Positions 1 through 64,000 of a DNA stretch of 64,000 bases are shown here, piece by piece. The stretch spans positions 1-64,000 of the forward strand of contig DVIZ01000081.1 of NCBI GenBank assembly GCA_018710905.1, in the 5' to 3' direction. The notes below the pieces were generated by a model, which worked only from the letters and a program-made list of their open reading frames with translations, was not told where the DNA came from and did not search any database. The first letter of the stretch is position 1; each line of letters starts with the position of its first letter. The DNA is from Candidatus Scybalomonas excrementigallinarum (GTDB lineage Bacteria > Bacillota > Clostridia > Lachnospirales > Lachnospiraceae). A program made the position numbers and the translations under genes.

Positions 1-253
1 CTGTTGAGTCTTAGTAAAAAAACGGTTCTCCAATCGAAGATTGATAGAACTTCCGTTGATCTTCAGTTCAAAACTTAGCTTGGCTAATTTATCCCTTGTT
101 TACTGTGTTTGGGTTGTTGATTTCTCAACGACCAAGAATGTTGGACACTTGTCCACCGATTGATTTCTCAATCTTTATATCTCTTGGAATTTTCAAGGTT
201 GTTTCATTATTCAATTATCAATTTTCTTTTGTTTCTTTCGAAACAGCTTGTTT
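1..253 (-). ncRNA. 5' leader of an rRNA operon reading out of the left edge
   Basis: Read on the minus strand, this stretch starts just after a strong promoter. It contains the CCTTGAAAATTCC motif (about 192-206) typical of Firmicute rRNA leaders and their antitermination box, plus short inverted repeats. No coding frame is convincing. The 16S gene itself is not reached, so it should start just beyond position 1. The leader call rests on motif resemblance and on the tandem strong promoters, not on a visible rRNA gene. Confidence 0.65.
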
Positions 254-282
254 ATTATATCTTATTTGTTTTCGTTTGTCAA
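254..282 (-). promoter_or_regulatory. rRNA operon promoter, proximal
   Basis: On the minus strand there is a perfect TTGACA (277-282) and a perfect TATAAT (254-259), separated by 17 bp. The match to the housekeeping sigma consensus is full, as expected for rRNA transcription. Confidence 0.8.
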
Positions 283-348
283 GAACTTTTTTATTCTTTT
301 CTCAAACTTTTTCGTTTTGTTTCGTTGTCTTTCGCAACAACGTGTTAT

Positions 349-377
349 ATCTTATCATATTATCTTCTGTTTGTCAA
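349..377 (-). promoter_or_regulatory. rRNA operon promoter, distal
   Basis: A second minus-strand promoter lies about 95 bp upstream of the first. It has TTGACA (372-377), a 17-bp spacer and TAAGAT (349-354). Tandem promoters are usual for rRNA operons. The flanking sequence resembles that of the proximal promoter, suggesting duplication. Confidence 0.7.
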
Positions 378-426
378 CAACTTTTTTAAATTTATTTTTT
401 CACTCGTTTTTTGAGCAAAAAAATAA

Positions 427-515
427 CGGAGAAAGAGGGATTTGAACCCTCGCGCCGCTATTAACGACCTACTCCCTTTCCAGGGGAGCCCCTTCAACCA
501 CTTGGGTATTTCTCC
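427..515 (-). tRNA. tRNA-Ser (anticodon GGA)
   Basis: On the minus strand the acceptor stem GGAGAAA pairs with TTTCTCC at the 3' end, with discriminator G. The T loop is GGTTCAAATCC and the anticodon loop reads CTGGAAA, giving anticodon GGA. A long variable arm makes it a class II serine tRNA. CCA is not encoded. It lies just upstream of the distal rRNA promoter in the same direction, and a T-rich run follows its 3' end. Confidence 0.93.
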
Positions 516-544
516 ACGGTTGCTATATGATACTATATAACGAA

Positions 545-630
545 CGGAGAGGGTGGGATTCGAACCCACGCGCCCTTTCGGACAAACGGTTTTCAAGACC
601 GCCTCGTTATGACCACTTCGATACCTCTCC
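545..630 (-). tRNA. tRNA-Ser (anticodon TGA)
   Basis: On the minus strand the acceptor stem GGAGAGG pairs with CCTCTCC, discriminator G. The T loop is GGTTCGAATCC and the anticodon loop is CTTGAAA, giving anticodon TGA. A long variable arm is present. It is 29 bp from the other tRNA-Ser and was probably transcribed with it. CCA is not encoded. Confidence 0.93.
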
Positions 631-661
631 ATATTCTTTTTCTGTCTCAGCGACAGATATT

Positions 662-690
662 ATGATATCATTTTTGTCTTATAGTGTCAA
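662..690 (-). promoter_or_regulatory. promoter of the tRNA-Ser pair
   Basis: Minus strand TTGACA (685-690), 17-bp spacer, TATCAT (662-667), about 30 bp upstream of the first tRNA-Ser. Seen directly; function inferred from position. Confidence 0.65.
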
Positions 691-1058
691 TAATTTTTTT
701 CATTTTATTTCGATCTTTTTACTTATCCTATAGCTTCCCCATTTTTTTCAATTTTATCCCGAATAAATTCTTATTTTTATATAGCAATGAGAAACCCATT
801 TTTAGAGTTCCTCATTACTCCTAGATAATATGGATTGCTAAAATATAGACATCCATATTTTCCTCTTTCTATTGTTACCTATTTCTAGACTAAATATGAT
901 CTTTATATATCGTCTAGATATCTCTTTCTATTCTATTCGGCGCTATATGTTCTGTTAAAATACTCATCATCCGAAATGGATATCATTCATCCCCATTTCT
1001 ACGCTCTATAGGAAAACTAGTATTTATCAATTTTTTACTCTTCCTATGTATAATTTCC
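691..1058. other. gene-free gap between tRNA promoter and ispD
   Basis: About 370 bp of AT-rich DNA. I see no convincing ORF, tRNA or strong terminator. It lies downstream of ispD on the minus strand, so it may hold that operon's 3' end, but no clear hairpin with a T run was found. Confidence 0.5.
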
Positions 1059-1757
1059 CTATCTTATTCTCATAGAAAGTAAACATTCTGCAATCACCAA
1101 ATCTTCTGGTGTAGTAATTTTAATATTTTCATAACTACCCTTCAATAATTTAATTGGATGATTCCCATACTTTTCTACTACCATAGCATCATCTGTAATG
1201 GTATTATCTTCTACCTTCATCATCTCTTCATAAGCCTTGGTAACTAAAGGAACTGTAAAAGACTGTGGTGTCTGCATTAACCATAGGGTACTTCTATCTG
1301 GTGTCTCTTTTGCAAATCCTTCCTTATCGATCACTTTAATTGTATCTTTTACAGGCATACCAACAACACAAGCTCTATATTTTTTGACCCCCTCTATGGA
1401 AGCCTTTATAATTGCTTGTGTTAATAGCGGTCTTGCACCATCATGAATTAGTACATAATCTCCTGCTTCTATGGCCTTTAATCCACAATAAACAGATTCA
1501 TATCGCTCGTTACCACCTTCTACAATGGCAACAACTTTTTGAAATCCATATTTCTCTATAATCTCTTTTTGACAATACGAAATCTCACCTTTTCCAACAA
1601 CTAAAACAATCCCATCCACATCACTTTCTTCAAATTCCTTCAAGGAATAATACAGCACAGGATAGCCTTTTAATTCCATATATTGTTTTTGTATGTGAGA
1701 TTGCATACGCTTTCCTTGTCCACCTGCTAATACAATCGCTATGATTTTTTCCTGCAT
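1059..1757 (-). CDS. ispD: 2-C-methyl-D-erythritol 4-phosphate cytidylyltransferase
   Basis: IspD makes CDP-methylerythritol from MEP and CTP in the cytoplasm, in the non-mevalonate isoprenoid pathway. The 232-residue length is normal for the family. The N-terminal nucleotide-binding loop LAGGQGKRM (about residues 10-18), the HDGARPL motif (about 104-110) and the TPQSF segment are all present. The ATG start follows an AAGGTGG ribosome site. The gene begins 11 bp after the tsaD stop on the same strand, so the two are probably co-transcribed. Confidence 0.95.
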   Translation of the reverse strand: MQEKIIAIVLAGGQGKRMQSHIQKQYMELKGYPVLYYSLKEFEESDVDGIVLVVGKGEISYCQKEIIEKYGFQKVVAIVEGGNERYESVYCGLKAIEAGDYVLIHDGARPLLTQAIIKASIEGVKKYRACVVGMPVKDTIKVIDKEGFAKETPDRSTLWLMQTPQSFTVPLVTKAYEEMMKVEDNTITDDAMVVEKYGNHPIKLLKGSYENIKITTPEDLVIAECLLSMRIR

Positions 1758-1768
1758 GGAACCACCTT

Positions 1769-2794
1769 CTATCTTTGTCCAATCTTCAGATTAGGAACTG
1801 CATTCAAATCCCAACCATGTCTTGTCCCTTTTTGATATTCATAAAATCCAGCCACTCCAATCATAGCAGCATTATCCGTACAAAAAATTGGAGATGGGTG
1901 ATAAAATTTTAATCCATTTTTTTCACAGGCTTCTTTCATAGCCTCTCTTAAAGAGGAATTTGATGCAACTCCACCTGCAACAGCCAGCTTATTAACACCT
2001 AATTCTTTTGCAGCGAAAATAGCATGATTTACTAATACATCAATAACTGCCTGCTGGAATGACGCCGCAACATCTGCTTTATTTACTTCAATTCCTTTCA
2101 TTTCACATTGATTTAAGTAATTTAAAACCGCTGACTTTAATCCACTAAAGCTAAAGTCGTTTGGAGCGCCTTCAATAACCGCTCTTGGGAATTTAATCGC
2201 ATTTTTATCTCCCTCTTTTGATAATTTATCAATTTTTGGTCCTCCTGGATAACCGAGTCCAATGGCTCTTGCTACTTTATCAAAAGCTTCTCCTGCTGCA
2301 TCATCCCTTGTTCTTCCGATAATTTCATATTCACCATAATCTTTTACATGAACAAGATGAGAATGTCCTCCTGATACCACAAGACATAAAAACGGAGGCT
2401 CTAAGTCTAAATTTTCAATATAATTAGCCGAAATATGACCTTCAATATGATGCACCCCTACCAATGGTTTTTGTTTTGCAAACGCTATGGATTTTGCAAA
2501 TGCAACTCCAACTAATAACGCTCCTACAAGTCCTGGTCCATAAGTAACAGCAATGGCGTCGATTTCATCTAATGTGGTATCTGCTTCTTCTAACGCTTCC
2601 TCTACCACTTGATTGATCTTTTCAATATGCTTTCTAGAAGCAATTTCTGGAACGACTCCACCATATAATTTATGCAACTCAATTTGTGAAGATATAATAT
2701 TGGATAGAACTTCTCTACCATTTCGAACAACTGCTGCGGCTGTTTCATCACAAGATGACTCAATCGCTAATATTTTAACTTCTTCTTTTTGCAC
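1769..2794 (-). CDS. tsaD: tRNA N6-threonylcarbamoyladenosine transferase TsaD
   Basis: TsaD transfers the threonylcarbamoyl group to A37 of ANN-decoding tRNAs, working with TsaB and TsaE. The 341-residue ASKHA-fold protein shows the N-terminal [15 protein letters not shown] motif, the metal-binding HHIEGH (about 115-120), SGGHSH, and the C-terminal GGVASN and CTDNAAMI segments. The start is GTG, placed 8 nt after GGAGG. Its partners tsaB and tsaE lie 2-3 kb upstream on the same strand, separated by rnz and a small zinc-finger gene. Confidence 0.96.
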
Positions 2795-2989
2795 AATACA
2801 TTCCTCCTTTTTCTTACTTTTTATTTTCTATATTTCTCTTATTAATTAATACCTATAAATTTTAATACTTATCATTTCAATCCTATACTGTTTTTCGGAT
2901 AACCTATACGCCACAGACAACTTATTCCTTTTGTCAATCTATGTCCATTGATATTCTTTAAGTCGTTTACTTGTTGAGCACGATTCACA

Positions 2990-3901
2990 CTATGCCTCTT
3001 CAAATTCTAACGTTATGCTCTTTCCATCTTTTCCAGGTTTTACTCTCTCAAAAATTTCCCAAACCTTTGGCATAAATTCCTCTGCCCTTGTCAAAGAAGG
3101 ACTATAATGAGTCAACCACATTTCTTTTACATCCGCTTCTTTTCCAAGTTTAGCAGCTTCATAAAAAGTCATATGCTTATACTCTCTTGCTTTTGCATCT
3201 TTTCCATCTTCTCCGTACATACCTTCACAAATAAAAAGATCGGAATTTTTTGCATGTTCTGCAATCGCAGGCACAGGACGGCTATCGGTACAATAAGTGA
3301 CTTTAATTCCTTTTCTCTCTTCTCCTAAAATCATATCACTTGTATAGATTCGACCATCAGCTTCAATTGTATCGCCTTTTTGCAAACGACTCCAATACAT
3401 TTTCGGTACTTCATTTTCTTCGGCTTTCTTCGGATCAAATTTTCCCGCTCTTGGAATTTTTATGGTATATCCATAACAAGTCACATTGTGGTTCACACGA
3501 AATGCTTCTATTATATATCCATTTCTCTCAATGATCTGTTCACTACCTGAAAGCTCAATAAACTCAATTGGAAATGGTAATTCTGGAGCAATTACACGCA
3601 ATGCATTTACAACACGCTCTAATCCTTTTGGTCCAATCATAACAAGTGGCTCTGTACGCTCTGCATTTCCAAGGGTCAATAATAGTCCTGGAAGCCCACT
3701 GATATGATCGGCATGATAATGCGTAAAACAGATGACATCAATAGGCTTAAAACTCCAGCCTTTTTCTTTGATTGCCACCTGTGTTCCTTCTCCGCAGTCA
3801 ATTAAAATACTATTTCCATTATATCTTGCCATTAAGGCTGTTAAACGCCGATATGGAAGCGGCATCATTCCTCCACTTCCCAATAGGCATACATCTAACA
3901 T
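2990..3901 (-). CDS. rnz: ribonuclease Z
   Basis: RNase Z is a metallo-beta-lactamase-fold endonuclease that cuts the 3' trailer from tRNA precursors lacking CCA. The 303-residue length fits the short bacterial form. The metal-binding motif THYHADH lies near residues 60-66. Further ligands are suggested by the histidine in RVNHNV, the CTDSRP aspartate, and the histidine in WLTHYSP near the C terminus. The two nearby tRNA-Ser genes lack an encoded CCA and would be typical substrates. Confidence 0.93.
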   Translation of the reverse strand: MLDVCLLGSGGMMPLPYRRLTALMARYNGNSILIDCGEGTQVAIKEKGWSFKPIDVICFTHYHADHISGLPGLLLTLGNAERTEPLVMIGPKGLERVVNALRVIAPELPFPIEFIELSGSEQIIERNGYIIEAFRVNHNVTCYGYTIKIPRAGKFDPKKAEENEVPKMYWSRLQKGDTIEADGRIYTSDMILGEERKGIKVTYCTDSRPVPAIAEHAKNSDLFICEGMYGEDGKDAKAREYKHMTFYEAAKLGKEADVKEMWLTHYSPSLTRAEEFMPKVWEIFERVKPGKDGKSITLEFEEA

Positions 3902-4007
3902 AGTTATATCCTCACTTCCTAAACGCTATTTTTTACTAGCATTATTTTTATCCTATCACTCTTTTATTCAAAATCTCTTTCTCAATTTTTTTTAATTACA
4001 ATTTTAT

Positions 4008-4232
4008 TTACACTAATTCCGTTTGATCTTTTATTTGAACGGGTATTTTAAATGTCTGAGTCCATTGATCATAACAAGCTTCACAAATATGAATCACATG
4101 ATGTTCTCCGTCTTTTTTTGAGAAATATCCCCATTCTTTCTCAAGTAATACCGAATCATTTCTCTCTAAATCATTTAAGCTACCAATCTCTCTCCCACAT
4201 AAATTACAATATAATTTGCCATTATGCTTCAT
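4008..4232 (-). CDS. small CxxC-CxxC zinc-binding protein, unknown function
   Basis: A 74-residue protein with two CxxC pairs (C9/C12 and C50/C53), the second within a HICEACYDQW segment, which suggests one zinc site. There is no signal peptide or membrane segment. It lies between rimI and rnz on the same strand. A real gene is likely because the cysteine spacing looks constrained and the ORF is flanked by co-directional genes. I do not recognise a named function. Confidence 0.7.
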   Translation of the reverse strand: MKHNGKLYCNLCGREIGSLNDLERNDSVLLEKEWGYFSKKDGEHHVIHICEACYDQWTQTFKIPVQIKDQTELV

Positions 4233-4306
4233 GCCGTTCCTCCACTTCCATTATCTGCAGATCTTTCGTTCAACTTTATTCTTCTCTATTATAAATGCTT
4301 TCTTTG

Positions 4307-4765
4307 TTATTTTATAGTGGAAAGATTTGCCGACATAATCACCGCATTTTCCAAAGGATCTTTATAATAATTTTTCCTCATTGAAATTGGAATAAAATGA
4401 AATTTTTCGTATAGATGAATCGCACCTGCATTACTTTCTCTCACTTCAAGAAAAACAGTATTCACTTGTTCTTCTTTTGCATGCTTTAAAGATTCTCTTA
4501 CAAGCAATTCTCCTATCCCCTTCTTTCTCATATGAGGCAATACTGCAACATTAGTGACATCTGCTTCATCAATTGTCTTTATCATACCCATATAACCGAC
4601 TACTTCATCGTTTACTTCTGCCACAAGAAATTGGTGTGTTTCATATTGTAATACTTCTTCAATACTTTCGAGACTCCATGGGATTGAAAAACAAGCACAT
4701 TCTATTTTCCGAACTGCCTCACAGTCTTCTTTTCTCATCAAACGTATCTTGATTTCTTGTCCCAT
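4307..4765 (-). CDS. rimI: ribosomal-protein-alanine N-acetyltransferase
   Basis: A 152-residue GNAT acetyltransferase with the acetyl-CoA loop VLPHMRKKGIGELLV (about residues 75-90) and the LEVRESN-AIHLYEKFHF motif typical of RimI, which acetylates the N terminus of ribosomal protein S18. It starts one base after the tsaB stop, in the common order tsaE-tsaB-rimI. The substrate is inferred from family and context. Confidence 0.9.
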   Translation of the reverse strand: MGQEIKIRLMRKEDCEAVRKIECACFSIPWSLESIEEVLQYETHQFLVAEVNDEVVGYMGMIKTIDEADVTNVAVLPHMRKKGIGELLVRESLKHAKEEQVNTVFLEVRESNAGAIHLYEKFHFIPISMRKNYYKDPLENAVIMSANLSTIK

Positions 4766-4766
4766 A

Positions 4767-5483
4767 TTATCTTTGTTCCTTCGCCATCATCTTTTCTCTT
4801 AACTCTCTCTCCGCTTGAGAAAGTCTTAAATATTCTGGCTGATGTTCTGTAGCAGTCTCTATTTTACCTTCTTTAAAATATTCAATTCCTAATGTCCCAA
4901 CGGCACCTGCTCTTTGACGACAAAGATGGGCTGGTGCAAAGGAATATGGCACTTTCATCTGCTCTTTTATAATGTCCCTATATGGAGGAATTCCGTCTCC
5001 AATAAAAATAACTTCTCTTCCTAATAAATTCAGCTCTTTTATCAACTCTTCAATGGAAACTGCCATCTGATCTTGCATCACCCGAAACTTCATTTCATGA
5101 AACTCATAAAGTCCCGTATAAACTTGATTTCTTCTGGCATCCATAATCGGACAGATCACTTGGCTATTTCCATACAAATTATAGGCAAGTGCTTCCACCG
5201 TTGGAATATGGATTAAAGGTTTCCCTAATGCAAAGCCCAGTCCTTTTGCTGTAGCAGAACCAATGCGCAGTCCTGTAAAAGATCCTGGTCCACCTGCTAT
5301 GGCAATTGCATCTATCGTATCTAAATCAATCTGTGTCATTTTTATTATTTCATCAAGCATTGGTAATAATGTCTGAGAATGTGTCTTTTTATAATTGATT
5401 GTATATTCTGCCACTATTTGCTCTTCCTCTACAATAGCAACAGATGCTACAAGTCCTGAACTATCAAGTGCTAAAAGTCTCAT
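4767..5483 (-). CDS. tsaB: tRNA threonylcarbamoyladenosine biosynthesis protein TsaB
   Basis: TsaB is the non-catalytic ASKHA partner of TsaD. The protein opens with MRLLALDSSG and has the diagnostic GGPGSFTGLRIG motif. I chose the ATG at 5483 because a clear AAAGGAGATATT ribosome site precedes it and the family starts there, giving 238 residues. An in-frame extension to 5573 would add 30 residues without family resemblance. The gene sits between tsaE and rimI, so all three are probably one operon. Confidence 0.94.
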   Translation of the reverse strand: MRLLALDSSGLVASVAIVEEEQIVAEYTINYKKTHSQTLLPMLDEIIKMTQIDLDTIDAIAIAGGPGSFTGLRIGSATAKGLGFALGKPLIHIPTVEALAYNLYGNSQVICPIMDARRNQVYTGLYEFHEMKFRVMQDQMAVSIEELIKELNLLGREVIFIGDGIPPYRDIIKEQMKVPYSFAPAHLCRQRAGAVGTLGIEYFKEGKIETATEHQPEYLRLSQAERELREKMMAKEQR

Positions 5484-5584
5484 AATATCTCCTTTTCTCA
5501 TTCTATATCCGAATCTGCCATTTCTTATCGTTCTACCTATATCTATAGGAACCGATAAGAAATCATTTTCCATTTATAAAAGAA

Positions 5585-6013
5585 TTATAAATGATCAGAA
5601 ACGGTAATTCTTCTGTAATCAAATCCCTTTTCTAAATCTTTTTCAATAGTAACAACCTTCATTGTTTCTGGAAGAATTTCTTCGATTAAATTGGCCCATT
5701 CAATTAAACAAACACCATTTCCATAAATATAATCTTCAAATCCAATCTCATCCATTTCTTCCACATCGCTAATCCGATAGACATCAAAATGATAAAAAGG
5801 AATTCTTCCTTCTTCGTACTCTTGAACAATCGTAAATGTTGGGCTGCTAACTGGCTCTGTAATGCCTAATCCTGTGGCAAATCCTTGTGTAAATACTGTT
5901 TTTCCAACTCCTAAGTCTCCCAGTAAGCAAATGACATCACCTGCATTTGCCTCTTGTGCCATCTTCTTTCCAAATTCAAATGTATCCTTTGACTCATGAC
6001 TTTCAAATATCAT
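5585..6013 (-). CDS. tsaE: tRNA threonylcarbamoyladenosine biosynthesis ATPase TsaE
   Basis: TsaE is the small P-loop ATPase that cycles the TsaB-TsaD complex. The Walker A motif GDLGVGKTVFTQG is clear. The SPTF segment and the FYHFDVYR segment are family hallmarks. I chose the ATG at 6013, 8 nt after AAAGGAG. A GTG nine bases upstream overlaps that ribosome site. First gene of the tsaE-tsaB-rimI group. Confidence 0.94.
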   Translation of the reverse strand: MIFESHESKDTFEFGKKMAQEANAGDVICLLGDLGVGKTVFTQGFATGLGITEPVSSPTFTIVQEYEEGRIPFYHFDVYRISDVEEMDEIGFEDYIYGNGVCLIEWANLIEEILPETMKVVTIEKDLEKGFDYRRITVSDHL

Positions 6014-6225
6014 ATCATTCACTCCTTTCTTTTCTCACTTTTATTTATCTTTTACTCGTTAGAGCTGATACAGTTTCTTCTTCATTTCGTTCTTATTTGT
6101 TTCCTACCTCTATTTTACACTTTTTATTCTATCAGAAATATTCTATCGAAAACAAGAAAACTTCTTACTTATATTCTGATTCATTATAACAGACACATCC
6201 TCAACTAGCAACGGCAGAAACAAAC

Positions 6226-6277
6226 GAAAAAAGTTGCCAGTGGTTTTCATTTCTTTGTTTTCCACTGACAACTTTTC
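6226..6277 (-). terminator. intrinsic terminator after ribU
   Basis: Minus strand: an AAAAGTTGTCAGTGG arm pairs with CCACTGGCAACTTTTTTC across an A-rich loop and ends in a T run. It separates ribU from the downstream tsaE operon. Confidence 0.8.
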
Positions 6278-6311
6278 TATTTACAAGATAGGAATTTTTT
6301 CCTCAAATACA

Positions 6312-6926
6312 TCACACCATAAACTTACGGAATTTTTTCCATACATAATAAGTAACAATTGATAATACCGCTCCTTTTACAATATTAAAAGGCACAAAAC
6401 CGATGAGCAGTAATGTCTTCATATCTTTAATTGCAGGAATCATAGCACTAGCCATTCCATAAAGGGCACTTTCATTTCCTCCAAAATAAAGAGTAATGTA
6501 AAGAGGTAATGTAATGAAATAGTTTACAACAACTCCTGTAAACACTAATAATAAAGTTCCTACAAAAAATCCTTTTTGGAGTCTTTTTTGTGACTTTGAA
6601 TACCAAAATACAAGAGAAACCCCTAATACATAACTAGATGACATAATAAAGTTTGCTATTTCTCCGACTGTTGCTGTACTACTTGTCATAGCATGAAGTA
6701 AATTCTTTACTAACTCTACAAATACACCCGCAGCTGGTCCATACGTTAAAGCACAGATGAGTGCTGGTACATCACTAATCTCTAACTCTAAAAAACCAAT
6801 AAACTTTACTGGGAAATGTACAAACATTAAGATAAATGCCATTGCTGACATGAAACCAATTGTTGTAACTGCTTTCGCATTTAAAACATTTCCTTTTTTA
6901 ACTCCTTGTAATTGTGTGTTATCCAT
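6312..6926 (-). CDS. ribU: riboflavin ECF transporter S component
   Basis: A 204-residue hydrophobic protein with about six membrane segments. It matches the RibU pattern: an early MSAMAFILMF helix, then FLELEISDVPALICALTYGPAAGV, which contains the conserved S-component loop. It binds riboflavin and would work with an EcfA/EcfA'/EcfT module encoded elsewhere. The ATG follows AAAGGAG. Specificity is strongly supported by the FMN riboswitch immediately upstream, so riboflavin uptake is switched off when FMN is plentiful. Confidence 0.93.
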   Translation of the reverse strand: MDNTQLQGVKKGNVLNAKAVTTIGFMSAMAFILMFVHFPVKFIGFLELEISDVPALICALTYGPAAGVFVELVKNLLHAMTSSTATVGEIANFIMSSSYVLGVSLVFWYSKSQKRLQKGFFVGTLLLVFTGVVVNYFITLPLYITLYFGGNESALYGMASAMIPAIKDMKTLLLIGFVPFNIVKGAVLSIVTYYVWKKFRKFMV

Positions 6927-7009
6927 GTTTTCTCTTCTCCTTTACATAAAAAATACTATGTCGGAAATTCAAGAGAGTGAGGAAAGAATACAAGCTATTT
7001 TTGCCCACA

Positions 7010-7040
7010 CAAAAAGCCCTGAATCGATGATTCAGGGCTA
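7010..7040 (-). terminator. riboswitch-controlled attenuator of ribU
   Basis: Minus strand: AGCCCTGAATC, a 3-nt loop, then GATTCAGGGCT followed by TTTTT. It lies between the FMN aptamer and the ribU start, so it is very likely the expression platform. FMN binding should favour this terminator. Confidence 0.85.
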
Positions 7041-7094
7041 ATCGCTTAACGTATCGTATATAAAATGTATGGTAACTAAAATACGCTTACAGTT

Positions 7095-7212
7095 CTTATC
7101 TTCTTTCATCCAGACTTTACTGTCGGTATTGGAATCACACCAATTCTGCCCTAATGGCTCGCGGACTTTACCGCCGGTCGGGAATTGCACCCTGCCCTGA
7201 AGAACTTCCTTT
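7095..7212 (-). ncRNA. FMN riboswitch (RFN element)
   Basis: The minus strand carries the conserved RFN blocks in order: CAGGGCAGGGTG, AATTCCCGACCGGCGGT, AAAGTCCGCGA, and the distal AAGTCTGGATGAAAGAAG. End points are approximate. It is followed by a terminator hairpin and ribU, the classic arrangement for transcription control by FMN. Confidence 0.95.
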
Positions 7213-7227
7213 ATTTTATTCTTTTTT

Positions 7228-7256
7228 ATTATAATATTTGTATTTTGAAAAGTCAA
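7228..7256 (-). promoter_or_regulatory. promoter of the FMN riboswitch-ribU unit
   Basis: Minus strand TTGACT (7251-7256), 17-bp spacer, TATAAT (7228-7233), ending about 16 bp before the aptamer begins. Confidence 0.8.
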
Positions 7257-7320
7257 TACTTTTCAAAATCACGTTTTGAGTTTTCGGAAAACTATTTTTC
7301 TTTCTTCCTTCTATTTTTCC

Positions 7321-9462
7321 CTATTGTTTCATTGTAAGTTGAATCCGTTTTTTCTGCAAGTCCACCGATAACACTTTTACTTCTACAATATCTCCAACAC
7401 TTACTACTTCTAATGGGTGCTTAATATACCGATCCGTCATCTGCGAAATATGAACGAGTCCATCTTGATGAACTCCAATATCCACAAAAGCTCCAAAATC
7501 AATGACATTACGAACCGTTCCCTTTAATACCATACCTTCTTTTAGATCCTTCATATCAAGGACATCGGTTCTTAACACTGGCTTTGGCATTTCATCACGA
7601 GGATCTCTTCCTGGTTTCTCTAACTCTTTTACAATATCAAGTAATGTAAGCTCACCAACTTCTAATTCTTGTGCTAATTTCTTAGCATCTGTAATCTGTT
7701 TTGAAATCCCTTTTAATCCTCCTCGTCTAATATCGGCTTCTTGATATCCAAGACGCTTTAGTAAATTTCTTGCCACCTCATAAGACTCTGGATGCACGCT
7801 TGTCCCATCAAGAGCTTGTTCTCCATCCGCAATTCTCATAAAACCTGCACATTGTTCAAACGCCTTTGGTCCTAATTTTGCAACTTTTAATAATTGTTTT
7901 CGATCCGTAAATTTTCCATTTTCTTCTCGATAAGCGACAATATTCTTGGCTACTGTCTTACTCACACCTGAAATATATTCTAGCAAAGAGGCTGATGCTG
8001 TATTTAAGTCAATTCCAACTTTATTTACACAATCTTCCACCACTCCTGTTAATGTGTCACCTAACTTCTTTTGGTTCATATCATGTTGATACTGACCGAC
8101 TCCAATGGATTTTGGATCAATTTTTACAAGCTCTGCTAACGGATCTTGTAAACGTCTAGCAATGGATGTGGCACTTCTTTGTCCTACATCAAAATTTGGA
8201 AACTCCTCGGTTGCCAATTTACTAGCGGAATAAACGGAAGCGCCTGCCTCATTTGTAATCACATACTGTACTGGTTCTGGTATCTCCCTAAGCAGTTCTG
8301 CAATGACTTGTTCCGATTCTCTTGAAGCAGTTCCATTTCCAACAGATATCAAAGTGATACCATACTTTTTAATAAGACTGTGTACGATTTCCTTTGCTTC
8401 TTTTACTTTGTTTTGAGGAGCGGTTGGATAAATGACTACCGTATCCAATACTTTCCCAGTTGGGTCGATCACGGCTAACTTACATCCGGTTCGAAAAGCT
8501 GGATCCCATCCAAGAACTGTTTGTCCAGCAATTGGTGGTTGCATCAGCAATTGCTCTAGATTTTTACCAAATACTTTAATCGCCCCATCTTCTGCTTTTT
8601 CTGTCAATGTATTTCGAACTTCACGCTCAATAGCCCCACTAATTAATCGCTTGTAACTATCTTCAATGGCCAATTTTAAAACTGGAGTCGTATATGGATT
8701 GTCTTTACGAATCATTCTTTTTTCTAAATAGGCAATAATTTTTTCTTCTGGTGCTTGTACTTTTACGGTTAATACTTTCTCTTTTTCCCCACGATTTAAT
8801 GCTAAAATACGATGTCCTGCTACTTTTTTTATCGATTCCTCATATTCATAATACATTTCATAGACAGAACTCTCTTCTTTATTTTTTGCCTCAGATACTA
8901 AAGAACCTTCTTTCATTGTGAGCTCGCGGATATAGGTTCGATAATCAGCATTATCAGAAATTTCTTCTGCAATAATGTCCATGGCTCCTGCAATGGCTTC
9001 TTCTACTGTATTCACCTGTTTTTCTTCTGACAAGAACTCTTGTGCTTCTTCTTTTACATCTCTTTTCATATTTTGCAATAAAATAAGATTAGCAAATGGC
9101 TCTAATCCTTTCTCTTTTGCAATCATCGCTCTTGTCCTTCTCTTTGGACGATATGGTCGATAGAGATCTTCCACTTCTACTAATGTCTTTGCCTCTAAGA
9201 TCTTTTTCTTTAATTCTGGTGTCAATTTTTCCTGTTCTTCAATTGTATTTAACACCTGCTCTTTTTTCTCTTCTAAATTTCTTAAATAAACAAGACGTTC
9301 CTGTAAATTACGAAGCACTTCATCATTTAAAGCTCCTGTTGCCTCTTTACGATAACGAGCAATAAATGGTATTGTATTTCCTTCATCAATTAATTTTACC
9401 GCCGCTTCTACTTGTTGATATTTTACCCCTAATTCCTGTTGTAGTACTGCTATAATATCCAT
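7321..9462 (-). CDS. tex: Tex-family RNA-binding transcription accessory protein
   Basis: A 713-residue cytoplasmic protein with the full Tex architecture: an N-terminal helical Tex domain (IPFIARYRKEATG near residue 33), a YqgF-like RNase H fold in the middle (GWDPAFRTGCKLAVID), helix-hairpin-helix motifs (ASLLEYISGVSKTVAKNIV), and a C-terminal S1 RNA-binding domain (about 640-713). Length is typical. Tex proteins bind RNA and associate with transcription. The exact role here is unknown. Confidence 0.94.
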   Translation of the reverse strand: MDIIAVLQQELGVKYQQVEAAVKLIDEGNTIPFIARYRKEATGALNDEVLRNLQERLVYLRNLEEKKEQVLNTIEEQEKLTPELKKKILEAKTLVEVEDLYRPYRPKRRTRAMIAKEKGLEPFANLILLQNMKRDVKEEAQEFLSEEKQVNTVEEAIAGAMDIIAEEISDNADYRTYIRELTMKEGSLVSEAKNKEESSVYEMYYEYEESIKKVAGHRILALNRGEKEKVLTVKVQAPEEKIIAYLEKRMIRKDNPYTTPVLKLAIEDSYKRLISGAIEREVRNTLTEKAEDGAIKVFGKNLEQLLMQPPIAGQTVLGWDPAFRTGCKLAVIDPTGKVLDTVVIYPTAPQNKVKEAKEIVHSLIKKYGITLISVGNGTASRESEQVIAELLREIPEPVQYVITNEAGASVYSASKLATEEFPNFDVGQRSATSIARRLQDPLAELVKIDPKSIGVGQYQHDMNQKKLGDTLTGVVEDCVNKVGIDLNTASASLLEYISGVSKTVAKNIVAYREENGKFTDRKQLLKVAKLGPKAFEQCAGFMRIADGEQALDGTSVHPESYEVARNLLKRLGYQEADIRRGGLKGISKQITDAKKLAQELEVGELTLLDIVKELEKPGRDPRDEMPKPVLRTDVLDMKDLKEGMVLKGTVRNVIDFGAFVDIGVHQDGLVHISQMTDRYIKHPLEVVSVGDIVEVKVLSVDLQKKRIQLTMKQ

Positions 9463-9485
9463 ATGATTTTTCTCCCTAATATTAA

Positions 9486-9965
9486 TTATAATTCAAATTC
9501 AATTTTTCTTCCCACTGGCTCATAGGCATGATATTTTACCCCAACCATATCAAACATTGCTTTGGAAGCTTTTACTGAATCTGTATCCGCATATTTATCA
9601 CTCATGTAGATAATCTCTTTAATTCCACTTTGAATAATGGCTTTACAACATTCATTGCAAGGAAATAATGTTCCATAAAGTTTTGCACCTTCTAAAGAAC
9701 CCCCATTGTAATTCAAAATAGCATTGAGCTCCGCATGACATACATAAAGATATTTCGTATGTAAAGGATCTCCTTCTCTCTCCCATGGCATACAATCGTC
9801 AGAACATCCTGTTGGCATTCCATTGTAACCAATAGAGAGAATTTTATTATTGGCATCTACAATACAAGCCCCTACTTGTGTTCCTGGATCTTTACTTCTC
9901 ATAGCCGCTAACATGGCAACTCCCATAAAATACTCATCCCATGATAAATAATCTTGTCGTTTCAT
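9486..9965 (-). CDS. dCMP deaminase (ComEB-like)
   Basis: A 159-residue zinc-dependent cytidine/deoxycytidylate deaminase with the HAELNAI and PCNECCKAI motifs that bind zinc and carry the catalytic glutamate. It converts dCMP to dUMP for dTTP synthesis. The opening sequence WDEYFMGVAMLAAMRSKDP is typical of the ComEB/dCMP group. It lies 23 bp upstream of tex on the same strand and may be co-transcribed. Confidence 0.9.
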   Translation of the reverse strand: MKRQDYLSWDEYFMGVAMLAAMRSKDPGTQVGACIVDANNKILSIGYNGMPTGCSDDCMPWEREGDPLHTKYLYVCHAELNAILNYNGGSLEGAKLYGTLFPCNECCKAIIQSGIKEIIYMSDKYADTDSVKASKAMFDMVGVKYHAYEPVGRKIEFEL

Positions 9966-10107
9966 ATGATTACTCCTTACTTTTTATTTTCTTCTTTATT
10001 CAAATTCTTTCCTACATATCCTTACTCATGTTATATTTTCATTATAATATAACATAAGCTATTTTAAAAGCAACATCAAATAGAAATATAAACCTTACTT
10101 TCTGATA

Positions 10108-10145
10108 CCAAAAAACGATATTAGGCAATTGCCTAATATCGTTTT
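10108..10145 (-). terminator. perfect-palindrome terminator overlapping the GH42 stop codon
   Basis: A 34-bp perfect palindrome (10112-10145) with arms AAAACGATATTAGGCAA and its complement, followed by a T run on the minus strand. The GH42 stop codon TAG (10133-10135) lies inside the palindrome. Confidence 0.85.
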
Positions 10146-12181
10146 AAAATTTTACACTCATAAGGGAGTAATTTTATTTCCTTTTCATATCGTTTTACTT
10201 TGATACAATCTTCATAACCTTCTACACAAGATACTTTAACGTTTTTTTCACTAAAGTTTTGTACAAAATAAAATTTTTCTTGTAACTGCCTTACTGTTAC
10301 CACCACTTCCTCTGGCAAATCACCTTTCCATGGGGATTTTACAGAACAATTATCTAAAACTTTTTTATAAAAAGCTTCTAAAAGGTTATAGTCTGGCTCT
10401 ACCGCTAAGTAATATGCTTTCCCTTTTCTATAGCAATTTTCTGTAATAGCTGATAATCCTTTACAGATCCCACTATCATAAACGGCAATTTCTCTTGCAC
10501 CTTTTTTCTGAACTTCTTCATAGAGATGTTTTATCGAGTAAGAACTTCCATCCATAGAAATCTTGACTTCTTCATCTTTTCTTGTAAGAGTAATCATCTC
10601 ATTTTCAATTCCTAACACTTCTTGTAACGGATGTTTCTCTACAAAACATAAGTCAGATTCATTTACCACACCACTCCAATAAGTAGTCACATAAATTCCA
10701 CCATTTGCCACATAATCTTTTATTTTTTCCACATAATGTTCTCGGTACATATAGTTAAGAGGTGCAATAACTACTTCATAATCATCAAAATAGGTACATT
10801 CCATATCAACGAAATCAACCGATATTCCTTGTTTCCAAAAAATGCGAAAATGTTCCACTATCGTTTTCACATATTGTTTTTCTTCCCATAACGCTTGGCA
10901 TTCTTCCAATGCCCACCAGTTTTCCCAATCAAAAACGATAGCTATTTTACTTCTATGCTGTGTCTCTATAATGAAATCTGAGATCTTTCTTATTTCACTC
11001 CCTAGTTCTGCTACCTCTTGGAATACTTTTGACTTATTTCCATTTTTATGTCCAATTACTGCCCCATGAAACTTTTCAAAAGCTCCTCTACTTTGTCGCC
11101 ATTGAAAATATTGAATACTATTTGCCCCATCCGCTATGGCTTGCATTGCAGAAAGCTTATGCATCCCTGGACGCTTTGCAATGTTATAAGACTTCCAGTT
11201 TGTTATGGAAGGCGTATTTTCCATCATAAAAAATGGCTGTTTCTTTATACTCCTCATAAGAGCATGTCCAGCAGCTGTCATAGCGGCTACTTCCATCTCA
11301 TTTTCCTGCTCATGCCAATCGGGATAGGAATCTAAGCTAATAAAATCCAATTGTTTTCCTAATTTGAAGTAATCGATATTCCCAAAAAACTCCATATAGT
11401 TAGTTGTAACTGGGCGGTCAGAATATTGCCGAATCACTTGGATTTCTGCTTGACAGAAATTTTGTATCCTATCGCTTACAAATCTCTTCCAGTCTAATTT
11501 TAGTCCATGTAACATTGTTTCTCCATGAGGAGATGGACTCTCAATCATATTCCATTCCTGATAAGTATGGCTCCAAAACTTTGTCCACCATGCTTTGTTT
11601 AAATTTTCTAATGTTTGATATCGGTCTTGTAACCAATTACGAAACTCCTCTTGGCAATAAGGACAATGACAAGAAGAATCCGTTCCATTATTGCCATATT
11701 CATTTGAAATATGCCAAGCAATCACAGCTGGATGATCTCCATATCGTTTTGCTAATTTTCCATTTATAATTTGCATTTTCTCCCGCATTATTGGAGAAGA
11801 ATAGCAGAAATTATGACGATTTCCTGGTAGATTGCGTATTCGGTTACTTCGTACTTGCCGAACTTCCTCATATTGATGTTGCATCCAAATAGGGAGTGCT
11901 CCTGTTGGTGTTGCGAGTATCGTATAAATTCCATTTTCATATAATCGATTTATAATTTGATCCAGCCATTCAAAATGAAATTCTCCTTCTCGTGGTTCAT
12001 ATTCTGCCCATGAAAAAATGCCAAGCGATACACAATTAATGCTTGCTTCTTTCATCCATTGAATATCTTGTTCCAACACCTCAGGTTTATCTAACCATTG
12101 TTCTGGATTGTAATCTCCTCCATGCCAAAGCTTTTGAAATAATACTGCTTCGTTTAATCTATTATTATGTAACACTCCCAA
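10133..12181 (-). CDS. intracellular beta-galactosidase, GH42
   Basis: A 682-residue GH42 enzyme. The acid/base Glu161 is in HISNEYG and the probable nucleophile Glu321 in MMENTPS. A four-cysteine metal site is seen at C126, C171, C173 and C176. There is no signal peptide, so it should cleave imported beta-galactosides in the cytoplasm. The start is a TTG, 8 nt after GGAGG. It is last in the galactan locus, 15 bp after the GH53 stop. GH42 enzymes often act on galacto-oligosaccharides from type I galactan, which fits the neighbours. Confidence 0.92.
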   Translation of the reverse strand: MGVLHNNRLNEAVLFQKLWHGGDYNPEQWLDKPEVLEQDIQWMKEASINCVSLGIFSWAEYEPREGEFHFEWLDQIINRLYENGIYTILATPTGALPIWMQHQYEEVRQVRSNRIRNLPGNRHNFCYSSPIMREKMQIINGKLAKRYGDHPAVIAWHISNEYGNNGTDSSCHCPYCQEEFRNWLQDRYQTLENLNKAWWTKFWSHTYQEWNMIESPSPHGETMLHGLKLDWKRFVSDRIQNFCQAEIQVIRQYSDRPVTTNYMEFFGNIDYFKLGKQLDFISLDSYPDWHEQENEMEVAAMTAAGHALMRSIKKQPFFMMENTPSITNWKSYNIAKRPGMHKLSAMQAIADGANSIQYFQWRQSRGAFEKFHGAVIGHKNGNKSKVFQEVAELGSEIRKISDFIIETQHRSKIAIVFDWENWWALEECQALWEEKQYVKTIVEHFRIFWKQGISVDFVDMECTYFDDYEVVIAPLNYMYREHYVEKIKDYVANGGIYVTTYWSGVVNESDLCFVEKHPLQEVLGIENEMITLTRKDEEVKISMDGSSYSIKHLYEEVQKKGAREIAVYDSGICKGLSAITENCYRKGKAYYLAVEPDYNLLEAFYKKVLDNCSVKSPWKGDLPEEVVVTVRQLQEKFYFVQNFSEKNVKVSCVEGYEDCIKVKRYEKEIKLLPYECKILKRY

Positions 12182-12196
12182 TTCTTTTGCCTCCTT

Positions 12197-14572
12197 CTAC
12201 TGCCTAATCAGTGTTATATCATCAAGATATCCCCATGAGCCAGCTTCTCCTTGAATATCAATGTCAATCCTAACTTCTCCATTTATAACTGGAATATTTG
12301 TTATTTGGAACTGATTCCAAATTGGCTTATTTGTACTAGAATCCCACTCATTTGTATCTTCTATCTTTGTTGAATAAATTCCATTCTCATTGGCTACATA
12401 TACATTACATTCTTTATCATTGCTACTACCATAGCTCCATCCAGTTAATGTATAATATCCGCTTGGCAATTCATTAATCTCTTGTGCTAATCCAATCGTA
12501 AATACTTCTGGATCATAGTAATGAAAAGAGTAGCTGCCATTGTCCGTTCGATTCTGATTACCTGTTCTTCCTGCTAATTCTGGCCAATCATTATTTTGTA
12601 ATTTAATTGTCCAATTATCGGTATCAGATAGCTCCGCCTCCATCGTACCATTTTTTATGTAATTTCTTGTAATTTTTTCAGCATTATTATCATTATCTAC
12701 AAAAGTGAAATCATCTAATGTTCCATATCCATTTGCATTCCCTTTGATTTTAGCACCTATCCTTATTTTTGTAACACCACTTGGAATTTGAATCTGATCA
12801 ATCTGGATTTTCTTCCAATTGTTATAATAAGTAAATTCGATATCTGTTTCTGCCAAACGAGTTGTTGCTCCATTTAACTCATACTCAACAAACAATTGCG
12901 CCTGTTCTAAATTTTCTGCTATTCCTTGGGCATAGGCACTGAAACAATAATTATGATTTTCTTCTACTTCAATCTCTTGTGAAAGAATAGTAACAAATGG
13001 TTCATCATCCCAGAATTGAAAACTTCCCACACCTGAATATGGTGTACTATCATCCCAAATGGTAATCTGTCCTGCATTTCCTTTTTCCTTACTTATTTTC
13101 CAATCAGCTGTATTATAAGCATCTTCAAAAGAATTATTTTTTACTAAATTTCTTTGCACTGTAATTGTCACCGTCGGCTGTTTTAATACCACATTATCTA
13201 ATGGATCAGCACCTAGTATTCTTCCACTTAATTTATATGTTCCTATGCGATTTAAATCTACAGATTCCACATCATTCCAACTTACTGGTAATGATATTAA
13301 ATCTCCATCAAATTGTAATACCTCTATCTTTGTAGGTAGTATATCTTCTATTGATACAGTATCTTCAACATCTACAATAATATCCTCTGGCATATAAACA
13401 ATTACATCTTTATCATTATTAATAGATGCCTCTTCTTTATTAAATCGGTAGGCATTCAAAGAATCAAGTTCTTTAAAATTAGCATCAAATAAAATCTGAT
13501 TATCCCACTCATTTCCTTGTCCCTTTGCAACACCTACACCATCAACTGCTAGCCATAGAGGTTCCCAATAAAATACACCAAGTCCTTTATCATTGTCTAC
13601 ATTAGCAACTGTATTAAACACTGTTTCTAACATTAGTTTCTGATTTTCTACATTAGCCTCTAAGCCCACAACATCTGTTTCCTCTTTTCCTATTAAATTT
13701 GGCTGGGAATCAGCATCTTCATAAGTTTGTGGATAAGAAGTTTCTGCTACTACAACTTCTTTTTGATACCTTTTTACAATATTATTCATATTGCTTTTTA
13801 AATCTTGAGGTGTCCCATGCCAATAAGGATAATATGACATTCCTATCACATCGAAATCAGTTACCCCTCTTGCAATCATATTATCAAAGAAATATTCAAA
13901 TCGTTCCTGATCGCCCCCTTCTGCTAGATGAATCATGATTTTAGTTTTTTGATTAATCGGCGTTGTATCTCTTACTGCTGAAATTCCACTATTTAATAAC
14001 TCTGCTAAGTTATCTAAATTATCGATATATCCATCTTCCCATAGCATCCCTCCACTGATCTCATTTCCAACTTGTACCATATCAGGATACGCTCCAACAG
14101 CATTTAAACTATTCAATATATCCGCTGTATAGTCATATACTGCTTGTTTTAATTCAGAAAAATTTAGATCTTTCCAAGCTTCTGGTTTAGACTGATAAGA
14201 AGGATCTGCCCATGTATCAGAATAATGAAAATCTAATAAAAACTTTAATCCTGCTTGCTTAATTCTTTGTGCCATTTCTATTGTATGTTCTTTATTACAA
14301 TAATCACCTGCATCAAATGATGTTGTTGGATTATTCCAAATTCTTAGACGAACATAATTTACATCTTTATCTTCTTTTAAATATTGAAGAATATCATTAA
14401 TCTTATTACCACTTCCATCAAAAAATTCTCCGCCTGCGTCCTCCACTGCCTCCAGCGAAGATAAATCCATTCCTTTGATAAACTCATCAGAACTTGCATA
14501 AGTTGGTGATGTATAAAGCCCCATTCCCACAATTCCAATTGCACATCCTATTACCAATTTTTTTATATTCAT
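12197..14572 (-). CDS. secreted arabinogalactan endo-beta-1,4-galactanase, GH53, with binding modules
   Basis: A 791-residue secreted enzyme. A signal peptide covers about residues 1-27. The GH53 domain (about 30-370) has acid/base Glu171 in QVGNEISGG and nucleophile Glu277 in VVAETSY. Next come an Ig-like bacterial domain (about 390-470) and two related beta-sandwich carbohydrate-binding modules (about 475-635 and 640-791), which resemble CBM61/CBM4 types and share NGT/NNS-F and W-DD-F patterns. It should cut beta-1,4-galactan outside the cell. No sortase or SLH anchor is visible, so it is probably released or held by its binding modules. Confidence 0.92.
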   Translation of the reverse strand: MNIKKLVIGCAIGIVGMGLYTSPTYASSDEFIKGMDLSSLEAVEDAGGEFFDGSGNKINDILQYLKEDKDVNYVRLRIWNNPTTSFDAGDYCNKEHTIEMAQRIKQAGLKFLLDFHYSDTWADPSYQSKPEAWKDLNFSELKQAVYDYTADILNSLNAVGAYPDMVQVGNEISGGMLWEDGYIDNLDNLAELLNSGISAVRDTTPINQKTKIMIHLAEGGDQERFEYFFDNMIARGVTDFDVIGMSYYPYWHGTPQDLKSNMNNIVKRYQKEVVVAETSYPQTYEDADSQPNLIGKEETDVVGLEANVENQKLMLETVFNTVANVDNDKGLGVFYWEPLWLAVDGVGVAKGQGNEWDNQILFDANFKELDSLNAYRFNKEEASINNDKDVIVYMPEDIIVDVEDTVSIEDILPTKIEVLQFDGDLISLPVSWNDVESVDLNRIGTYKLSGRILGADPLDNVVLKQPTVTITVQRNLVKNNSFEDAYNTADWKISKEKGNAGQITIWDDSTPYSGVGSFQFWDDEPFVTILSQEIEVEENHNYCFSAYAQGIAENLEQAQLFVEYELNGATTRLAETDIEFTYYNNWKKIQIDQIQIPSGVTKIRIGAKIKGNANGYGTLDDFTFVDNDNNAEKITRNYIKNGTMEAELSDTDNWTIKLQNNDWPELAGRTGNQNRTDNGSYSFHYYDPEVFTIGLAQEINELPSGYYTLTGWSYGSSNDKECNVYVANENGIYSTKIEDTNEWDSSTNKPIWNQFQITNIPVINGEVRIDIDIQGEAGSWGYLDDITLIRQ

Positions 14573-14597
14573 AGCTTCTCCTTCTATTATAAAATTA

Positions 14598-15620
14598 TCA
14601 ATAATTTTTCGTTGATTCTTTAATGCTCACCTTATATCCTAAAATTGTTGTCTTTGGTACCACTTCTTCTTTTATTACTTGTAATAAAAGAGTTGCTGCC
14701 ATAATTCCTAGTTCTTTTATATTGTATTCTACACAAGTAATCGGAAGATGATATGCTTCTAATAGGGGACTATCATAAAAAGAAGCAATTTTAATTTGAC
14801 TTGGAATTGATATCCTATTTTTATGTAATATTTTTAATACATGAAAACAAATATTATCATCCATACATAAAAGACATTCCACATCTTTTTGTATCACTTC
14901 TTTTACCACTTTATCAGCTACAATACTATTAACTACATTATCATACAAACTAACTTTTTCTGAATTCATTCCTATTCCATTTTTTTCAAAAGCATGTTTA
15001 CAACCAAGTAATCTATTTCTTGTAGCTATCTGTGTCATATCGCCACATAAAAGAGCAAATTTTTCATACCCCATATGAACTAAAATAGATGTCAATTCTC
15101 TACACGCCTCTTCATGATTTACATCCACTTGTATCACTTCTTTATCTGCATAACTACCTATTACAACAAGAGGAACTCCTTTTTCCTTAAGAAATTGAAT
15201 CGCCTCGTCGTTTTCCATCGTCCTTGTTAAAATAACACCATCTATTTTATGTTTCCAAACAATTTTTTTTAACTCTGTAATATTGTTTGGCTCTATTTTT
15301 ACAACTATCACATTATATCCATGAATAATACAATAATCATAAATACTCAATAAGATCTTTTGGAAATATGGTATTTCTGCAAATTCCTCTTCTCCTGGTA
15401 AAGTAACACAAATATTACCTGTAATCTTTGACGTCCAACTTGGCAAATGTTTTCGTGGAGTAAAATTCTTTTCTCCTGTATAATCTAGTACCAGTTTTCT
15501 CGTTTTTTCACTGATTCTTCCTTTGCCCGAAATGGCTCTTGATACAGTAGAATTTGAGAGTCCTAGTTCTTTTGCAATATCTTCAATTCTCATTTTTTTT
15601 ACTTTATCTTTACTCTCCAT
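14598..15620 (-). CDS. LacI-family transcriptional regulator of the galactan locus
   Basis: A 340-residue LacI-type repressor. The DNA-binding helix-turn-helix is at the N terminus (MRIEDIAKELGLSNSTVSRAI, from about residue 10) with the hinge close behind. A periplasmic-binding-protein-like sugar-sensing domain follows. It lies between the substrate-binding protein gene and GH53 in the same direction, so it very probably controls this locus. The inducer is inferred to be a galacto-oligosaccharide. No operator was identified with confidence. Confidence 0.92.
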   Translation of the reverse strand: MESKDKVKKMRIEDIAKELGLSNSTVSRAISGKGRISEKTRKLVLDYTGEKNFTPRKHLPSWTSKITGNICVTLPGEEEFAEIPYFQKILLSIYDYCIIHGYNVIVVKIEPNNITELKKIVWKHKIDGVILTRTMENDEAIQFLKEKGVPLVVIGSYADKEVIQVDVNHEEACRELTSILVHMGYEKFALLCGDMTQIATRNRLLGCKHAFEKNGIGMNSEKVSLYDNVVNSIVADKVVKEVIQKDVECLLCMDDNICFHVLKILHKNRISIPSQIKIASFYDSPLLEAYHLPITCVEYNIKELGIMAATLLLQVIKEEVVPKTTILGYKVSIKESTKNY

Positions 15621-15783
15621 AGATTCTCCTTTCCCTGCCTATTCTTCTTAGAAGAAACTGTTTTAAATATAATTTAGGAGGCACTATTCCATAATCAAAT
15701 ATGCCTCCTTTTTTCATTGTATGAAAGCAACTGTCATAGACTATACTGACAACTATTATAAACTAAAAACTCACTTCTTATCT

Positions 15784-17376
15784 TTATTGTTTTGCCAAAT
15801 ATTCTTCATATTGACGAAGTAGTTCATCCGTTACTTTAGAAAGCCCTGCGCTCTCTAATGTCTGTTTCATAGTATCAAACATCTTTTCTGTCTGATCCCC
15901 ATAGATTCCTAGGGCAAAGCTGCTTTCGTATTCTGCTAAAACAGATTGCACAACGGTATATTCTGTTTCAACATTTGATGGATCAAATGTAAATCCTGCT
16001 ACTTCTGGATGATATTCTTTCTCTTCCATTTTCTCATCCATAACAACTTGGCGTTCATCAATTCCCACTTCATCTGGTTCATCTTGACGATTTAATGCCC
16101 AAGCCCATCCATTCCAAGTATAATTTTCAGCAGCATCTAATGTTTTACGATATCCATCTTTTGTTAATTCCCAATGTTCCCCTTCAATTCCACCTAATAA
16201 TAAACGGTTTAAATTGACATCACTTTTTATGTAATCTAAAACTAACGCTGCTCTCTTTGGATTTTTACTGCTTGCTGTAATGGCTGTTGCATCATCTGCA
16301 TAACTTCCTCTACGACGTAACGTATCTGGAGTTACATCATATACAGCATATGTTCCATTTTTAGAACTTTCTAAATTCTTTCCTGCTGAATATACAGAAG
16401 TATTCCATACAAAAGCTCCAGAAGTTCCATTTTCAAAGTATGCTTGTGCATCACTTGTATCATTAATAGCATCTGTTGACCATACACCTTCTTTTGCCAA
16501 TTCTGCCATCTCTAAACAATATTGTTTATAAATATCTGAAGTGAATAAATAAGAAATATCTTCTTTATTTGGTGCTTTTTCACTATCACTATTATTATAA
16601 TACCAATCATATCCATTGGCTACCGCTTCTAGTTTATTATTTTGCAAATAAAGGCTTAATAACTGTTCACGGTTTGTATTCGTATTTAACGCCGTTACAC
16701 CTGTGTCTTTTTGAATATTCGCCAATTCTACTAAATATTTCTTTAAATTATCCCAACTAGTTGGCTCTGTTAAATTATATTTATCCATTAAATCTTTTCT
16801 CACCATAGCGATTTGATAGGAATTAAATAACGCTTTTGCCTTTGGAACTGCGTAAATCTTTCCACTAATAGAAATCTGATCCCAACTCTCTTCTGGCTGC
16901 TCTGCATAAGTATATGGCATATAATTTTCTAAAAATTCAGGAGTTAACTCTAAAAATGCTCCTTTTGCTGCTTCTTCATTATAATAACACCATGCAGCCG
17001 TATAAATTAAATCTACCTGTTCTCCTCCTGATAAAAGAAGAGAATATTTTGTTTCATAATCACTCCAATTTAAAAATTTAACATCTAAGGTAGTATTCAG
17101 ATTCGGCTCAAAGTACTCGCTATTGGCTTTATCGAGCACTTTTTGCATATCCTTTGGAGTATCTCCTAATACATACATTACAATTTTTTCTTTTTCCGCA
17201 AAGTTATATCCTTTCCCATAATAAGGACTGTCTTTTGAAATTGTAGAATCATCTGCTTGTTCTGTTTTTTCTGTTGCCCCACCAGTGTTCTGTGTCTTTG
17301 TTCCTCCACAACCTGCCATTGTGAATGCCATTGTTGTTGCTAATAAATAAGCAAGCCACTTTCTTTTCTTTCTCAT
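15784..17376 (-). CDS. ABC sugar importer substrate-binding lipoprotein
   Basis: A 530-residue extracellular solute-binding protein with a lipoprotein signal peptide and lipobox MAGC (about residue 23). The large size and the EKIVMYVLGDTPKDMQKVL opening place it with LplA/YtcQ-type family 1 binding proteins for oligosaccharides. I use the ATG at 17376, 7 nt after GGGAGG, rather than the TTG that overlaps that site. With the two permeases it should import galactan-derived oligosaccharides. No ATPase is encoded nearby, so a shared MsmX-type ATPase is expected elsewhere. Confidence 0.92.
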   Translation of the reverse strand: MRKKRKWLAYLLATTMAFTMAGCGGTKTQNTGGATEKTEQADDSTISKDSPYYGKGYNFAEKEKIVMYVLGDTPKDMQKVLDKANSEYFEPNLNTTLDVKFLNWSDYETKYSLLLSGGEQVDLIYTAAWCYYNEEAAKGAFLELTPEFLENYMPYTYAEQPEESWDQISISGKIYAVPKAKALFNSYQIAMVRKDLMDKYNLTEPTSWDNLKKYLVELANIQKDTGVTALNTNTNREQLLSLYLQNNKLEAVANGYDWYYNNSDSEKAPNKEDISYLFTSDIYKQYCLEMAELAKEGVWSTDAINDTSDAQAYFENGTSGAFVWNTSVYSAGKNLESSKNGTYAVYDVTPDTLRRRGSYADDATAITASSKNPKRAALVLDYIKSDVNLNRLLLGGIEGEHWELTKDGYRKTLDAAENYTWNGWAWALNRQDEPDEVGIDERQVVMDEKMEEKEYHPEVAGFTFDPSNVETEYTVVQSVLAEYESSFALGIYGDQTEKMFDTMKQTLESAGLSKVTDELLRQYEEYLAKQ

Positions 17377-17439
17377 GTAAATTCCTCCCAATTTTTTTAT
17401 TTTTATAAGTAAAGCAATCTGCTCACTTTACATCAATTA

Positions 17440-18333
17440 TCATCCTTTTACAGCTCCAATTGTAAGCCCCTTTACAAAATATTTTTGTAAAAATGGATAT
17501 AGGAATACGATTGGACCTGTGGCAATTACTGTCATAGCAAGTTTCAATCCCTCTGATGGCATTTGTCCAATTTGCATTCCCGTAGCTGCTGCTACTCGTT
17601 TCAATGCTTCGGAACTATTTAAAATATTCTGTAATGTATACTGTAAGTTCCAATTTTCTCCCGTACTCATAAATAGCATACAGTTATACCAGTCATTCCA
17701 ATAAGACAATGCAATAAATAAAGTTAAAGTAGCAATCAGTGGTTTTGCAGTTGGCATAATAATTTGCCAATAAATTCGGAAATCCCCTGCTCCATCAATT
17801 TTTGCCGCTTCAATCATTTCAAACGGAATTCCCTTCATAAAACTTTTGGCAATAATCATATTCCAAACAGAAAACAGACCTGGAATAATTAAAGCATACA
17901 TATGATTTGTAAACTTAAACGTGTTTGTGCATAATAAATACCATGGAACAAGTCCACCATTAAATAATGTTGTAAAGAAGAAGAAAAAAGATAATGCATT
18001 TCTCCATGGAAAATCGGGTCTTGCCAACACATATCCTGTCATTGTCGTAATAATAATAGAAAGAGTAGTCCCGACCACTGTAACAAATATGGTGACTCCA
18101 TAGGCATGTAAAATACTCTCAGGATTTTTTAATGCCATTTTATAAGCTTCTAACGAAAATGTTTTGGCTGTTAAAAAGAATTGATACCCTTCTTTTATAA
18201 TGGTACTTTCATCGGTCAAAGAGCCAACAACAATTAAATAAAATGGAATAATACATAATAACCCAAATATTGTTGTGATGATATATGAAAAAATTTTAAA
18301 TACCAACACATCTCTTCCTGTTTTTATCTTCAT
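17440..18333 (-). CDS. carbohydrate ABC transporter permease (LplC/YtcP type)
   Basis: A 297-residue permease with six predicted membrane helices. The EAA coupling loop is visible as EMIEAAKIDGAGDFRIYWQIIMP, where the ATPase docks. The C-terminal YFVKGLTIGAVKG ending is characteristic of YtcP/LplC-type proteins. It starts 10 bp after its partner permease gene, with a GGAGGGG ribosome site. Confidence 0.93.
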   Translation of the reverse strand: MKIKTGRDVLVFKIFSYIITTIFGLLCIIPFYLIVVGSLTDESTIIKEGYQFFLTAKTFSLEAYKMALKNPESILHAYGVTIFVTVVGTTLSIIITTMTGYVLARPDFPWRNALSFFFFFTTLFNGGLVPWYLLCTNTFKFTNHMYALIIPGLFSVWNMIIAKSFMKGIPFEMIEAAKIDGAGDFRIYWQIIMPTAKPLIATLTLFIALSYWNDWYNCMLFMSTGENWNLQYTLQNILNSSEALKRVAAATGMQIGQMPSEGLKLAMTVIATGPIVFLYPFLQKYFVKGLTIGAVKG

Positions 18334-18343
18334 TTTACCCCTC

Positions 18344-19249
18344 CTAAAATAATGAATAATCTGGTGCTAACTTTTTCACAATAAAGTTGGCTACAACAAT
18401 TGTGACAAAACATAAAACTGATTGATATAATCCAGCAGCTGCTGACATTCCAATGTTTGGTGTTGTGATTAAAGAACGATATACAAATGTATCAATAACA
18501 TCTGAAGATTGTAATAAAAGTTGATTGGAGCCGACAAGTTGATAGAACATTCCAAAATCACCACGGAACACATTACCTAACGCTAATAGTACCATAATCA
18601 TAATCGTTGGCTTTAAACTTGGTAATGTAATAAATCGAATTCTCTGCCATATATTTGCACCATCAATTTCCGCCGCTTCATACATATCTTGGCTAATTCC
18701 CGAAATAGCAGCCAAATAAACTACCGTTCCATATCCCGTCTGCTTCCAAATACGAACAAATACTAAAACGACTGGCCACCATTTTGTCTGTTGATAAATA
18801 CTAAAATTCTCAACTCCAAAGATAGATAAAATAGAATTTAAAACCCCATTGCTCCCAAAAATATTTAACATAATCGTAGAGACTACAACCCATGAAATAA
18901 AATATGGAAGAAACATAAATCCTTGCATTACTTTTTTAAATAATTTATTGTTTATTTCATTTAAAATAATTGCAAACCCAACTTCAAATATAACCCCCAA
19001 TCCAATAAATGCTATATTATAAAGTAAGGTATTTCTCGTAAGCGTCCAAATTTTACCACTTACAAACAGGTACTTAAAATTTTCAAACCATACCCAAGGA
19101 CTTCCAAATATTCCTTGTGAATAATTATAATTCTTAAAGGCGACAACAATTCCAGCCATCGGTATGTACGCAAAGATCACAGTTAAAATGGTAGCTGGCA
19201 ATAACATAGCTAATAATACCTTATTTTTATATAGAGCCTGAATCTTCAT
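18344..19249 (-). CDS. carbohydrate ABC transporter permease (LplB type)
   Basis: A 301-residue permease with six predicted membrane helices and the EAA loop MYEAAEIDGANIWQRIRFITLP. The RDTxxYN-like motif appears as RNTLLYN, and the NxxNxxFKxxMQG region fits LplB/YteP-type subunits. It is the first gene of the galactan import group and follows a GGAGGAGG ribosome site. The upstream 220 bp are very AT-rich, and I could not choose a single promoter with confidence. Confidence 0.93.
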   Translation of the reverse strand: MKIQALYKNKVLLAMLLPATILTVIFAYIPMAGIVVAFKNYNYSQGIFGSPWVWFENFKYLFVSGKIWTLTRNTLLYNIAFIGLGVIFEVGFAIILNEINNKLFKKVMQGFMFLPYFISWVVVSTIMLNIFGSNGVLNSILSIFGVENFSIYQQTKWWPVVLVFVRIWKQTGYGTVVYLAAISGISQDMYEAAEIDGANIWQRIRFITLPSLKPTIMIMVLLALGNVFRGDFGMFYQLVGSNQLLLQSSDVIDTFVYRSLITTPNIGMSAAAGLYQSVLCFVTIVVANFIVKKLAPDYSLF

Positions 19250-19471
19250 CTTTTCCTCCTCCTATTTGCACAACTTTTATTTTTACAATTTTTTTTGCTC
19301 TTTTTATTATTATAAAACTTTCCCTCTTTTTTGTATATTGACATTTTATATAATAATATTTTCCTATTTTTGTTGTTAAACTCTAATTATTTTTCTTTTA
19401 TTTTTGAGCAATTTCATTTTTTGTCCAAAATTATACTTTAAGCAATTGTACAATAGTGCAACTAAAAGCAA

Positions 19472-19508
19472 CAAAAAAGGGAATGATAATTTCTTATCAT
19501 TCCCTTTT
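19472..19508 (-). terminator. terminator after lysC
   Basis: Minus strand: AAAGGGAATGATAA, loop GAAA, TTATCATTCCCTTTTTTG. A strong stem with a tetraloop and T run, 37 bp after the lysC stop codon. Confidence 0.9.
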
Positions 19509-19544
19509 ATATGTTTTTTCTCTTCTATTCACTTAATAAAACGA

Positions 19545-20750
19545 TTATCTCTCTTGGAAAAACGCATCATGCACTGCATTCATAGCTTTCTTTGTATCCT
19601 TTTCCCCAATTACAACTGTAATATTAATATCAGAACTTGAAATCATACGAATATTAATTCCAACATCAGATAATGCTTCAAACATTTTCGCTGCAACACC
19701 TGGATTTGTCATCATACCAGCACCAACGACGGACACTTTTGATACATCTTTTGACACATCGATCTTTTCATAATTGTCACTAAAATTACTTTCAATAATT
19801 TCTACTGCTTCGTCTGCAGCACTTTCTGCTACCGTAAATGCAATATCCTTGCTATCATCACGACCAATAGACTGTAAAATAATATCTACATTGATGTTTC
19901 TCTTAGCTAAAATATTGAATACTTTAAAGGCAACTCCTGGTTCATCTTTTACTCCGATTAAAGCAATTCGTGCTACATCATTATCTCCTGCAACTCCACT
20001 AACAAGCATTCTTTCCATCTTTGTTTCCTCCTTAACAATCGTTCCTTCTGATGTATTTAAACTAGAACGTACAACCAATTGTACTCCATATTTTTTTGCA
20101 AGCTCTACAGAACGGTTATGAAGCACGCCTGCCCCAAGAGACGCTAATTCTAACATTTCATCGTATGTAATCTCTTTTAGCTTATAAGCCTCTTGTACAA
20201 CGCGTGGATCAGCTGTATATACGCCATCTACATCTGTATAAATTTCACAGGCGTCCGCATTTAATACTGCTGCTAAAGCAACGGCTGTTGTGTCGGAGCC
20301 CCCTCTTCCCAATGTGGTATAATTATCATAACGATCAACCCCTTGGAATCCTGTTACAAAGACAATTTTTCTTTGCTCTAATTCATGTTGAATTCTTTCT
20401 GTATCGATATCTTTTAAACGAGCATTTCCATATCGATGATCGGTATGCATCTTAACTTGAAAAGCATTTAAAGAAATTGCTGGAACGCCAAGGGCATTTA
20501 CTGCCATAGCAGCTAACGCTACAGAAGTCTGTTCTCCCGTTGTAAGAAGCATATCCATCTCACGCTTTGATGCTTTTGGATTAATATCTGCTGCCATAGA
20601 AAGGAGTTCGTCCGTCATTTTTCCCATAGCAGATAAAACAACGACAACATCGTTTCCTTTCTGGTATTCTTCTATACAGCGTTTTGCTACATTAAAAATT
20701 CTTTCCTTGTTCCCAACAGATGTACCACCAAATTTTTTTACGATTAGCAT
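19545..20750 (-). CDS. lysC: aspartate kinase
   Basis: A 401-residue aspartokinase that phosphorylates L-aspartate as the first step to lysine, threonine and methionine. The N terminus LIVKKFGGTSVG is the kinase signature. TGEQTSVALAAMA and the GRGGSDTTAVALAA nucleotide loop follow. Two ACT domains occupy about residues 265-401 and should give end-product feedback. The gene is alone between a terminator and a long leader with its own strong promoter. Confidence 0.95.
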   Translation of the reverse strand: MLIVKKFGGTSVGNKERIFNVAKRCIEEYQKGNDVVVVLSAMGKMTDELLSMAADINPKASKREMDMLLTTGEQTSVALAAMAVNALGVPAISLNAFQVKMHTDHRYGNARLKDIDTERIQHELEQRKIVFVTGFQGVDRYDNYTTLGRGGSDTTAVALAAVLNADACEIYTDVDGVYTADPRVVQEAYKLKEITYDEMLELASLGAGVLHNRSVELAKKYGVQLVVRSSLNTSEGTIVKEETKMERMLVSGVAGDNDVARIALIGVKDEPGVAFKVFNILAKRNINVDIILQSIGRDDSKDIAFTVAESAADEAVEIIESNFSDNYEKIDVSKDVSKVSVVGAGMMTNPGVAAKMFEALSDVGINIRMISSSDINITVVIGEKDTKKAMNAVHDAFFQER

Positions 20751-20768
20751 AATGTCCTCCTATGTTAC

Positions 20769-20944
20769 GTTTTATTTGTGCGAAAGGCATAAAGCAAACA
20801 AAAATACCTATCTTTCCACTTAGAGCCATCCGCGAACTTGAGAAACTAACGAAGCACAGTTCTCACAGTTATTAGAAAATAAGCGCTTTATGAATTCTGT
20901 CACACGTGGAAAACACTCTTTACGAGTTTCCTATTCCAATGAAC
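20769..20944 (-). repeat. dispersed leader element, copy A
   Basis: Minus strand, within the lysC leader. The core is a hairpin GTGAGAACTG...AGTTTCTCA followed by AGTTCGCGGATGGC. A tail, GCCTTTCGCACAAATAAAAC, ends about 10 bp before the AGGAGG of lysC. Copies B and C share the hairpin, the TGTTCG block and the tail. Similarity to copy C seems to continue upstream to GTTCATTG. Core 20769-20865; the outer limit is uncertain. Confidence 0.6.
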
Positions 20945-21028
20945 AGCTAATTTTTTAACACCTTTGCTCTTCATTATATGCGATCTTTCTTCTATTGTAA
21001 CGCTCAAATCCTGTCGGAAACATGGCAT
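20900..21028 (-). CDS. possible 42-residue ORF in the lysC leader
   Basis: An open frame starting MPCFRQDLSVT and ending LVKSVFHV. There is no good ribosome site. It partly overlaps repeat copy A. It is listed because the region is otherwise unexplained; it may be a non-coding element or the remnant of one. Confidence 0.15.
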   Translation of the reverse strand: MPCFRQDLSVTIEERSHIMKSKGVKKLAVHWNRKLVKSVFHV

Positions 21029-21168
21029 TTTAGCGTTTATACATTTTCTTTCTTATTCCAAAAGAGTTTTTCTATGCGCTTTTTTCCACAACTGGTATCC
21101 ATAATGGCTGGACACCTTCTATAGTTGACTCATCATTTTCTTTTCAACAATCTAATTGTTACGACTTG

Positions 21169-21261
21169 CTATCCATTCACGAAAACATATTTTAACTTTC
21201 GTTTCCTTTTTTCATAAACATCTTCTGCACAATTTGCTATATAGGAATATAAATCTTTCAT
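21169..21261 (-). CDS. possible 30-residue Lys/Arg-rich leader peptide before lysC
   Basis: It begins about 35 nt after the predicted transcription start of the lysC promoter. The peptide starts MKDLYSYIANCAEDVY and then contains the basic run EKRKRKLK, with five lysines in all. A weak GGTGG site lies 11 nt upstream of the ATG. A lysine-sensing leader peptide is an attractive idea for an aspartokinase gene, but nothing here proves translation. Confidence 0.25.
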   Translation of the reverse strand: MKDLYSYIANCAEDVYEKRKRKLKYVFVNG

Positions 21262-21303
21262 TTTTCTATATTCCACCCTTAGAAAATGACAATAACTGGT
21301 TAC

Positions 21304-21332
21304 AGTATAATACCGATATGACATTATGTCAA
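21304..21332 (-). promoter_or_regulatory. promoter of the lysC transcript
   Basis: Minus strand TTGACA (21327-21332), 17-bp spacer, TATACT (21304-21309). It implies a leader of about 550 nt before the lysC start codon. The leader holds repeat copy A and short ORFs. I could not recognise the conserved blocks of a lysine riboswitch. Confidence 0.75.
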
Positions 21333-21422
21333 AAACTTTTTTCATTTTTTACACATTTTTTAACTTTTATCTAAATATGACGAAAAAGATACCCATAAAG
21401 TTTCTATAATCACTAACGTTTT

Positions 21423-21914
21423 TTATTCCCTTGCCAAAATATTCAAATAATGGATTCCTTCACTTCCTTCAATTTCGTGAAATAAATGAGAAATATCTCC
21501 TGTATCTGGCAAAATCATAATGCTGAGTGTTAATAAAGCAACTCCATTGATCGGAATACTTTGATGAATGGTCATAATATTTGCCCTATATTTTGCAATA
21601 CAATTTAATACCATAGAACAAAGCCCTGGTTTATCTTCCAATTCTACAACAAAAGTAATCACTCTTCCTTTTGCATTTTCTTGTAACTGGAAAATATCAT
21701 CCTTATATTTATAATAAGAACTGCGGCTGATCCCAACTCGTTCAGCCACTTCTTGAATCGTGAGATTTTTGTTACTATCCAGTAACTTCTTTGCTTCTAC
21801 AACTTTTAACAATACTTCTGGCACCGCTTTTTTCTTCACCAAAAAATATTTGCTTTCATCTAACATACCGTTCTTAAGTCTCCCTTCTCCTTTTTTTATT
21901 TCCTCTTCCATCAT
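21423..21914 (-). CDS. UPF0735 ACT-domain protein (PheB-like)
   Basis: A 163-residue protein. A central helix-turn-helix-like segment (LTIQEVAERVGISRSSYYKYKDDIF, about residues 52-76) is followed by a C-terminal ACT domain starting RVITFVVELEDKPG. This matches the UPF0735 family, which includes Bacillus PheB. ACT domains usually sense amino acids, so a regulatory role in amino-acid synthesis is likely but unproven. It lies between prfB and the lysC promoter. Confidence 0.88.
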   Translation of the reverse strand: MMEEEIKKGEGRLKNGMLDESKYFLVKKKAVPEVLLKVVEAKKLLDSNKNLTIQEVAERVGISRSSYYKYKDDIFQLQENAKGRVITFVVELEDKPGLCSMVLNCIAKYRANIMTIHQSIPINGVALLTLSIMILPDTGDISHLFHEIEGSEGIHYLNILARE

Positions 21915-21963
21915 GTCCTTATCTCTTTCTATTTTTTCTTTTTATAACCCTTGCCCTTATTTC

Positions 21964-23085
21964 TTATTCTTCTTCACGTTTTTTTGTAGCTTCCCATTTT
22001 AAATAGGCATTCATAAACGCATCTAAATTTCCATCCATGACACTTGCTACATTGCTTGTTTCTTCTCCTGTTCTTAAATCTTTTACCATCGTATATGGTT
22101 GCATAACATAAGAACGAATTTGACTACCCCAACCATTATCGGAAACCTCTCCTCGAATTCCTGATAACTTCTCCATATTTTCTTGCTGTTTCATCATATA
22201 GAGCTTTGCTTTTAACATTTGCATCGCTTTGTCTTTATTTTGGAATTGAGAACGCTCATTTTGACATTGTACAACGATTCCTGTTGGCAAGTGAGTAATA
22301 CGAATAGCAGATGAAGTTTTATTAACGTGCTGTCCACCTGCTCCACTAGAACGATAGGTGTCAATTCTTAAATCATCGTCATTGATCTCAATTTCAATCT
22401 CTTGATTGATTTCTGGCATAACATCACAAGATACAAAGGATGTCTGTCTTTTTCCTGCCGCATTAAATGGTGATATACGAACAAGACGATGCACTCCCTT
22501 TTCAGATTTTAAATAACCATAGGCATTTTCTCCATTAATCTGAACGGTAACCGTCTTAATTCCAGCTTCGTCTCCATCTAAATAATCAAGAATCTCTGTT
22601 TGATATCCTCTTGCATTTGCCCATCTTGTGTACATACGGAATAACATACTTGCCCAATCACAAGACTCTGTTCCACCTGCTCCTGCATGAAGTGTCAAAA
22701 TTGCATTGCACTTATCATATTCGCCTGATAAAAGTGTTTTAACACGGAGTTGTTCTAAACTTTCTACAAAAGTTTTTACCATCTCATCAATTTCTGGAAT
22801 TAAAGAAGGATCTTCTTCTTCATATCCCATCTCAAGCATAGTATCAATATCTTCTAACTGGTCAACAAGTCCTTTATATTCCTCTACAGTATCTTTTAAA
22901 TTCTTTAGTTCTTTCATCACCTGCTGAGAACGCTCGATATTATCCCAAAATCCTGGTGATTCCATATCCGCCTCTAATTCTTCGATTCTATCCTTTTTTC
23001 TCTCTAAATCCAAAGAATGTCCTACTTCTACTAATGGATCTCGATATTGATTGATTGTATATTTAAATTGATCTAATTCAACCAT
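21964..23085 (-). CDS. prfB: peptide chain release factor 2, without programmed frameshift
   Basis: RF2 ends translation at UGA and UAA. The 373-residue protein has the stop-recognition tripeptide SPF (in RISPFNAAG) and the catalytic GGQ (in SGAGGQHVNK). The ATG at 23085 follows AAAGGAGG and gives the standard start MVELDQFKYTINQ. Most bacterial prfB genes need a +1 frameshift at CTT-TGA. Here that region reads GGACATTCTTTGGATTTAG, coding GHSLDL with no stop, so the gene is read through in one frame. Confidence 0.95.
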   Translation of the reverse strand: MVELDQFKYTINQYRDPLVEVGHSLDLERKKDRIEELEADMESPGFWDNIERSQQVMKELKNLKDTVEEYKGLVDQLEDIDTMLEMGYEEEDPSLIPEIDEMVKTFVESLEQLRVKTLLSGEYDKCNAILTLHAGAGGTESCDWASMLFRMYTRWANARGYQTEILDYLDGDEAGIKTVTVQINGENAYGYLKSEKGVHRLVRISPFNAAGKRQTSFVSCDVMPEINQEIEIEINDDDLRIDTYRSSGAGGQHVNKTSSAIRITHLPTGIVVQCQNERSQFQNKDKAMQMLKAKLYMMKQQENMEKLSGIRGEVSDNGWGSQIRSYVMQPYTMVKDLRTGEETSNVASVMDGNLDAFMNAYLKWEATKKREEE

Positions 23086-23200
23086 TCTTCTGCCTCCTTT
23101 AATGCTTGTATAATTAGCATACCATGTTCCTATAGTGCTATGCAACTACCTAAAACGATAAACAAGAAAAAGTGTGATTTCCGATAAATTTCCTATCACA

Positions 23201-23245
23201 GAAAAAAGGGCTGTTATGAATTTCTCTTCACAACAAACCCTTTTC
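23201..23245 (-). terminator. terminator after secA
   Basis: Minus strand: AAAAGGGTTTGTTGTG pairs with CATAACAGCCCTTTTTT, giving a stem with a T run. It lies 13 bp after the secA stop codon and upstream of prfB. Confidence 0.8.
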
Positions 23246-23257
23246 TTTTATTCTACA

Positions 23258-25834
23258 TTATGCTTCATTTTTTCCACAGCAATGTTTATATTTCTTTCCT
23301 GAACCACATGGACATGGATCATTTCTTCCGATTTTTTCAGACATTCTAACAATTGGTCTTTTTCCGCCTGTTGTGTCTTTATTTGTACCAGTTACTTTTG
23401 CAACTTCTTCTCTTTCCACTTTTTGTTCAATACGAACATGTAAAAGAGCTTGTGCAGTTTCTTCACGAATGGCTTCTGCCATTTCATCGAACATTGCATA
23501 ACCTGTAAATTTATATTCTACAACTGGATCTCTTTGTCCATATGCCTGTAAACCAATACCTTGACGAAGTTGATCCATATCATCAATATGATCCATCCAT
23601 TTACGGTCAATGACACGGAGAAGAATTACGCGTTCAATTTCACGAAGATGTTCTGGTTCTGGGAACTCAGCTTCTTTTGCTTCGTATAATTTTGCAGCTT
23701 CTTCTTTTAATCTCTGGATCAGTTCTGCTTTCTTACCATTCTTTTGTTCTTCCTCTGTTAATTCAATTCTCTTAACTGGAATTACGGAAAGAAGTTCGTT
23801 GTTAAGACTTTCTAAATCCCAATCTTTTGCTGGCTGATCATCACCAATTACACGATTTACATAGTCTTCCACTGTATCTAAAATCATTTTGTAGATAACG
23901 TCTCTCATATTTTCACCATCTAATACACGACGACGTTCTCCGTAAATGATTTCTCTTTGTTCATTATTTACGCGGTCATATTCAAGTAAGTTTTTACGAA
24001 TACCGAAGTTATTTCCTTCAATCTTCTTTTGGGCTTTTTCGATAAAGTTTGTAAGAGTCTTATGCTGAATCTCTTCTCCTTTTGGAAGATTTAACGCTTT
24101 ATACATTCCCATAACTCTTTCAGAACCGAAAAGACGCATTAAATCATCTTCTAATGATAAGTAGAATTTAGATTCCCCTGGATCTCCTTGACGCCCAGCA
24201 CGACCACGGAGCTGGTTGTCAATACGTCTTGATTCATGGCGTTCTGTACCAATAATTTTAAGCCCGCCAAGATCTTCTACGCCTTTTCCAAGCTTGATAT
24301 CCGTACCACGACCTGCCATATTTGTAGCAATTGTAACAGCGCCACGAACACCAGCTTCTGCGATAATTTCGGCTTCTAATTCATGGAATTTCGCATTCAA
24401 TACTTTATGTGGAATATGACGTTTTTTCAAACGAGAACTTACTTCCTCTGATGCTTCAATTGTCACAGTACCAACTAAGACTGGTTGTCCTTTTTCATGA
24501 CTTTCTGCGATATCATTGATAACTGCATCTAATTTCTCTTCCTTTGTGCAATAAACAGCATCATCATGATCCTTACGAACCATAGGTTTATTTGTAGGAA
24601 TCACAATAACGTCCATTCCATAAATTTCACGGAATTCTTGTTCTTCTGTCTGAGCAGTACCTGTCATACCAGATTTTTTTGCATATTTATTGAAGAAATT
24701 CTGGAATGTAATTGTTGCAAGAGTTTTACTTTCTCTATTTACTTTTACATGTTCCTTAGCTTCAATCGCCTGATGAAGACCGTCAGAATATCTTCTTCCT
24801 GGCATAATACGTCCAGTAAACTCATCAACGATCAATACTTCATCGTCTTTTACAACATAATCTTTGTCACGGAACATTAAGTTATGAGCTCTTAATGCAA
24901 GAATCATGTTATGCTGAATTTCTAAGTTTTCTGGATCTGCAAGGTTTTCAATTTTGAAAAACTCTTCTACTTTTTGAATACCTTGTGCTGTCAACATAAC
25001 TTGTTTGTCTTTTTCATTTACAAGGAAATCTCCATCTTCTTTGACATCTTCACCCATAATAGCGTCAATTTTGGATAATTCTCCTGTTGAAGTACCTCTT
25101 TCTAATTTTCTAGCCACAAAATCACACATCTTATAAAGCTCTGTGGATTTTCCGCTCTGTCCAGAAATAATAAGAGGTGTTCTCGCTTCATCGATTAATA
25201 CAGAGTCAACCTCATCCACGATTGCATAATGTAAGTCTCTTTGAACGAGTTGCTCTTTATAAATAACCATGTTATCTCTTAAATAGTCAAAACCTAATTC
25301 GTTATTTGTAATATAAGTAATATCACAATTATAAGCTTTTCTTCTTTCATCTGGTTCAGAGCTATTTAAAATAACACCAACTTTTAATCCTAAGAAATTA
25401 TGAATTTGTCCCATAATTTCAGCGTCACGTTTTGCTAAGTAATCATTTACTGTTACAACATGAACACCTTTTCCTTCTAACGCATTTAAGTATGCTGGAA
25501 GTGTAGAAACTAATGTTTTACCTTCACCTGTTTTCATCTCTGCAATACGTCCCTGGTGAAGAATAATACCACCAATTAATTGTACTCGGTAATGTTTCAT
25601 ACCAACCGTACGAACAGCTGCTTCTCTTACAACTGCAAATGCTTCTGGTAAAATATCATCTAATGTTTCACCATCAGCAAGACGTTTTTTAAATTCTTCT
25701 GTTTTCCCTTTAAGTTCCTCATCTGTAAGTGCCTGCATTGTTTCATCTAATGCTTCAATCTTTTCCACTAAAGGCATAATACGTTTAATTTCTTTTTCGC
25801 TATGGGAACCAAAAATTTTCTCTAAAATATTCAT
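23258..25834 (-). CDS. secA: protein translocase ATPase SecA
   Basis: The ATP-driven motor that pushes preproteins through SecYEG. At 858 residues it is of normal length. Walker A MKTGEGKT, the DEAD-like [20 protein letters not shown], the second-domain [10 protein letters not shown] and [13 protein letters not shown] motifs are all intact. The C-terminal zinc finger [13 protein letters not shown], which contacts SecB or the ribosome in relatives, is present. It has its own promoter and terminator. Confidence 0.97.
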
Positions 25835-25878
25835 TTATCTTTCACTCCTGTGATTCGTTCGGAATATTGTCAAACTAC

Positions 25879-25907
25879 ATTGTACCATTGAATTTCCTTA
25901 TAAGCAA
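25879..25907 (-). promoter_or_regulatory. secA promoter
   Basis: Minus strand TTGCTT (25902-25907), 17-bp spacer, TACAAT (25879-25884), about 45 bp before the secA ATG. Confidence 0.7.
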
Positions 25908-26170
25908 CGAAATTCTAAATTCTTAACAAAATGTCCATATTTGAACTTTTTGTTAGAAACAGATCTATTTTTAAAGTTTTTTCAATCTTTAAAGAAATCG
26001 AGCACCAAACCCAATACTCCCTCCCCTTATTTCATTATAGCTCTCCTTTCTTTTATCCATACTTGAAAAAACCATCTAATAAAAAAATATACAATATTCT
26101 AGGCGTCTTTTCAAGAAAAATATGCGGTAATTTCTGTAAATCTTGGAAAAGAGTCACAATCGATTCACAT
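25908..26170. other. gene-free gap between hpf terminator and secA promoter
   Basis: About 260 bp of AT-rich DNA. A 92-codon plus-strand frame crosses it, but it has no ribosome site, has Lys/Phe/Ile-rich composition and runs through the hpf terminator, so I do not call it a gene. No RNA gene was recognised. Confidence 0.5.
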
Positions 26171-26219
26171 AAAAAAGAAGTATCACGAAACGATAAGCGT
26201 CCTTTGTGATACTTCTTTT
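26171..26219 (-). terminator. terminator after hpf
   Basis: Arms AAAAGAAGTATCAC and GTGATACTTCTTTT form a perfect 14-bp stem, with T6 following on the minus strand. It lies about 95 bp beyond the hpf stop codon. The plus strand also has a short T run, so it may act in both directions. Confidence 0.8.
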
Positions 26220-26314
26220 CCCCATATTATTTGCTACATCAAAAACCCTTCCTTGATGTAACCCCACCTTGCTTTATGAATTATGGACTGCTTGTCCAAC
26301 ATAAAACTCAAATT

Positions 26315-26848
26315 TTAATACTCAGGTTCAATCAGACCATATGTATGACCTTTTCTCTTATATACAACATTTACTTCATCTGTTTCCACATTACGGAATA
26401 CGTAGAAATCATGTCCTAACATTTCCATTTGTAGGCATGCTTCCTCTGGATCCATAGGTTTTATAGCAAACTGTTTGCTTCTAAAAATCTTAATTTCTTC
26501 ATCATCGGTTTCTTCTTCAACGAATGATGGTTGGAAAAATCCACCTGCTTGTTTTTGTTGCACTAATTTATTTTTATATTTACGAACTTGACGCTCGATA
26601 ATATCTACAACTAAATCGATAGATACATACATATCATCACTAGATTGTTCTGCACGGATGATACTTCCTTTCATAGGAATTGTAACTTCAATTTTCTGCC
26701 TGTCCTTTTCAACACCAAATGTAACATGAATCTCTGTATTATCTGTAAAATACTTAGAAAGTCTATCGATTTTCTTTTCAACTGTATTCTTTAAAGCCTC
26801 TGTCACTTCAATGTTCTTCCCAATAATAATGTAACGCATATGGTCCAA
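26315..26848 (-). CDS. hpf: ribosome hibernation promoting factor, long form
   Basis: A 177-residue long-type HPF. The N-terminal S30AE domain (about 1-100, opening MRYIIIGKNIEVTEALKNTVEKKI) binds the small subunit. The C-terminal domain (about 120-177, with IFRSKQFAIKPMDPEEACLQMEMLGHDFYVFRN) drives 100S dimer formation. The ORF may start at either of two nearby Met codons. It is monocistronic, with its own promoter and terminator. Confidence 0.95.
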   Translation of the reverse strand: MDHMRYIIIGKNIEVTEALKNTVEKKIDRLSKYFTDNTEIHVTFGVEKDRQKIEVTIPMKGSIIRAEQSSDDMYVSIDLVVDIIERQVRKYKNKLVQQKQAGGFFQPSFVEEETDDEEIKIFRSKQFAIKPMDPEEACLQMEMLGHDFYVFRNVETDEVNVVYKRKGHTYGLIEPEY

Positions 26849-26931
26849 CTCCTTCTATGTCATATTATCCGATGAGCTATCACGGATAGACGTCCAACAA
26901 AAGCATCCAATCTCCTGTTGTTCATAGTCAT

Positions 26932-26959
26932 ATTATACCATAATTATTATTTTTTTCAA
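26932..26959 (-). promoter_or_regulatory. hpf promoter
   Basis: Minus strand TTGAAA (26954-26959), 16-bp spacer, TATAAT (26932-26937). An inverted repeat ATCCG...CGGAT follows in the leader at about 26868-26889. Confidence 0.65.
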
Positions 26960-27415
26960 TCACTTATCTACATTTTTTATAATTTTTTATTAATTATTTC
27001 ATTCTATTTTATATTGAAAAAATTCTCAGATTTTTATCATTTTTATAACATAATAATTGATAACGTAGTTTTTATGATTTTTCAAATGTTTTTACTTGGT
27101 TTTATAATAATTCACCAAAACATTTGTTCCATTTTCGACATTATTTTTTCTTCTTTCTACATATATCATTTTGTGGATAATGTGGATAACTTTGTGTATA
27201 ACTCAAAATCATCTTTTCTACTCATTCTTTTCCTGTGTATGATTTATAATTTTTATCCACATAATCCACATCGTAATTTTTACTTTTCCATTTTTCGCCA
27301 TTTCTTTGTGCATTTTGTACATGCCCTACCTATATCATTGATATTCAATTCCTATTGTATTCCTATTTTTATCAAAAAATTCCAAAACGAGAATACTGCT
27401 TTTATTTTCTCTCAC
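26960..27415. other. very AT-rich intergenic region around the DnaA-box cluster
   Basis: About 450 bp between the hpf promoter and the NlpC/P60 terminator, dominated by T runs and A/T tracts. A 193-codon plus-strand frame spans it, but it is Phe/Ile/Tyr-rich with no homology or ribosome site and looks accidental. Apart from the DnaA boxes I see no gene. Confidence 0.6.
27172..27270. promoter_or_regulatory. cluster of DnaA boxes
   Basis: Three back-to-back reverse boxes: TGTGGATAA (27172-27180), TGTGGATAA (27181-27189), TGTGTATAA (27193-27201). Two forward boxes abut: TTATCCACA (27253-27261) and TAATCCACA (27262-27270). A weaker TGTGTATGA is at 27234-27242. Four match the TTATNCACA consensus fully. 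DnaA is the replication initiator and also a regulator. Such density in AT-rich DNA is typical of origins, but no dnaA or dnaN lies in this window. Confidence 0.75.
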
Positions 27416-27484
27416 CAAAAAAAGCTATCCTATAAAACGAACTTTTTTCTTCCACATCCGTCTTATAAGATAGCTATTTTTTAC
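27416..27484 (-). terminator. terminator after the NlpC/P60 gene
   Basis: Minus strand: AAAAAATAGCTATCTTATAAG pairs imperfectly with CTTATAGGATAGCTTTTTTT-like sequence across a long loop and ends in a T run. Confidence 0.65.
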
Positions 27485-27544
27485 CTATATACTTTTTAAA
27501 TTAACCATACAATATACGATACGAGTTTATAATCCACTTTATTG

Positions 27545-28903
27545 TTATCCTAGAATACTTCTTGCACAATATGGAGTTCTATAATACATATTAGAAATTT
27601 TAATTCCTGATTCTGGAGAACTTGCATGAACAACTTGTCCATTTCCAATATAAAGTGCAACGTGACCAATGCTACTTCCATTCTTATAGAAAATTAAATC
27701 TCCAGGCTGTACATCGCTTAAAGAAACTGATCTTCCATTTGTAGCTTGTTCTCTAGAAGTACGGCTAATAGAAATACCGAAGTTTCTATATACAGATTGT
27801 GTAAATCCAGAACAATCTGTTCCATTTGTTAAACTTGTTCCTCCATATACATATGGATTTCCTACAAACTGCACTGCAAAATTAACAATATTTTGTCTTG
27901 TTGTTGACCCTGCACTGCTATAGCTCTTGTCAGATGAACTTGAACTTCCAGAACTGCTGTTACTACTTGATGAGCTAGAAGAACTTGAGCTACTTGATGT
28001 ATTTGATGAATTTGAGGAACTAGAAGTATTTGATGTACTTGATGAACTAGATGCACTTTCAGCTTCTGCTTGCTGTCTTTGTTCTTCTGCTTGTCTTTCT
28101 AACTCACGGGCTGCTGCTTCTTCCGCTTTTTTCTCTTCTTCTCTAGAAACAGCATCATCAAATTGGAAGTCAATATCTACATATTCTTTTGATACATAGC
28201 CTTTTACGTCTTGATCTACCTTAATTGCAACCCAATTTTTTCCTTCTTTAAGAACTTTATAGTCCTCACCTTCTGGTACTAATGTTAATATTTTTGCTTT
28301 TTGTGTCGCCTTTTCACGCACTCTTAATGTTTGTGCTGTAACAGTTGCTACTTTTTTACAAACTTTATTTGCGTAGGTTTCTACCTCTTCTCCTGTTACA
28401 AGAAACTCATCTTTTACCCAACCGGTTACTTCTCCAGATTCGATTTTTGTCCATCCATTTTTTTGTTTTAAAATCGTTCCTGCTGCACCTTTATATAACT
28501 TTCCAACTACTTTTGCTTCTTCTGTTGGATGTTTACGCACATTTAAATAATTATTAACTTTTGCTAATACGATTCCATCATATTTGGATGTTTCTTTTTT
28601 CTCTTCTGCTGCCTCTTTTTTTGCTTTCTCCTGATCTTCCGTACTTGGAATATCTTTTTCGTCCACTGTCTTTACTTCTGTCGCTCCTGCTGCTAATGGA
28701 TCTTGTTGTTGTTCTGTTGTCTCTTCTGGCTCCACTGGACTTTGATCTTCTGCAACATTTACAATATCATCCATAGAAAGGGAAAATCCTGCCACTGCTG
28801 TTGTTGAAAAAATGCTCTCAGCATGAGCTTGTACAGTTCCTGCACCTAAACATGCAGCCACTGCCATTAAGGCAAAAGATGCCTTTGTTTTTAAAAATCT
28901 CAT
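27545..28903 (-). CDS. secreted SH3-NlpC/P60 peptidoglycan hydrolase
   Basis: A 452-residue secreted cell-wall enzyme. A signal peptide (about 1-28, ending VQAHAES) is followed by a Glu/Gln-rich stretch and two bacterial SH3 domains (about 110-175 and 180-245). After these come a charged helix, a serine-rich linker of about 50 residues, and a C-terminal NlpC/P60 domain (about 335-452). The catalytic Cys364 is in TDCSGF, and His414 in IGHVALYIG and His426 in VVHAS complete the site. It should cut D-Glu-diamino-acid bonds in peptidoglycan, for growth or cell separation. Confidence 0.93.
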   Translation of the reverse strand: MRFLKTKASFALMAVAACLGAGTVQAHAESIFSTTAVAGFSLSMDDIVNVAEDQSPVEPEETTEQQQDPLAAGATEVKTVDEKDIPSTEDQEKAKKEAAEEKKETSKYDGIVLAKVNNYLNVRKHPTEEAKVVGKLYKGAAGTILKQKNGWTKIESGEVTGWVKDEFLVTGEEVETYANKVCKKVATVTAQTLRVREKATQKAKILTLVPEGEDYKVLKEGKNWVAIKVDQDVKGYVSKEYVDIDFQFDDAVSREEEKKAEEAAARELERQAEEQRQQAEAESASSSSSTSNTSSSSNSSNTSSSSSSSSSSSSNSSSGSSSSSDKSYSSAGSTTRQNIVNFAVQFVGNPYVYGGTSLTNGTDCSGFTQSVYRNFGISISRTSREQATNGRSVSLSDVQPGDLIFYKNGSSIGHVALYIGNGQVVHASSPESGIKISNMYYRTPYCARSILG

Positions 28904-28955
28904 GTTTCTTATAACCTCCTACATGGTACTCTTTATTACTTTTCTTATTTTTATT

Positions 28956-28983
28956 ATTATATTACAAAATTGTTAAATCTCAA
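28956..28983 (-). promoter_or_regulatory. promoter of the NlpC/P60 gene
   Basis: Minus strand TTGAGA (28978-28983), 16-bp spacer, TATAAT (28956-28961), with a TAGGAGG ribosome site near the ATG. Confidence 0.65.
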
Positions 28984-29067
28984 ATCACTTTGCTCATTAT
29001 AGCAGTTTCCCCTACATATGTCAACATAATAAGGCTTAAATTCATGATTTCTTCCTAAATTGTTTAT

Positions 29068-29117
29068 AAAAAAAACAAAACAGATCTTTTTTCATACAAA
29101 CCTGTTTTGCTTTTTTT
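29068..29117 (-). terminator. terminator after trxB
   Basis: Minus strand: GCAAAACAG, loop, CTGTTTTG followed by a long T run. It lies about 50 bp after the trxB stop codon. Confidence 0.75.
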
Positions 29118-29168
29118 GTTTCATTCTCTATACTTTCTTAATGTTTTGTAACATTTTTGTAATAAATA

Positions 29169-30098
29169 TCATTTTACTTGTTCTGCTAAATATTTCTCAA
29201 TAGAATAGACTGCATTAGCACCATCAGATGCTGCTGTCACTACTTGACGAAGTGCTTTTGTACGGACATCTCCCGCAACAAAAAGACCTGCTGTACTTGT
29301 TGTGCCTGTCTCATCACCAATGATATATCCTTTTTCATCTCTGTCTACAATATCTTTTACCATTTCTGTATCAGGACGGTTTCCTACTGCAACGAATACA
29401 CCTTGTACTGGAAGTTCACTTTGCTCTTCTGTTTTTACATTGCGTACTTTAATATTATTAACAACACCTTCTCCTTCTATCTTTTCTACGACACTATCCC
29501 AAACGACTTCTACATTTGGAAGAGAAAGTAATTGTTGCTGTAATATTTTAGCTCCACGGAATTCATCTCTTCTATGAATCACATATACTTTTTCACAACC
29601 TCTTGCTAAGAAAATAGCATCTTCTAACGCTACATCTCCACCACCGACAACTGCAACTGTTTTTCCTCTAAAGAATGCTCCATCACAAGTTGCGCAATAA
29701 GAAACTCCCATTCCTTTTAATTCTTCTTCACCGGATACACCAAGTGTAACGTGTTCTGCTCCTGTTGCAATAATCACTGTTTTTGCTTCTATAGGTTCTT
29801 TTCCATCAAATAATACTGTAAATCCGTTTTCTGTCTTCTCCACTTTCTTTACAGATGCTGTTAAAAACTCTGTTCCTAATTTATCCGCATGTTCTCTCAT
29901 TTTAACCCCTAAATCAAATCCATTGATCATTGGAAGTCCTGGATAGTTATCCACTTCATAGGTATTTAAAATTTGACCTCCACTCATTGGATTTTTTTCT
30001 ATTACAATCGTTTTTAATAACGCTCTTTGGGCATAAATTGCAGAAGTTAATCCTGCTGGTCCAGAACCGATAATTGCTAAGTCATATTGAATATTCAT
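29169..30098 (-). CDS. trxB: thioredoxin-disulfide reductase
   Basis: An FAD/NADPH flavoenzyme that reduces thioredoxin. The 309-residue length is standard. The FAD-binding IIGSGPAGLTSAIYA is at the N terminus, the redox-active CATCDG is near residue 135, and the NADPH loop is VVGGGDVALEDAIFLA. The C-terminal GLFVAGDVRTKALRQVVTAASDGANA closes the FAD site. No thioredoxin gene is adjacent. Confidence 0.95.
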   Translation of the reverse strand: MNIQYDLAIIGSGPAGLTSAIYAQRALLKTIVIEKNPMSGGQILNTYEVDNYPGLPMINGFDLGVKMREHADKLGTEFLTASVKKVEKTENGFTVLFDGKEPIEAKTVIIATGAEHVTLGVSGEEELKGMGVSYCATCDGAFFRGKTVAVVGGGDVALEDAIFLARGCEKVYVIHRRDEFRGAKILQQQLLSLPNVEVVWDSVVEKIEGEGVVNNIKVRNVKTEEQSELPVQGVFVAVGNRPDTEMVKDIVDRDEKGYIIGDETGTTSTAGLFVAGDVRTKALRQVVTAASDGANAVYSIEKYLAEQVK

Positions 30099-30267
30099 TA
30101 TAAATTCCTCCTATTTGTTTACTTTTATTATTAGAAAGAAAGGTACAGATAAATGCTGAAAAATCATCCATATGAGTCAGTATTTCTTCTTTATTTCTGA
30201 AACCTTTCATTTTTCTATCATTCCTATTTCAATCCATTTTCATTTTCTTCTTTCTTCACAACAATGC

Positions 30268-30296
30268 TTGTATTGTTTCCTTTTCTGCTTTATAAT
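30268..30296 (+). promoter_or_regulatory. promoter of the Thr-rich lipoprotein gene
   Basis: TTGTAT (30268-30273), 17-bp spacer, TATAAT (30291-30296). An AAAGGAGG ribosome site follows before the ATG at 30347. Confidence 0.65.
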
Positions 30297-30346
30297 ACTA
30301 TCTAAGAAAGTTCATCTTTCATTGTTAAAAAAAGGAGGCGAATACT

Positions 30347-30877
30347 ATGATTCGCAAATGGTTATTAACAGTTGGTTTATTAGTTGTTGGAACTACCACA
30401 CTCTTTGGCTGTGGAAAGAAAGATTCTAACACTCTATCTAATAACAATACAGAATCAACTGTAGCTTCTACTACTGAAGCTACGACAGAGGCTTCTACTT
30501 CTACATCTACAGAAAATCCAGAAGCAACTGAGGCTACGACAGAAGCTACTACAACTGAGGCAACTACAGAACAGGAAACTACTACGGAAGCTACTGCTTC
30601 TACAGAAACTACAAAAGATACGGAAGCTACAACAGAAGAAACACTTCCTCCTAAAGTTACTTCAAAGAAAACAGGCACTGGTATTTTTAATGGCCAAATT
30701 GACAGTAACTCTGTAGAAATTGAAATGGAAAATGGTCAACCTGAGACATTCTTTATTTATAAAGAAAAAGTAGCTGAAGCATTTAATAATATGGATATTG
30801 GTGCAAAAATTTCCTTTACTTATGGACCTGCAAAAGGTCAAGTAAATCCTCAGATTCTTTCTGTAAAAGAACAATAA
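30347..30877 (+). CDS. Thr/Glu/Ala-rich surface lipoprotein, unknown function
   Basis: A 176-residue protein with a lipoprotein signal and lipobox LFGC (Cys22). A low-complexity linker of repeated TEAT/TTEA units (about residues 38-105) would hold the C-terminal domain away from the membrane. The C-terminal domain of about 70 residues (from GTGIFNGQIDSNSVEIEMENG) looks like a small beta barrel, of a kind seen in clostridial lipoproteins. I do not recognise a function. It is convergent with lspA; the two stop codons are one base apart. Confidence 0.85.
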   Translation: MIRKWLLTVGLLVVGTTTLFGCGKKDSNTLSNNNTESTVASTTEATTEASTSTSTENPEATEATTEATTTEATTEQETTTEATASTETTKDTEATTEETLPPKVTSKKTGTGIFNGQIDSNSVEIEMENGQPETFFIYKEKVAEAFNNMDIGAKISFTYGPAKGQVNPQILSVKEQ

Positions 30878-30878
30878 G

Positions 30879-31340
30879 TCAATTATTTTTTTCTTTTAGA
30901 AAACTAATAACCAACAAAAAACTTCCTATGAAAATAAAAAAGTCCGCTATATTAAATACAATATGGCGGATTTTTTTCCATGAAAAACTAAAATAATCTA
31001 CCACATAATGTTTCGTAATGCGATCCCACGCATTGCTAATAGCACCACCTAATAGGAAAGATAATGCTAATTTTCTCATTCCTTGTCCAGATACTTTTAC
31101 TAACTGATGAAGCCAAACAAGCAATCCTAAAATTAGTCCACACGTCCCAAATATTAATTTTTCTTGGTGTTGAGAAAACAGGTCAAGCGCTGCACCTTTA
31201 TTATAATATTTTTTTAAAATCAACTTTCCATTCCATCTTTTAATAGAATGTTCAAAGTCTAATTTCTTATCCATCTTCTTTTTCATATTCCATTCAAATG
31301 CAACAATACTCGCAATAATTCCATACCATATCAACAGCAT
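30879..31340 (-). CDS. divergent signal peptidase II (LspA-like)
   Basis: A 153-residue membrane protein with four likely helices. The LspA signature is present: NKGAALDLF, then GGAISNAWDRITKHYVVDYFSF, then FNIADFFIFIG, holding the two catalytic Asp residues (in VVDY and NIAD). The usual N-terminal DxxxK box appears as EWNMK, an Asp-to-Glu change, so it is a divergent member and may be a second copy. LspA removes lipoprotein signal peptides. The start is uncertain because the GGAGGG abuts the ATG. Confidence 0.8.
   Translation of the reverse strand: MLLIWYGIIASIVAFEWNMKKKMDKKLDFEHSIKRWNGKLILKKYYNKGAALDLFSQHQEKLIFGTCGLILGLLVWLHQLVKVSGQGMRKLALSFLLGGAISNAWDRITKHYVVDYFSFSWKKIRHIVFNIADFFIFIGSFLLVISFLKEKNN
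30936..30977 (+). terminator. terminator of the lipoprotein gene lying inside lspA
   Basis: AAAAAAGTCCGCTATATT, 6-nt loop, AATATGGCGGATTTTTTT. A long stem flanked by A and T runs, 59 bp after the lipoprotein stop codon. It falls inside the lspA-like coding region, over the part encoding the NIAD motif, and reads as a terminator on both strands. Confidence 0.75.
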
Positions 31341-31483
31341 CCCTCCTTCTCTATCCAGACTTTCTTAAATTTGTTGATCTATTTTACCATTTTACCTATT
31401 CTTTTTCTGTGACTTTCTCACATTTTTTATCTCTTCCTTTATTTAGTATAACAAATAAAAATTTTTTTGAAAGTATTTTCTAA

Positions 31484-31512
31484 TTGTTATCTTCTTTTTC
31501 CTATGTTACACT
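31484..31512 (+). promoter_or_regulatory. promoter of the small zinc-ribbon gene pair
   Basis: TTGTTA (31484-31489), 17-bp spacer, TACACT (31507-31512), about 40 bp before the ATG at 31555. Confidence 0.55.
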
Positions 31513-31554
31513 ACTAACAGATAGAAGAATAAAATTGTTAGGAGGATTTATTTT

Positions 31555-31764
31555 ATGGAAAAGAGACCTTATGTTTGCCCAAAATGTGGATGTAACCATT
31601 ATGATCACGATCAGTTTCAAGCAACTGGTGGAAATTTTGCTAAAATTTTTGATATCCAAAATAAAAAATTCATCACGATTAGCTGTTCTGAATGTGGTTA
31701 TACAGAACTTTATAAATCCGAAACCTCTGATGGATGGAATATTTTAGACTTCTTAATTGGTTAA
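31555..31764 (+). CDS. small zinc-ribbon protein (COG3478/DUF2082-like)
   Basis: A 69-residue protein with two CxxC knuckles, YVCPKCGCN at the N terminus and SCSECGYTELY near residue 45, forming one zinc ribbon. The pattern resembles the predicted nucleic-acid-binding Zn-ribbon family. TTAGGAGG gives a strong ribosome site. It is followed within 14 bp by a membrane-protein gene, so the two are likely co-expressed. Confidence 0.82.
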   Translation: MEKRPYVCPKCGCNHYDHDQFQATGGNFAKIFDIQNKKFITISCSECGYTELYKSETSDGWNILDFLIG

Positions 31765-31777
31765 AAGGAGGAGACTT

Positions 31778-32341
31778 ATGGTGGCGAAACAATTTTATGA
31801 ATTAATAAAAGAAAGAAAACCAAATCTTGAAAATATCTCTAAAAAATGGGATTCTTCCATATTCAATGGAATAAAAGAAAATCCGTCCATATTAGAATTA
31901 GAGTCCTGTTTAAAAGAGCAAGTAAGCCAGACAAAAAAACAAGGGCTAGAATTGATGAAAAAACATAAAAACAAAATTTTATATAGCTCTCTTATTGTTT
32001 CTATCAGTGCAGTGGGAATCGGAATTTATTCTCAATTTCGCCTTATCAAATATCGTCGTCTTTGCATGGAAATGGCGAAAATTGACCACGATATTGCAAC
32101 CTATGTGATAGAATCTTCAAATCTATATAATCAAAAAACAATGCATCTACGCCCTGAAAAAGAAGATATTCGTTATCGTTACAAACTATATCGACAATTA
32201 AACCGTGGAAAATCGCTTGTTACCATTCAAAAAGAACGGAATGAATTGCAAGCTCGTCGTGTAAAAGAAGCACATGAATTTAACTTTGATCTCATGCGCG
32301 TTAGACATGAATCCACAAATTATAGAACTGATAAATGCTAA
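31778..32341 (+). CDS. single-pass membrane protein, unknown function
   Basis: A 187-residue protein. The ATG at 31778 follows AAAAGGAGGAG and is preferred over an in-frame codon 21 bp upstream. A hydrophilic N-terminal part (about 1-68) precedes one membrane helix (ILYSSLIVSISAVGIGIYSQF, about 69-89). A long basic C-terminal region, rich in Arg/Lys/Tyr and probably helical, follows. No signal peptide and no family that I can name. The gene ends at a bidirectional terminator shared with pfkA. Confidence 0.75.
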   Translation: MVAKQFYELIKERKPNLENISKKWDSSIFNGIKENPSILELESCLKEQVSQTKKQGLELMKKHKNKILYSSLIVSISAVGIGIYSQFRLIKYRRLCMEMAKIDHDIATYVIESSNLYNQKTMHLRPEKEDIRYRYKLYRQLNRGKSLVTIQKERNELQARRVKEAHEFNFDLMRVRHESTNYRTDKC

Positions 32342-32355
32342 AAAATACGCTTTAT

Positions 32356-32405
32356 AAAAATGCGAGAACCTTTTCTATTCATAAGATAAGGCTCTCGCAT
32401 TTTTT
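32356..32405. terminator. bidirectional terminator between the membrane-protein gene and pfkA
   Basis: AAAAATGCGAGA pairs perfectly with TCTCGCATTTTT, with A and T runs on both flanks, between two convergent genes. Confidence 0.88.
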
Positions 32406-32426
32406 ATCATTTCTATTTTTTTAATT

Positions 32427-33512
32427 TTAATCACCAAAAGAAATACCTAATATTTTGGCCTGTTTCACAATAGTATCCTCTGGTGATACATATTTTAATT
32501 TACCTGCCACTTCAGATAATGGTACGGAAATAATCTCATTTCCTTTTACTGCGACCATACGCCCATATTGCTCCTTATAAATAAGCATAGCTGCCTCTGC
32601 ACCTAAACGGCTAGAAAGCACACGATCATATGCGCTTGGACTTCCACCTCTTTGTGTATGCCCAGGCACAGTAACTCGCACTTCTTTTCCTGTTAGTTCT
32701 TGAATTTGCTCTGCTAATTCATAAGAAATCGTTGGTTGTTTTCTCTTTTTAATTTTTGCTTTTCTCTCTTTTTTTGAAAGAAGAGCGTCTTCTTTTGAGA
32801 TTGCTCCTTCTGCTACTGCTAAGATAGAAAACCTCTTACCCTGTTTCTCACGTCTATTTAATGCCTCTACTACTTTGTCGATATCATATGGAATCTCTGG
32901 AATGAGAATAATATCAGCGCCTCCTGCAAGCCCTGCATGAAGTGTTACCCATCCAACTTTATGTCCCATAAGTTCTACAATAAAAACACGTCCATGAGAA
33001 GTGGCTGTTGTATGAATACAATCAATGGCATTTGTTGCAATATTGACAGCACTTTGAAAACCAAATGTCATCTCCGTTGCCCATAGATCATTATCAATTG
33101 TCTTTGGAAGCGTGATGACATTTAAGCCCTCTTCGGAAAGCATATGGGCTGTCTTATGAGTTCCATTTCCACCTAACACAACAAGACAGTCTAACTTCAA
33201 TTGACGATATGTTGTCTTCATCGCTTCAACTTTATCAAGACCATTGGCATCTGGCACCCTCATTAGCTTAAATGGCTGTCGACTGCTTCCAAGAATTGTT
33301 CCACCTTTTGTAAGAATTCCAGAAAAGTCGGATGGTTTTAACTTATGATAATTCCCATAAATTAATCCTTTATATCCTTCTTCAAATCCAATAATCTCTA
33401 CCTCTTCACCACAAAGGGTCACAAGGCCTTTTACAACGCCTCGCATTGCAGCATTTAATGCCTGACAATCTCCACCACTTGTTAACATACCAATTCTTTT
33501 GTTTTTACCCAT
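32427..33512 (-). CDS. pfkA: 6-phosphofructokinase (mixed ATP/PPi signature)
   Basis: A 361-residue PfkA-family enzyme that phosphorylates fructose 6-phosphate in glycolysis. TSGGDCQALNAA is at the N terminus, GGNGTHKT at 114-121 and PKTIDND at 136-142. Glycine after GGN fits ATP use, while Lys in PKTIDND is the form seen in PPi-dependent and mixed-group enzymes. The usual GGDG is GGNG here. The C terminus is longer than in the 320-residue E. coli type. Phosphoryl donor is therefore uncertain. Confidence 0.92.
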   Translation of the reverse strand: MGKNKRIGMLTSGGDCQALNAAMRGVVKGLVTLCGEEVEIIGFEEGYKGLIYGNYHKLKPSDFSGILTKGGTILGSSRQPFKLMRVPDANGLDKVEAMKTTYRQLKLDCLVVLGGNGTHKTAHMLSEEGLNVITLPKTIDNDLWATEMTFGFQSAVNIATNAIDCIHTTATSHGRVFIVELMGHKVGWVTLHAGLAGGADIILIPEIPYDIDKVVEALNRREKQGKRFSILAVAEGAISKEDALLSKKERKAKIKKRKQPTISYELAEQIQELTGKEVRVTVPGHTQRGGSPSAYDRVLSSRLGAEAAMLIYKEQYGRMVAVKGNEIISVPLSEVAGKLKYVSPEDTIVKQAKILGISFGD

Positions 33513-33545
33513 TGCTTTTCCCTGCCTTTCGTATCTTATGGTCGA

Positions 33546-34142
33546 TTACATCTCTGTTCTACCATCTAACGCTCTTAAAAGAGTTACTTCATCAATATAT
33601 TCTAAATCTCCACCAACTGGCACACCACTGGCAATTTTCGTGATTTTAATTCCTGTTGGCTTTACAAGTTTACTAATATACATTGCTGTTGTTTCACCTT
33701 CTAAGCTAGAATTTGTGGCAATAATAACTTCCTTTACTTCTCCTTGCAATCGGCTCATTAACTCTTTTAATCGAATATCATTTGGACCGATCCCTTGATA
33801 AGGGGAAATTGCACCATGTAGAACATGGTACACGCCATCGTATTTTCCAGTTTTTTCATAAGCAGCTAAATCTCTTGTATTTTCAACAACCATAATTGTA
33901 GTATGGTCTCGTTTCTCACTTGCGCAAATCGGACAAATTTCTTGATCCGTTAAAGTGCAACACACTTTACAATATTGCACCTTACTCTTTGCCTGTACAA
34001 TCGTATTTGCAAGACTTTCCACTTGTTCCTTTGGCATATTAATAATATGAAATGCCAATCTTTGTGCTGACTTAGCACCAATTCCCGGAAGTCTTCCCAA
34101 TTCCTCTATGAGTTTTGTTATCTGATTGCTGTAAATATCCAT
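33546..34142 (-). CDS. recR: recombination mediator RecR
   Basis: A 198-residue DNA repair protein that works with RecF/RecO in loading RecA. A helix-hairpin-helix [19 protein letters not shown] lies near the N terminus. The zinc finger [16 protein letters not shown] (about 57-72) and the Toprim domain with [15 protein letters not shown] follow. The ATG overlaps the ybaB stop codon by one base, so the genes are translationally coupled in the conserved dnaX-ybaB-recR order. Confidence 0.96.
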
Positions 34143-34495
34143 TAGAATGGGAAGCCTCCACCCATGCCAAGACCTCCTGTGATCTTAGCCATAGAGCTTG
34201 ATTGATCTTCTTCCATTTTTCTAAAAGCTTCATTAACAGCAGAAATAATCAGATCTTCTAACATTTCGATATCATCTGGATCTACAACTTCTTCTTCTAA
34301 TTTTACAGCTGTTACTTCTTTTTTACCAGAAACGGTAACCGTAACAACGCCACCACCAACCGTAGCAGTATATTCTTTTGCTTCTAACTCTTTTGTTGTT
34401 TCCTCCATCTGTTTTTGCATTTTCTGTGCTTGTTTCATAAGGTTATTCATATTACCAGGCATACCCATTCCTGGAAATCCACCTCTTTTTGCCAT
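34142..34495 (-). CDS. YbaB/EbfC nucleoid-associated protein
   Basis: A 117-residue YbaB/EbfC-family DNA-binding protein. The N-terminal [26 protein letters not shown] helix and the [16 protein letters not shown] core are typical. The C terminus is rich in Gly and Met. It sits 27 bp after dnaX and overlaps recR. Confidence 0.95.
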
Positions 34496-34522
34496 TGTCT
34501 TATTCCTCCTATTTCTTTTTTC

Positions 34523-36133
34523 TTAATCCTCAAATTCAATCGGTATATTGAGTTTTCCAAGGATACTTAAATCATAACTTTCAAAGGTTCCTCTTTGTTC
34601 TTCGGATTCAAAAATACATTGATATTGAATCTTTTTTCCTGCCTTCTCTGATAATAGTTCTTCTAGTTCTCGTTTGTGTATCTCCCGTTCAAAATATTCT
34701 TTTGCCATAACTCCATCAGGACTCTTTTGGAACATTAAATTTAAAGAATTACTATCAGCACCTACTGTCACTTTTGCCTTTGCAAAATAGGATTTCATAG
34801 GCCCTACAAACTCCCTTTTTATTTCTGGAAGCTTATGCATCAAAGATTTTAACGTCTCAATATCCGCTGGTTCAAAACGTTTTGCAAGTTCTTCCTCTAC
34901 TTGAAAACTATTTTCTTCTATTTGCTCCTTTGCTTCTTCTTGTCGCATCACAGGCTGTGTTCCCATGACAACAGGAACTCCTTGTTCCATCTTTTGTTCT
35001 AATACCCGCAGTCGATCCAAAATACTATCATAGTTTTGTTCCATTTCAGGTTTACAAAGACGAATAAAGGTTACTTCTGTCAACACTCGCTTTTGAGTCG
35101 CATAACGAAGCTGTCCTGATAAATCCGATAAAATTCGAATATAACGCATCAAAGTCTCATAATCCACTTTCGTGCTCTCTTCTTTTAATGCGAAAAGATT
35201 TTCTTCTGACATATCAAAAGCAATTTCTTCCTCTTTGGAACTTTTTAAAAGCAAAAGATTTCTAAGATACCAAACAAAGTCGGTTACAAACTGAGAAAGT
35301 TCTCTTCCTCGAGTGACCATATCTTCAATTGTTTGCATTGTTTCTGGGACATCTTGTGCTAAAATAGCCCTTAGCACTTTGCTAAACACTTCACTATCCA
35401 CAGCACCTAGAACATTCAACACATTTTCATACGTGATTGGCTGCCCTAAATAAAATGCAATGCATTGATCAAGCAGGCTTAATGCATCACGCATAGAACC
35501 ATCTGCCACTTTTGCCACATAACGCAAAGCTTTTGCTTCTGCTTCAATTCCTTCTTTTACCATCAACTCTTCTAAACGGTTTGCAATTGTATCAATGGAA
35601 ATCCTACGAAAATCATATCGCTGGCACCGAGATAAAATTGTAATCGGAATTTTATGTGCTTCTGTCGTAGCTAAAATAAATATAACATAAGAAGGCGGTT
35701 CTTCCAAGGTCTTCAATAAGGCATTAAATGCTCCTATAGAAAGCATATGCACCTCATCAATAATATACACCTTGTATTTTCCTTCTGTTGGGGAATACTG
35801 CACCTCATCACGAATATCGCGAATATTGTCCACACCGTTGTTGGACGCAGCATCAATTTCAATCACATTCATTGCCGTCTGTTCGTTAATTCTTCGGCAA
35901 GAATCACATTGATTACAGGGACTTCCATCGATTGGATGTTCACAGTTTACCGCTTTTGCAAATAACTTTGCAATGGTCGTCTTTCCAGTTCCTCTCGTTC
36001 CACAAAACAAGTAGGCATGTCCGATTCGATCGGCTTTTATCTGATTGGTTAAAGCGGTTACAATATGTTCTTGTCCCTTTACATCTTCAAATTCGGATGG
36101 TCTCCATTTTCTATATAGCGCCATGTATGACAT
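34523..36133 (-). CDS. dnaX: DNA polymerase III subunit gamma/tau
   Basis: The clamp-loader ATPase, 536 residues. GTRGTGKTTIAKLFAKAVNC is the Walker A, the four-cysteine zinc module is CEHPIDGSPCNQCDSC, and DEVHMLS is the Walker B. TLEEPPSYVIFILATT and the SRC sensor follow. Domains I-III cover about 1-360, with a shorter tau-like tail. I saw no clear A-run for programmed frameshifting. First gene of the dnaX-ybaB-recR group. Confidence 0.96.
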   Translation of the reverse strand: MSYMALYRKWRPSEFEDVKGQEHIVTALTNQIKADRIGHAYLFCGTRGTGKTTIAKLFAKAVNCEHPIDGSPCNQCDSCRRINEQTAMNVIEIDAASNNGVDNIRDIRDEVQYSPTEGKYKVYIIDEVHMLSIGAFNALLKTLEEPPSYVIFILATTEAHKIPITILSRCQRYDFRRISIDTIANRLEELMVKEGIEAEAKALRYVAKVADGSMRDALSLLDQCIAFYLGQPITYENVLNVLGAVDSEVFSKVLRAILAQDVPETMQTIEDMVTRGRELSQFVTDFVWYLRNLLLLKSSKEEEIAFDMSEENLFALKEESTKVDYETLMRYIRILSDLSGQLRYATQKRVLTEVTFIRLCKPEMEQNYDSILDRLRVLEQKMEQGVPVVMGTQPVMRQEEAKEQIEENSFQVEEELAKRFEPADIETLKSLMHKLPEIKREFVGPMKSYFAKAKVTVGADSNSLNLMFQKSPDGVMAKEYFEREIHKRELEELLSEKAGKKIQYQCIFESEEQRGTFESYDLSILGKLNIPIEFED

Positions 36134-36173
36134 AAATCACAACCTCCATTGTTAATATAGTTTAATGGAAAAG

Positions 36174-37181
36174 CTATGCGTGTGCAAGTTTTTTCTTCGG
36201 TATCATATGGAAAAGGATACCAAGTGCCATTCCCATAATAACACCGCCACCATGAGCGAAATAATCAATCGTCCCATCTTGAGTTGCCATATAAAAGCTT
36301 CCAACAAGAAGAATGGCTCCATAAAGCAATGAAAATCTTTCCCTTTTTTCTCTGTCTAAAATAACAGAAATAATCGTCGCACCAACGACGCCATAAATAG
36401 CTCCTGATGCTCCTGCTGATATTGCAATGGATCCAGTCATCGCTCCCGCAATGGCTGATACTAGATTGCCAAATAAACCGCTTATGAAATAAAGAAGGAA
36501 ATATCGAATCTTTCCTATTTGCATTTCTATTTCTATCCCTGCAATCAATAATACTAACATATTATTGAATAAATGCTCCCATCCGAAATGTAAAAACATA
36601 CTTGTAAAAAGACGATAATATTCATGTTCATAAAAAACACTTCTCCATTCCTGTGCGCCATGTGCAAACATAAAAATCGGATCGTACACATCTCCCATAT
36701 TAGATAAAATCAAATATACGATTACATTGATGGCGATCAGTATGAGTGTTATCGGGCAGGACTTTATTTTCCCCACTTCATTCTCTTCTTTTGGAACAAT
36801 CAGCCAAGATTCTAAGTCATCATAGAGATTATCAAATTGCTTACTCTGATTTTCAAATAAAAGAAGCCGATTGTTTTGCTGTTCTATCACCCATACATTC
36901 GGAACTTTTTCTGCCACTTCTGCAATGCCTTTACATTGTATCGAAGGAACGAAAATCAAATTTAGAACCTGTACATCTTTTCTCGTTCTTCCATTATATT
37001 CAAATATTAATTGCTGATTTCTTCTTAAATACACTTCTGGTGGACTAAATTGATCATAGGTCATTCCAGTTATTTGAACGAGATATACGACATCTTCTGC
37101 TTCCTTCATAAACAATGGTATCTGTGATTCTATCTTTTTATATCCTCTTTCATATAAAAATTGTCCAATTTCCTTTGCCAT
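36174..37181 (-). CDS. rhomboid-family intramembrane serine protease
   Basis: A 335-residue protein. A soluble N-terminal domain of about 140 residues precedes six or so membrane helices. The catalytic serine is in GASGAIYG and the histidine in AHGGGVIMG. HFGWEHLFNNMLVL gives the conserved HxxxN region. Such enzymes cut substrates within the membrane. It sits directly upstream of dnaX and downstream of the FHA gene at the end of the Tad locus. A link to pilus processing is possible but unproven. Confidence 0.92.
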   Translation of the reverse strand: MAKEIGQFLYERGYKKIESQIPLFMKEAEDVVYLVQITGMTYDQFSPPEVYLRRNQQLIFEYNGRTRKDVQVLNLIFVPSIQCKGIAEVAEKVPNVWVIEQQNNRLLLFENQSKQFDNLYDDLESWLIVPKEENEVGKIKSCPITLILIAINVIVYLILSNMGDVYDPIFMFAHGAQEWRSVFYEHEYYRLFTSMFLHFGWEHLFNNMLVLLIAGIEIEMQIGKIRYFLLYFISGLFGNLVSAIAGAMTGSIAISAGASGAIYGVVGATIISVILDREKRERFSLLYGAILLVGSFYMATQDGTIDYFAHGGGVIMGMALGILFHMIPKKKLAHA

Positions 37182-37256
37182 ATCTTCTCCTTTCCATTAG
37201 TATTTTATTTTTCCATTTTATTATACCATGAAACGAGAAGACAAATGAACAACTTT

Positions 37257-38669
37257 CTAAATACTTTCCATCATAAGAAATTCATAAATTTGATCGCCAA
37301 TGATAATCTTATCGCCCTCCTGTATTTCTTTTGGAATTTGTGGCGATAACTTTTCTCCATTCCAATAGGTTCCATTCGTCGAATCGAGATCGCGAATATA
37401 ATACTGAAATCCTTCTGCTTCTATCATTGCATGGATTCGACTAATTCCTCTTCCAAATAATACCCCATCGACGGCTTCTTCTAAGCTACCAAGTACCATT
37501 GGCGTTTGATAAATAGGAATATGATGGGCATTTGCATTAACTCCCTTTAAATAAGGCACTTTTCTCTCATTGCGCTCTTCTCTTATTTCTTCTTGCGTTG
37601 AAAGTAAAACGGTCTGCTCTTCTTCTAAAACTTTTTTTCGCCTCTTTCTACTCTTTTTCTTACTTATATCAAAAGAAAATCTCTTTTTCGCAGGAACTTC
37701 TTCCTCCTCTAATCTCTCTCTTTTTTCTTTTCTCTTCTTATATCCACAATGTCTTTCAAAAATCATATAACAATCCACAAGGAAAAATGCCAGTCCAATC
37801 ACCCCATTTTTCCATTGCCCTTTTACTAAAAATAAAAGACTTAACGCCCAAAAAATGATACCGACTCCTACACTTACTATTTGTACCGCCCAATGAATGA
37901 ATTGTTTTCTTTTATAATCATTTTTTTGGTTCTCTCTTACGTTTAAATTATAATCATCTTCCTTTGAATAAACTGTTTTTACGTCTATTTCTTTTGGATG
38001 CAATTCTTCGACTTCATAAAAATTTTTCTTATTCTTTTTCTCCTCTCCCATTTCTTGAACTTTAAAAACACTGCCTTCTCCTAAATCTCGTTTATTTTCC
38101 AAGATAGCGTGCTCTTTTAACCCTTGACGCCTTTTTTCTTCTTTCTTTCGATACTCTTCTAAAATAGACAATGAAATATTAGGCTCTTGTAACAGTTGAT
38201 AAAACCCATATAAGAAATGAACACCATCCTCTTCTTTATGATTAAACACTTTCATCAGCTCTTCTGTTAATTCCTCTAGTCGTTTCATCGTATCCTCTCC
38301 ATATGCAGGAATGTAACAAAGCTCAATACATTTTTTTCTCTCTTGATAAAAAATAGTATCCTTATCTAGTACAACTCCCTCTATCCTCAATAAAAATTTG
38401 GATACGGATTGCAAACAAAGTAGTACACCATTAATAATCCAAAAGATGTCTTCACTGTCCAGTTGCTTTTGTGCAAAATAGTTCTCTAATGAACTTCTTC
38501 CATCGATCTCAAATTCAATGACTCTTTGCTCATCAAATTCTTTTATTTCACATGGTAAAATTCCTTTTATCTCATTATGTAATAGCATATTTTGTTCCAT
38601 CTTATGTTCTTTTTCCAATGGAATCACTAAATAGTTATGCCCTCCTCTACTTTTGTATTCCTTCTTCAA
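37257..38669 (-). CDS. DUF6382-FHA membrane protein of the Tad locus
   Basis: A 470-residue protein. The N-terminal region (about 1-200) resembles DUF6382. Two membrane helices follow at about 265-305. A basic segment then leads to a C-terminal FHA domain (about 390-470: FGRGISRIHAMIE, DLDSTNGTYWNG), which binds phosphothreonine. The start is the TTG at 38669, because the following EYKSRGGHNYLVIP matches the expected family start. It overlaps the upstream gene by 23 bp. Such proteins accompany Tad loci in Clostridia and may link pili to Ser/Thr kinase signalling. Confidence 0.85.
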   Translation of the reverse strand: MKKEYKSRGGHNYLVIPLEKEHKMEQNMLLHNEIKGILPCEIKEFDEQRVIEFEIDGRSSLENYFAQKQLDSEDIFWIINGVLLCLQSVSKFLLRIEGVVLDKDTIFYQERKKCIELCYIPAYGEDTMKRLEELTEELMKVFNHKEEDGVHFLYGFYQLLQEPNISLSILEEYRKKEEKRRQGLKEHAILENKRDLGEGSVFKVQEMGEEKKNKKNFYEVEELHPKEIDVKTVYSKEDDYNLNVRENQKNDYKRKQFIHWAVQIVSVGVGIIFWALSLLFLVKGQWKNGVIGLAFFLVDCYMIFERHCGYKKRKEKRERLEEEEVPAKKRFSFDISKKKSRKRRKKVLEEEQTVLLSTQEEIREERNERKVPYLKGVNANAHHIPIYQTPMVLGSLEEAVDGVLFGRGISRIHAMIEAEGFQYYIRDLDSTNGTYWNGEKLSPQIPKEIQEGDKIIIGDQIYEFLMMESI

Positions 38670-39048
38670 TCCTCTTCCTCCTCCTTAACTTTTTTATCGG
38701 ATTTTCATTCTTGACCTCTATTGTTTTCTCTCTTTTCTTCCTTCCCATTAGAAAGTGAAATTCTGCCGATGTACTTCCTTTTATGTGATCTCCACTTTCA
38801 CTTATGCTTCCAGTCACATGTTTCAAAAAATGGATGCTTTTCTTTATTCTGCTCTGAAATCCTTTCGTTTCTTCCTTTGCTGCACCTTTTTTGTTATTAA
38901 AATCCACATCATATACTTTTTCAGAACAATCTATCAACAATTCCTGCTGACAAATTCCCCATTCCATATATTGAAACGTCAACAAAAGAATTGCCATAAA
39001 AATAAAGCAAATAAACGGAATCCAAACACTACCTTCCACTACCTTCAT
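38647..39048 (-). CDS. small TadE-like pseudopilin of the Tad locus
   Basis: About 133 residues from the ATG at 39048. The N terminus MKVVEGSVWIPFICFIFMAILLLTFQYMEW has one hydrophobic helix preceded by EGS, resembling TadE-type minor pilins. The rest is hydrophilic and basic at the end. An in-frame GTG at 39102 would add 18 residues, but it overlaps the TadE gene more. Function is inferred from locus and shape only. Confidence 0.7.
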   Translation of the reverse strand: MKVVEGSVWIPFICFIFMAILLLTFQYMEWGICQQELLIDCSEKVYDVDFNNKKGAAKEETKGFQSRIKKSIHFLKHVTGSISESGDHIKGSTSAEFHFLMGRKKREKTIEVKNENPIKKLRRRKRIEEGIQK

Positions 39049-39958
39049 TTTCTCTTCCCTCTTTTCCACATCGACTACATAAAGGTAAGCCCACAACTTC
39101 ACTTTCTTTTTTTCTATGCACTGTCCGCTTTAATCCTGAACACTGTAAGCTACAATGATACTTTTTCCCCTGTTCAGTAATATAAAGTATCTTTGTATTT
39201 CCGCCCTTTTTCATACAAAGCTCGCATGGCCTATACAGAGTTTTCCCACTGAGATATTCGCTTACATTTATGACTTGATGAATTTTTAATTGTAAATAAC
39301 TACAATTTCTCGTTCTGTGATAAACCGACTGAGTATCCGTTACATACACCCAGTTATCATTTTCTCCTTCTAGATCAGGGCGATATCCTCGAAATACTTT
39401 TTGATGAATCTCATATCCAGACTCATAAGACAAAAAAGAAAAAAATGGGATTTTATTTTGTAAAACATAACGACTCTTTAAAATCACTTCTCCACTTGTT
39501 TCATCATAATAACTCCCTAAAAAATGCACTCCTTTTACACCATTCTTAATACAGGAATGGTTGATTTCATTCAGATCGACTTCTTTTTTCCAGTAACTTT
39601 TTGCTACGAAAATCGTTTTCTCTGGATAGGCTTCTACCGCTATTTTCCGAGCGGCTTCCACCATCCCTCGTTGTACCTCTTGATCCACGAAAAGCATCTG
39701 GCCAAACAGCAATATCGTAGCAATTCCAAACAAAAAAAGTGGAAACGCAATCGCCATTTCCACTGTCATACTTCCTTCCTCTTTTCTAGAGTTTTTGCGT
39801 AAGATGCTGAAATATATCCTTTTATTGGAATGATTTTTTATTGTCTGACCTTGTACTTGGAGAGTATCTATATTTTTTTTTCTTATTTTGAGATATATAT
39901 GAAACTGTTTCATATGAAAAAATGTTTTAATTGACAGTATCCCCCAATAAAAGGACAT
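39029..39958 (-). CDS. TadE-like pilus protein with tandem Cys motifs
   Basis: A 309-residue protein. The TadE motif EEGSMTVEMAIAFPLFLFGIATILL starts near residue 62, after an unusually long basic leader. The C-terminal part carries two related motifs: VYHRTRNCSYL...YRPCELC and KYHCSLQCSGL...LPLCSRC. This YH-x-C-xxL plus CxxC form resembles the metal-binding tail of some secreted nucleases and hydrolases. The start ATG has AAAGGGGTG upstream. It overlaps the next gene by about 20 bp. Confidence 0.83.
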   Translation of the reverse strand: MSFYWGILSIKTFFHMKQFHIYLKIRKKNIDTLQVQGQTIKNHSNKRIYFSILRKNSRKEEGSMTVEMAIAFPLFLFGIATILLFGQMLFVDQEVQRGMVEAARKIAVEAYPEKTIFVAKSYWKKEVDLNEINHSCIKNGVKGVHFLGSYYDETSGEVILKSRYVLQNKIPFFSFLSYESGYEIHQKVFRGYRPDLEGENDNWVYVTDTQSVYHRTRNCSYLQLKIHQVINVSEYLSGKTLYRPCELCMKKGGNTKILYITEQGKKYHCSLQCSGLKRTVHRKKESEVVGLPLCSRCGKEGRENEGSGR

Positions 39959-39977
39959 AGTTCAGCACCCCTTTCTT

Positions 39978-41438
39978 TTATTGATAACTTCCAGTACGAC
40001 TCATAATAAACTCATAACCACTTCCCTTTTTCATTGGCAATGAAAAAAACCTTGTATCTAGCTGCACAGTCGTATCGATTTGATATTGCGTCATACAGTC
40101 TTTTATTTGGAATTCTGGATACTTTATTTGAATATTCAATTGCATTAAATCCAGCATCCGAAAATATAATTTTTTCTCTGGTACTTTAAGAAGTAATAGT
40201 TTTAAATATTCTTCATACTCCATTCCACTCTCTGATTGTTTTGGTACCATTGTATTCATATGGAAAAGCTGTGAAAAGGATAATTTCCAATTACTAGAAT
40301 TTTTCTTTATTGGAACTTTCTCTCCTTCTAATAGACATTTCACATCTGCAATGCTCTCTCCATATGCCCATGCATCTAAAATACCTTCTTGAATTGCTTC
40401 TACAGCCTCTGGTTGTAACAAAAGTGTGGCAATCAAAAGAGCCGTTGCTCTTGCTTCATTTTTCTTTCCACTGTCTTTGTGTATGGCAACTACATTAATC
40501 GGAAGACGCAAAAGCACCAGTTCCTTTGCTACTTTTTCCAAACAATCATAATCACTTTGTTTGCCTGAAATTAAATATTCTATCTCATTAGAATAAGCGG
40601 TCTCCTCTTCTCGAACAATAGATAGAGCTGACTGAAAATGCTGCCAAATATAAAGTTCTAATTCTGCCTTATCTTGAATGATAGAGGAATTTGTAGCACC
40701 ATCCGCTTTTGCCCACACAAGTTGCTTCGAAGGAAGATCCTCTCCTAAAATTTTTACTTTTGATAACGGTAATCTATCATTGGAAGCCACTGTTAATATG
40801 CCCAAACGCTTTATTTCCTCAATCAGATTTCGTGGATCTAGCATATCTATTATCGCTTGACTCTCCTTTTCATTGCTTCGATTCTCTTGTTCCTTTCTCT
40901 CTACTGGATTGGAGACAGAACGGGATTTTTGATTCCTTGCATTTTCATTCGTCCTTGTTCTCCTCTTTTGGTTCGGTAACATTGTGTGGATAGCCCAGCC
41001 ATGAATCTGACTTTTTAAATGTTCACATTGGTTTTCATAAAGGTACTGCTTTGGAATCATCTGTGCATCTTTCACCTGAAAATTATAAAATCCCTTCACC
41101 CTTCCTAACCAATCCACCGACAATAAATTTTCCTCTAAATAATCCCAAACTCGATTAGAAGCGACCTCCTTCCCTTTCCCTAAATAATTTTCATCAAGGG
41201 TATAAATATGATACCATTGCTCCATTTCCACTTGATAATCTGCCATCACTTGTTCCACTGCACCAACCATAATATGGGATATCCTTCCCTTAGCCTGCTC
41301 ATATCGAATGACCTCTAATGTGAGGAACAGGACAGGTAATAACACAACGAGTAATAAAGTCAAAAATATCGTCACTTGCCCTTCTTGATGTCTCCTATCA
41401 ATTCCTTTTCCTGTTCTGATTGTCTTTAATCTACCCAC
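39978..41438 (-). CDS. DUF5702 protein of the Tad locus
   Basis: A 486-residue protein with an N-terminal membrane helix (QVTIFLTLLLVVLLPVLFLTLEVIRYEQAKGR) and a large extracytoplasmic part, matching DUF5702 proteins found next to clostridial Tad genes. GTG start overlapping the Flp pilin stop by 13 bp. Probably a TadG-like assembly or tip component; its role is not known. Confidence 0.82.
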   Translation of the reverse strand: MGRLKTIRTGKGIDRRHQEGQVTIFLTLLLVVLLPVLFLTLEVIRYEQAKGRISHIMVGAVEQVMADYQVEMEQWYHIYTLDENYLGKGKEVASNRVWDYLEENLLSVDWLGRVKGFYNFQVKDAQMIPKQYLYENQCEHLKSQIHGWAIHTMLPNQKRRTRTNENARNQKSRSVSNPVERKEQENRSNEKESQAIIDMLDPRNLIEEIKRLGILTVASNDRLPLSKVKILGEDLPSKQLVWAKADGATNSSIIQDKAELELYIWQHFQSALSIVREEETAYSNEIEYLISGKQSDYDCLEKVAKELVLLRLPINVVAIHKDSGKKNEARATALLIATLLLQPEAVEAIQEGILDAWAYGESIADVKCLLEGEKVPIKKNSSNWKLSFSQLFHMNTMVPKQSESGMEYEEYLKLLLLKVPEKKLYFRMLDLMQLNIQIKYPEFQIKDCMTQYQIDTTVQLDTRFFSLPMKKGSGYEFIMSRTGSYQ

Positions 41439-41641
41439 ACGTCTTCTGCTCCATCGGTTAATGTTGAAAAGAGACTCTCTACTAACTCTCTTAAACTATC
41501 TCGAAAAATAATAACTAGTCCAATTAATACAATGATAATTAAAATAACTTCTACCACTCCCATTCCTTCTTCTTCTCGCCATAGAGATTGTATCCCTTGT
41601 CTTGTTTTTCTCATAGCATATCGTATCATGTTTCCTATCAT
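41426..41641 (-). CDS. Flp-type IVb pilin
   Basis: A 71-residue prepilin. The short basic leader ends before EEEGMGVVEVILIIIVLIGLVIIFRDSL, with the hydrophobic N-terminal helix of a Flp pilin. Glu after the presumed cleavage glycine (G-MGVVE, Glu at about +5) is kept. No prepilin peptidase gene lies in this window. It is the likely major subunit of the pilus. Confidence 0.88.
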   Translation of the reverse strand: MIGNMIRYAMRKTRQGIQSLWREEEGMGVVEVILIIIVLIGLVIIFRDSLRELVESLFSTLTDGAEDVWVD

Positions 41642-41662
41642 AATTTTTTCCTCCTAGCTCTT

Positions 41663-43120
41663 CTATATTTGAAACTGGACCATGGCAGGATATAAAATAA
41701 AAAGCAATACCACTCCCATCAACACAATCATTGGCAATAACATCTTTGTTCCAGCTTCTTCTCCTAAACGCTTTGCCTGTTCCTTTCGCATTTCTAATGC
41801 AGTATTTTCTTCCCTCTGAAGCATAAAAAGTAGGTCTCCTGTTCCCTTTTTTAAATTTTGGATTAATAATTCCACAACTTTTTTATAGATAGGGATTCCA
41901 ACTCGCATTCCAAAATTTCGATAAACAACTTCTTCTGAAATTCCCGCTTGAAATTCATAAACAGCCAATAACACCTCTTCATACAAATAGCGAATGGGTA
42001 TGTTTTCTACATTTTTTCTCTGTTCATAGTTTTTTGCTATTTTTGTAAACACTCCTTTTAATGTCATTCCAGCCCCTAATAACAATACTAATTGATGAAT
42101 AAACTCTGGATAATCCTTTAATAACTGTTCCTTTCTTTCCTTTTCCTTCTCTTTCATCGCCTCCTCTAACCTTACAACATAAAAGATACCTACCAATAGA
42201 AATACGAGAAGAATTCCTTTCTTATTTTCCTTACTGTTTTGGGAGATATGTAATATATAATCTCCAACTTTATCGGGCAACTTCACCTTCTCCTCATAAG
42301 GATTCTTTTGCTCTTCCTGTTTTAATTGTTCTATAGCTGTTTCATACTGCCTTTGTTCTTCGGTCTTTTCCTTTGGCAATAATCGAATGGGATAACTGAC
42401 TTCTGCTTTTTTCTCTTGATACTGAAATTCCACTATCACTTCTGTAATAATCCCTTCCTCTCCTACCTCCTCTAACCGAACATTTCCTGTATCTTCAATC
42501 CATTTATGTTCTTTTGGCGTATAAGTTATTTTAATAGCACTATCTGGCATTCGTTTTTGAAAAACAAGAGGACTTTGAACACAATCAAACGAACGATTAT
42601 CTCCTAACATCGTTTTCTCCACATATCGTTTTGCTTTTTCTAACTGTTGTTCCCATTGCTCCTTTGTATACTGTTGTTCTCCAACCATTAATACATATTC
42701 CGTTTTCTCTCCTTCCTTTTCCAATTGTATCGGGACTTGTTTCTCCCCTTTTCCTACCGAATTTCTAGTAATCCATAAACTTTGTTCTTCCCCCTCCTGT
42801 TTCAAGGAAAGAGCAAAGGAACATAGCAAACATAAAAATACGACTAAAATTGCAATACTAAACTGTTTACAGCGGAATAAGACTACTTCTCTTTCTATTT
42901 CTTGTCCTTCTAAAAAAGAAAGATGCCTTATTTGTCCCTTTAATTTTTCATCCTTTTTTTGAAAAAGAAATTGGATCTTTGTATAGAGAAAAAATGCCAT
43001 TGGATAGAAAAAGAACAGAACGTTTTTTTCATCACTACATTCTTTCCAATTACCTTTATTTCTTTGTCGACTATGATAAAAAATACTTATCATAATGAGA
43101 AGAAATAAAATTTCTATCAT
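41663..43120 (-). CDS. TadC-like type II secretion F-domain protein
   Basis: A 485-residue inner-membrane platform protein. The ATG at 43120 follows GAGGAGG and gives MIEILFLLIMISIFY; a longer in-frame extension overlaps tadB and has no family support. The C-terminal T2SSF domain (about 340-485) includes LLLGAGMTLKGVFTKIA and the closing hydrophobic helix. A large insert of about 190 residues between membrane helices should lie outside the membrane. Confidence 0.85.
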   Translation of the reverse strand: MIEILFLLIMISIFYHSRQRNKGNWKECSDEKNVLFFFYPMAFFLYTKIQFLFQKKDEKLKGQIRHLSFLEGQEIEREVVLFRCKQFSIAILVVFLCLLCSFALSLKQEGEEQSLWITRNSVGKGEKQVPIQLEKEGEKTEYVLMVGEQQYTKEQWEQQLEKAKRYVEKTMLGDNRSFDCVQSPLVFQKRMPDSAIKITYTPKEHKWIEDTGNVRLEEVGEEGIITEVIVEFQYQEKKAEVSYPIRLLPKEKTEEQRQYETAIEQLKQEEQKNPYEEKVKLPDKVGDYILHISQNSKENKKGILLVFLLVGIFYVVRLEEAMKEKEKERKEQLLKDYPEFIHQLVLLLGAGMTLKGVFTKIAKNYEQRKNVENIPIRYLYEEVLLAVYEFQAGISEEVVYRNFGMRVGIPIYKKVVELLIQNLKKGTGDLLFMLQREENTALEMRKEQAKRLGEEAGTKMLLPMIVLMGVVLLFILYPAMVQFQI

Positions 43121-43173
43121 ACAATCCCTCCTCTTTTCCTTTCCAAACGATAAAAAATATAAGTAATATGAAG

Positions 43174-43938
43174 TTAAATAGAAATATCCACAATTTTCTC
43201 CGCCCACCAAATAGATACTCCCATTAATAACACTCCAATGGTTGCAACAATAACTCCCATCCAATTTCCGTATAATGGTTTCATATAATCTCCTGATGTC
43301 ACCCTCATATAAAATAAAATTCCAACAGGCATACAAGTCATAACCTTTTGTTCCATTTGTTTTGCGCTCATCATCGTAATAATCTCTTCTTGTACTTGCT
43401 CTTTTTCCAACATAACTTTTGACGTATTTCTTAAAATTTCAGGTAAATTCCCTCCACTTTGTCTTGCAATCGCCACTACATCAGCAAAATGATGTGCTTC
43501 TTCTAACTTGCTTTCTTTCGCAAATTGTTGTAGCACTTCTTGGATGGACACATTCATCTCCAACTTCTTTGTAAAGGATTGAAGATACTTTGTCATTGGT
43601 GTTTGCCTTTCTTCTACAATAACACTGTACTCGTCTTTTGCTTCCTTAACACAATGTTCCAAAGAATGTCCCAGTTCTAATCCTCTTGTAATCAATTTGA
43701 TCACTTGTGAAAACTCAACTTTTAACGCTTCCATCTCCTTTTTTTCCTGTTTCTTTTTTTCTCTTTTATAATAAATAGGGGCATAAGGCAGTAAAAGAAA
43801 AACTCCTAGCAAAGAATCATAGACTAAAAACGCTAATAATACTCCCAATCCCATTCCTTTTAAACAGGCGATAATTTCCCATCTCTTAATTACTCTTTTT
43901 CTTTTAAAAAAGCCTTTCTTTTTTCTCTTATGAATCAT
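43174..43938 (-). CDS. TadB-like type II secretion F-domain protein
   Basis: A 254-residue platform protein with membrane helices at about residues 28-55 and near the C terminus. The T2SSF domain holds LITRGLELGHSLEHCVKEA and ARQSGGNLPEILRNTSKVM. It lies between the TadA ATPase and TadC genes, the usual Tad order. Confidence 0.88.
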   Translation of the reverse strand: MIHKRKKKGFFKRKRVIKRWEIIACLKGMGLGVLLAFLVYDSLLGVFLLLPYAPIYYKREKKKQEKKEMEALKVEFSQVIKLITRGLELGHSLEHCVKEAKDEYSVIVEERQTPMTKYLQSFTKKLEMNVSIQEVLQQFAKESKLEEAHHFADVVAIARQSGGNLPEILRNTSKVMLEKEQVQEEIITMMSAKQMEQKVMTCMPVGILFYMRVTSGDYMKPLYGNWMGVIVATIGVLLMGVSIWWAEKIVDISI

Positions 43939-43992
43939 GGAAACGACCTTTCCTACTCTTATTTTTACTTGTACTCTTTCTTACCGTTTTTC

Positions 43993-45297
43993 TCATTCTT
44001 TACAGTCCTCACTGTTACAAACATCCTCATATTCATGATGACAACATGCTTCGTATTCACCTTCAAATCCGGATAACATTAATTTATCTCTCTTATGTAA
44101 TACACCAACTTGTTTCCACCGTCCTTTTATCTCGCCTTTTATTTCCTCGATTTCTTCAAACTGAAAGAGGGGATTCATCTGAATCTCTCCTTCCTCTACC
44201 GAAAGCACTTCGGAAACTTCTAAAACTTTTCTAGAGCGATCTCGCAACCTTCCTAAATGAACAATAATGTCAATAGCCGATGCAATTTGCCCACGGATTG
44301 CCAATAATGGCATCTCCATCCCCATTAAAACCATAGTTTCAATACGACTTAACATATCTTTCGAACTATTGGCATGTCCTGTGGAAAAACCGCTGTGTCC
44401 AGTATTTAACGCCTGTAACAAATCTAACGCTTCTTCTCCTCTTATTTCTCCAATTACAATAAAATCAGGTCTCATTCTAAGACTTGCCTTTAAAAGATTA
44501 CGAATGGTAATGGCTCTACCCCCTTCTAAATTGGCATTTCTACTTTCTAATCGCACTAAATTCGGTAAATTCATTAAATGAAGTTCCGCAGAATCTTCAA
44601 TGGTAATCACTCTCTTTTCCTCTTCAATATAAGAAGATAAGGCATTTAAAAACGTAGTCTTTCCAGAACCAGTTCCTCCACTAATAAATATGTTCATTCC
44701 ACTTCTTACAAATAGTTTTAAAACATCTGCTATCACAGAATCTAAGGCGCCAAATTGTATTAATCGATCCATTCCCATAGCTTCTTTTGAAAATTTACGA
44801 ATCGTCAATGCCGAACCATCCAAGGCAATCGGCTCTAATACAACATGAACTCTAGAACCATCAGGAAGACGTGCATCCACAATAGGAGACGCTTCATTGA
44901 CCGTTCGATTTGCACCAGACACAATCTGTTGAATCACATCATGAAATTTTTCCTTACTAGAAAATCCTTCGGTCCATTTTGTAATTTTCCCCTCTCTTTC
45001 TATAAAAATATGTTCATATCCATTGATCATAATTTCTGTCACATCTTCTTGATCTAATAATTCCTGCAAAACATCAAATCTTCTGATGGAATTAAATAAA
45101 TTCTTTCTCAATCGTTGCATTTGTTTTAATGACAAATATCTTTTTTTGCTCGTCGTTATGATCACTTCATCAATTACCGCATAAACTTGTTCGTCTCGCA
45201 CCTCTTGTGTTAAGTTTAAAATCGTTACCACTTCTTTTTTCAGCTGTTCTTGGATCTCAAAAAACTGCTTTTTCTTCTCTAAAAAGTTCTGACACAT
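43993..45297 (-). CDS. TadA/CpaF pilus assembly ATPase
   Basis: A 434-residue secretion ATPase that powers pilus assembly. The N-terminal domain contains EVTEIMINGYEHIFIEREG. Walker A is SGGTGSGKTTFLNALS, Asp box ITIEDSAELHL, Walker B FIVIGEIRGEEALDLLQAL, and the His box GHSGFSTGHANS. The ORF overlaps tadZ by 41 bp, with GGAGG only 3 nt before the ATG, which suggests translational coupling. Confidence 0.95.
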   Translation of the reverse strand: MCQNFLEKKKQFFEIQEQLKKEVVTILNLTQEVRDEQVYAVIDEVIITTSKKRYLSLKQMQRLRKNLFNSIRRFDVLQELLDQEDVTEIMINGYEHIFIEREGKITKWTEGFSSKEKFHDVIQQIVSGANRTVNEASPIVDARLPDGSRVHVVLEPIALDGSALTIRKFSKEAMGMDRLIQFGALDSVIADVLKLFVRSGMNIFISGGTGSGKTTFLNALSSYIEEEKRVITIEDSAELHLMNLPNLVRLESRNANLEGGRAITIRNLLKASLRMRPDFIVIGEIRGEEALDLLQALNTGHSGFSTGHANSSKDMLSRIETMVLMGMEMPLLAIRGQIASAIDIIVHLGRLRDRSRKVLEVSEVLSVEEGEIQMNPLFQFEEIEEIKGEIKGRWKQVGVLHKRDKLMLSGFEGEYEACCHHEYEDVCNSEDCKE

Positions 45298-46234
45298 ATT
45301 CCTCCATCTTTAAACTGTTATAGTTTGTATTGGGTACTTGTAAAAAATATAACTTCTTTTCCCATACATACTCCTCTTGTTCTCTTATAAATTTTAAAAA
45401 GTTTTCCTTCTTCCGATTAGCAGTCTCCCCTTCTAGTGTAGGAATAAAAATCCGATCGAATAGTGAAAAGATACTAAAATCAAATAAACTACCGGTACCA
45501 ATATCAAATACGATCCTCTCGTAAGTTCCTTCTTCCTTTAACTGTTCTAATAGCCATTCAATATCTTCTCGTTCTAACATTCTTAAATCCAAGTAACACC
45601 GAGGAGAAGGTACTAAATAGCTTTGTCCTTCTTGAATCGAGAACTGCTTTAATCGAACATGAAATCCCTCATCTTTATTTTTCATATAATATAAGAGTTC
45701 TTGACTAATGCCTGTCTCATCTTCAAAACTACCATACTCTTCAAATCCAATATAAAGACTTCTCCCCATATAATTGGCACAAATTCCTCTCGCTAAATTC
45801 GTTTTTCCACATCTCCCAATCGGCGAATATACCGCATAAATAAGACAGTCCTTTTGCCTACCTACGGAAAGCCGCCTCTCCCTTCCTTCCTCTATAGCAT
45901 CTAAAATATTTTTTAATAACATCTCCCCTGACTGATACTTATATACACTTCCCGTTTGTATTTTTAGCGCTTCTTCTGTCAACCAAAGAATCTTTGTATC
46001 ACCTTCTAGTTCTACCTCCATCTGCTCTCCCAATAAAATAAGATCCACTTTTTGTTCTTTGATATAATGAAAAAGATGTTCCTCATTCGTAAATGCTACC
46101 CCCGAACACGGATATTCTTTTTCCCCATTCATATAGTTCATAAGAGAAAATGCAAAATCCACTTCCTCATCACAGATCGCTACTTTATATTTTTTCAACA
46201 AGTATCCCTCCTCGTTCTTCTTCATTGCCATCAT
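45257..46234 (-). CDS. TadZ/CpaE-like pilus localisation protein
   Basis: A 325-residue protein. An N-terminal receiver-like domain (about 14-115) without the full phosphorylation set precedes a MinD/ParA-like ATPase domain. Its P-loop reads SPIGRCGKTNLA, a deviant Walker A. TadZ proteins place Tad systems at their site in the cell. The ATG at 46234 has GAAGG upstream. A TTG after GAGGAGG near 46200 is an alternative start that would drop about 12 residues. First gene of the Tad operon. Confidence 0.85.
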   Translation of the reverse strand: MMAMKKNEEGYLLKKYKVAICDEEVDFAFSLMNYMNGEKEYPCSGVAFTNEEHLFHYIKEQKVDLILLGEQMEVELEGDTKILWLTEEALKIQTGSVYKYQSGEMLLKNILDAIEEGRERRLSVGRQKDCLIYAVYSPIGRCGKTNLARGICANYMGRSLYIGFEEYGSFEDETGISQELLYYMKNKDEGFHVRLKQFSIQEGQSYLVPSPRCYLDLRMLEREDIEWLLEQLKEEGTYERIVFDIGTGSLFDFSIFSLFDRIFIPTLEGETANRKKENFLKFIREQEEYVWEKKLYFLQVPNTNYNSLKMEEYVSELFREEKAVF

Positions 46235-46263
46235 TATATTCCTTCTTTTCCCCTCTGCATAGA

Positions 46264-46291
46264 AAAGGGTGTCCCAACTAGGGACACCTTT
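46264..46291 (-). other. hairpin in the 5' region of the Tad operon
   Basis: Minus strand AAAGGTGTCCC, loop TAGTT, GGGACACCCTTTTCT, 30 bp before tadZ. It has a weak T run, so it may be an attenuator or an mRNA-stabilising 5' hairpin. No single promoter upstream was clear. Confidence 0.6.
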
Positions 46292-46376
46292 CTCTTGACT
46301 TTTCGTATCATTTTTTCTATCAATCTTATTTTTTTGTCATCATTTTTCCATGTTTTATATTTTTTTATATTTTCTA

Positions 46377-46405
46377 TTGACAAATAAAAAATTTATCTTT
46401 AGAAT
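46377..46405 (+). promoter_or_regulatory. promoter of the marR-ABC exporter operon
   Basis: TTGACA (46377-46382), 17-bp spacer, TAGAAT (46400-46405). It implies a leader of about 200 nt before the marR start. Confidence 0.78.
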
Positions 46406-46411
46406 CTAATA

Positions 46412-46425
46412 GTTAGTAACCTAAC
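46412..46425 (+). promoter_or_regulatory. probable MarR operator
   Basis: Inverted repeat GTTAG-TAAC-CTAAC, located where transcription should start (6 bp after the -10). The position and the arm sequence suit autorepression by the MarR protein encoded downstream. Confidence 0.6.
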
Positions 46426-46427
46426 AT

Positions 46428-46525
46428 TTTTTATTTACGCAAAGATAATGAACCACGAAAGAGCATGTATGCTCCTATATGGCGACTGTCTGCGAACATG
46501 AGAAATTTATAAAAATACTTCTCAT
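46428..46525 (-). repeat. dispersed leader element, copy B
   Basis: Minus strand: TGAGAAG...ATTTCTCATGTTCGCAGACAGTCG, then the tail CTTTGCGTAAATAAAA. It matches copies A and C in hairpin, TGTTCG-GACAGTCG block and tail, but is inverted relative to the marR transcript. An extra small hairpin GAGCATGTATGCTC is at 46471-46484. Similarity may extend right to about 46580. Confidence 0.55.
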
Positions 46526-46619
46526 CTACTAATGTGGAATTTTCCAATTTTTCATCGTTACCATGTGGAAACAAACTCCATCAGTTTCCCACATTCATAA
46601 GCCAGAAGGAGGTGTTATC

Positions 46620-47084
46620 GTGTTGGAAGAATCTAAGGAGGAAAAAGAAATCCCTTTTGGAAGGCTTATTCATGTCATTTCTCGGAAATTGAAACAGCAT
46701 AATTTAATTTCAGGGGAAGATATGTGCCTTACTCCTATGCAAAAACATATTTTAAAATTTATTCTTCTTGAAACAATGCATCGAGATCTTTATCAAAAAG
46801 ATGTGGAAGAAGAATTTAAAATTCGCCGTTCCACAACAACTGGTATTTTACAGCTTATGGAAAAAAATGGTTTTATTTATCGAGAAAGCGTCGCAAAAGA
46901 TGCTCGATTAAAACGAATTATTCCTACCAAGAAGGCTGAGGCACTGCGAGAACAAATTTTGGAAAACATCGTTCAAAGAGAAAAAAAAATGACACATGGG
47001 ATTAAGGAAGAGGATTTAACATTATGTAGAGCTGTTCTAAAACAAATCCTTGCAAACCTTACAGAAGAACAAGAAGAAAAATAG
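46620..47084 (+). CDS. MarR-family transcriptional regulator
   Basis: A 154-residue winged-helix regulator. I use the GTG at 46620, 7 nt after GAAGGAGG; the frame is open further upstream, but that extension runs into the leader. Core helix-turn-helix: LYQKDVEEEFKIRRSTTTGILQLMEKNGFIYRE, with wing SVAKDARLKRIIPT. It is followed within 11 bp by two ABC exporter genes, which it very likely represses until a toxic ligand binds. Confidence 0.93.
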   Translation: MLEESKEEKEIPFGRLIHVISRKLKQHNLISGEDMCLTPMQKHILKFILLETMHRDLYQKDVEEEFKIRRSTTTGILQLMEKNGFIYRESVAKDARLKRIIPTKKAEALREQILENIVQREKKMTHGIKEEDLTLCRAVLKQILANLTEEQEEK

Positions 47085-47094
47085 GAGGAACATT

Positions 47095-48828
47095 ATGAAT
47101 CGAAAACTTTTCAAATCTATTCGAGAATACAAAAAAGAGTCGATTCTCGCACCAATTTTCGTTATTTTAGAAGTTTTTATGGAAGTTTTAATTCCATTTC
47201 AAATGTCAAAAATTATCGATATTGGTATTATGAATCAAGACTTAAACTATATTATTAAAGTTGGTCTCTCTCTTGTTGTATTAGCAATGCTCGCTCTGTT
47301 TTTTGGTGTAAAAGCTGGTAATTATGCCGCTACTGCTGGAGCAGGATATGCCAAAAACTTGCGTCATGATATTTTTTATAAAGTACAAGACTTTTCTTTT
47401 AAAAATATCGATAATTTCTCAACATCAAGCCTTGTAACAAGAATGACAACAGACATCACAAATGTTCAAATGGCTTATATGATGAGTATTCGTCTTTTAG
47501 CGAGAGCACCATTTATGATCATCTTATCTATGATTATGACGGTACAACTTAATAAACAGATCGCTCTTTTATTCTTAATTACCATTCCAATTCTTGGGGG
47601 ACTTCTTATCTTTATCGCTAAGAAAGCACACCCTCATTTTATTAAAGTATTTGATGAATATGATATTTTAAATAATACAGTTCAAGAAAATGTAAATGCA
47701 TCTCGCGTTGTAAAGGCTTATGTACGAGAAGACCATGAAATTGAAAAATTCCATAAAATTTCAGCAGTCGTATATCGTCTCTTTACAAAAGCAGAGAAAA
47801 TCGTTGCTTGGAACTCCCCTGTTATGCAGTTTACTATGTATGTTGTTATTCTTTGCATTGTTTTAATCAGTGGAAAAGCGATTGTCTTTGGTTCTATGGA
47901 ATCTGGACAATTAACAAGCGTTATCGTTTATGCATTACAGATACTTATGTCACTTATGATGGTTACTTTCGTATTTGTTATGATTATGATCGCAGAAGCA
48001 TCTACCGATCGTATTACTGAAGTTCTTGATGAAGTTCCAGAAATGCAAAATAAACCAAACGCTATCAAAGAAGTTCCAAATGGTGACATTGACTTTGAAA
48101 ACGTAGACTTTAGTTATGCTGGAGAAGGCGGAAATCTTTCTTTAAAACAAGTAGACCTTCATATTAAATCTGGTCAAACAATTGGTATTATCGGTGGAAC
48201 TGGTAGTTCAAAATCCACTTTAGTACAATTGATTCCTCGCCTTTATGATGTAACAAAAGGTTCTGTAAAAGTTGGTGGAATTGATGTGCGTGAATATGAT
48301 TTAGAAGCGCTCCGCGATCAAGTATCTATGGTTTTACAAAAAAATGTATTATTTTCAGGAACGATTTATGAAAATATTCGCTGGGGTAATGAAAATGCCA
48401 CCGATGAAGAAGTACAACATGTGTGTAAATTAGCGCAAGCCGATCCTTTTGTTCAAGAGTTTCCAAAAGGCTATGATACTATGATTGTACAAGGTGGTAA
48501 CAACGTATCTGGTGGTCAAAAACAGCGTCTTTGTATTGCAAGAGCACTTCTTAAGAAACCAAAAATTCTTATTCTTGATGACTCTACAAGTGCTGTTGAT
48601 ACAAAAACAGATGCTATGATTCGTAAAGCATTCCGTGAAGAAATTCCTGATACAACAAAGATTATTATTGCACAGCGTGTTTCTTCTATTGAAGATGCGG
48701 ATCAAATTATTGTTCTTGATGACGGTAAGATCAACGGAATCGGAACTTCTGAAGAATTATTGAAAACAAATGAAATTTATCGTGAAGTATATGAATCCCA
48801 AATGAAAGGAGGAAATGAAGATGAGTAA
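47095..48828 (+). CDS. heterodimeric ABC exporter subunit, degenerate-site partner
   Basis: A 577-residue half transporter: six membrane helices (about 1-310) and one ATPase domain. Walker A is GGTGSSKST, with Ser where Gly is usual. The signature VSGGQ is intact. Walker B ends LILDDSTSAVD, with Asp in place of the catalytic Glu. This pattern marks the degenerate half of TM287/288-type exporters. The ATG follows TAGGAGGAA. It overlaps the next gene by 8 bp. Confidence 0.93.
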   Translation: MNRKLFKSIREYKKESILAPIFVILEVFMEVLIPFQMSKIIDIGIMNQDLNYIIKVGLSLVVLAMLALFFGVKAGNYAATAGAGYAKNLRHDIFYKVQDFSFKNIDNFSTSSLVTRMTTDITNVQMAYMMSIRLLARAPFMIILSMIMTVQLNKQIALLFLITIPILGGLLIFIAKKAHPHFIKVFDEYDILNNTVQENVNASRVVKAYVREDHEIEKFHKISAVVYRLFTKAEKIVAWNSPVMQFTMYVVILCIVLISGKAIVFGSMESGQLTSVIVYALQILMSLMMVTFVFVMIMIAEASTDRITEVLDEVPEMQNKPNAIKEVPNGDIDFENVDFSYAGEGGNLSLKQVDLHIKSGQTIGIIGGTGSSKSTLVQLIPRLYDVTKGSVKVGGIDVREYDLEALRDQVSMVLQKNVLFSGTIYENIRWGNENATDEEVQHVCKLAQADPFVQEFPKGYDTMIVQGGNNVSGGQKQRLCIARALLKKPKILILDDSTSAVDTKTDAMIRKAFREEIPDTTKIIIAQRVSSIEDADQIIVLDDGKINGIGTSEELLKTNEIYREVYESQMKGGNEDE

Positions 48829-50719
48829 TCAAAAACCTCATGGAAAACCAAAAGTTACAAAAGAGACGATTAAAACAGCAAAGCGTCTTCTTCGCTATGT
48901 GACTTCTCGTTTTAAACTTCAATTTATTGCGGTATTTATCTGTATTATTATCAGTTCTATCGCCTCTATTTCCGTATCCCTTTCACTAAAGTTCTTAGTT
49001 GACGACTTTATTCTTCCATTAGTCGGACAGCAAGATCCTAACTTTGGCGAATTGTATCGAGCTCTTGCCATTTTAGCAACTATTTTTGCCGCAGGTGTTA
49101 TTGCTACTTTTATTTATAGCAGACTTATGGTTAAAATCGGACAAGGCGTTTTAAAACAAGTTCGTGATGATATGTTCGAACATATGCAAAAGCTCCCAAT
49201 CCGCTACTTTGATCAAAATACAAATGGTTCTATTATGAGCCTTTACACCAATGATACGGATACTCTTCGTCAGATGATTAACCAGTCCATTCCACAGGTA
49301 TTAATGTCATCTATTACGATTATTGCAACTTTTATTTCCATGCTTGTTTTAAGTCCAATTCTTACGATTTTAGCCATTGTTATGATCTTCATCTTAGTCT
49401 TTGTTACAAAGAAGATCGGTGGAAACAGTGGAAAATACTTCCTTCGTCAACAGTTAGCTCTTGCTGATGTAACAGGATTTGTTGAAGAACGTATGAATGG
49501 ACAGCGTGTTATTAAAATCTTCAACCATGAACGCGTATCCGAAGAAGAATTTGATGCTTTAAATGAACAACTTTTTATGGCAGCATCAAATGCCAACCGT
49601 TTTGCTAACATGATGGGACCAATTATTGGTAACTTAGGAAACCTTCAATTCGTATTAACTGCTGTATTAGGTGGAGCTTTATCCATCTTTGGTATTGGTG
49701 GTATTACCTTCGGTACAATCGCTTCTTATTTGCAGTTTACAAAGAGCTTCACACAGCCATTTATGCAAGTAGCACAACAGTTTAACTCCATCGTTATGGC
49801 ATTAGCTGGTGCAGAACGAATCTTCCAAATGATTGATGAAACACCAGAAGTTGATGAAGGCTATGTTACTTTAGTCAATGCCAAAAAAGATGAAAATGGA
49901 AACATTGTAGAATGTAAAGAAAGAACTGGTCTTTGGGCATGGAAACACCCTCACCAAGCAGACGGAACTGTTACTTATACAGAATTAACTGGTGATGTTC
50001 GTTTCTTTGACATGACATTTGGTTATACGGATGAGAAAATGGTTCTCCACAATGTATCACTTTTTGCAAAACCTGGTCAAAAAATCGCATTTGTTGGTTC
50101 TACTGGTGCAGGTAAAACAACAATTACAAACTTAATCAACCGTTTCTACGATGTACAAGACGGTAAGATTCGCTATGATGGAATCAATATTAATAAAATT
50201 AAAAAAGCGGATTTAAGACGTTCTCTTGGTATCGTTCTTCAAGATACTCATTTATTTACAGGAACGATTATGGAAAATATCCGTTACGGTAAATTAGATG
50301 CTACCGATGAAGAAGTATATGAAGCAGCAAAACTTGCACATGCAGATCAATTTATCAATATGCTTCCAAATGGTTATAACACTCTATTAAGTGGAGATGG
50401 AGAAGAATTATCCCAAGGACAAAGACAGTTATTATCCATTGCGAGAGCAGCCGTTGCTAACCCTCCAGTATTAATCCTCGATGAAGCTACATCAAGTATT
50501 GATACTCGTACAGAAAGTATTGTACAAAAGGGTATGGATAACTTAATGAAAGACCGTACTGTTTTCGTTATCGCTCATAGACTTTCTACAATTCGAAACA
50601 GCGATGCCATTATGGTATTAGATCATGGTCGTATTATTGAACGTGGTTCTCACGAAGATTTAATTAAAGAAAAGGGAACTTACTATCAATTATATACTGG
50701 TAAATTAGAGTTAGATTAA
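48821..50719 (+). CDS. heterodimeric ABC exporter subunit, catalytic partner
   Basis: A 632-residue half transporter. Six membrane helices are followed by an insert of about 45 residues (with KDENGNIVECKERTGLWAWKH), then the ATPase domain. Walker A is GSTGAGKTT and Walker B ends LILDEATSSID with the catalytic Glu. The signature is LSQGQ, as in TM288. The ATG at 48821 is 8 nt after GGAGG and overlaps the previous stop codon. The pair probably exports drugs or lipophilic compounds. Confidence 0.93.
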   Translation: MSNQKPHGKPKVTKETIKTAKRLLRYVTSRFKLQFIAVFICIIISSIASISVSLSLKFLVDDFILPLVGQQDPNFGELYRALAILATIFAAGVIATFIYSRLMVKIGQGVLKQVRDDMFEHMQKLPIRYFDQNTNGSIMSLYTNDTDTLRQMINQSIPQVLMSSITIIATFISMLVLSPILTILAIVMIFILVFVTKKIGGNSGKYFLRQQLALADVTGFVEERMNGQRVIKIFNHERVSEEEFDALNEQLFMAASNANRFANMMGPIIGNLGNLQFVLTAVLGGALSIFGIGGITFGTIASYLQFTKSFTQPFMQVAQQFNSIVMALAGAERIFQMIDETPEVDEGYVTLVNAKKDENGNIVECKERTGLWAWKHPHQADGTVTYTELTGDVRFFDMTFGYTDEKMVLHNVSLFAKPGQKIAFVGSTGAGKTTITNLINRFYDVQDGKIRYDGININKIKKADLRRSLGIVLQDTHLFTGTIMENIRYGKLDATDEEVYEAAKLAHADQFINMLPNGYNTLLSGDGEELSQGQRQLLSIARAAVANPPVLILDEATSSIDTRTESIVQKGMDNLMKDRTVFVIAHRLSTIRNSDAIMVLDHGRIIERGSHEDLIKEKGTYYQLYTGKLELD

Positions 50720-50753
50720 TGATGAGAAATGTTTTCATAATTCTCACGTAAAG

Positions 50754-50788
50754 AAAAAGCCTAGTGATTCCCCTCACTAGGCTTTTTT
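50754..50788. terminator. bidirectional terminator between ABC exporter and bofA-like gene
   Basis: AAAAAGCCTAGTGA, loop TTCCCC, TCACTAGGCTTTTTT. A strong stem between convergent genes. A smaller hairpin TGAGAA...TTCTCA (50723-50746) precedes it. Confidence 0.9.
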
Positions 50789-50789
50789 C

Positions 50790-50996
50790 TTACCAAAAAA
50801 TCGAAAGTCCATATAGCAAACCAACTCCTGGAAGTCCAAGGCAAGCTACTACAGGGATTGTATAAAGATTAATTCCCACCAAAACAGGATATCCATTTTT
50901 TGTAAAAAATACATTCATAAAATGGATCACTAAAACCCCCAATACTGCTCTTAATATCAAGTTAATGCCCCATTCATTTCCTCTTTTTCCAAGCAT
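50790..50996 (-). CDS. BofA-like pro-sigma-K processing inhibitor family protein
   Basis: A 68-residue membrane protein with two hydrophobic segments. The ending GINLYTIPVVACLGLPGVGLLYGLSIFW matches the BofA family pattern (GIN...LGLPG..LL). BofA controls sigma-K activation in the forespore membrane in Bacillus, so this hints at a spore-forming lineage. No other sporulation gene is adjacent. The stop codon is two bases past the terminator. Confidence 0.78.
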   Translation of the reverse strand: MLGKRGNEWGINLILRAVLGVLVIHFMNVFFTKNGYPVLVGINLYTIPVVACLGLPGVGLLYGLSIFW

Positions 50997-51077
50997 ATTT
51001 CAATTCTCGTCCTTTTTTCTACATATATATTCAACGAAACAAATATGTATTCAAAAAACGATGCACAACCTATTTCT

Positions 51078-52568
51078 TTATCCAATATATTTTAGAATAT
51101 ATAAATAAGAAGCCTCTTTTTGATAAATCTGGAATGTCTCCATTCGTTTCCATTCTAAATGACGTTTCAATACCGATAGTGCAATGGATGGATCTTGGCT
51201 ATAAATAATGGCAATCCCATCCTTCTTCAAATGCTTTTGTCCTTTTTGTAATAATAATTCATATAGTTCTTCAATTTCTTTTTCCCCCTGTTTTCCTGTT
51301 GTAGACGGCATATTAACAACAATTTCGTCAAACAAATATTCATGGGAAAAATCTTTAAAATCTCTATGAATAAAATTAATCTGTGTTCTTGCTCTTTTTG
51401 CATTTTCTCTTCCACAGTCAATGGCCTTTCCGAAGAGATCTACTCCATAGAGGGGATGCGCAGGCAAAGCAAAATTGCGTTCAATTAACATCGTACCTGT
51501 TCCACAAAACGGATCTAGTACTTGGGCATTTTCTTTTAAATACGGACGGGCTAATTCCATAATGGTAGCAGCCGTCATTGGATTAATGGAAGTAGCAAGA
51601 ATTCCTTTTCGATAAGCAAAGCGATTATCAGGAATCGTATATAATTTTAAATAAGCGTGGTAACCACCATTTCTTCCTTCTAACAGTCGAATTTCCACTT
51701 CATAATCAGAAACAGAGTTGATAAGGCGATGAGAAGACTCCTTTTCCATAGCCATAGCAATCTTCTTTGCCATAACTCGCTTTTCTTCTATGGAAATTCT
51801 TCCTCTTAATTCCACACGGAATCGATAAGAACCGCCTCCTAAATGTCTGGCATCTAAAAATTCCATTAATCCTCCCATGAGAATGGTATGTGCCATTACT
51901 TTTGGATCCAGTGGCATATTTTTCGCAGATGGAAGTGGGAATAAAATTTCTTGCCATGTACGGATACTCATAAAATCTCTCATATCCTCATATTCTACTG
52001 CAACTCCACCGCTTATTTTTTTGCCATTGCAATGATAAAGTTGACGGAGTGTCAGTTCTGGATAATAACGATTGGTTGTCAATACAACCTTCCCTTGTTC
52101 ATCATATCCAATAAAATAATGGCTTTGTGTTCGTTCATATTGTCCAATTAAACTAGTAAGCTCTCGAATTTCCTCTGTAATATGTTTCTCTTGCTCTTCT
52201 GTAAATTTCTCAGATAATAAATACTCTAATCGTTCCTTAAACTTTGGCACATAACATTCACAATCAATTTTTTGAAATGCTTTTAAATAGGCCGTCTTAA
52301 CAAAGAGTGTTCCTTCTTCTTCATAAGCATCCAATAGTTCTGGAAGTAGTCCTTCTAATTCTAACTCACCTATGACTCCTGCCACATTTTTTCGAACTTT
52401 TGGATCTTCATGACAAAGCAATTCCTTTAGTAAGGTATAGTCATATTGCAAAAAAGAAAGAAAAGTATCTTGATGTTCTATACTTCCCTTTAACCATTTC
52501 TTTAACTCTATTAAGTTTTCGCGAACGTTTTGTCCTTGTTTTATATTATCAATAATCGTTTCCAGCAT
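51078..52568 (-). CDS. HEAT-like plus SAM-dependent methyltransferase, probably RNA-directed
   Basis: A 496-residue protein. I use the ATG at 52568, four nt after GGGAGG; an ATG 12 bp upstream overlaps that site. The N-terminal part (about 1-130) is helical and HEAT-like. A middle part (about 150-320) follows, then a Rossmann methyltransferase with motif I DPFCGTGTMLIE and motif IV VNMPSTTG. The fold order resembles THUMP/Trm14-type RNA methyltransferases, but motif IV is not the usual NPPY, so the substrate is uncertain. Confidence 0.8.
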   Translation of the reverse strand: MLETIIDNIKQGQNVRENLIELKKWLKGSIEHQDTFLSFLQYDYTLLKELLCHEDPKVRKNVAGVIGELELEGLLPELLDAYEEEGTLFVKTAYLKAFQKIDCECYVPKFKERLEYLLSEKFTEEQEKHITEEIRELTSLIGQYERTQSHYFIGYDEQGKVVLTTNRYYPELTLRQLYHCNGKKISGGVAVEYEDMRDFMSIRTWQEILFPLPSAKNMPLDPKVMAHTILMGGLMEFLDARHLGGGSYRFRVELRGRISIEEKRVMAKKIAMAMEKESSHRLINSVSDYEVEIRLLEGRNGGYHAYLKLYTIPDNRFAYRKGILATSINPMTAATIMELARPYLKENAQVLDPFCGTGTMLIERNFALPAHPLYGVDLFGKAIDCGRENAKRARTQINFIHRDFKDFSHEYLFDEIVVNMPSTTGKQGEKEIEELYELLLQKGQKHLKKDGIAIIYSQDPSIALSVLKRHLEWKRMETFQIYQKEASYLYILKYIG

Positions 52569-52754
52569 ATTGCCTCCCATAATTTTTTATCGTATTCAGT
52601 GTACGTTTCCTATCTTTTTTTATCTTAACATTAATCTGTTTTTATGACAACCAACCTCTTTTTTTATTTCCTATGGCTTATACAAAGAAAACTCCAATCA
52701 TGGATTTCAATATTTCCTTACTTTCCCGTCAGAAATTTTTAAGAAATCTTATAA

Positions 52755-52783
52755 TTTACATTACTTGTCCTATGTCTTATAAT
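52755..52783 (+). promoter_or_regulatory. promoter of the surface protein gene
   Basis: TTTACA (52755-52760), 17-bp spacer, TATAAT (52778-52783), about 80 bp before the ATG. The rest of the gap from 52569 is AT-rich with nothing else recognised. Confidence 0.7.
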
Positions 52784-52864
52784 AAAAGTAAACTACCATA
52801 AAATGGATAAACAAGAATAAAAAAATAGATATCAAAGATTTTTTTTGAAAGTGAGGAGTAAAAT

Positions 52865-55402
52865 ATGAGAACCAAAAAAAGATTCATTGCTTTTGCATTA
52901 GCTTCTGCAATGCTTATCACTGCTATGCCAGCTTCTGTTGCCACTGTAAAAGCAGCTACAACACCTACATTAACCGTAAGTAAGAAATACTTAAAAGTAG
53001 GCGATTCTTCCAAAATGTATATCAAAAATAAAGTGAAAGGTGCTACTTATAAATTCACAAGCAGCAATTCGAAAATCGCTTCTATTAATTCCAAAACAGG
53101 AGCAATTAAAGGTGTCGCTGTTGGAAAATGTAAAGTTACATTAAAAGCCACTGTCAATAAAAAGACTTATACAAGCAGTGCCACTATTATTGTAAAAGAA
53201 CACGCCCAAACAATAGAATTTGCTATCGATGATGAAACATTAACACTTCCAGTTGGAGAGAATGTTTACACATTTAAAACCGTTATGACTACAGAGACAG
53301 GTGGAAAATGTACGGATTATGATTACTTTGTTATTCCAGAAGATACCAACACTGCTGGTGCTACTATCGACGCTTCCAAAGGTATTGTAAGTGTTAAAAA
53401 TCCTGGTTCCTTCCAAGTAATCGCGTATGCTTCTACTTCTTGGAACGCCATGTTTAAGAAAAATAGTTATTACGCAAAAAGTGAACCACTTACCGTTACC
53501 GTTCCTACTACACTAGAAACTTCTATGGCATCGGTAAATACGATTAAGTTGAAATCTAATATTTCACTTTCTAAATATTCAAAAGATGACTATGTCGTTA
53601 CAAGTGAAGGCACTGGTCAAGTTTTAAAAGTGACTGATCTAGAACTTTCTTCCGATGGAAAAGAAGTGACTCTTACCACTTCTAATACATTCGGAAAAGG
53701 GGATACTTATACCGTTTCTTTAGCGGACCAAAATCTTTTAGACTCTTTTGTTGCTAATTATGGTACGATTGATAAAATTGTTGCCAATGATAATCAATCT
53801 ATCGCTCCAAACGTAGCAACACCTCTTGACTATACGATTTATGATGAAAATGGAGTGGACATTACAAAATTATATCCACATACAATGGCAGGATTTGATT
53901 TTATTTTTGAACCAAGTAGCACGACTTTAGATGACTATGGCCGTATTACGCTTCCAACAAAGAGCTCTTATGCGTTCTATACGATCCGCTATACTTACTT
54001 AGATAGCTCTAATAAAAAACAAGTAATTGAAAGTAATCGTGGACGCGTTACCGCTTCTGGATCTAACTTAAAAGCATTACAAAGCTACAGTATTTCTACC
54101 AATACAAACTTAGACTATTCCGATGCTGTCCATTCTGTAGCCGTAGGAGAGTCAAACTATAAACTTTATTGCTTATTTGAAAATTCTGTTGGTGGCACTC
54201 TTGATACATCAAAGACAACCATCAATAACTTAACCTTCACTTCCAATAACACTTCTATATGTGGAATTGACAGAACAACAGGACTTTTATTCCCTTACAA
54301 AGAAGGTACTGCTAAAATTACAATTAGCGATGGAATTTTCTCTACAGACGTAACAATTACCGTTGGGGAAGCGAAAAAAATAAACTCTCTTGTAGCAAGT
54401 GAGTCCAACATAACCGTTTCGAATTCCTCTGGTTTAAGCAACAGCCAATCCGTTCGTTTTGAACTTCGCGATCAATATGGATCTATTTATAAACTTCCAA
54501 TTACAGGCTCTTCTTATCCAACGGCAAGAATTATATCTGGAAATGAAAATATTGTGACTGTAAACGGAAATACAATTACAAAAACTATGAGCACGATTTA
54601 TACAAGCCCTTCTAGTGGTGTATTTAATTTAACATTTGCGGGAAAAAATAACGGAAGCTGTACGGTGGAAATTAGCTATGCCGGAAAAACTTCTCTCATT
54701 AATGTTACTGTCAAACAGCCTGGAGTCGTATCTACTTATAAGCCAGAACTTTCCAATACGGTTCTTGATCCAAATGTACAAGGCAAAAATTCTGCTATTT
54801 TAAAAGTATATGCGGTGGACGCAAATGGCATTAAAATCAGCACAGTATCCGAAGGTTACTATAGCATCGTTGCATCCGATGGAACGGTTATTGTCCCAAA
54901 TCAAATGATTACCGGCTCTTCTGGAGAAGTTATCGACGCAACAAAATTAAAATTAGCAGATGGAACTTATCGCCTCACTTTCACTTCTGGACCAATTACA
55001 GAATCTACAACCTTCCAAGTGAAAGCCTCTGATGCGATTATCAATCTCGTTCCTCAAAACACAACATCTGCTACTGTAAAAACAAAAGATGATGTAGCAA
55101 CAAAGATCTTTGATTGCTTTAACGTATATTTAAGTGGAAATTCTTCTGCGATTCCAGCTTCTACTTTAGTAACGGGATCTTCTCCACTGTTATCAAATGT
55201 GAAAGTATCCTTTAACTCTTATGACTCTAGATACTTTGACAGTGCCGTAGATTTAGCCATTGGCGGAAGAGATTTTAGCAAAAATTATATTGGCTATACC
55301 GCTAGTATTCGTGTGACTAAAATTTCATTCACTTATCTTGGCCAAACCTTTACTTTTGAACCAAATCAAGATTTAACATTACGTGTTCAAAGCGCTTCTT
55401 AA
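52865..55402 (+). CDS. secreted multi-domain Ig-like (Big_2) surface protein
   Basis: An 845-residue secreted protein. The signal peptide covers about 1-31 (ending VKAAT). A bacterial Ig-like group 2 domain follows (about 33-113: SKKYLKVGDSSKMYIKNKVKGATYKFTSS pattern, split here: SKKYLKVGD and GAIKGVAVGKCKVTLKA). Several further beta-rich Ig-like domains fill the rest, including one near 480-515 (GIDRTTGLLFPYKEGTAKITI). No LPXTG, SLH or catalytic motif was seen. It is probably a structural or adhesive surface protein. It stands alone, with its own promoter and terminator. Confidence 0.82.
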   Translation: MRTKKRFIAFALASAMLITAMPASVATVKAATTPTLTVSKKYLKVGDSSKMYIKNKVKGATYKFTSSNSKIASINSKTGAIKGVAVGKCKVTLKATVNKKTYTSSATIIVKEHAQTIEFAIDDETLTLPVGENVYTFKTVMTTETGGKCTDYDYFVIPEDTNTAGATIDASKGIVSVKNPGSFQVIAYASTSWNAMFKKNSYYAKSEPLTVTVPTTLETSMASVNTIKLKSNISLSKYSKDDYVVTSEGTGQVLKVTDLELSSDGKEVTLTTSNTFGKGDTYTVSLADQNLLDSFVANYGTIDKIVANDNQSIAPNVATPLDYTIYDENGVDITKLYPHTMAGFDFIFEPSSTTLDDYGRITLPTKSSYAFYTIRYTYLDSSNKKQVIESNRGRVTASGSNLKALQSYSISTNTNLDYSDAVHSVAVGESNYKLYCLFENSVGGTLDTSKTTINNLTFTSNNTSICGIDRTTGLLFPYKEGTAKITISDGIFSTDVTITVGEAKKINSLVASESNITVSNSSGLSNSQSVRFELRDQYGSIYKLPITGSSYPTARIISGNENIVTVNGNTITKTMSTIYTSPSSGVFNLTFAGKNNGSCTVEISYAGKTSLINVTVKQPGVVSTYKPELSNTVLDPNVQGKNSAILKVYAVDANGIKISTVSEGYYSIVASDGTVIVPNQMITGSSGEVIDATKLKLADGTYRLTFTSGPITESTTFQVKASDAIINLVPQNTTSATVKTKDDVATKIFDCFNVYLSGNSSAIPASTLVTGSSPLLSNVKVSFNSYDSRYFDSAVDLAIGGRDFSKNYIGYTASIRVTKISFTYLGQTFTFEPNQDLTLRVQSAS

Positions 55403-55433
55403 TTTCACTTTTCCTTTGTAGAAAAGCTATTTT

Positions 55434-55486
55434 AAAAGTGGTATCACATATCAAAAGATCTTTAGTTATGTGATACCACTTTTTTC
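55434..55486 (+). terminator. terminator after the surface protein gene
   Basis: AAAAGTGGTATCACATA, loop, TATGTGATACCACTTTTTT. A 17-bp perfect stem with a T run, about 30 bp after the stop codon. Confidence 0.92.
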
Positions 55487-55554
55487 CTCTCACAACTCAT
55501 AATCGATACAAACTTTTCCATAATTTTCATCAAGAAAACTAAACACAATCCCCC

Positions 55555-55583
55555 TTACAATTTGTTTCAAGATCATATATAAT
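55555..55583 (+). promoter_or_regulatory. promoter of the purine nucleoside phosphorylase gene
   Basis: TTACAA (55555-55560), 17-bp spacer, TATAAT (55578-55583), about 50 bp before the ATG. Confidence 0.7.
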
Positions 55584-55632
55584 GTCTTTATAAAACACAA
55601 TTATTATTTAAACTTTTAAGGAGGCTATTGTT

Positions 55633-56469
55633 ATGACAAGTGCGTACAAAAGATTATTAGATTGCTATGAAAGTATCAAAGATAGAATTCCTTTTACACC
55701 TAAAGTTGCTTTAATTCTTGGTTCTGGGCTTGGTGACTATGCAGACGGTATCCAAGTAGAAGCGGAAATCGATTATCATGAAATTAAAAATTTCCCTGTT
55801 TCTACCGTTGCAGGTCATAAAGGCCGTTTTGTATTTGGGCATGTTGATGAAGTGCCTGTTGTTATTATGCAAGGCCGCGTTCATTATTATGAAGGATATT
55901 CCATGGAAGATGTAGTTCTCCCAACTCGACTTATGAAAATGATGGGTGCTGAAATCTTATTTTTAACAAACGCTGCTGGCGGTGTTAATTACGACTTTAA
56001 TGTTGGAGATTTTATGCTCATTACCGATCAAATTTCAGACTTTGTTCCATCTCCTTTAATCGGACCAAATATTGATGAACTTGGATTACGTTTCTGCGAT
56101 ATGAGCAATATCTATCGTACCGAACTTTGTACTATTATTAAAGAAACTGCTAAAGAATTGCAAATTCCTTTACAAGAAGGTGTTTATATCCAGCTTTCAG
56201 GTCCAAACTTCGAAACTCCTCATGAAGTAAAAATGTGCCGTATTCTCGGTGCGGATGCTGTTGGTATGAGCACAGCTTGTGAAGCAATTGCAGCAAACCA
56301 TATGGGAATGAAAATCTGTGGAATTAGCTGTATTTCCAACTTAGGAGCTGGTATGAGTGAAGAACCTCTAAGCCATACCGAAGTACAAGAGACAGCCGAT
56401 CGCGTTGCTCCATTATTTAAGCAACTGATTACAGAGTCCATCAAAAACATTGCAAAAACTTTAGCATAA
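55633..56469 (+). CDS. purine-nucleoside phosphorylase (trimeric type)
   Basis: A 278-residue enzyme that splits inosine/guanosine-type nucleosides with phosphate into base and ribose 1-phosphate. The phosphate loop LGSGLGDYAD, the GRVHYYEGY motif and TNAAGGVN are all typical of the class II trimeric group. SGPNFETPHEVK and DAVGMSTACEA form the base site. AAGGAGG precedes the ATG. Its neighbours suggest it may also accept 5'-methylthioinosine or 5'-deoxyinosine. Confidence 0.93.
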   Translation: MTSAYKRLLDCYESIKDRIPFTPKVALILGSGLGDYADGIQVEAEIDYHEIKNFPVSTVAGHKGRFVFGHVDEVPVVIMQGRVHYYEGYSMEDVVLPTRLMKMMGAEILFLTNAAGGVNYDFNVGDFMLITDQISDFVPSPLIGPNIDELGLRFCDMSNIYRTELCTIIKETAKELQIPLQEGVYIQLSGPNFETPHEVKMCRILGADAVGMSTACEAIAANHMGMKICGISCISNLGAGMSEEPLSHTEVQETADRVAPLFKQLITESIKNIAKTLA

Positions 56470-56630
56470 GCTCTCTTTTGCTGTCAGGGAATTATTATTT
56501 TAAAGAATACAGATGCTTTCCACATAAAGAAATCTTTCCTAGATATTGTGTGGAAAACATTTTCTAAAACATAAATACTATTTTTAAATATAAGCCATAC
56601 TAGAAATTACATAGATAAAGGAGGAATCTT

Positions 56631-57719
56631 ATGGATTCTTTACAACAAGTAACACACATTGACAACGTAAAATTAAATGAGGACGAAACAAAAGTCGTTA
56701 TCATTGATCAGACACAACTTCCAAATGAAACCGAATATTTAACACTTGGAACAGCAAAAGATCTTTATGATGCTATTTTTGAATTAAAAGTCCGTGGAGC
56801 ACCTGCTATTGGTATCTGTGCAGGTTATGGTATTTACGTTCTCGCTCGCACAATTGAGACAGAGGATTATAATACTTTCTATGAAAAATTTGTGGAATAC
56901 AAAGACTATTTAAATTCTTCTCGTCCAACTGCTGTTAATTTAAGCTGGGCATTAAATCGTATGGAACGAGTGGTAACCGATAACAAAGAAAAACCTGTGA
57001 CAGAAATTAAACAACTTCTCTTAGCCGAAAGCAAAGAAATTCAAGCAGAAGATATGAGAATGTGTAAAGCCATCTCTGAATATGGTCTTTCTTTAATTAA
57101 AGATGGTGACGGTATTTTAACACACTGTAATGCAGGACCACTGGCAACTTCTCGTTATGGTACTGCTTTAGGACCACTCTTTTTAGGAAAAGAACGTGGT
57201 ATGAATTTCAAAGTATTTGCCGATGAAACAAGACCACTTCTTCAAGGAGCTCGTTTAACTTCTTATGAGCTTCAAAAAGGTGGAATCGATGTTACTTTAA
57301 TCTGTGATAACATGGCAAGTATCGTTATGAAAAATGGTTGGGTTAACGCTTGTTTTGTTGGTTGTGATCGCATTGCAGCAAATGGAGATGCAGCGAATAA
57401 AATTGGAACAAGCGGGGTTGCTATTTTAGCAAAATATTACGATATTCCTTTCTATGTATTAGGGCCAACTTCTACCATCGATATGAACTGCAAAACAGGA
57501 GAAGACATTGAAATCGAACTTCGCAATCCAGATGAAATTCGTGAAAAATTCTATGAAAAACCAATGGCATTAAAAGAAGTCAAATGCTACAACCCTGCTT
57601 TCGACGTAACCGATCATGAATTGATCGCTGGTATTGTCACAGAGTACGGAATTGCTCGTCCACCATATACAGAAAGTTTAAAAGAAATCTTTGAAAGAAA
57701 AATGAAAGAATCTTTTTAA
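56631..57719 (+). CDS. mtnA: S-methyl-5-thioribose-1-phosphate isomerase
   Basis: A 362-residue aldose-ketose isomerase of the methionine salvage pathway, turning methylthioribose 1-phosphate into the ribulose form. [13 protein letters not shown] at the N terminus, the catalytic Cys in [19 protein letters not shown] and the catalytic Asp in [10 protein letters not shown] are present. MtnA homologues also act on 5-deoxyribose 1-phosphate. No mtnB/C/D gene or aldolase lies in the window. A TTTCCACA...TGTGGAAA inverted repeat lies upstream at 56517-56556. Confidence 0.94.
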
Positions 57720-57784
57720 TAGGTAAAAACTGTAACTTCGAAAGAAAATTTTTAGATTACCTTATTGAAATGCAAGAAATAACG

Positions 57785-57813
57785 TTGTCAAACAAATACT
57801 ATGATGTTAGAAT
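57785..57813 (+). promoter_or_regulatory. promoter of the nucleoside importer operon
   Basis: TTGTCA (57785-57790), 17-bp spacer, TAGAAT (57808-57813), about 60 bp before the lipoprotein start. Confidence 0.7.
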
Positions 57814-57873
57814 GAGGTTATAGTATGAAATGACTCCAAACTGAAAATCTCGCATAATATGAAGGAGGAATAT

Positions 57874-59061
57874 ATGATGAGAAAGAAATTTTTAGCCGTG
57901 TTAATGACTTCGGTATTTGCTGTAACTATGCTTGCAGGGTGTGGAAATAGCAACAGTGGTACAACAACTGCAACAAATGCATCTACAAATGAAGGACAAA
58001 CTTCTGCTGGTGATACAGAAAAAAATGAAGCATTAAATATCGCTATTGTATCCAGTCCAAATGGTGTCGATGATGGTTCTTTCAATGAAGATAACTATAA
58101 TGGTGTATTGAGTTTCATTGAAAAATTCCCTGATTCTAAAGTAACTCCAATTCGTGAAGAAACAGGAGTTCCTGCAAACGTTGTTGAAAAAATTTCTACA
58201 GAAGCTGCCAACTATGATGTTATGGTATGTCTTGGTTTCCAAGCTGCGGGCATTGGTACTGTTGCTCAGGACAACCCAGATGTAGATTTTATTTTAGTAG
58301 ATAGCTATCCAACAGATGCAGATGGCAATACAATAGAACTTGACAACGTATATGCTATGTTATTTGCAGAACAAGAAAGCGGTTTCTTTGCTGGTATGGC
58401 AGCTGCACTGGAAACAACAAGTAATAAAGTTGCTGTTGTAACGGCACAGACTTTCCCATCTAACATCAACTATCAATATGGTTTTGAAGCTGGTGTCAAC
58501 TATGTAAACAAAAAATATAACAAATCTGTGGAATGTGTTGAAATCAAATCTTATGCTGGTTCTGTAAGCGGTGAAGATATCGGTGGTAACTACACAGGTA
58601 ACTTCAACGACGAAGCAACTGGTAAAGTTCTTGGAGAAGCATTAATCAAAGAAGGCTGTGACATTATCTTCGTAGCAGCTGGTGCTTCTGGAAATGGTGT
58701 ATTCACAGCTGCCAAAGAGGCTGGTAATGTAAAAGTAATTGGATGTGACGTTGACCAATACGATGATGGTGTAAATGGTACAAAAGATAATATCATTTTA
58801 ACATCTGTATTAAAAGTTATGAGCTTAAACGTAGACAAACAGTTAACAGCCATTGCAGAAGGAACATTTAAAGGTGGAAATGTATTATTACAAGCAGATA
58901 CAGATTCTACTGGCTATGTAAAAGCAGAAGGAAGAAACCAATTATCTGAAGATACAATTTCAAAACTTGATGAAGCATATGCATTAGTAAAAGATGGAAC
59001 TATCGTTCCTCCATCATCTACAAGTGACACTACACCAGAGGACTTCCCTGGCTTAAACTAA
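57874..59061 (+). CDS. BMP-family nucleoside-binding lipoprotein
   Basis: A 395-residue substrate-binding lipoprotein. The lipobox MLAGC lies near residue 22, and a Thr/Ser/Asn-rich linker follows. The BMP/PnrA fold (from about 55) begins NIAIVSSPNGVDDGSFNEDNYNG when written in parts: VSSPNGVDDGSFNED. These proteins bind purine nucleosides. The ATG at 57874 is 5 nt after GGAGG; the ATG at 57877 is equally possible. Confidence 0.93.
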   Translation: MMRKKFLAVLMTSVFAVTMLAGCGNSNSGTTTATNASTNEGQTSAGDTEKNEALNIAIVSSPNGVDDGSFNEDNYNGVLSFIEKFPDSKVTPIREETGVPANVVEKISTEAANYDVMVCLGFQAAGIGTVAQDNPDVDFILVDSYPTDADGNTIELDNVYAMLFAEQESGFFAGMAAALETTSNKVAVVTAQTFPSNINYQYGFEAGVNYVNKKYNKSVECVEIKSYAGSVSGEDIGGNYTGNFNDEATGKVLGEALIKEGCDIIFVAAGASGNGVFTAAKEAGNVKVIGCDVDQYDDGVNGTKDNIILTSVLKVMSLNVDKQLTAIAEGTFKGGNVLLQADTDSTGYVKAEGRNQLSEDTISKLDEAYALVKDGTIVPPSSTSDTTPEDFPGLN

Positions 59062-59086
59062 TATTTTTATAAAAAATATGACTTCT

Positions 59087-59126
59087 GGGACAGTTCATTG
59101 CGACTGCGATGTGCTGTCCTTTCTTT
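59087..59126 (+). terminator. possible attenuating hairpin after the binding-protein gene
   Basis: GGGACAGTTCATTGC, GACT, GCGATGTGCTGTCC, followed by TTTCTTTT. It may stop part of transcription so that the lipoprotein is made in excess over the ATPase and permeases. Confidence 0.5.
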
Positions 59127-59259
59127 TGCGTGAAAGATATAAACTATATTATATTTTAGAACTCTTATTGAAACTCTGAGAAACGCGCTTTGTAAGTTTC
59201 TCATGTTCGTAGGCAGTCGTAAAACTTGACGGATTGCCTTCGCATAAATCATATAAAAC
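59093..59259 (+). repeat. dispersed leader element, copy C
   Basis: Plus strand core 59177-59259: TGAGAAACGCGCTTTG...GTTTCTCATGTTCGTAGGCAGTCG, then the tail GCCTTCGCATAAAT...AAAAC, ending two bases before the GGAG of the ATPase gene. It matches copy A in the same orientation relative to the downstream gene. Weaker similarity reaches back to GTTCATTG at 59093. Confidence 0.6.
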
Positions 59260-59271
59260 AGGAGAACGCCT

Positions 59272-60810
59272 ATGTCAGAACAATATATCGTAGAAATGCG
59301 GAATATTACCAAAAGGTTTCCAGGTATCACTGCTAATGATAATGTAACGATTCAAATTAAGAAAGGAGAGATCTACGCTCTTCTTGGTGAAAATGGAGCT
59401 GGTAAATCCACATTGATGAGTATGCTCTTTGGTATGTATGAACCCGATGAAGGAGAAATTTATATTCGTGGACAAAAAGTAAATATCTCTTCTCCAAATC
59501 ATGCAACAAAATTAAATATCGGTATGGTACATCAGCATTTTAAATTAGTGTCCAACTATACAATCGGAGAAAATATTATTATGGGAATGGAACCTACAAA
59601 AAAATTTTTAGGCCTTTTCCCAATGGTGGACTTAAAAAAAGCAAATCAAGAGATACGCGATCTTTCCATTCAATATGGACTTGAAGTAGACCCAACACAG
59701 CTCATTGAAAATGTCAATGTTTCCATTCAACAGCGTGTAGAAATTTTAAAAATGCTTTATCGTGAAGCGGAAATTCTCATTTTCGATGAACCAACAGCGG
59801 TATTGACACCACAGGAAATCGAATTCCTTTTAAAAATCATTAAAGGACTCCGTGATAATGGCAAGACAATTATTCTCATCACACATAAACTAGAAGAAAT
59901 CAAACAAGTTGCTGATCGCTGTGCTATTTTAAATCGTGGAAAATTAATTGACGTACTAGACGTAAAAACAACTTCTACAAAAGAAATGGCAAACTTAATG
60001 GTCGGACGTGAAGTTTCTTTCACTACAAATAAAAAACCTGCTCAATTTAAAGATGTCATTTTAGAGGTCAAAGATCTCTGCGTAAAGAACCAAGATAACT
60101 TTGAAGTAGTAAAACATGCTTCTTTCTCCATTCACGGAGGAGAAATTTTTGCCATCGCTGGGGTATCTGGCAATGGACAAGTAGAAATTGCGGATGCCAT
60201 CGCTGGACTCACAAAGGTGTCTAACGGTAATATCTTTTTAAATGGTGTTGATATTACAAATTATTCCATCCGTAAGAGAACATTAGAAGGTATCTCATAC
60301 ATTCCAGAAGACCGTCAAGTTTATGGTCTTGTTCTTGACTTCTCATTAAAAGATAACATCGCGTTAAAGACATATTATCAAGAACCATTTTCTAGCAAAC
60401 ACGGCATTTTAAATCAAGCTAAGTTTGAAGAGTATGGTAATAAACTCATCGAACGCTATGATATTCGAAGCAGTCAAGGTACCATGACACAAGTCCGCTC
60501 TATGAGTGGTGGTAACCAACAAAAAGCGATTATCGGCCGTGAAATTGAACTTCAATCTCCACTTATGATTTTCGTTCAACCAACACGTGGTCTTGATATC
60601 GGTGCTATTGAAAATATTCATAAACAGATTATTGCAGAACGTGATAAAGGAAAAGCGATTCTTTTAATCTCTTTAGAATTAGATGAAATTATGAATTGTG
60701 CAGATACCATTGGTGTTATTTATAATGGAGAACTCCAAAAAATTGCACCTGCTGCTTCCCTTACAACAAATCAGGTAGGCGAATTTATGATGGGGGTGAA
60801 AAATAAATGA
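59272..60810 (+). CDS. nucleoside ABC importer ATPase (two fused ATPase domains)
   Basis: A 512-residue protein with two ABC domains. The first has Walker A GENGAGKSTLM and Walker B EILIFDEPTAVLTPQE, with a weak signature. The second has a degenerate Walker A (GVSGNGQVE) and the signature MSGGNQQKAIIGRE. This is the YufO/NupA pattern for BMP-type importers. It overlaps the first permease gene by 4 bp. AGGAG lies 7 nt before the ATG, directly after repeat copy C. Confidence 0.94.
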   Translation: MSEQYIVEMRNITKRFPGITANDNVTIQIKKGEIYALLGENGAGKSTLMSMLFGMYEPDEGEIYIRGQKVNISSPNHATKLNIGMVHQHFKLVSNYTIGENIIMGMEPTKKFLGLFPMVDLKKANQEIRDLSIQYGLEVDPTQLIENVNVSIQQRVEILKMLYREAEILIFDEPTAVLTPQEIEFLLKIIKGLRDNGKTIILITHKLEEIKQVADRCAILNRGKLIDVLDVKTTSTKEMANLMVGREVSFTTNKKPAQFKDVILEVKDLCVKNQDNFEVVKHASFSIHGGEIFAIAGVSGNGQVEIADAIAGLTKVSNGNIFLNGVDITNYSIRKRTLEGISYIPEDRQVYGLVLDFSLKDNIALKTYYQEPFSSKHGILNQAKFEEYGNKLIERYDIRSSQGTMTQVRSMSGGNQQKAIIGREIELQSPLMIFVQPTRGLDIGAIENIHKQIIAERDKGKAILLISLELDEIMNCADTIGVIYNGELQKIAPAASLTTNQVGEFMMGVKNK

Positions 60811-61940
60811 AAAAATTCTTTGTAAAAATCCTTGGAAATGAGAAAAGGCAAGCTATCACAATTCCTTTATTTTCTATCCTTATCAGTTTAATTGTAGGAA
60901 TGATTTTAATCGCAGCTCTTGGCAAAAACCCATTTACTGCTTATTTGAACTTATTACAAGGAAGCGGTCTTTTCCCAAAACCAAAATACTCCGCTTATCA
61001 GGGTATGTTAACCGATTTCACAAGCTTCCTTAATATGATGACGCCAATGCTATTTGCATCTTTAGCAGTTGCAGTTGCTTTAAAAGCAGGTCTCTTTAAT
61101 ATTGGTGTATCTGGACAAATGTTAACCGCTGGTTTTATCGCCTCTGTAACTGTTGGATATAGCCAATTAGTAGCACCAGTTGCCAAACCACTTGTCTTAA
61201 TCATCGGTATTTTAGCAGGTGCTCTCGTCGGTTGCTTAATCGGATTTTTGAAATATAAATTTAATATTAATGAAGTTGTATCTTCTATTATGTTAAACTA
61301 TATCGCTCAATATTTATTCAGCTTCTTTATTAATACTCGCTATATTGACGATATTTCAAGACAATCTATCGCTGTAAAAGAGGCTTCTAGACTGACTTTA
61401 TTAAAAACACCAATCGGTAATTTAAAAGTGGATCTTCCTCTTGGAATTATTCTTGCAATCATTATTGCAATTGGAATAAAATTTCTTCTTGATCGTACAA
61501 GACTAGGATATGAAATCAAAACGGTTGGTTCCAATCGAGAAGCTGCTCGTTATGCTGGTATCAATGTAGGAAAAACTATGGTTCTTTCTATGGTTCTTTC
61601 TGGCGCTTTAGCAGGGCTTGCTGGTGTTACTTATTACCTTGGATACGTTCAATCCATTCAGCCAAAAGTACTTGCTTCCACTGGATTTGATGCCATCGCT
61701 GTAGCTCTTTTAGGAAATAGCAACCCAATCGGTATTATCTTCTCATCCTTCTTGATTACTGCGGTTACAAAAGGAAGTGGCTATATGAACTCTGCTTCTG
61801 GAATTGAAACAGAGATCGCTTCTGTTATCACGGGACTCATTTTATTATTTAGTGCTTGTGGTGCTTTCTTACGTCATCTCGTAAAACGTTGGAAAACAGA
61901 AATAGAAGAACAAGAACAAACAAGAAAGGAGAGTAAATAA
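60807..61940 (+). CDS. nucleoside ABC importer permease 1 (YufP-like)
   Basis: A 377-residue membrane protein of the BPD_transp_2 family with eight or more helices. NIGVSGQMLTAGF and SNREAARYAGINVGKTM are the family motifs; the latter contains the ATPase contact. The ATG overlaps the ATPase stop codon, and the stop overlaps the next ATG, showing tight coupling. Confidence 0.93.
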   Translation: MKKFFVKILGNEKRQAITIPLFSILISLIVGMILIAALGKNPFTAYLNLLQGSGLFPKPKYSAYQGMLTDFTSFLNMMTPMLFASLAVAVALKAGLFNIGVSGQMLTAGFIASVTVGYSQLVAPVAKPLVLIIGILAGALVGCLIGFLKYKFNINEVVSSIMLNYIAQYLFSFFINTRYIDDISRQSIAVKEASRLTLLKTPIGNLKVDLPLGIILAIIIAIGIKFLLDRTRLGYEIKTVGSNREAARYAGINVGKTMVLSMVLSGALAGLAGVTYYLGYVQSIQPKVLASTGFDAIAVALLGNSNPIGIIFSSFLITAVTKGSGYMNSASGIETEIASVITGLILLFSACGAFLRHLVKRWKTEIEEQEQTRKESK

Positions 61941-62899
61941 TGGAGACAATTATTATTGATGGTTTATCCTTTGCCTTACCACTGTTTATTATGGCAATCG
62001 GTGGAATTTATAGTGAACGCAGTGGTATTACAAACCTAGCAATCGAAGGTTTACAAGGGTTTGGTGCCTTTGTAGGTGCTCTCTTTGTTGTTCTCGTTGC
62101 TGGAACAGCAGGTACAGATTCTCAACCAGTCTTTTACCTTTCTTTCCTTTTTGCAATGATTGGCGGTATGATTTACGCCTTATTACACGCGCTACTTTGT
62201 ATTAAATTCAAAGCAAATCAAGTTATCAGTGGTGTCGTTATCAACATTCTTGCAATGGCACTCACTTCTTTCTTAACAAAACAAATTAATAAAAGTGTCT
62301 TCAATGCCCCTTCTGATAAGTTCCAGCTTGGAGTTTCTACAAGATTCTCTATTCCTGTTCTTTCTGATATTCCTGTCATTGGAGCATTCTTTAAGAATTT
62401 ATATCCATTCGAGATTATCATTCTCGTGATTGCATTTATCGCTTGGTTTGTATTATACAAAACACGTTATGGTCTTCACCTTCGTGCTTGTGGTGATAAC
62501 CCTCATGCAGTTGATGCAGCTGGTAGAAATGTGGCGAAAATTCGTACCGTAGCGGTTATGATATCTGGTGCTTTATCTGGTATTGGTGGTATGTGCTTTG
62601 CTTACTCCATCTCTGCTAAGTTTTCAAGCAGTATCTATGTGGGATATGGTTACTTAGCCATCGCCGCTCTTATTTTCGGAAACTGGAAAATTCTTCCAAC
62701 ACTTGGCGCTTGTTTAATCTTTGGATTTGCTCGTTCTGCTGGATATCAGCTCGTTCAGGTTCTCGAAAAACCAAGCAGTTATTCCGATCTCGTTATGATT
62801 CTTCCATATGTGCTTACGTTGTTATTGTTGATTTTCTTCTCCAAATACAACCGTTCTCCAAAAGCACTTGGCGAGATTTATGATAAAGGAAAACGTTAA
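61940..62899 (+). CDS. nucleoside ABC importer permease 2 (YufQ-like)
   Basis: A 319-residue membrane protein of the same family. NLAIEGLQGFGAFVGAL near the N terminus and ACGDNPHAVDAAGRNVAKIRT in the coupling loop are clear. It is last in the lipoprotein-ATPase-permease-permease importer set. A terminator-like hairpin follows. Confidence 0.93.
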   Translation: METIIIDGLSFALPLFIMAIGGIYSERSGITNLAIEGLQGFGAFVGALFVVLVAGTAGTDSQPVFYLSFLFAMIGGMIYALLHALLCIKFKANQVISGVVINILAMALTSFLTKQINKSVFNAPSDKFQLGVSTRFSIPVLSDIPVIGAFFKNLYPFEIIILVIAFIAWFVLYKTRYGLHLRACGDNPHAVDAAGRNVAKIRTVAVMISGALSGIGGMCFAYSISAKFSSSIYVGYGYLAIAALIFGNWKILPTLGACLIFGFARSAGYQLVQVLEKPSSYSDLVMILPYVLTLLLLIFFSKYNRSPKALGEIYDKGKR

Positions 62900-62912
62900 T
62901 TAACAATTTATG

Positions 62913-62980
62913 TATGCTCCCTCTTTCCATTGAAATAGAGCTTTCTCATTCTATTCTTTACAAAAGAGGGAGTATTTTTT
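62913..62980 (+). terminator. terminator after the importer operon
   Basis: GCTCCCTCTTT pairs with AAAGAGGGAGT across a loop of about 36 nt and is followed by ATTTTTT. It ends about 20 bp before the next ATG, so it could also control the downstream gene. Confidence 0.65.
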
Positions 62981-63001
62981 ATATCAAAGGAGAGTGTTTT
63001 T

Positions 63002-64000
63002 ATGAATATTCGTTTTATTCACGCTAGAATTTTAACAATGGAACAAGACTTTTCTATCATAGAAAATGGGGAACTTTGGGTAGAAGGAGAACGAATTACT
63101 TATGTAGGAGAGTTTATCGATACTATCATGGACTTAGATCCGGCTTTAAGTCAAGTTCAACTTCCTGTTTTCGATCGCGTTATCGATTGTAAGGGAAATT
63201 TATTAATGCCAGGATTTAAAAATGCCCACACCCATTCCGCTATGACATTTTTACGTTCTTATGCCGATGATCTTCCACTTCTTGATTGGCTGAATCAACA
63301 AGTATTTCCAATGGAAGCGAAACTAACTCCAGATGATATTTATCATCTATCCAAGTTAGCAATTTTAGAATATTTGACAAGCGGTACTACTGCTAACTTC
63401 GACATGTATTTAACTCCTGATACGATAGCTGCTGCCTCTAGAGATTGTGGATTTCGAACTGTTATGGTCAGTGGCGTAAATAACTTCTCTCAATCGGTTG
63501 CGGATATGGAAAAATGGTATCAGACTTATAATGAGCCAAACGATCTCGTCAGCTTTATTTTAGGTTTTCATGCAGAATATACTTGTTCCAAACAATTATT
63601 AGAAGATATTTCTGCTGTTGCCCATCAATATAAAGCTCCTGTCTTCACTCATAACTCTGAAAGCGCATCCGAAGTTCAGCAATGTCTAGAACGCTATCAA
63701 ATGACTCCAACTGTTTTCTTAAATGGCCTTGGAATGTTTGACTTTGGTGGTGGTGGTTACCACTGTGTTCATATGACAGATGAAGATCTCTCTATCTTTA
63801 AAGAGCATAATATGACGGTTGTTACAAACTCTTGTTCCAATGCAAAATTAGCAAGTGGCATTGCTCCAATCCAAAAAATACTGGATATGGGAATTAACCT
63901 AGCCATTGCTACGGATGGACCTGCAAGCAACAATTGTCTTGATATGTTCCGTGAAATGTTCTTAACAACGGGACTTGCCAAATTACGGGAAAACGATGCT
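63002..64000 (+). CDS. amidohydrolase, probable methylthioadenosine/adenosylhomocysteine deaminase (partial)
   Basis: Open from the ATG at 63002 (AAAGGAG upstream) to the window edge, at least 333 residues, cut at the right. The zinc motif NAHTHSAMTFLRSYADDLPL, written in part, is near residue 76. FTHNSES, HCVHMTDED and ATDGPASNN follow, as in MtaD-type deaminases of 5'-methylthioadenosine, adenosylhomocysteine or 5'-deoxyadenosine. Family members usually have HxHET-like and GTDGAASNN, so small changes are seen. The nearby PNP and mtnA genes suggest it feeds the same pathway. Confidence 0.88.
   Translation, partial: MNIRFIHARILTMEQDFSIIENGELWVEGERITYVGEFIDTIMDLDPALSQVQLPVFDRVIDCKGNLLMPGFKNAHTHSAMTFLRSYADDLPLLDWLNQQVFPMEAKLTPDDIYHLSKLAILEYLTSGTTANFDMYLTPDTIAAASRDCGFRTVMVSGVNNFSQSVADMEKWYQTYNEPNDLVSFILGFHAEYTCSKQLLEDISAVAHQYKAPVFTHNSESASEVQQCLERYQMTPTVFLNGLGMFDFGGGGYHCVHMTDEDLSIFKEHNMTVVTNSCSNAKLASGIAPIQKILDMGINLAIATDGPASNNCLDMFREMFLTTGLAKLRENDA

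Follow-up and report, generated by a model that had tools for sequence, protein, structure and literature searches.

Clusters of DnaA boxes outside oriC are already known. Bacillus subtilis has six of them (Okumura et al. 2012, as cited in PMC5295017, PMC13220808 and PMC11019786), in which consensus boxes lie in intergenic DNA away from oriC, beside varied genes. The element described here, located upstream of hpf in a 64-kb stretch of DNA (the window, by which we mean that whole stretch), is alike in these respects and has several consensus boxes within ~100 bp of intergenic DNA outside oriC, as do clusters of the DBC type. Among the eight high-affinity B. subtilis DnaA regions listed in PMC4447404, none is at hpf/yvyD or secA. 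In contrast to the B. subtilis clusters, for which we found no such description, the element has a fixed four-box geometry and a downstream palindrome across families. Its fixed geometry, palindrome and breadth set it apart.

Two Escherichia coli systems are also comparable. The datA locus, which lowers initiation, is likewise a non-coding, high-affinity DnaA-box locus outside oriC; the comparison is one of features. It is ~1 kb long with five boxes (PMC5295017) and needs IHF, of which B. subtilis has no homologue (PMC13220808). DARS1 and DARS2 resemble the element in their small box core, conserved arrangement and accessory sites, but boxes I and II of DARS run in opposite directions (PMC8682772), whereas the four conserved boxes here (D1 to D4) are all on one strand. 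A DARS-type core of opposed boxes was rejected on this ground, the opposed plus-strand pair in the window being local only. The element also recalls the DnaA-regulated promoters of the B. subtilis sda type, in which the gene behind a box cluster has a promoter of its own; however, the gene downstream of the element varies, and a long stretch separates the boxes from the predicted hpf promoter. We searched the literature, mostly outside subscription journals, for DnaA boxes beside hpf or within Lachnospiraceae and found no earlier description.

The limiting of free DnaA in Firmicutes is an unsettled matter. B. subtilis is without Hda, SeqA, IHF and datA (PMC13220808), and its six clusters act redundantly (PMC5295017). 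A single element of fixed geometry, kept in many genera and several families and recognisable by its sequence alone, is a clear-cut target for deletion in abundant gut bacteria; lineages without it, or with it parted from hpf, constitute a natural experiment.

The DnaA-box cluster in the window

An earlier note on this DNA had reported four perfect and two near DnaA boxes at 27172-27270. This cluster is real and far above chance. We identified four strict TTATNCACA boxes and two boxes with one mismatch (Table 1); the four strict boxes per 100 bp seen here compare with two at most under simulation, whether of the AT-rich gap (20,000 Markov runs) or of the 64-kb window (300 runs). The gap itself, from the nlpC stop (27545) to the hpf start (26839), measures 705 bp (24% GC) and not the 450 bp first given. 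The supposed near match at 27234 does carry one mismatch, but it belongs to the conserved set, exactly 53 bp from 27181-27189 as in relatives. The plus-strand abutting pair is absent from the closest relatives (L007/L122, L008). At the contig end of L008 (1-100), an apparent sequencing-adapter (transposon end) sequence makes a false TTATACACA box.

An Rfam search of window positions 25700-27700 returned no match to an RNA family. Within the hpf 5' leader (26848-26920, minus strand), a 21-codon ORF is possible, and TATCCG/CGGATA forms an inverted repeat.

Table 1. Features of the box cluster and its surroundings, in window coordinates
Feature	Position	Strand	Description	Basis
hpf	26315..26839	-	Long ribosome hibernation promoting factor; usual, non-obligatory neighbour	Pfam PF02482, PF16321
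Predicted sigma-A promoter of hpf	26932..26959	-	TTGAAA-16-TATAAT with TG	Consensus scan only
Palindrome	27118..27129	-	GAACAAATGTTT then TTGG; conserved, LexA-like core	Conservation in relatives
DnaA box D4	27172..27180	-	TTATCCACA, strict; abuts D3	Kept in 39-sequence alignment A1
DnaA box D3	27181..27189	-	TTATCCACA, strict	Alignment A1
DnaA box D2	27193..27201	-	TTATACACA, strict; precedes D3 by 12 bp start-to-start, leaving a 3-bp gap	Alignment A1
DnaA box D1	27234..27242	-	Distal box, diverged to TCATACACA (one mismatch); 53 bp start-to-start before D3	Alignment A1
Extra abutting pair	27253..27270	+	TTATCCACA-TAATCCACA (27253-27261 strict, 27262-27270 one mismatch); local, unconserved	Box scan
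SH3-NlpC/P60 gene (nlpC)	27545..28903	-	Upstream neighbour in many Lachnospiraceae	Pfam PF00877, PF08239; synteny

Geometry and distribution of the element

We collected 80 relatives of hpf, nearly all labelled Lachnospiraceae or close, and searched 81 hpf loci. Most of these loci have boxes upstream of hpf, on the hpf strand, in one shared arrangement: D1 (TTATCCACA), ~32 bp, D2 (TTATACAC), 3 bp, D3 (TTATCCACA) and, abutting it, D4 (TTATCCACA). Of 23 strict cases, 21 have D1 and D3 53 bp apart and the other 2 have them 52 bp apart; a part of D2, TTATNCAC, is near-invariant among relatives. A profile search (E <=0.0015) placed the element upstream of hpf in 63 of the 81 loci, the profile having been built from 21 of them, with essentially no matches elsewhere in the flanking DNA of the same loci. 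The earlier note had asked whether relatives keep the boxes next to hpf, and they do. Because the element is also kept in genomes of >50% GC, it is not a product of AT-richness. In other clostridial families the D1-D3 distance often falls to 43/44 bp, which is 53/54 bp less one helical turn (range seen 43-54 bp). The box cluster is a conserved, non-coding, non-origin element of clostridia with a fixed four-box geometry.

The palindrome beside the boxes reads GAACnnnnGTTTTGT in relatives, where it lies ~45-60 bp beyond D4; in some outgroups the motif is extended to a longer palindrome, ACAAAACnnnnGTTTTGT. Its core, GAACnnnnGTTT, is also the core of three boxes upstream of this genome's lexA (GAACATTTGTTT twice and GAACGTTCGTTT, compared with GAACAAATGTTT at the palindrome site). 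Two further motifs were observed nearby. TTGAC(n7-9)GTCAA occurs ~60 bp beyond the palindrome in L167, L169, L036 and L078 and is conserved with or without hpf, and a Spo0A-box-like TGTCGAA is found near the palindrome in the window (27134-27140, minus strand) and in several other carriers (L167, L169, L170).

The abutting box pair is present in 190 of 298 genomes of the family, against 2 matches for a reversed-pattern control among the genomes listed. Of the pairs inspected, some precede hpf, some lie between murC and dnaD, and the rest are at oriC or in other places. Across 393 genomes of the class, a sequence model (R1) matched 205 at E 0.001; this is an upper bound, since R1 scores any dense box array and some matches are therefore oriC or dnaD clusters. 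The window, which is among R1's own sequences, matches at 27170-27244 (minus strand, 54.6 bits). In other families, too, hpf is preceded by full-length matches, in the order SDR gene-element-hpf-secA (L252) or with a general stress gene (L253, L255) or a zinc-ribbon gene (L254, L257, L258) ahead of the element and hpf. Neighbour names in these other-family loci were read from sequence, except for hpf, secA and the zinc-ribbon gene (PF13451; Pfam, tested in L248). Many Lachnospiraceae have no element at hpf, and at many of these loci only ~130-250 bp separate nlpC from hpf, which looks like the loss of a block.

Other DnaA-box groups were seen alongside this survey. A second non-oriC cluster, with 3 strict and several near boxes, lies between murC and a dnaD-like gene (G000 contig C85:6129-6350; L006 1501-1750) and is conserved in many Lachnospiraceae; it may link DnaA to helicase-loader expression. 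Tandem boxes also occur just downstream of a 285-aa gene (G000 contig C65:5207-5226; L005) that looks like a replication initiator of a plasmid or other element.

Proposed DnaA binding at the element

The element uses the same 9-mer as this genome's oriC, and the genome's DnaA carries the box-binding domain Bac_DnaA_C (PF08299; Pfam). In vivo, E. coli DnaA binds mainly box pairs 2-3 bp apart (PMC11317965); the D2-D3 gap is 3 bp. We propose that DnaA would bind cooperatively at the D2-D3 pair and the neighbouring D4. D1, about five (or four) turns off and on the same face of the helix, would be drawn in by bending or looping of the DNA. The spacers differ by one turn, which leads us to infer that D1 needs to face D3, as it would where the DNA of the complex is bent or looped. 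Once assembled, the complex would keep DnaA from oriC or change its activity, so tuning the timing of initiation, perhaps with a putative accessory protein at the GAACnnnnGTTTTGT palindrome.

In B. subtilis, loss of the six non-oriC clusters leads to early initiation (PMC5295017, PMC13220808). Early initiation there, the box pairing and the spacers together lead us to favour sequestration of DnaA, in the manner of the B. subtilis clusters or E. coli datA; activity switching and control of hpf are the rivals. Of the three functions suggested in the earlier note (displaced origin, titration locus, control site for hpf), titration of DnaA is the best supported, given that the fixed geometry is kept and that the element survives without hpf. 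The probable role of this small, non-coding element is thus to retain or tune DnaA, and not to start replication or switch hpf. In its full form, in which the complex withholds DnaA from oriC or alters its activity, we hold the proposal of a conserved non-origin DnaA-binding element of clostridia with modest confidence. Three observations weigh against it: many Lachnospiraceae live without the element at hpf; the linkage of the element to hpf apparently dates from early on, and the two usually share an orientation; and the distance of the element from oriC is not fixed, ranging from 0.02 to 0.30 of the chromosome.

In a set of 50 complete or near-complete genomes, 19 elements are linked to hpf, and these are located 0.053-0.304 of the chromosome from dnaA. 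With this spread and only a weak bias, a position-dependent site like E. coli datA was rejected. A per-genus comparison of distance with that of element-less hpf gave p=0.04, and 15 genera, three of them from an incomplete list, departed from uniform at p=0.001 in a comparison that ignores shared ancestry. The oriC-proximal bias of the element is weak, and shared ancestry may explain it.

Relation to hpf and other readings

The element could instead be a DnaA-responsive cis regulator of hpf. DnaA bound upstream would then raise or lower hpf transcription, thereby linking ribosome hibernation to the state of replication, and LexA might act at the palindrome. In several families hpf is the steady downstream neighbour although the upstream genes vary (nlpC, trxB, divergent secA, SDR, zinc-ribbon, general stress). 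In nearly all loci the element keeps its orientation to hpf, and it travels along where the segment with hpf lies inverted beside secA. The core shared by the palindrome and the three boxes upstream of lexA would suit a role for LexA. On the other hand, in one locus (L115) the pair is reversed, and the predicted hpf -35 lies ~210 bp downstream of D4.

The two can also be separated. Three complete genomes (G070, G271, G249) have hpf at 0.30-0.34 of the chromosome from dnaA, and no box was found within 600 bp upstream of it; the element, the palindrome and the further downstream motif stay 0.017-0.042 from dnaA, before a DUF1858 gene. This gene, of ~70 codons, ruled out convergent flanks in these three genomes, and only G220 stands as such a case. 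There, the element lies between convergent nlpC and V-ATPase subunit D genes, with no ORF >=60 aa between them, and hpf is on another contig. In G167 the element follows trxB and precedes a thiolase gene, and no hpf was found in that genome at E 1e-20. In G562 and G768, an amino-acid transporter gene separates the zinc-ribbon gene and element from hpf. The palindrome is retained with the boxes where hpf is absent.

Because each occurs without the other, neither the element nor hpf needs the other. A simple hpf operator, present wherever hpf is and absent where it is not, was rejected on the same finding. By gene order, the element is not tied to hpf and is best read as an autonomous locus. The earlier suggestion of a DnaA-responsive control site for hpf draws on what is still its commonest neighbour in several families and is weakened by this separability; we consider such control rather unlikely.

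Beyond sequestration, one could envisage a dedicated, ancient clostridial locus at which a DnaA complex of fixed geometry, together with a palindrome-bound protein, resets DnaA in each cycle. It would be a counterpart of datA/DARS where such machinery is presumed lacking, and we regard this as improbable. In a related reading, the element would act in the way of datA or DARS and switch the activity of DnaA by changing its nucleotide state. The fixed multi-box geometry, the one-turn change of spacer (53/54 to 43/44) and the adjoining palindrome, as a possible site for an accessory protein, are features that recall datA and DARS2 (PMC8682772). Yet all four boxes point in the same direction, unlike boxes I and II of DARS, and B. 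subtilis has no homologues of IHF, Hda, DiaA or datA (PMC13220808); we view this activity-switch reading as quite improbable.

The genome (3.51 Mb in 208 contigs, the window being on C49) encodes a single full DnaA, on C191, where the dnaA/dnaN region has 10 strict boxes in the intergenic DNA on both sides of dnaA, a canonical bipartite oriC of the kind usual in clostridia (PMC7561715). A displaced or secondary origin at the box cluster, as the earlier note had considered, would fit its 24% GC intergenic setting but is rejected with very little doubt, because oriC sits at dnaA and the GC skew (-0.248 to -0.285 either side of the cluster at 27 kb) changes neither sign nor size there, and neither dnaA nor dnaN is adjacent. 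Farther along the window, at 46000-64000, GC skew goes from about -0.3 to ~0 and most genes turn to the plus strand, possibly reflecting a recent inversion or insertion.
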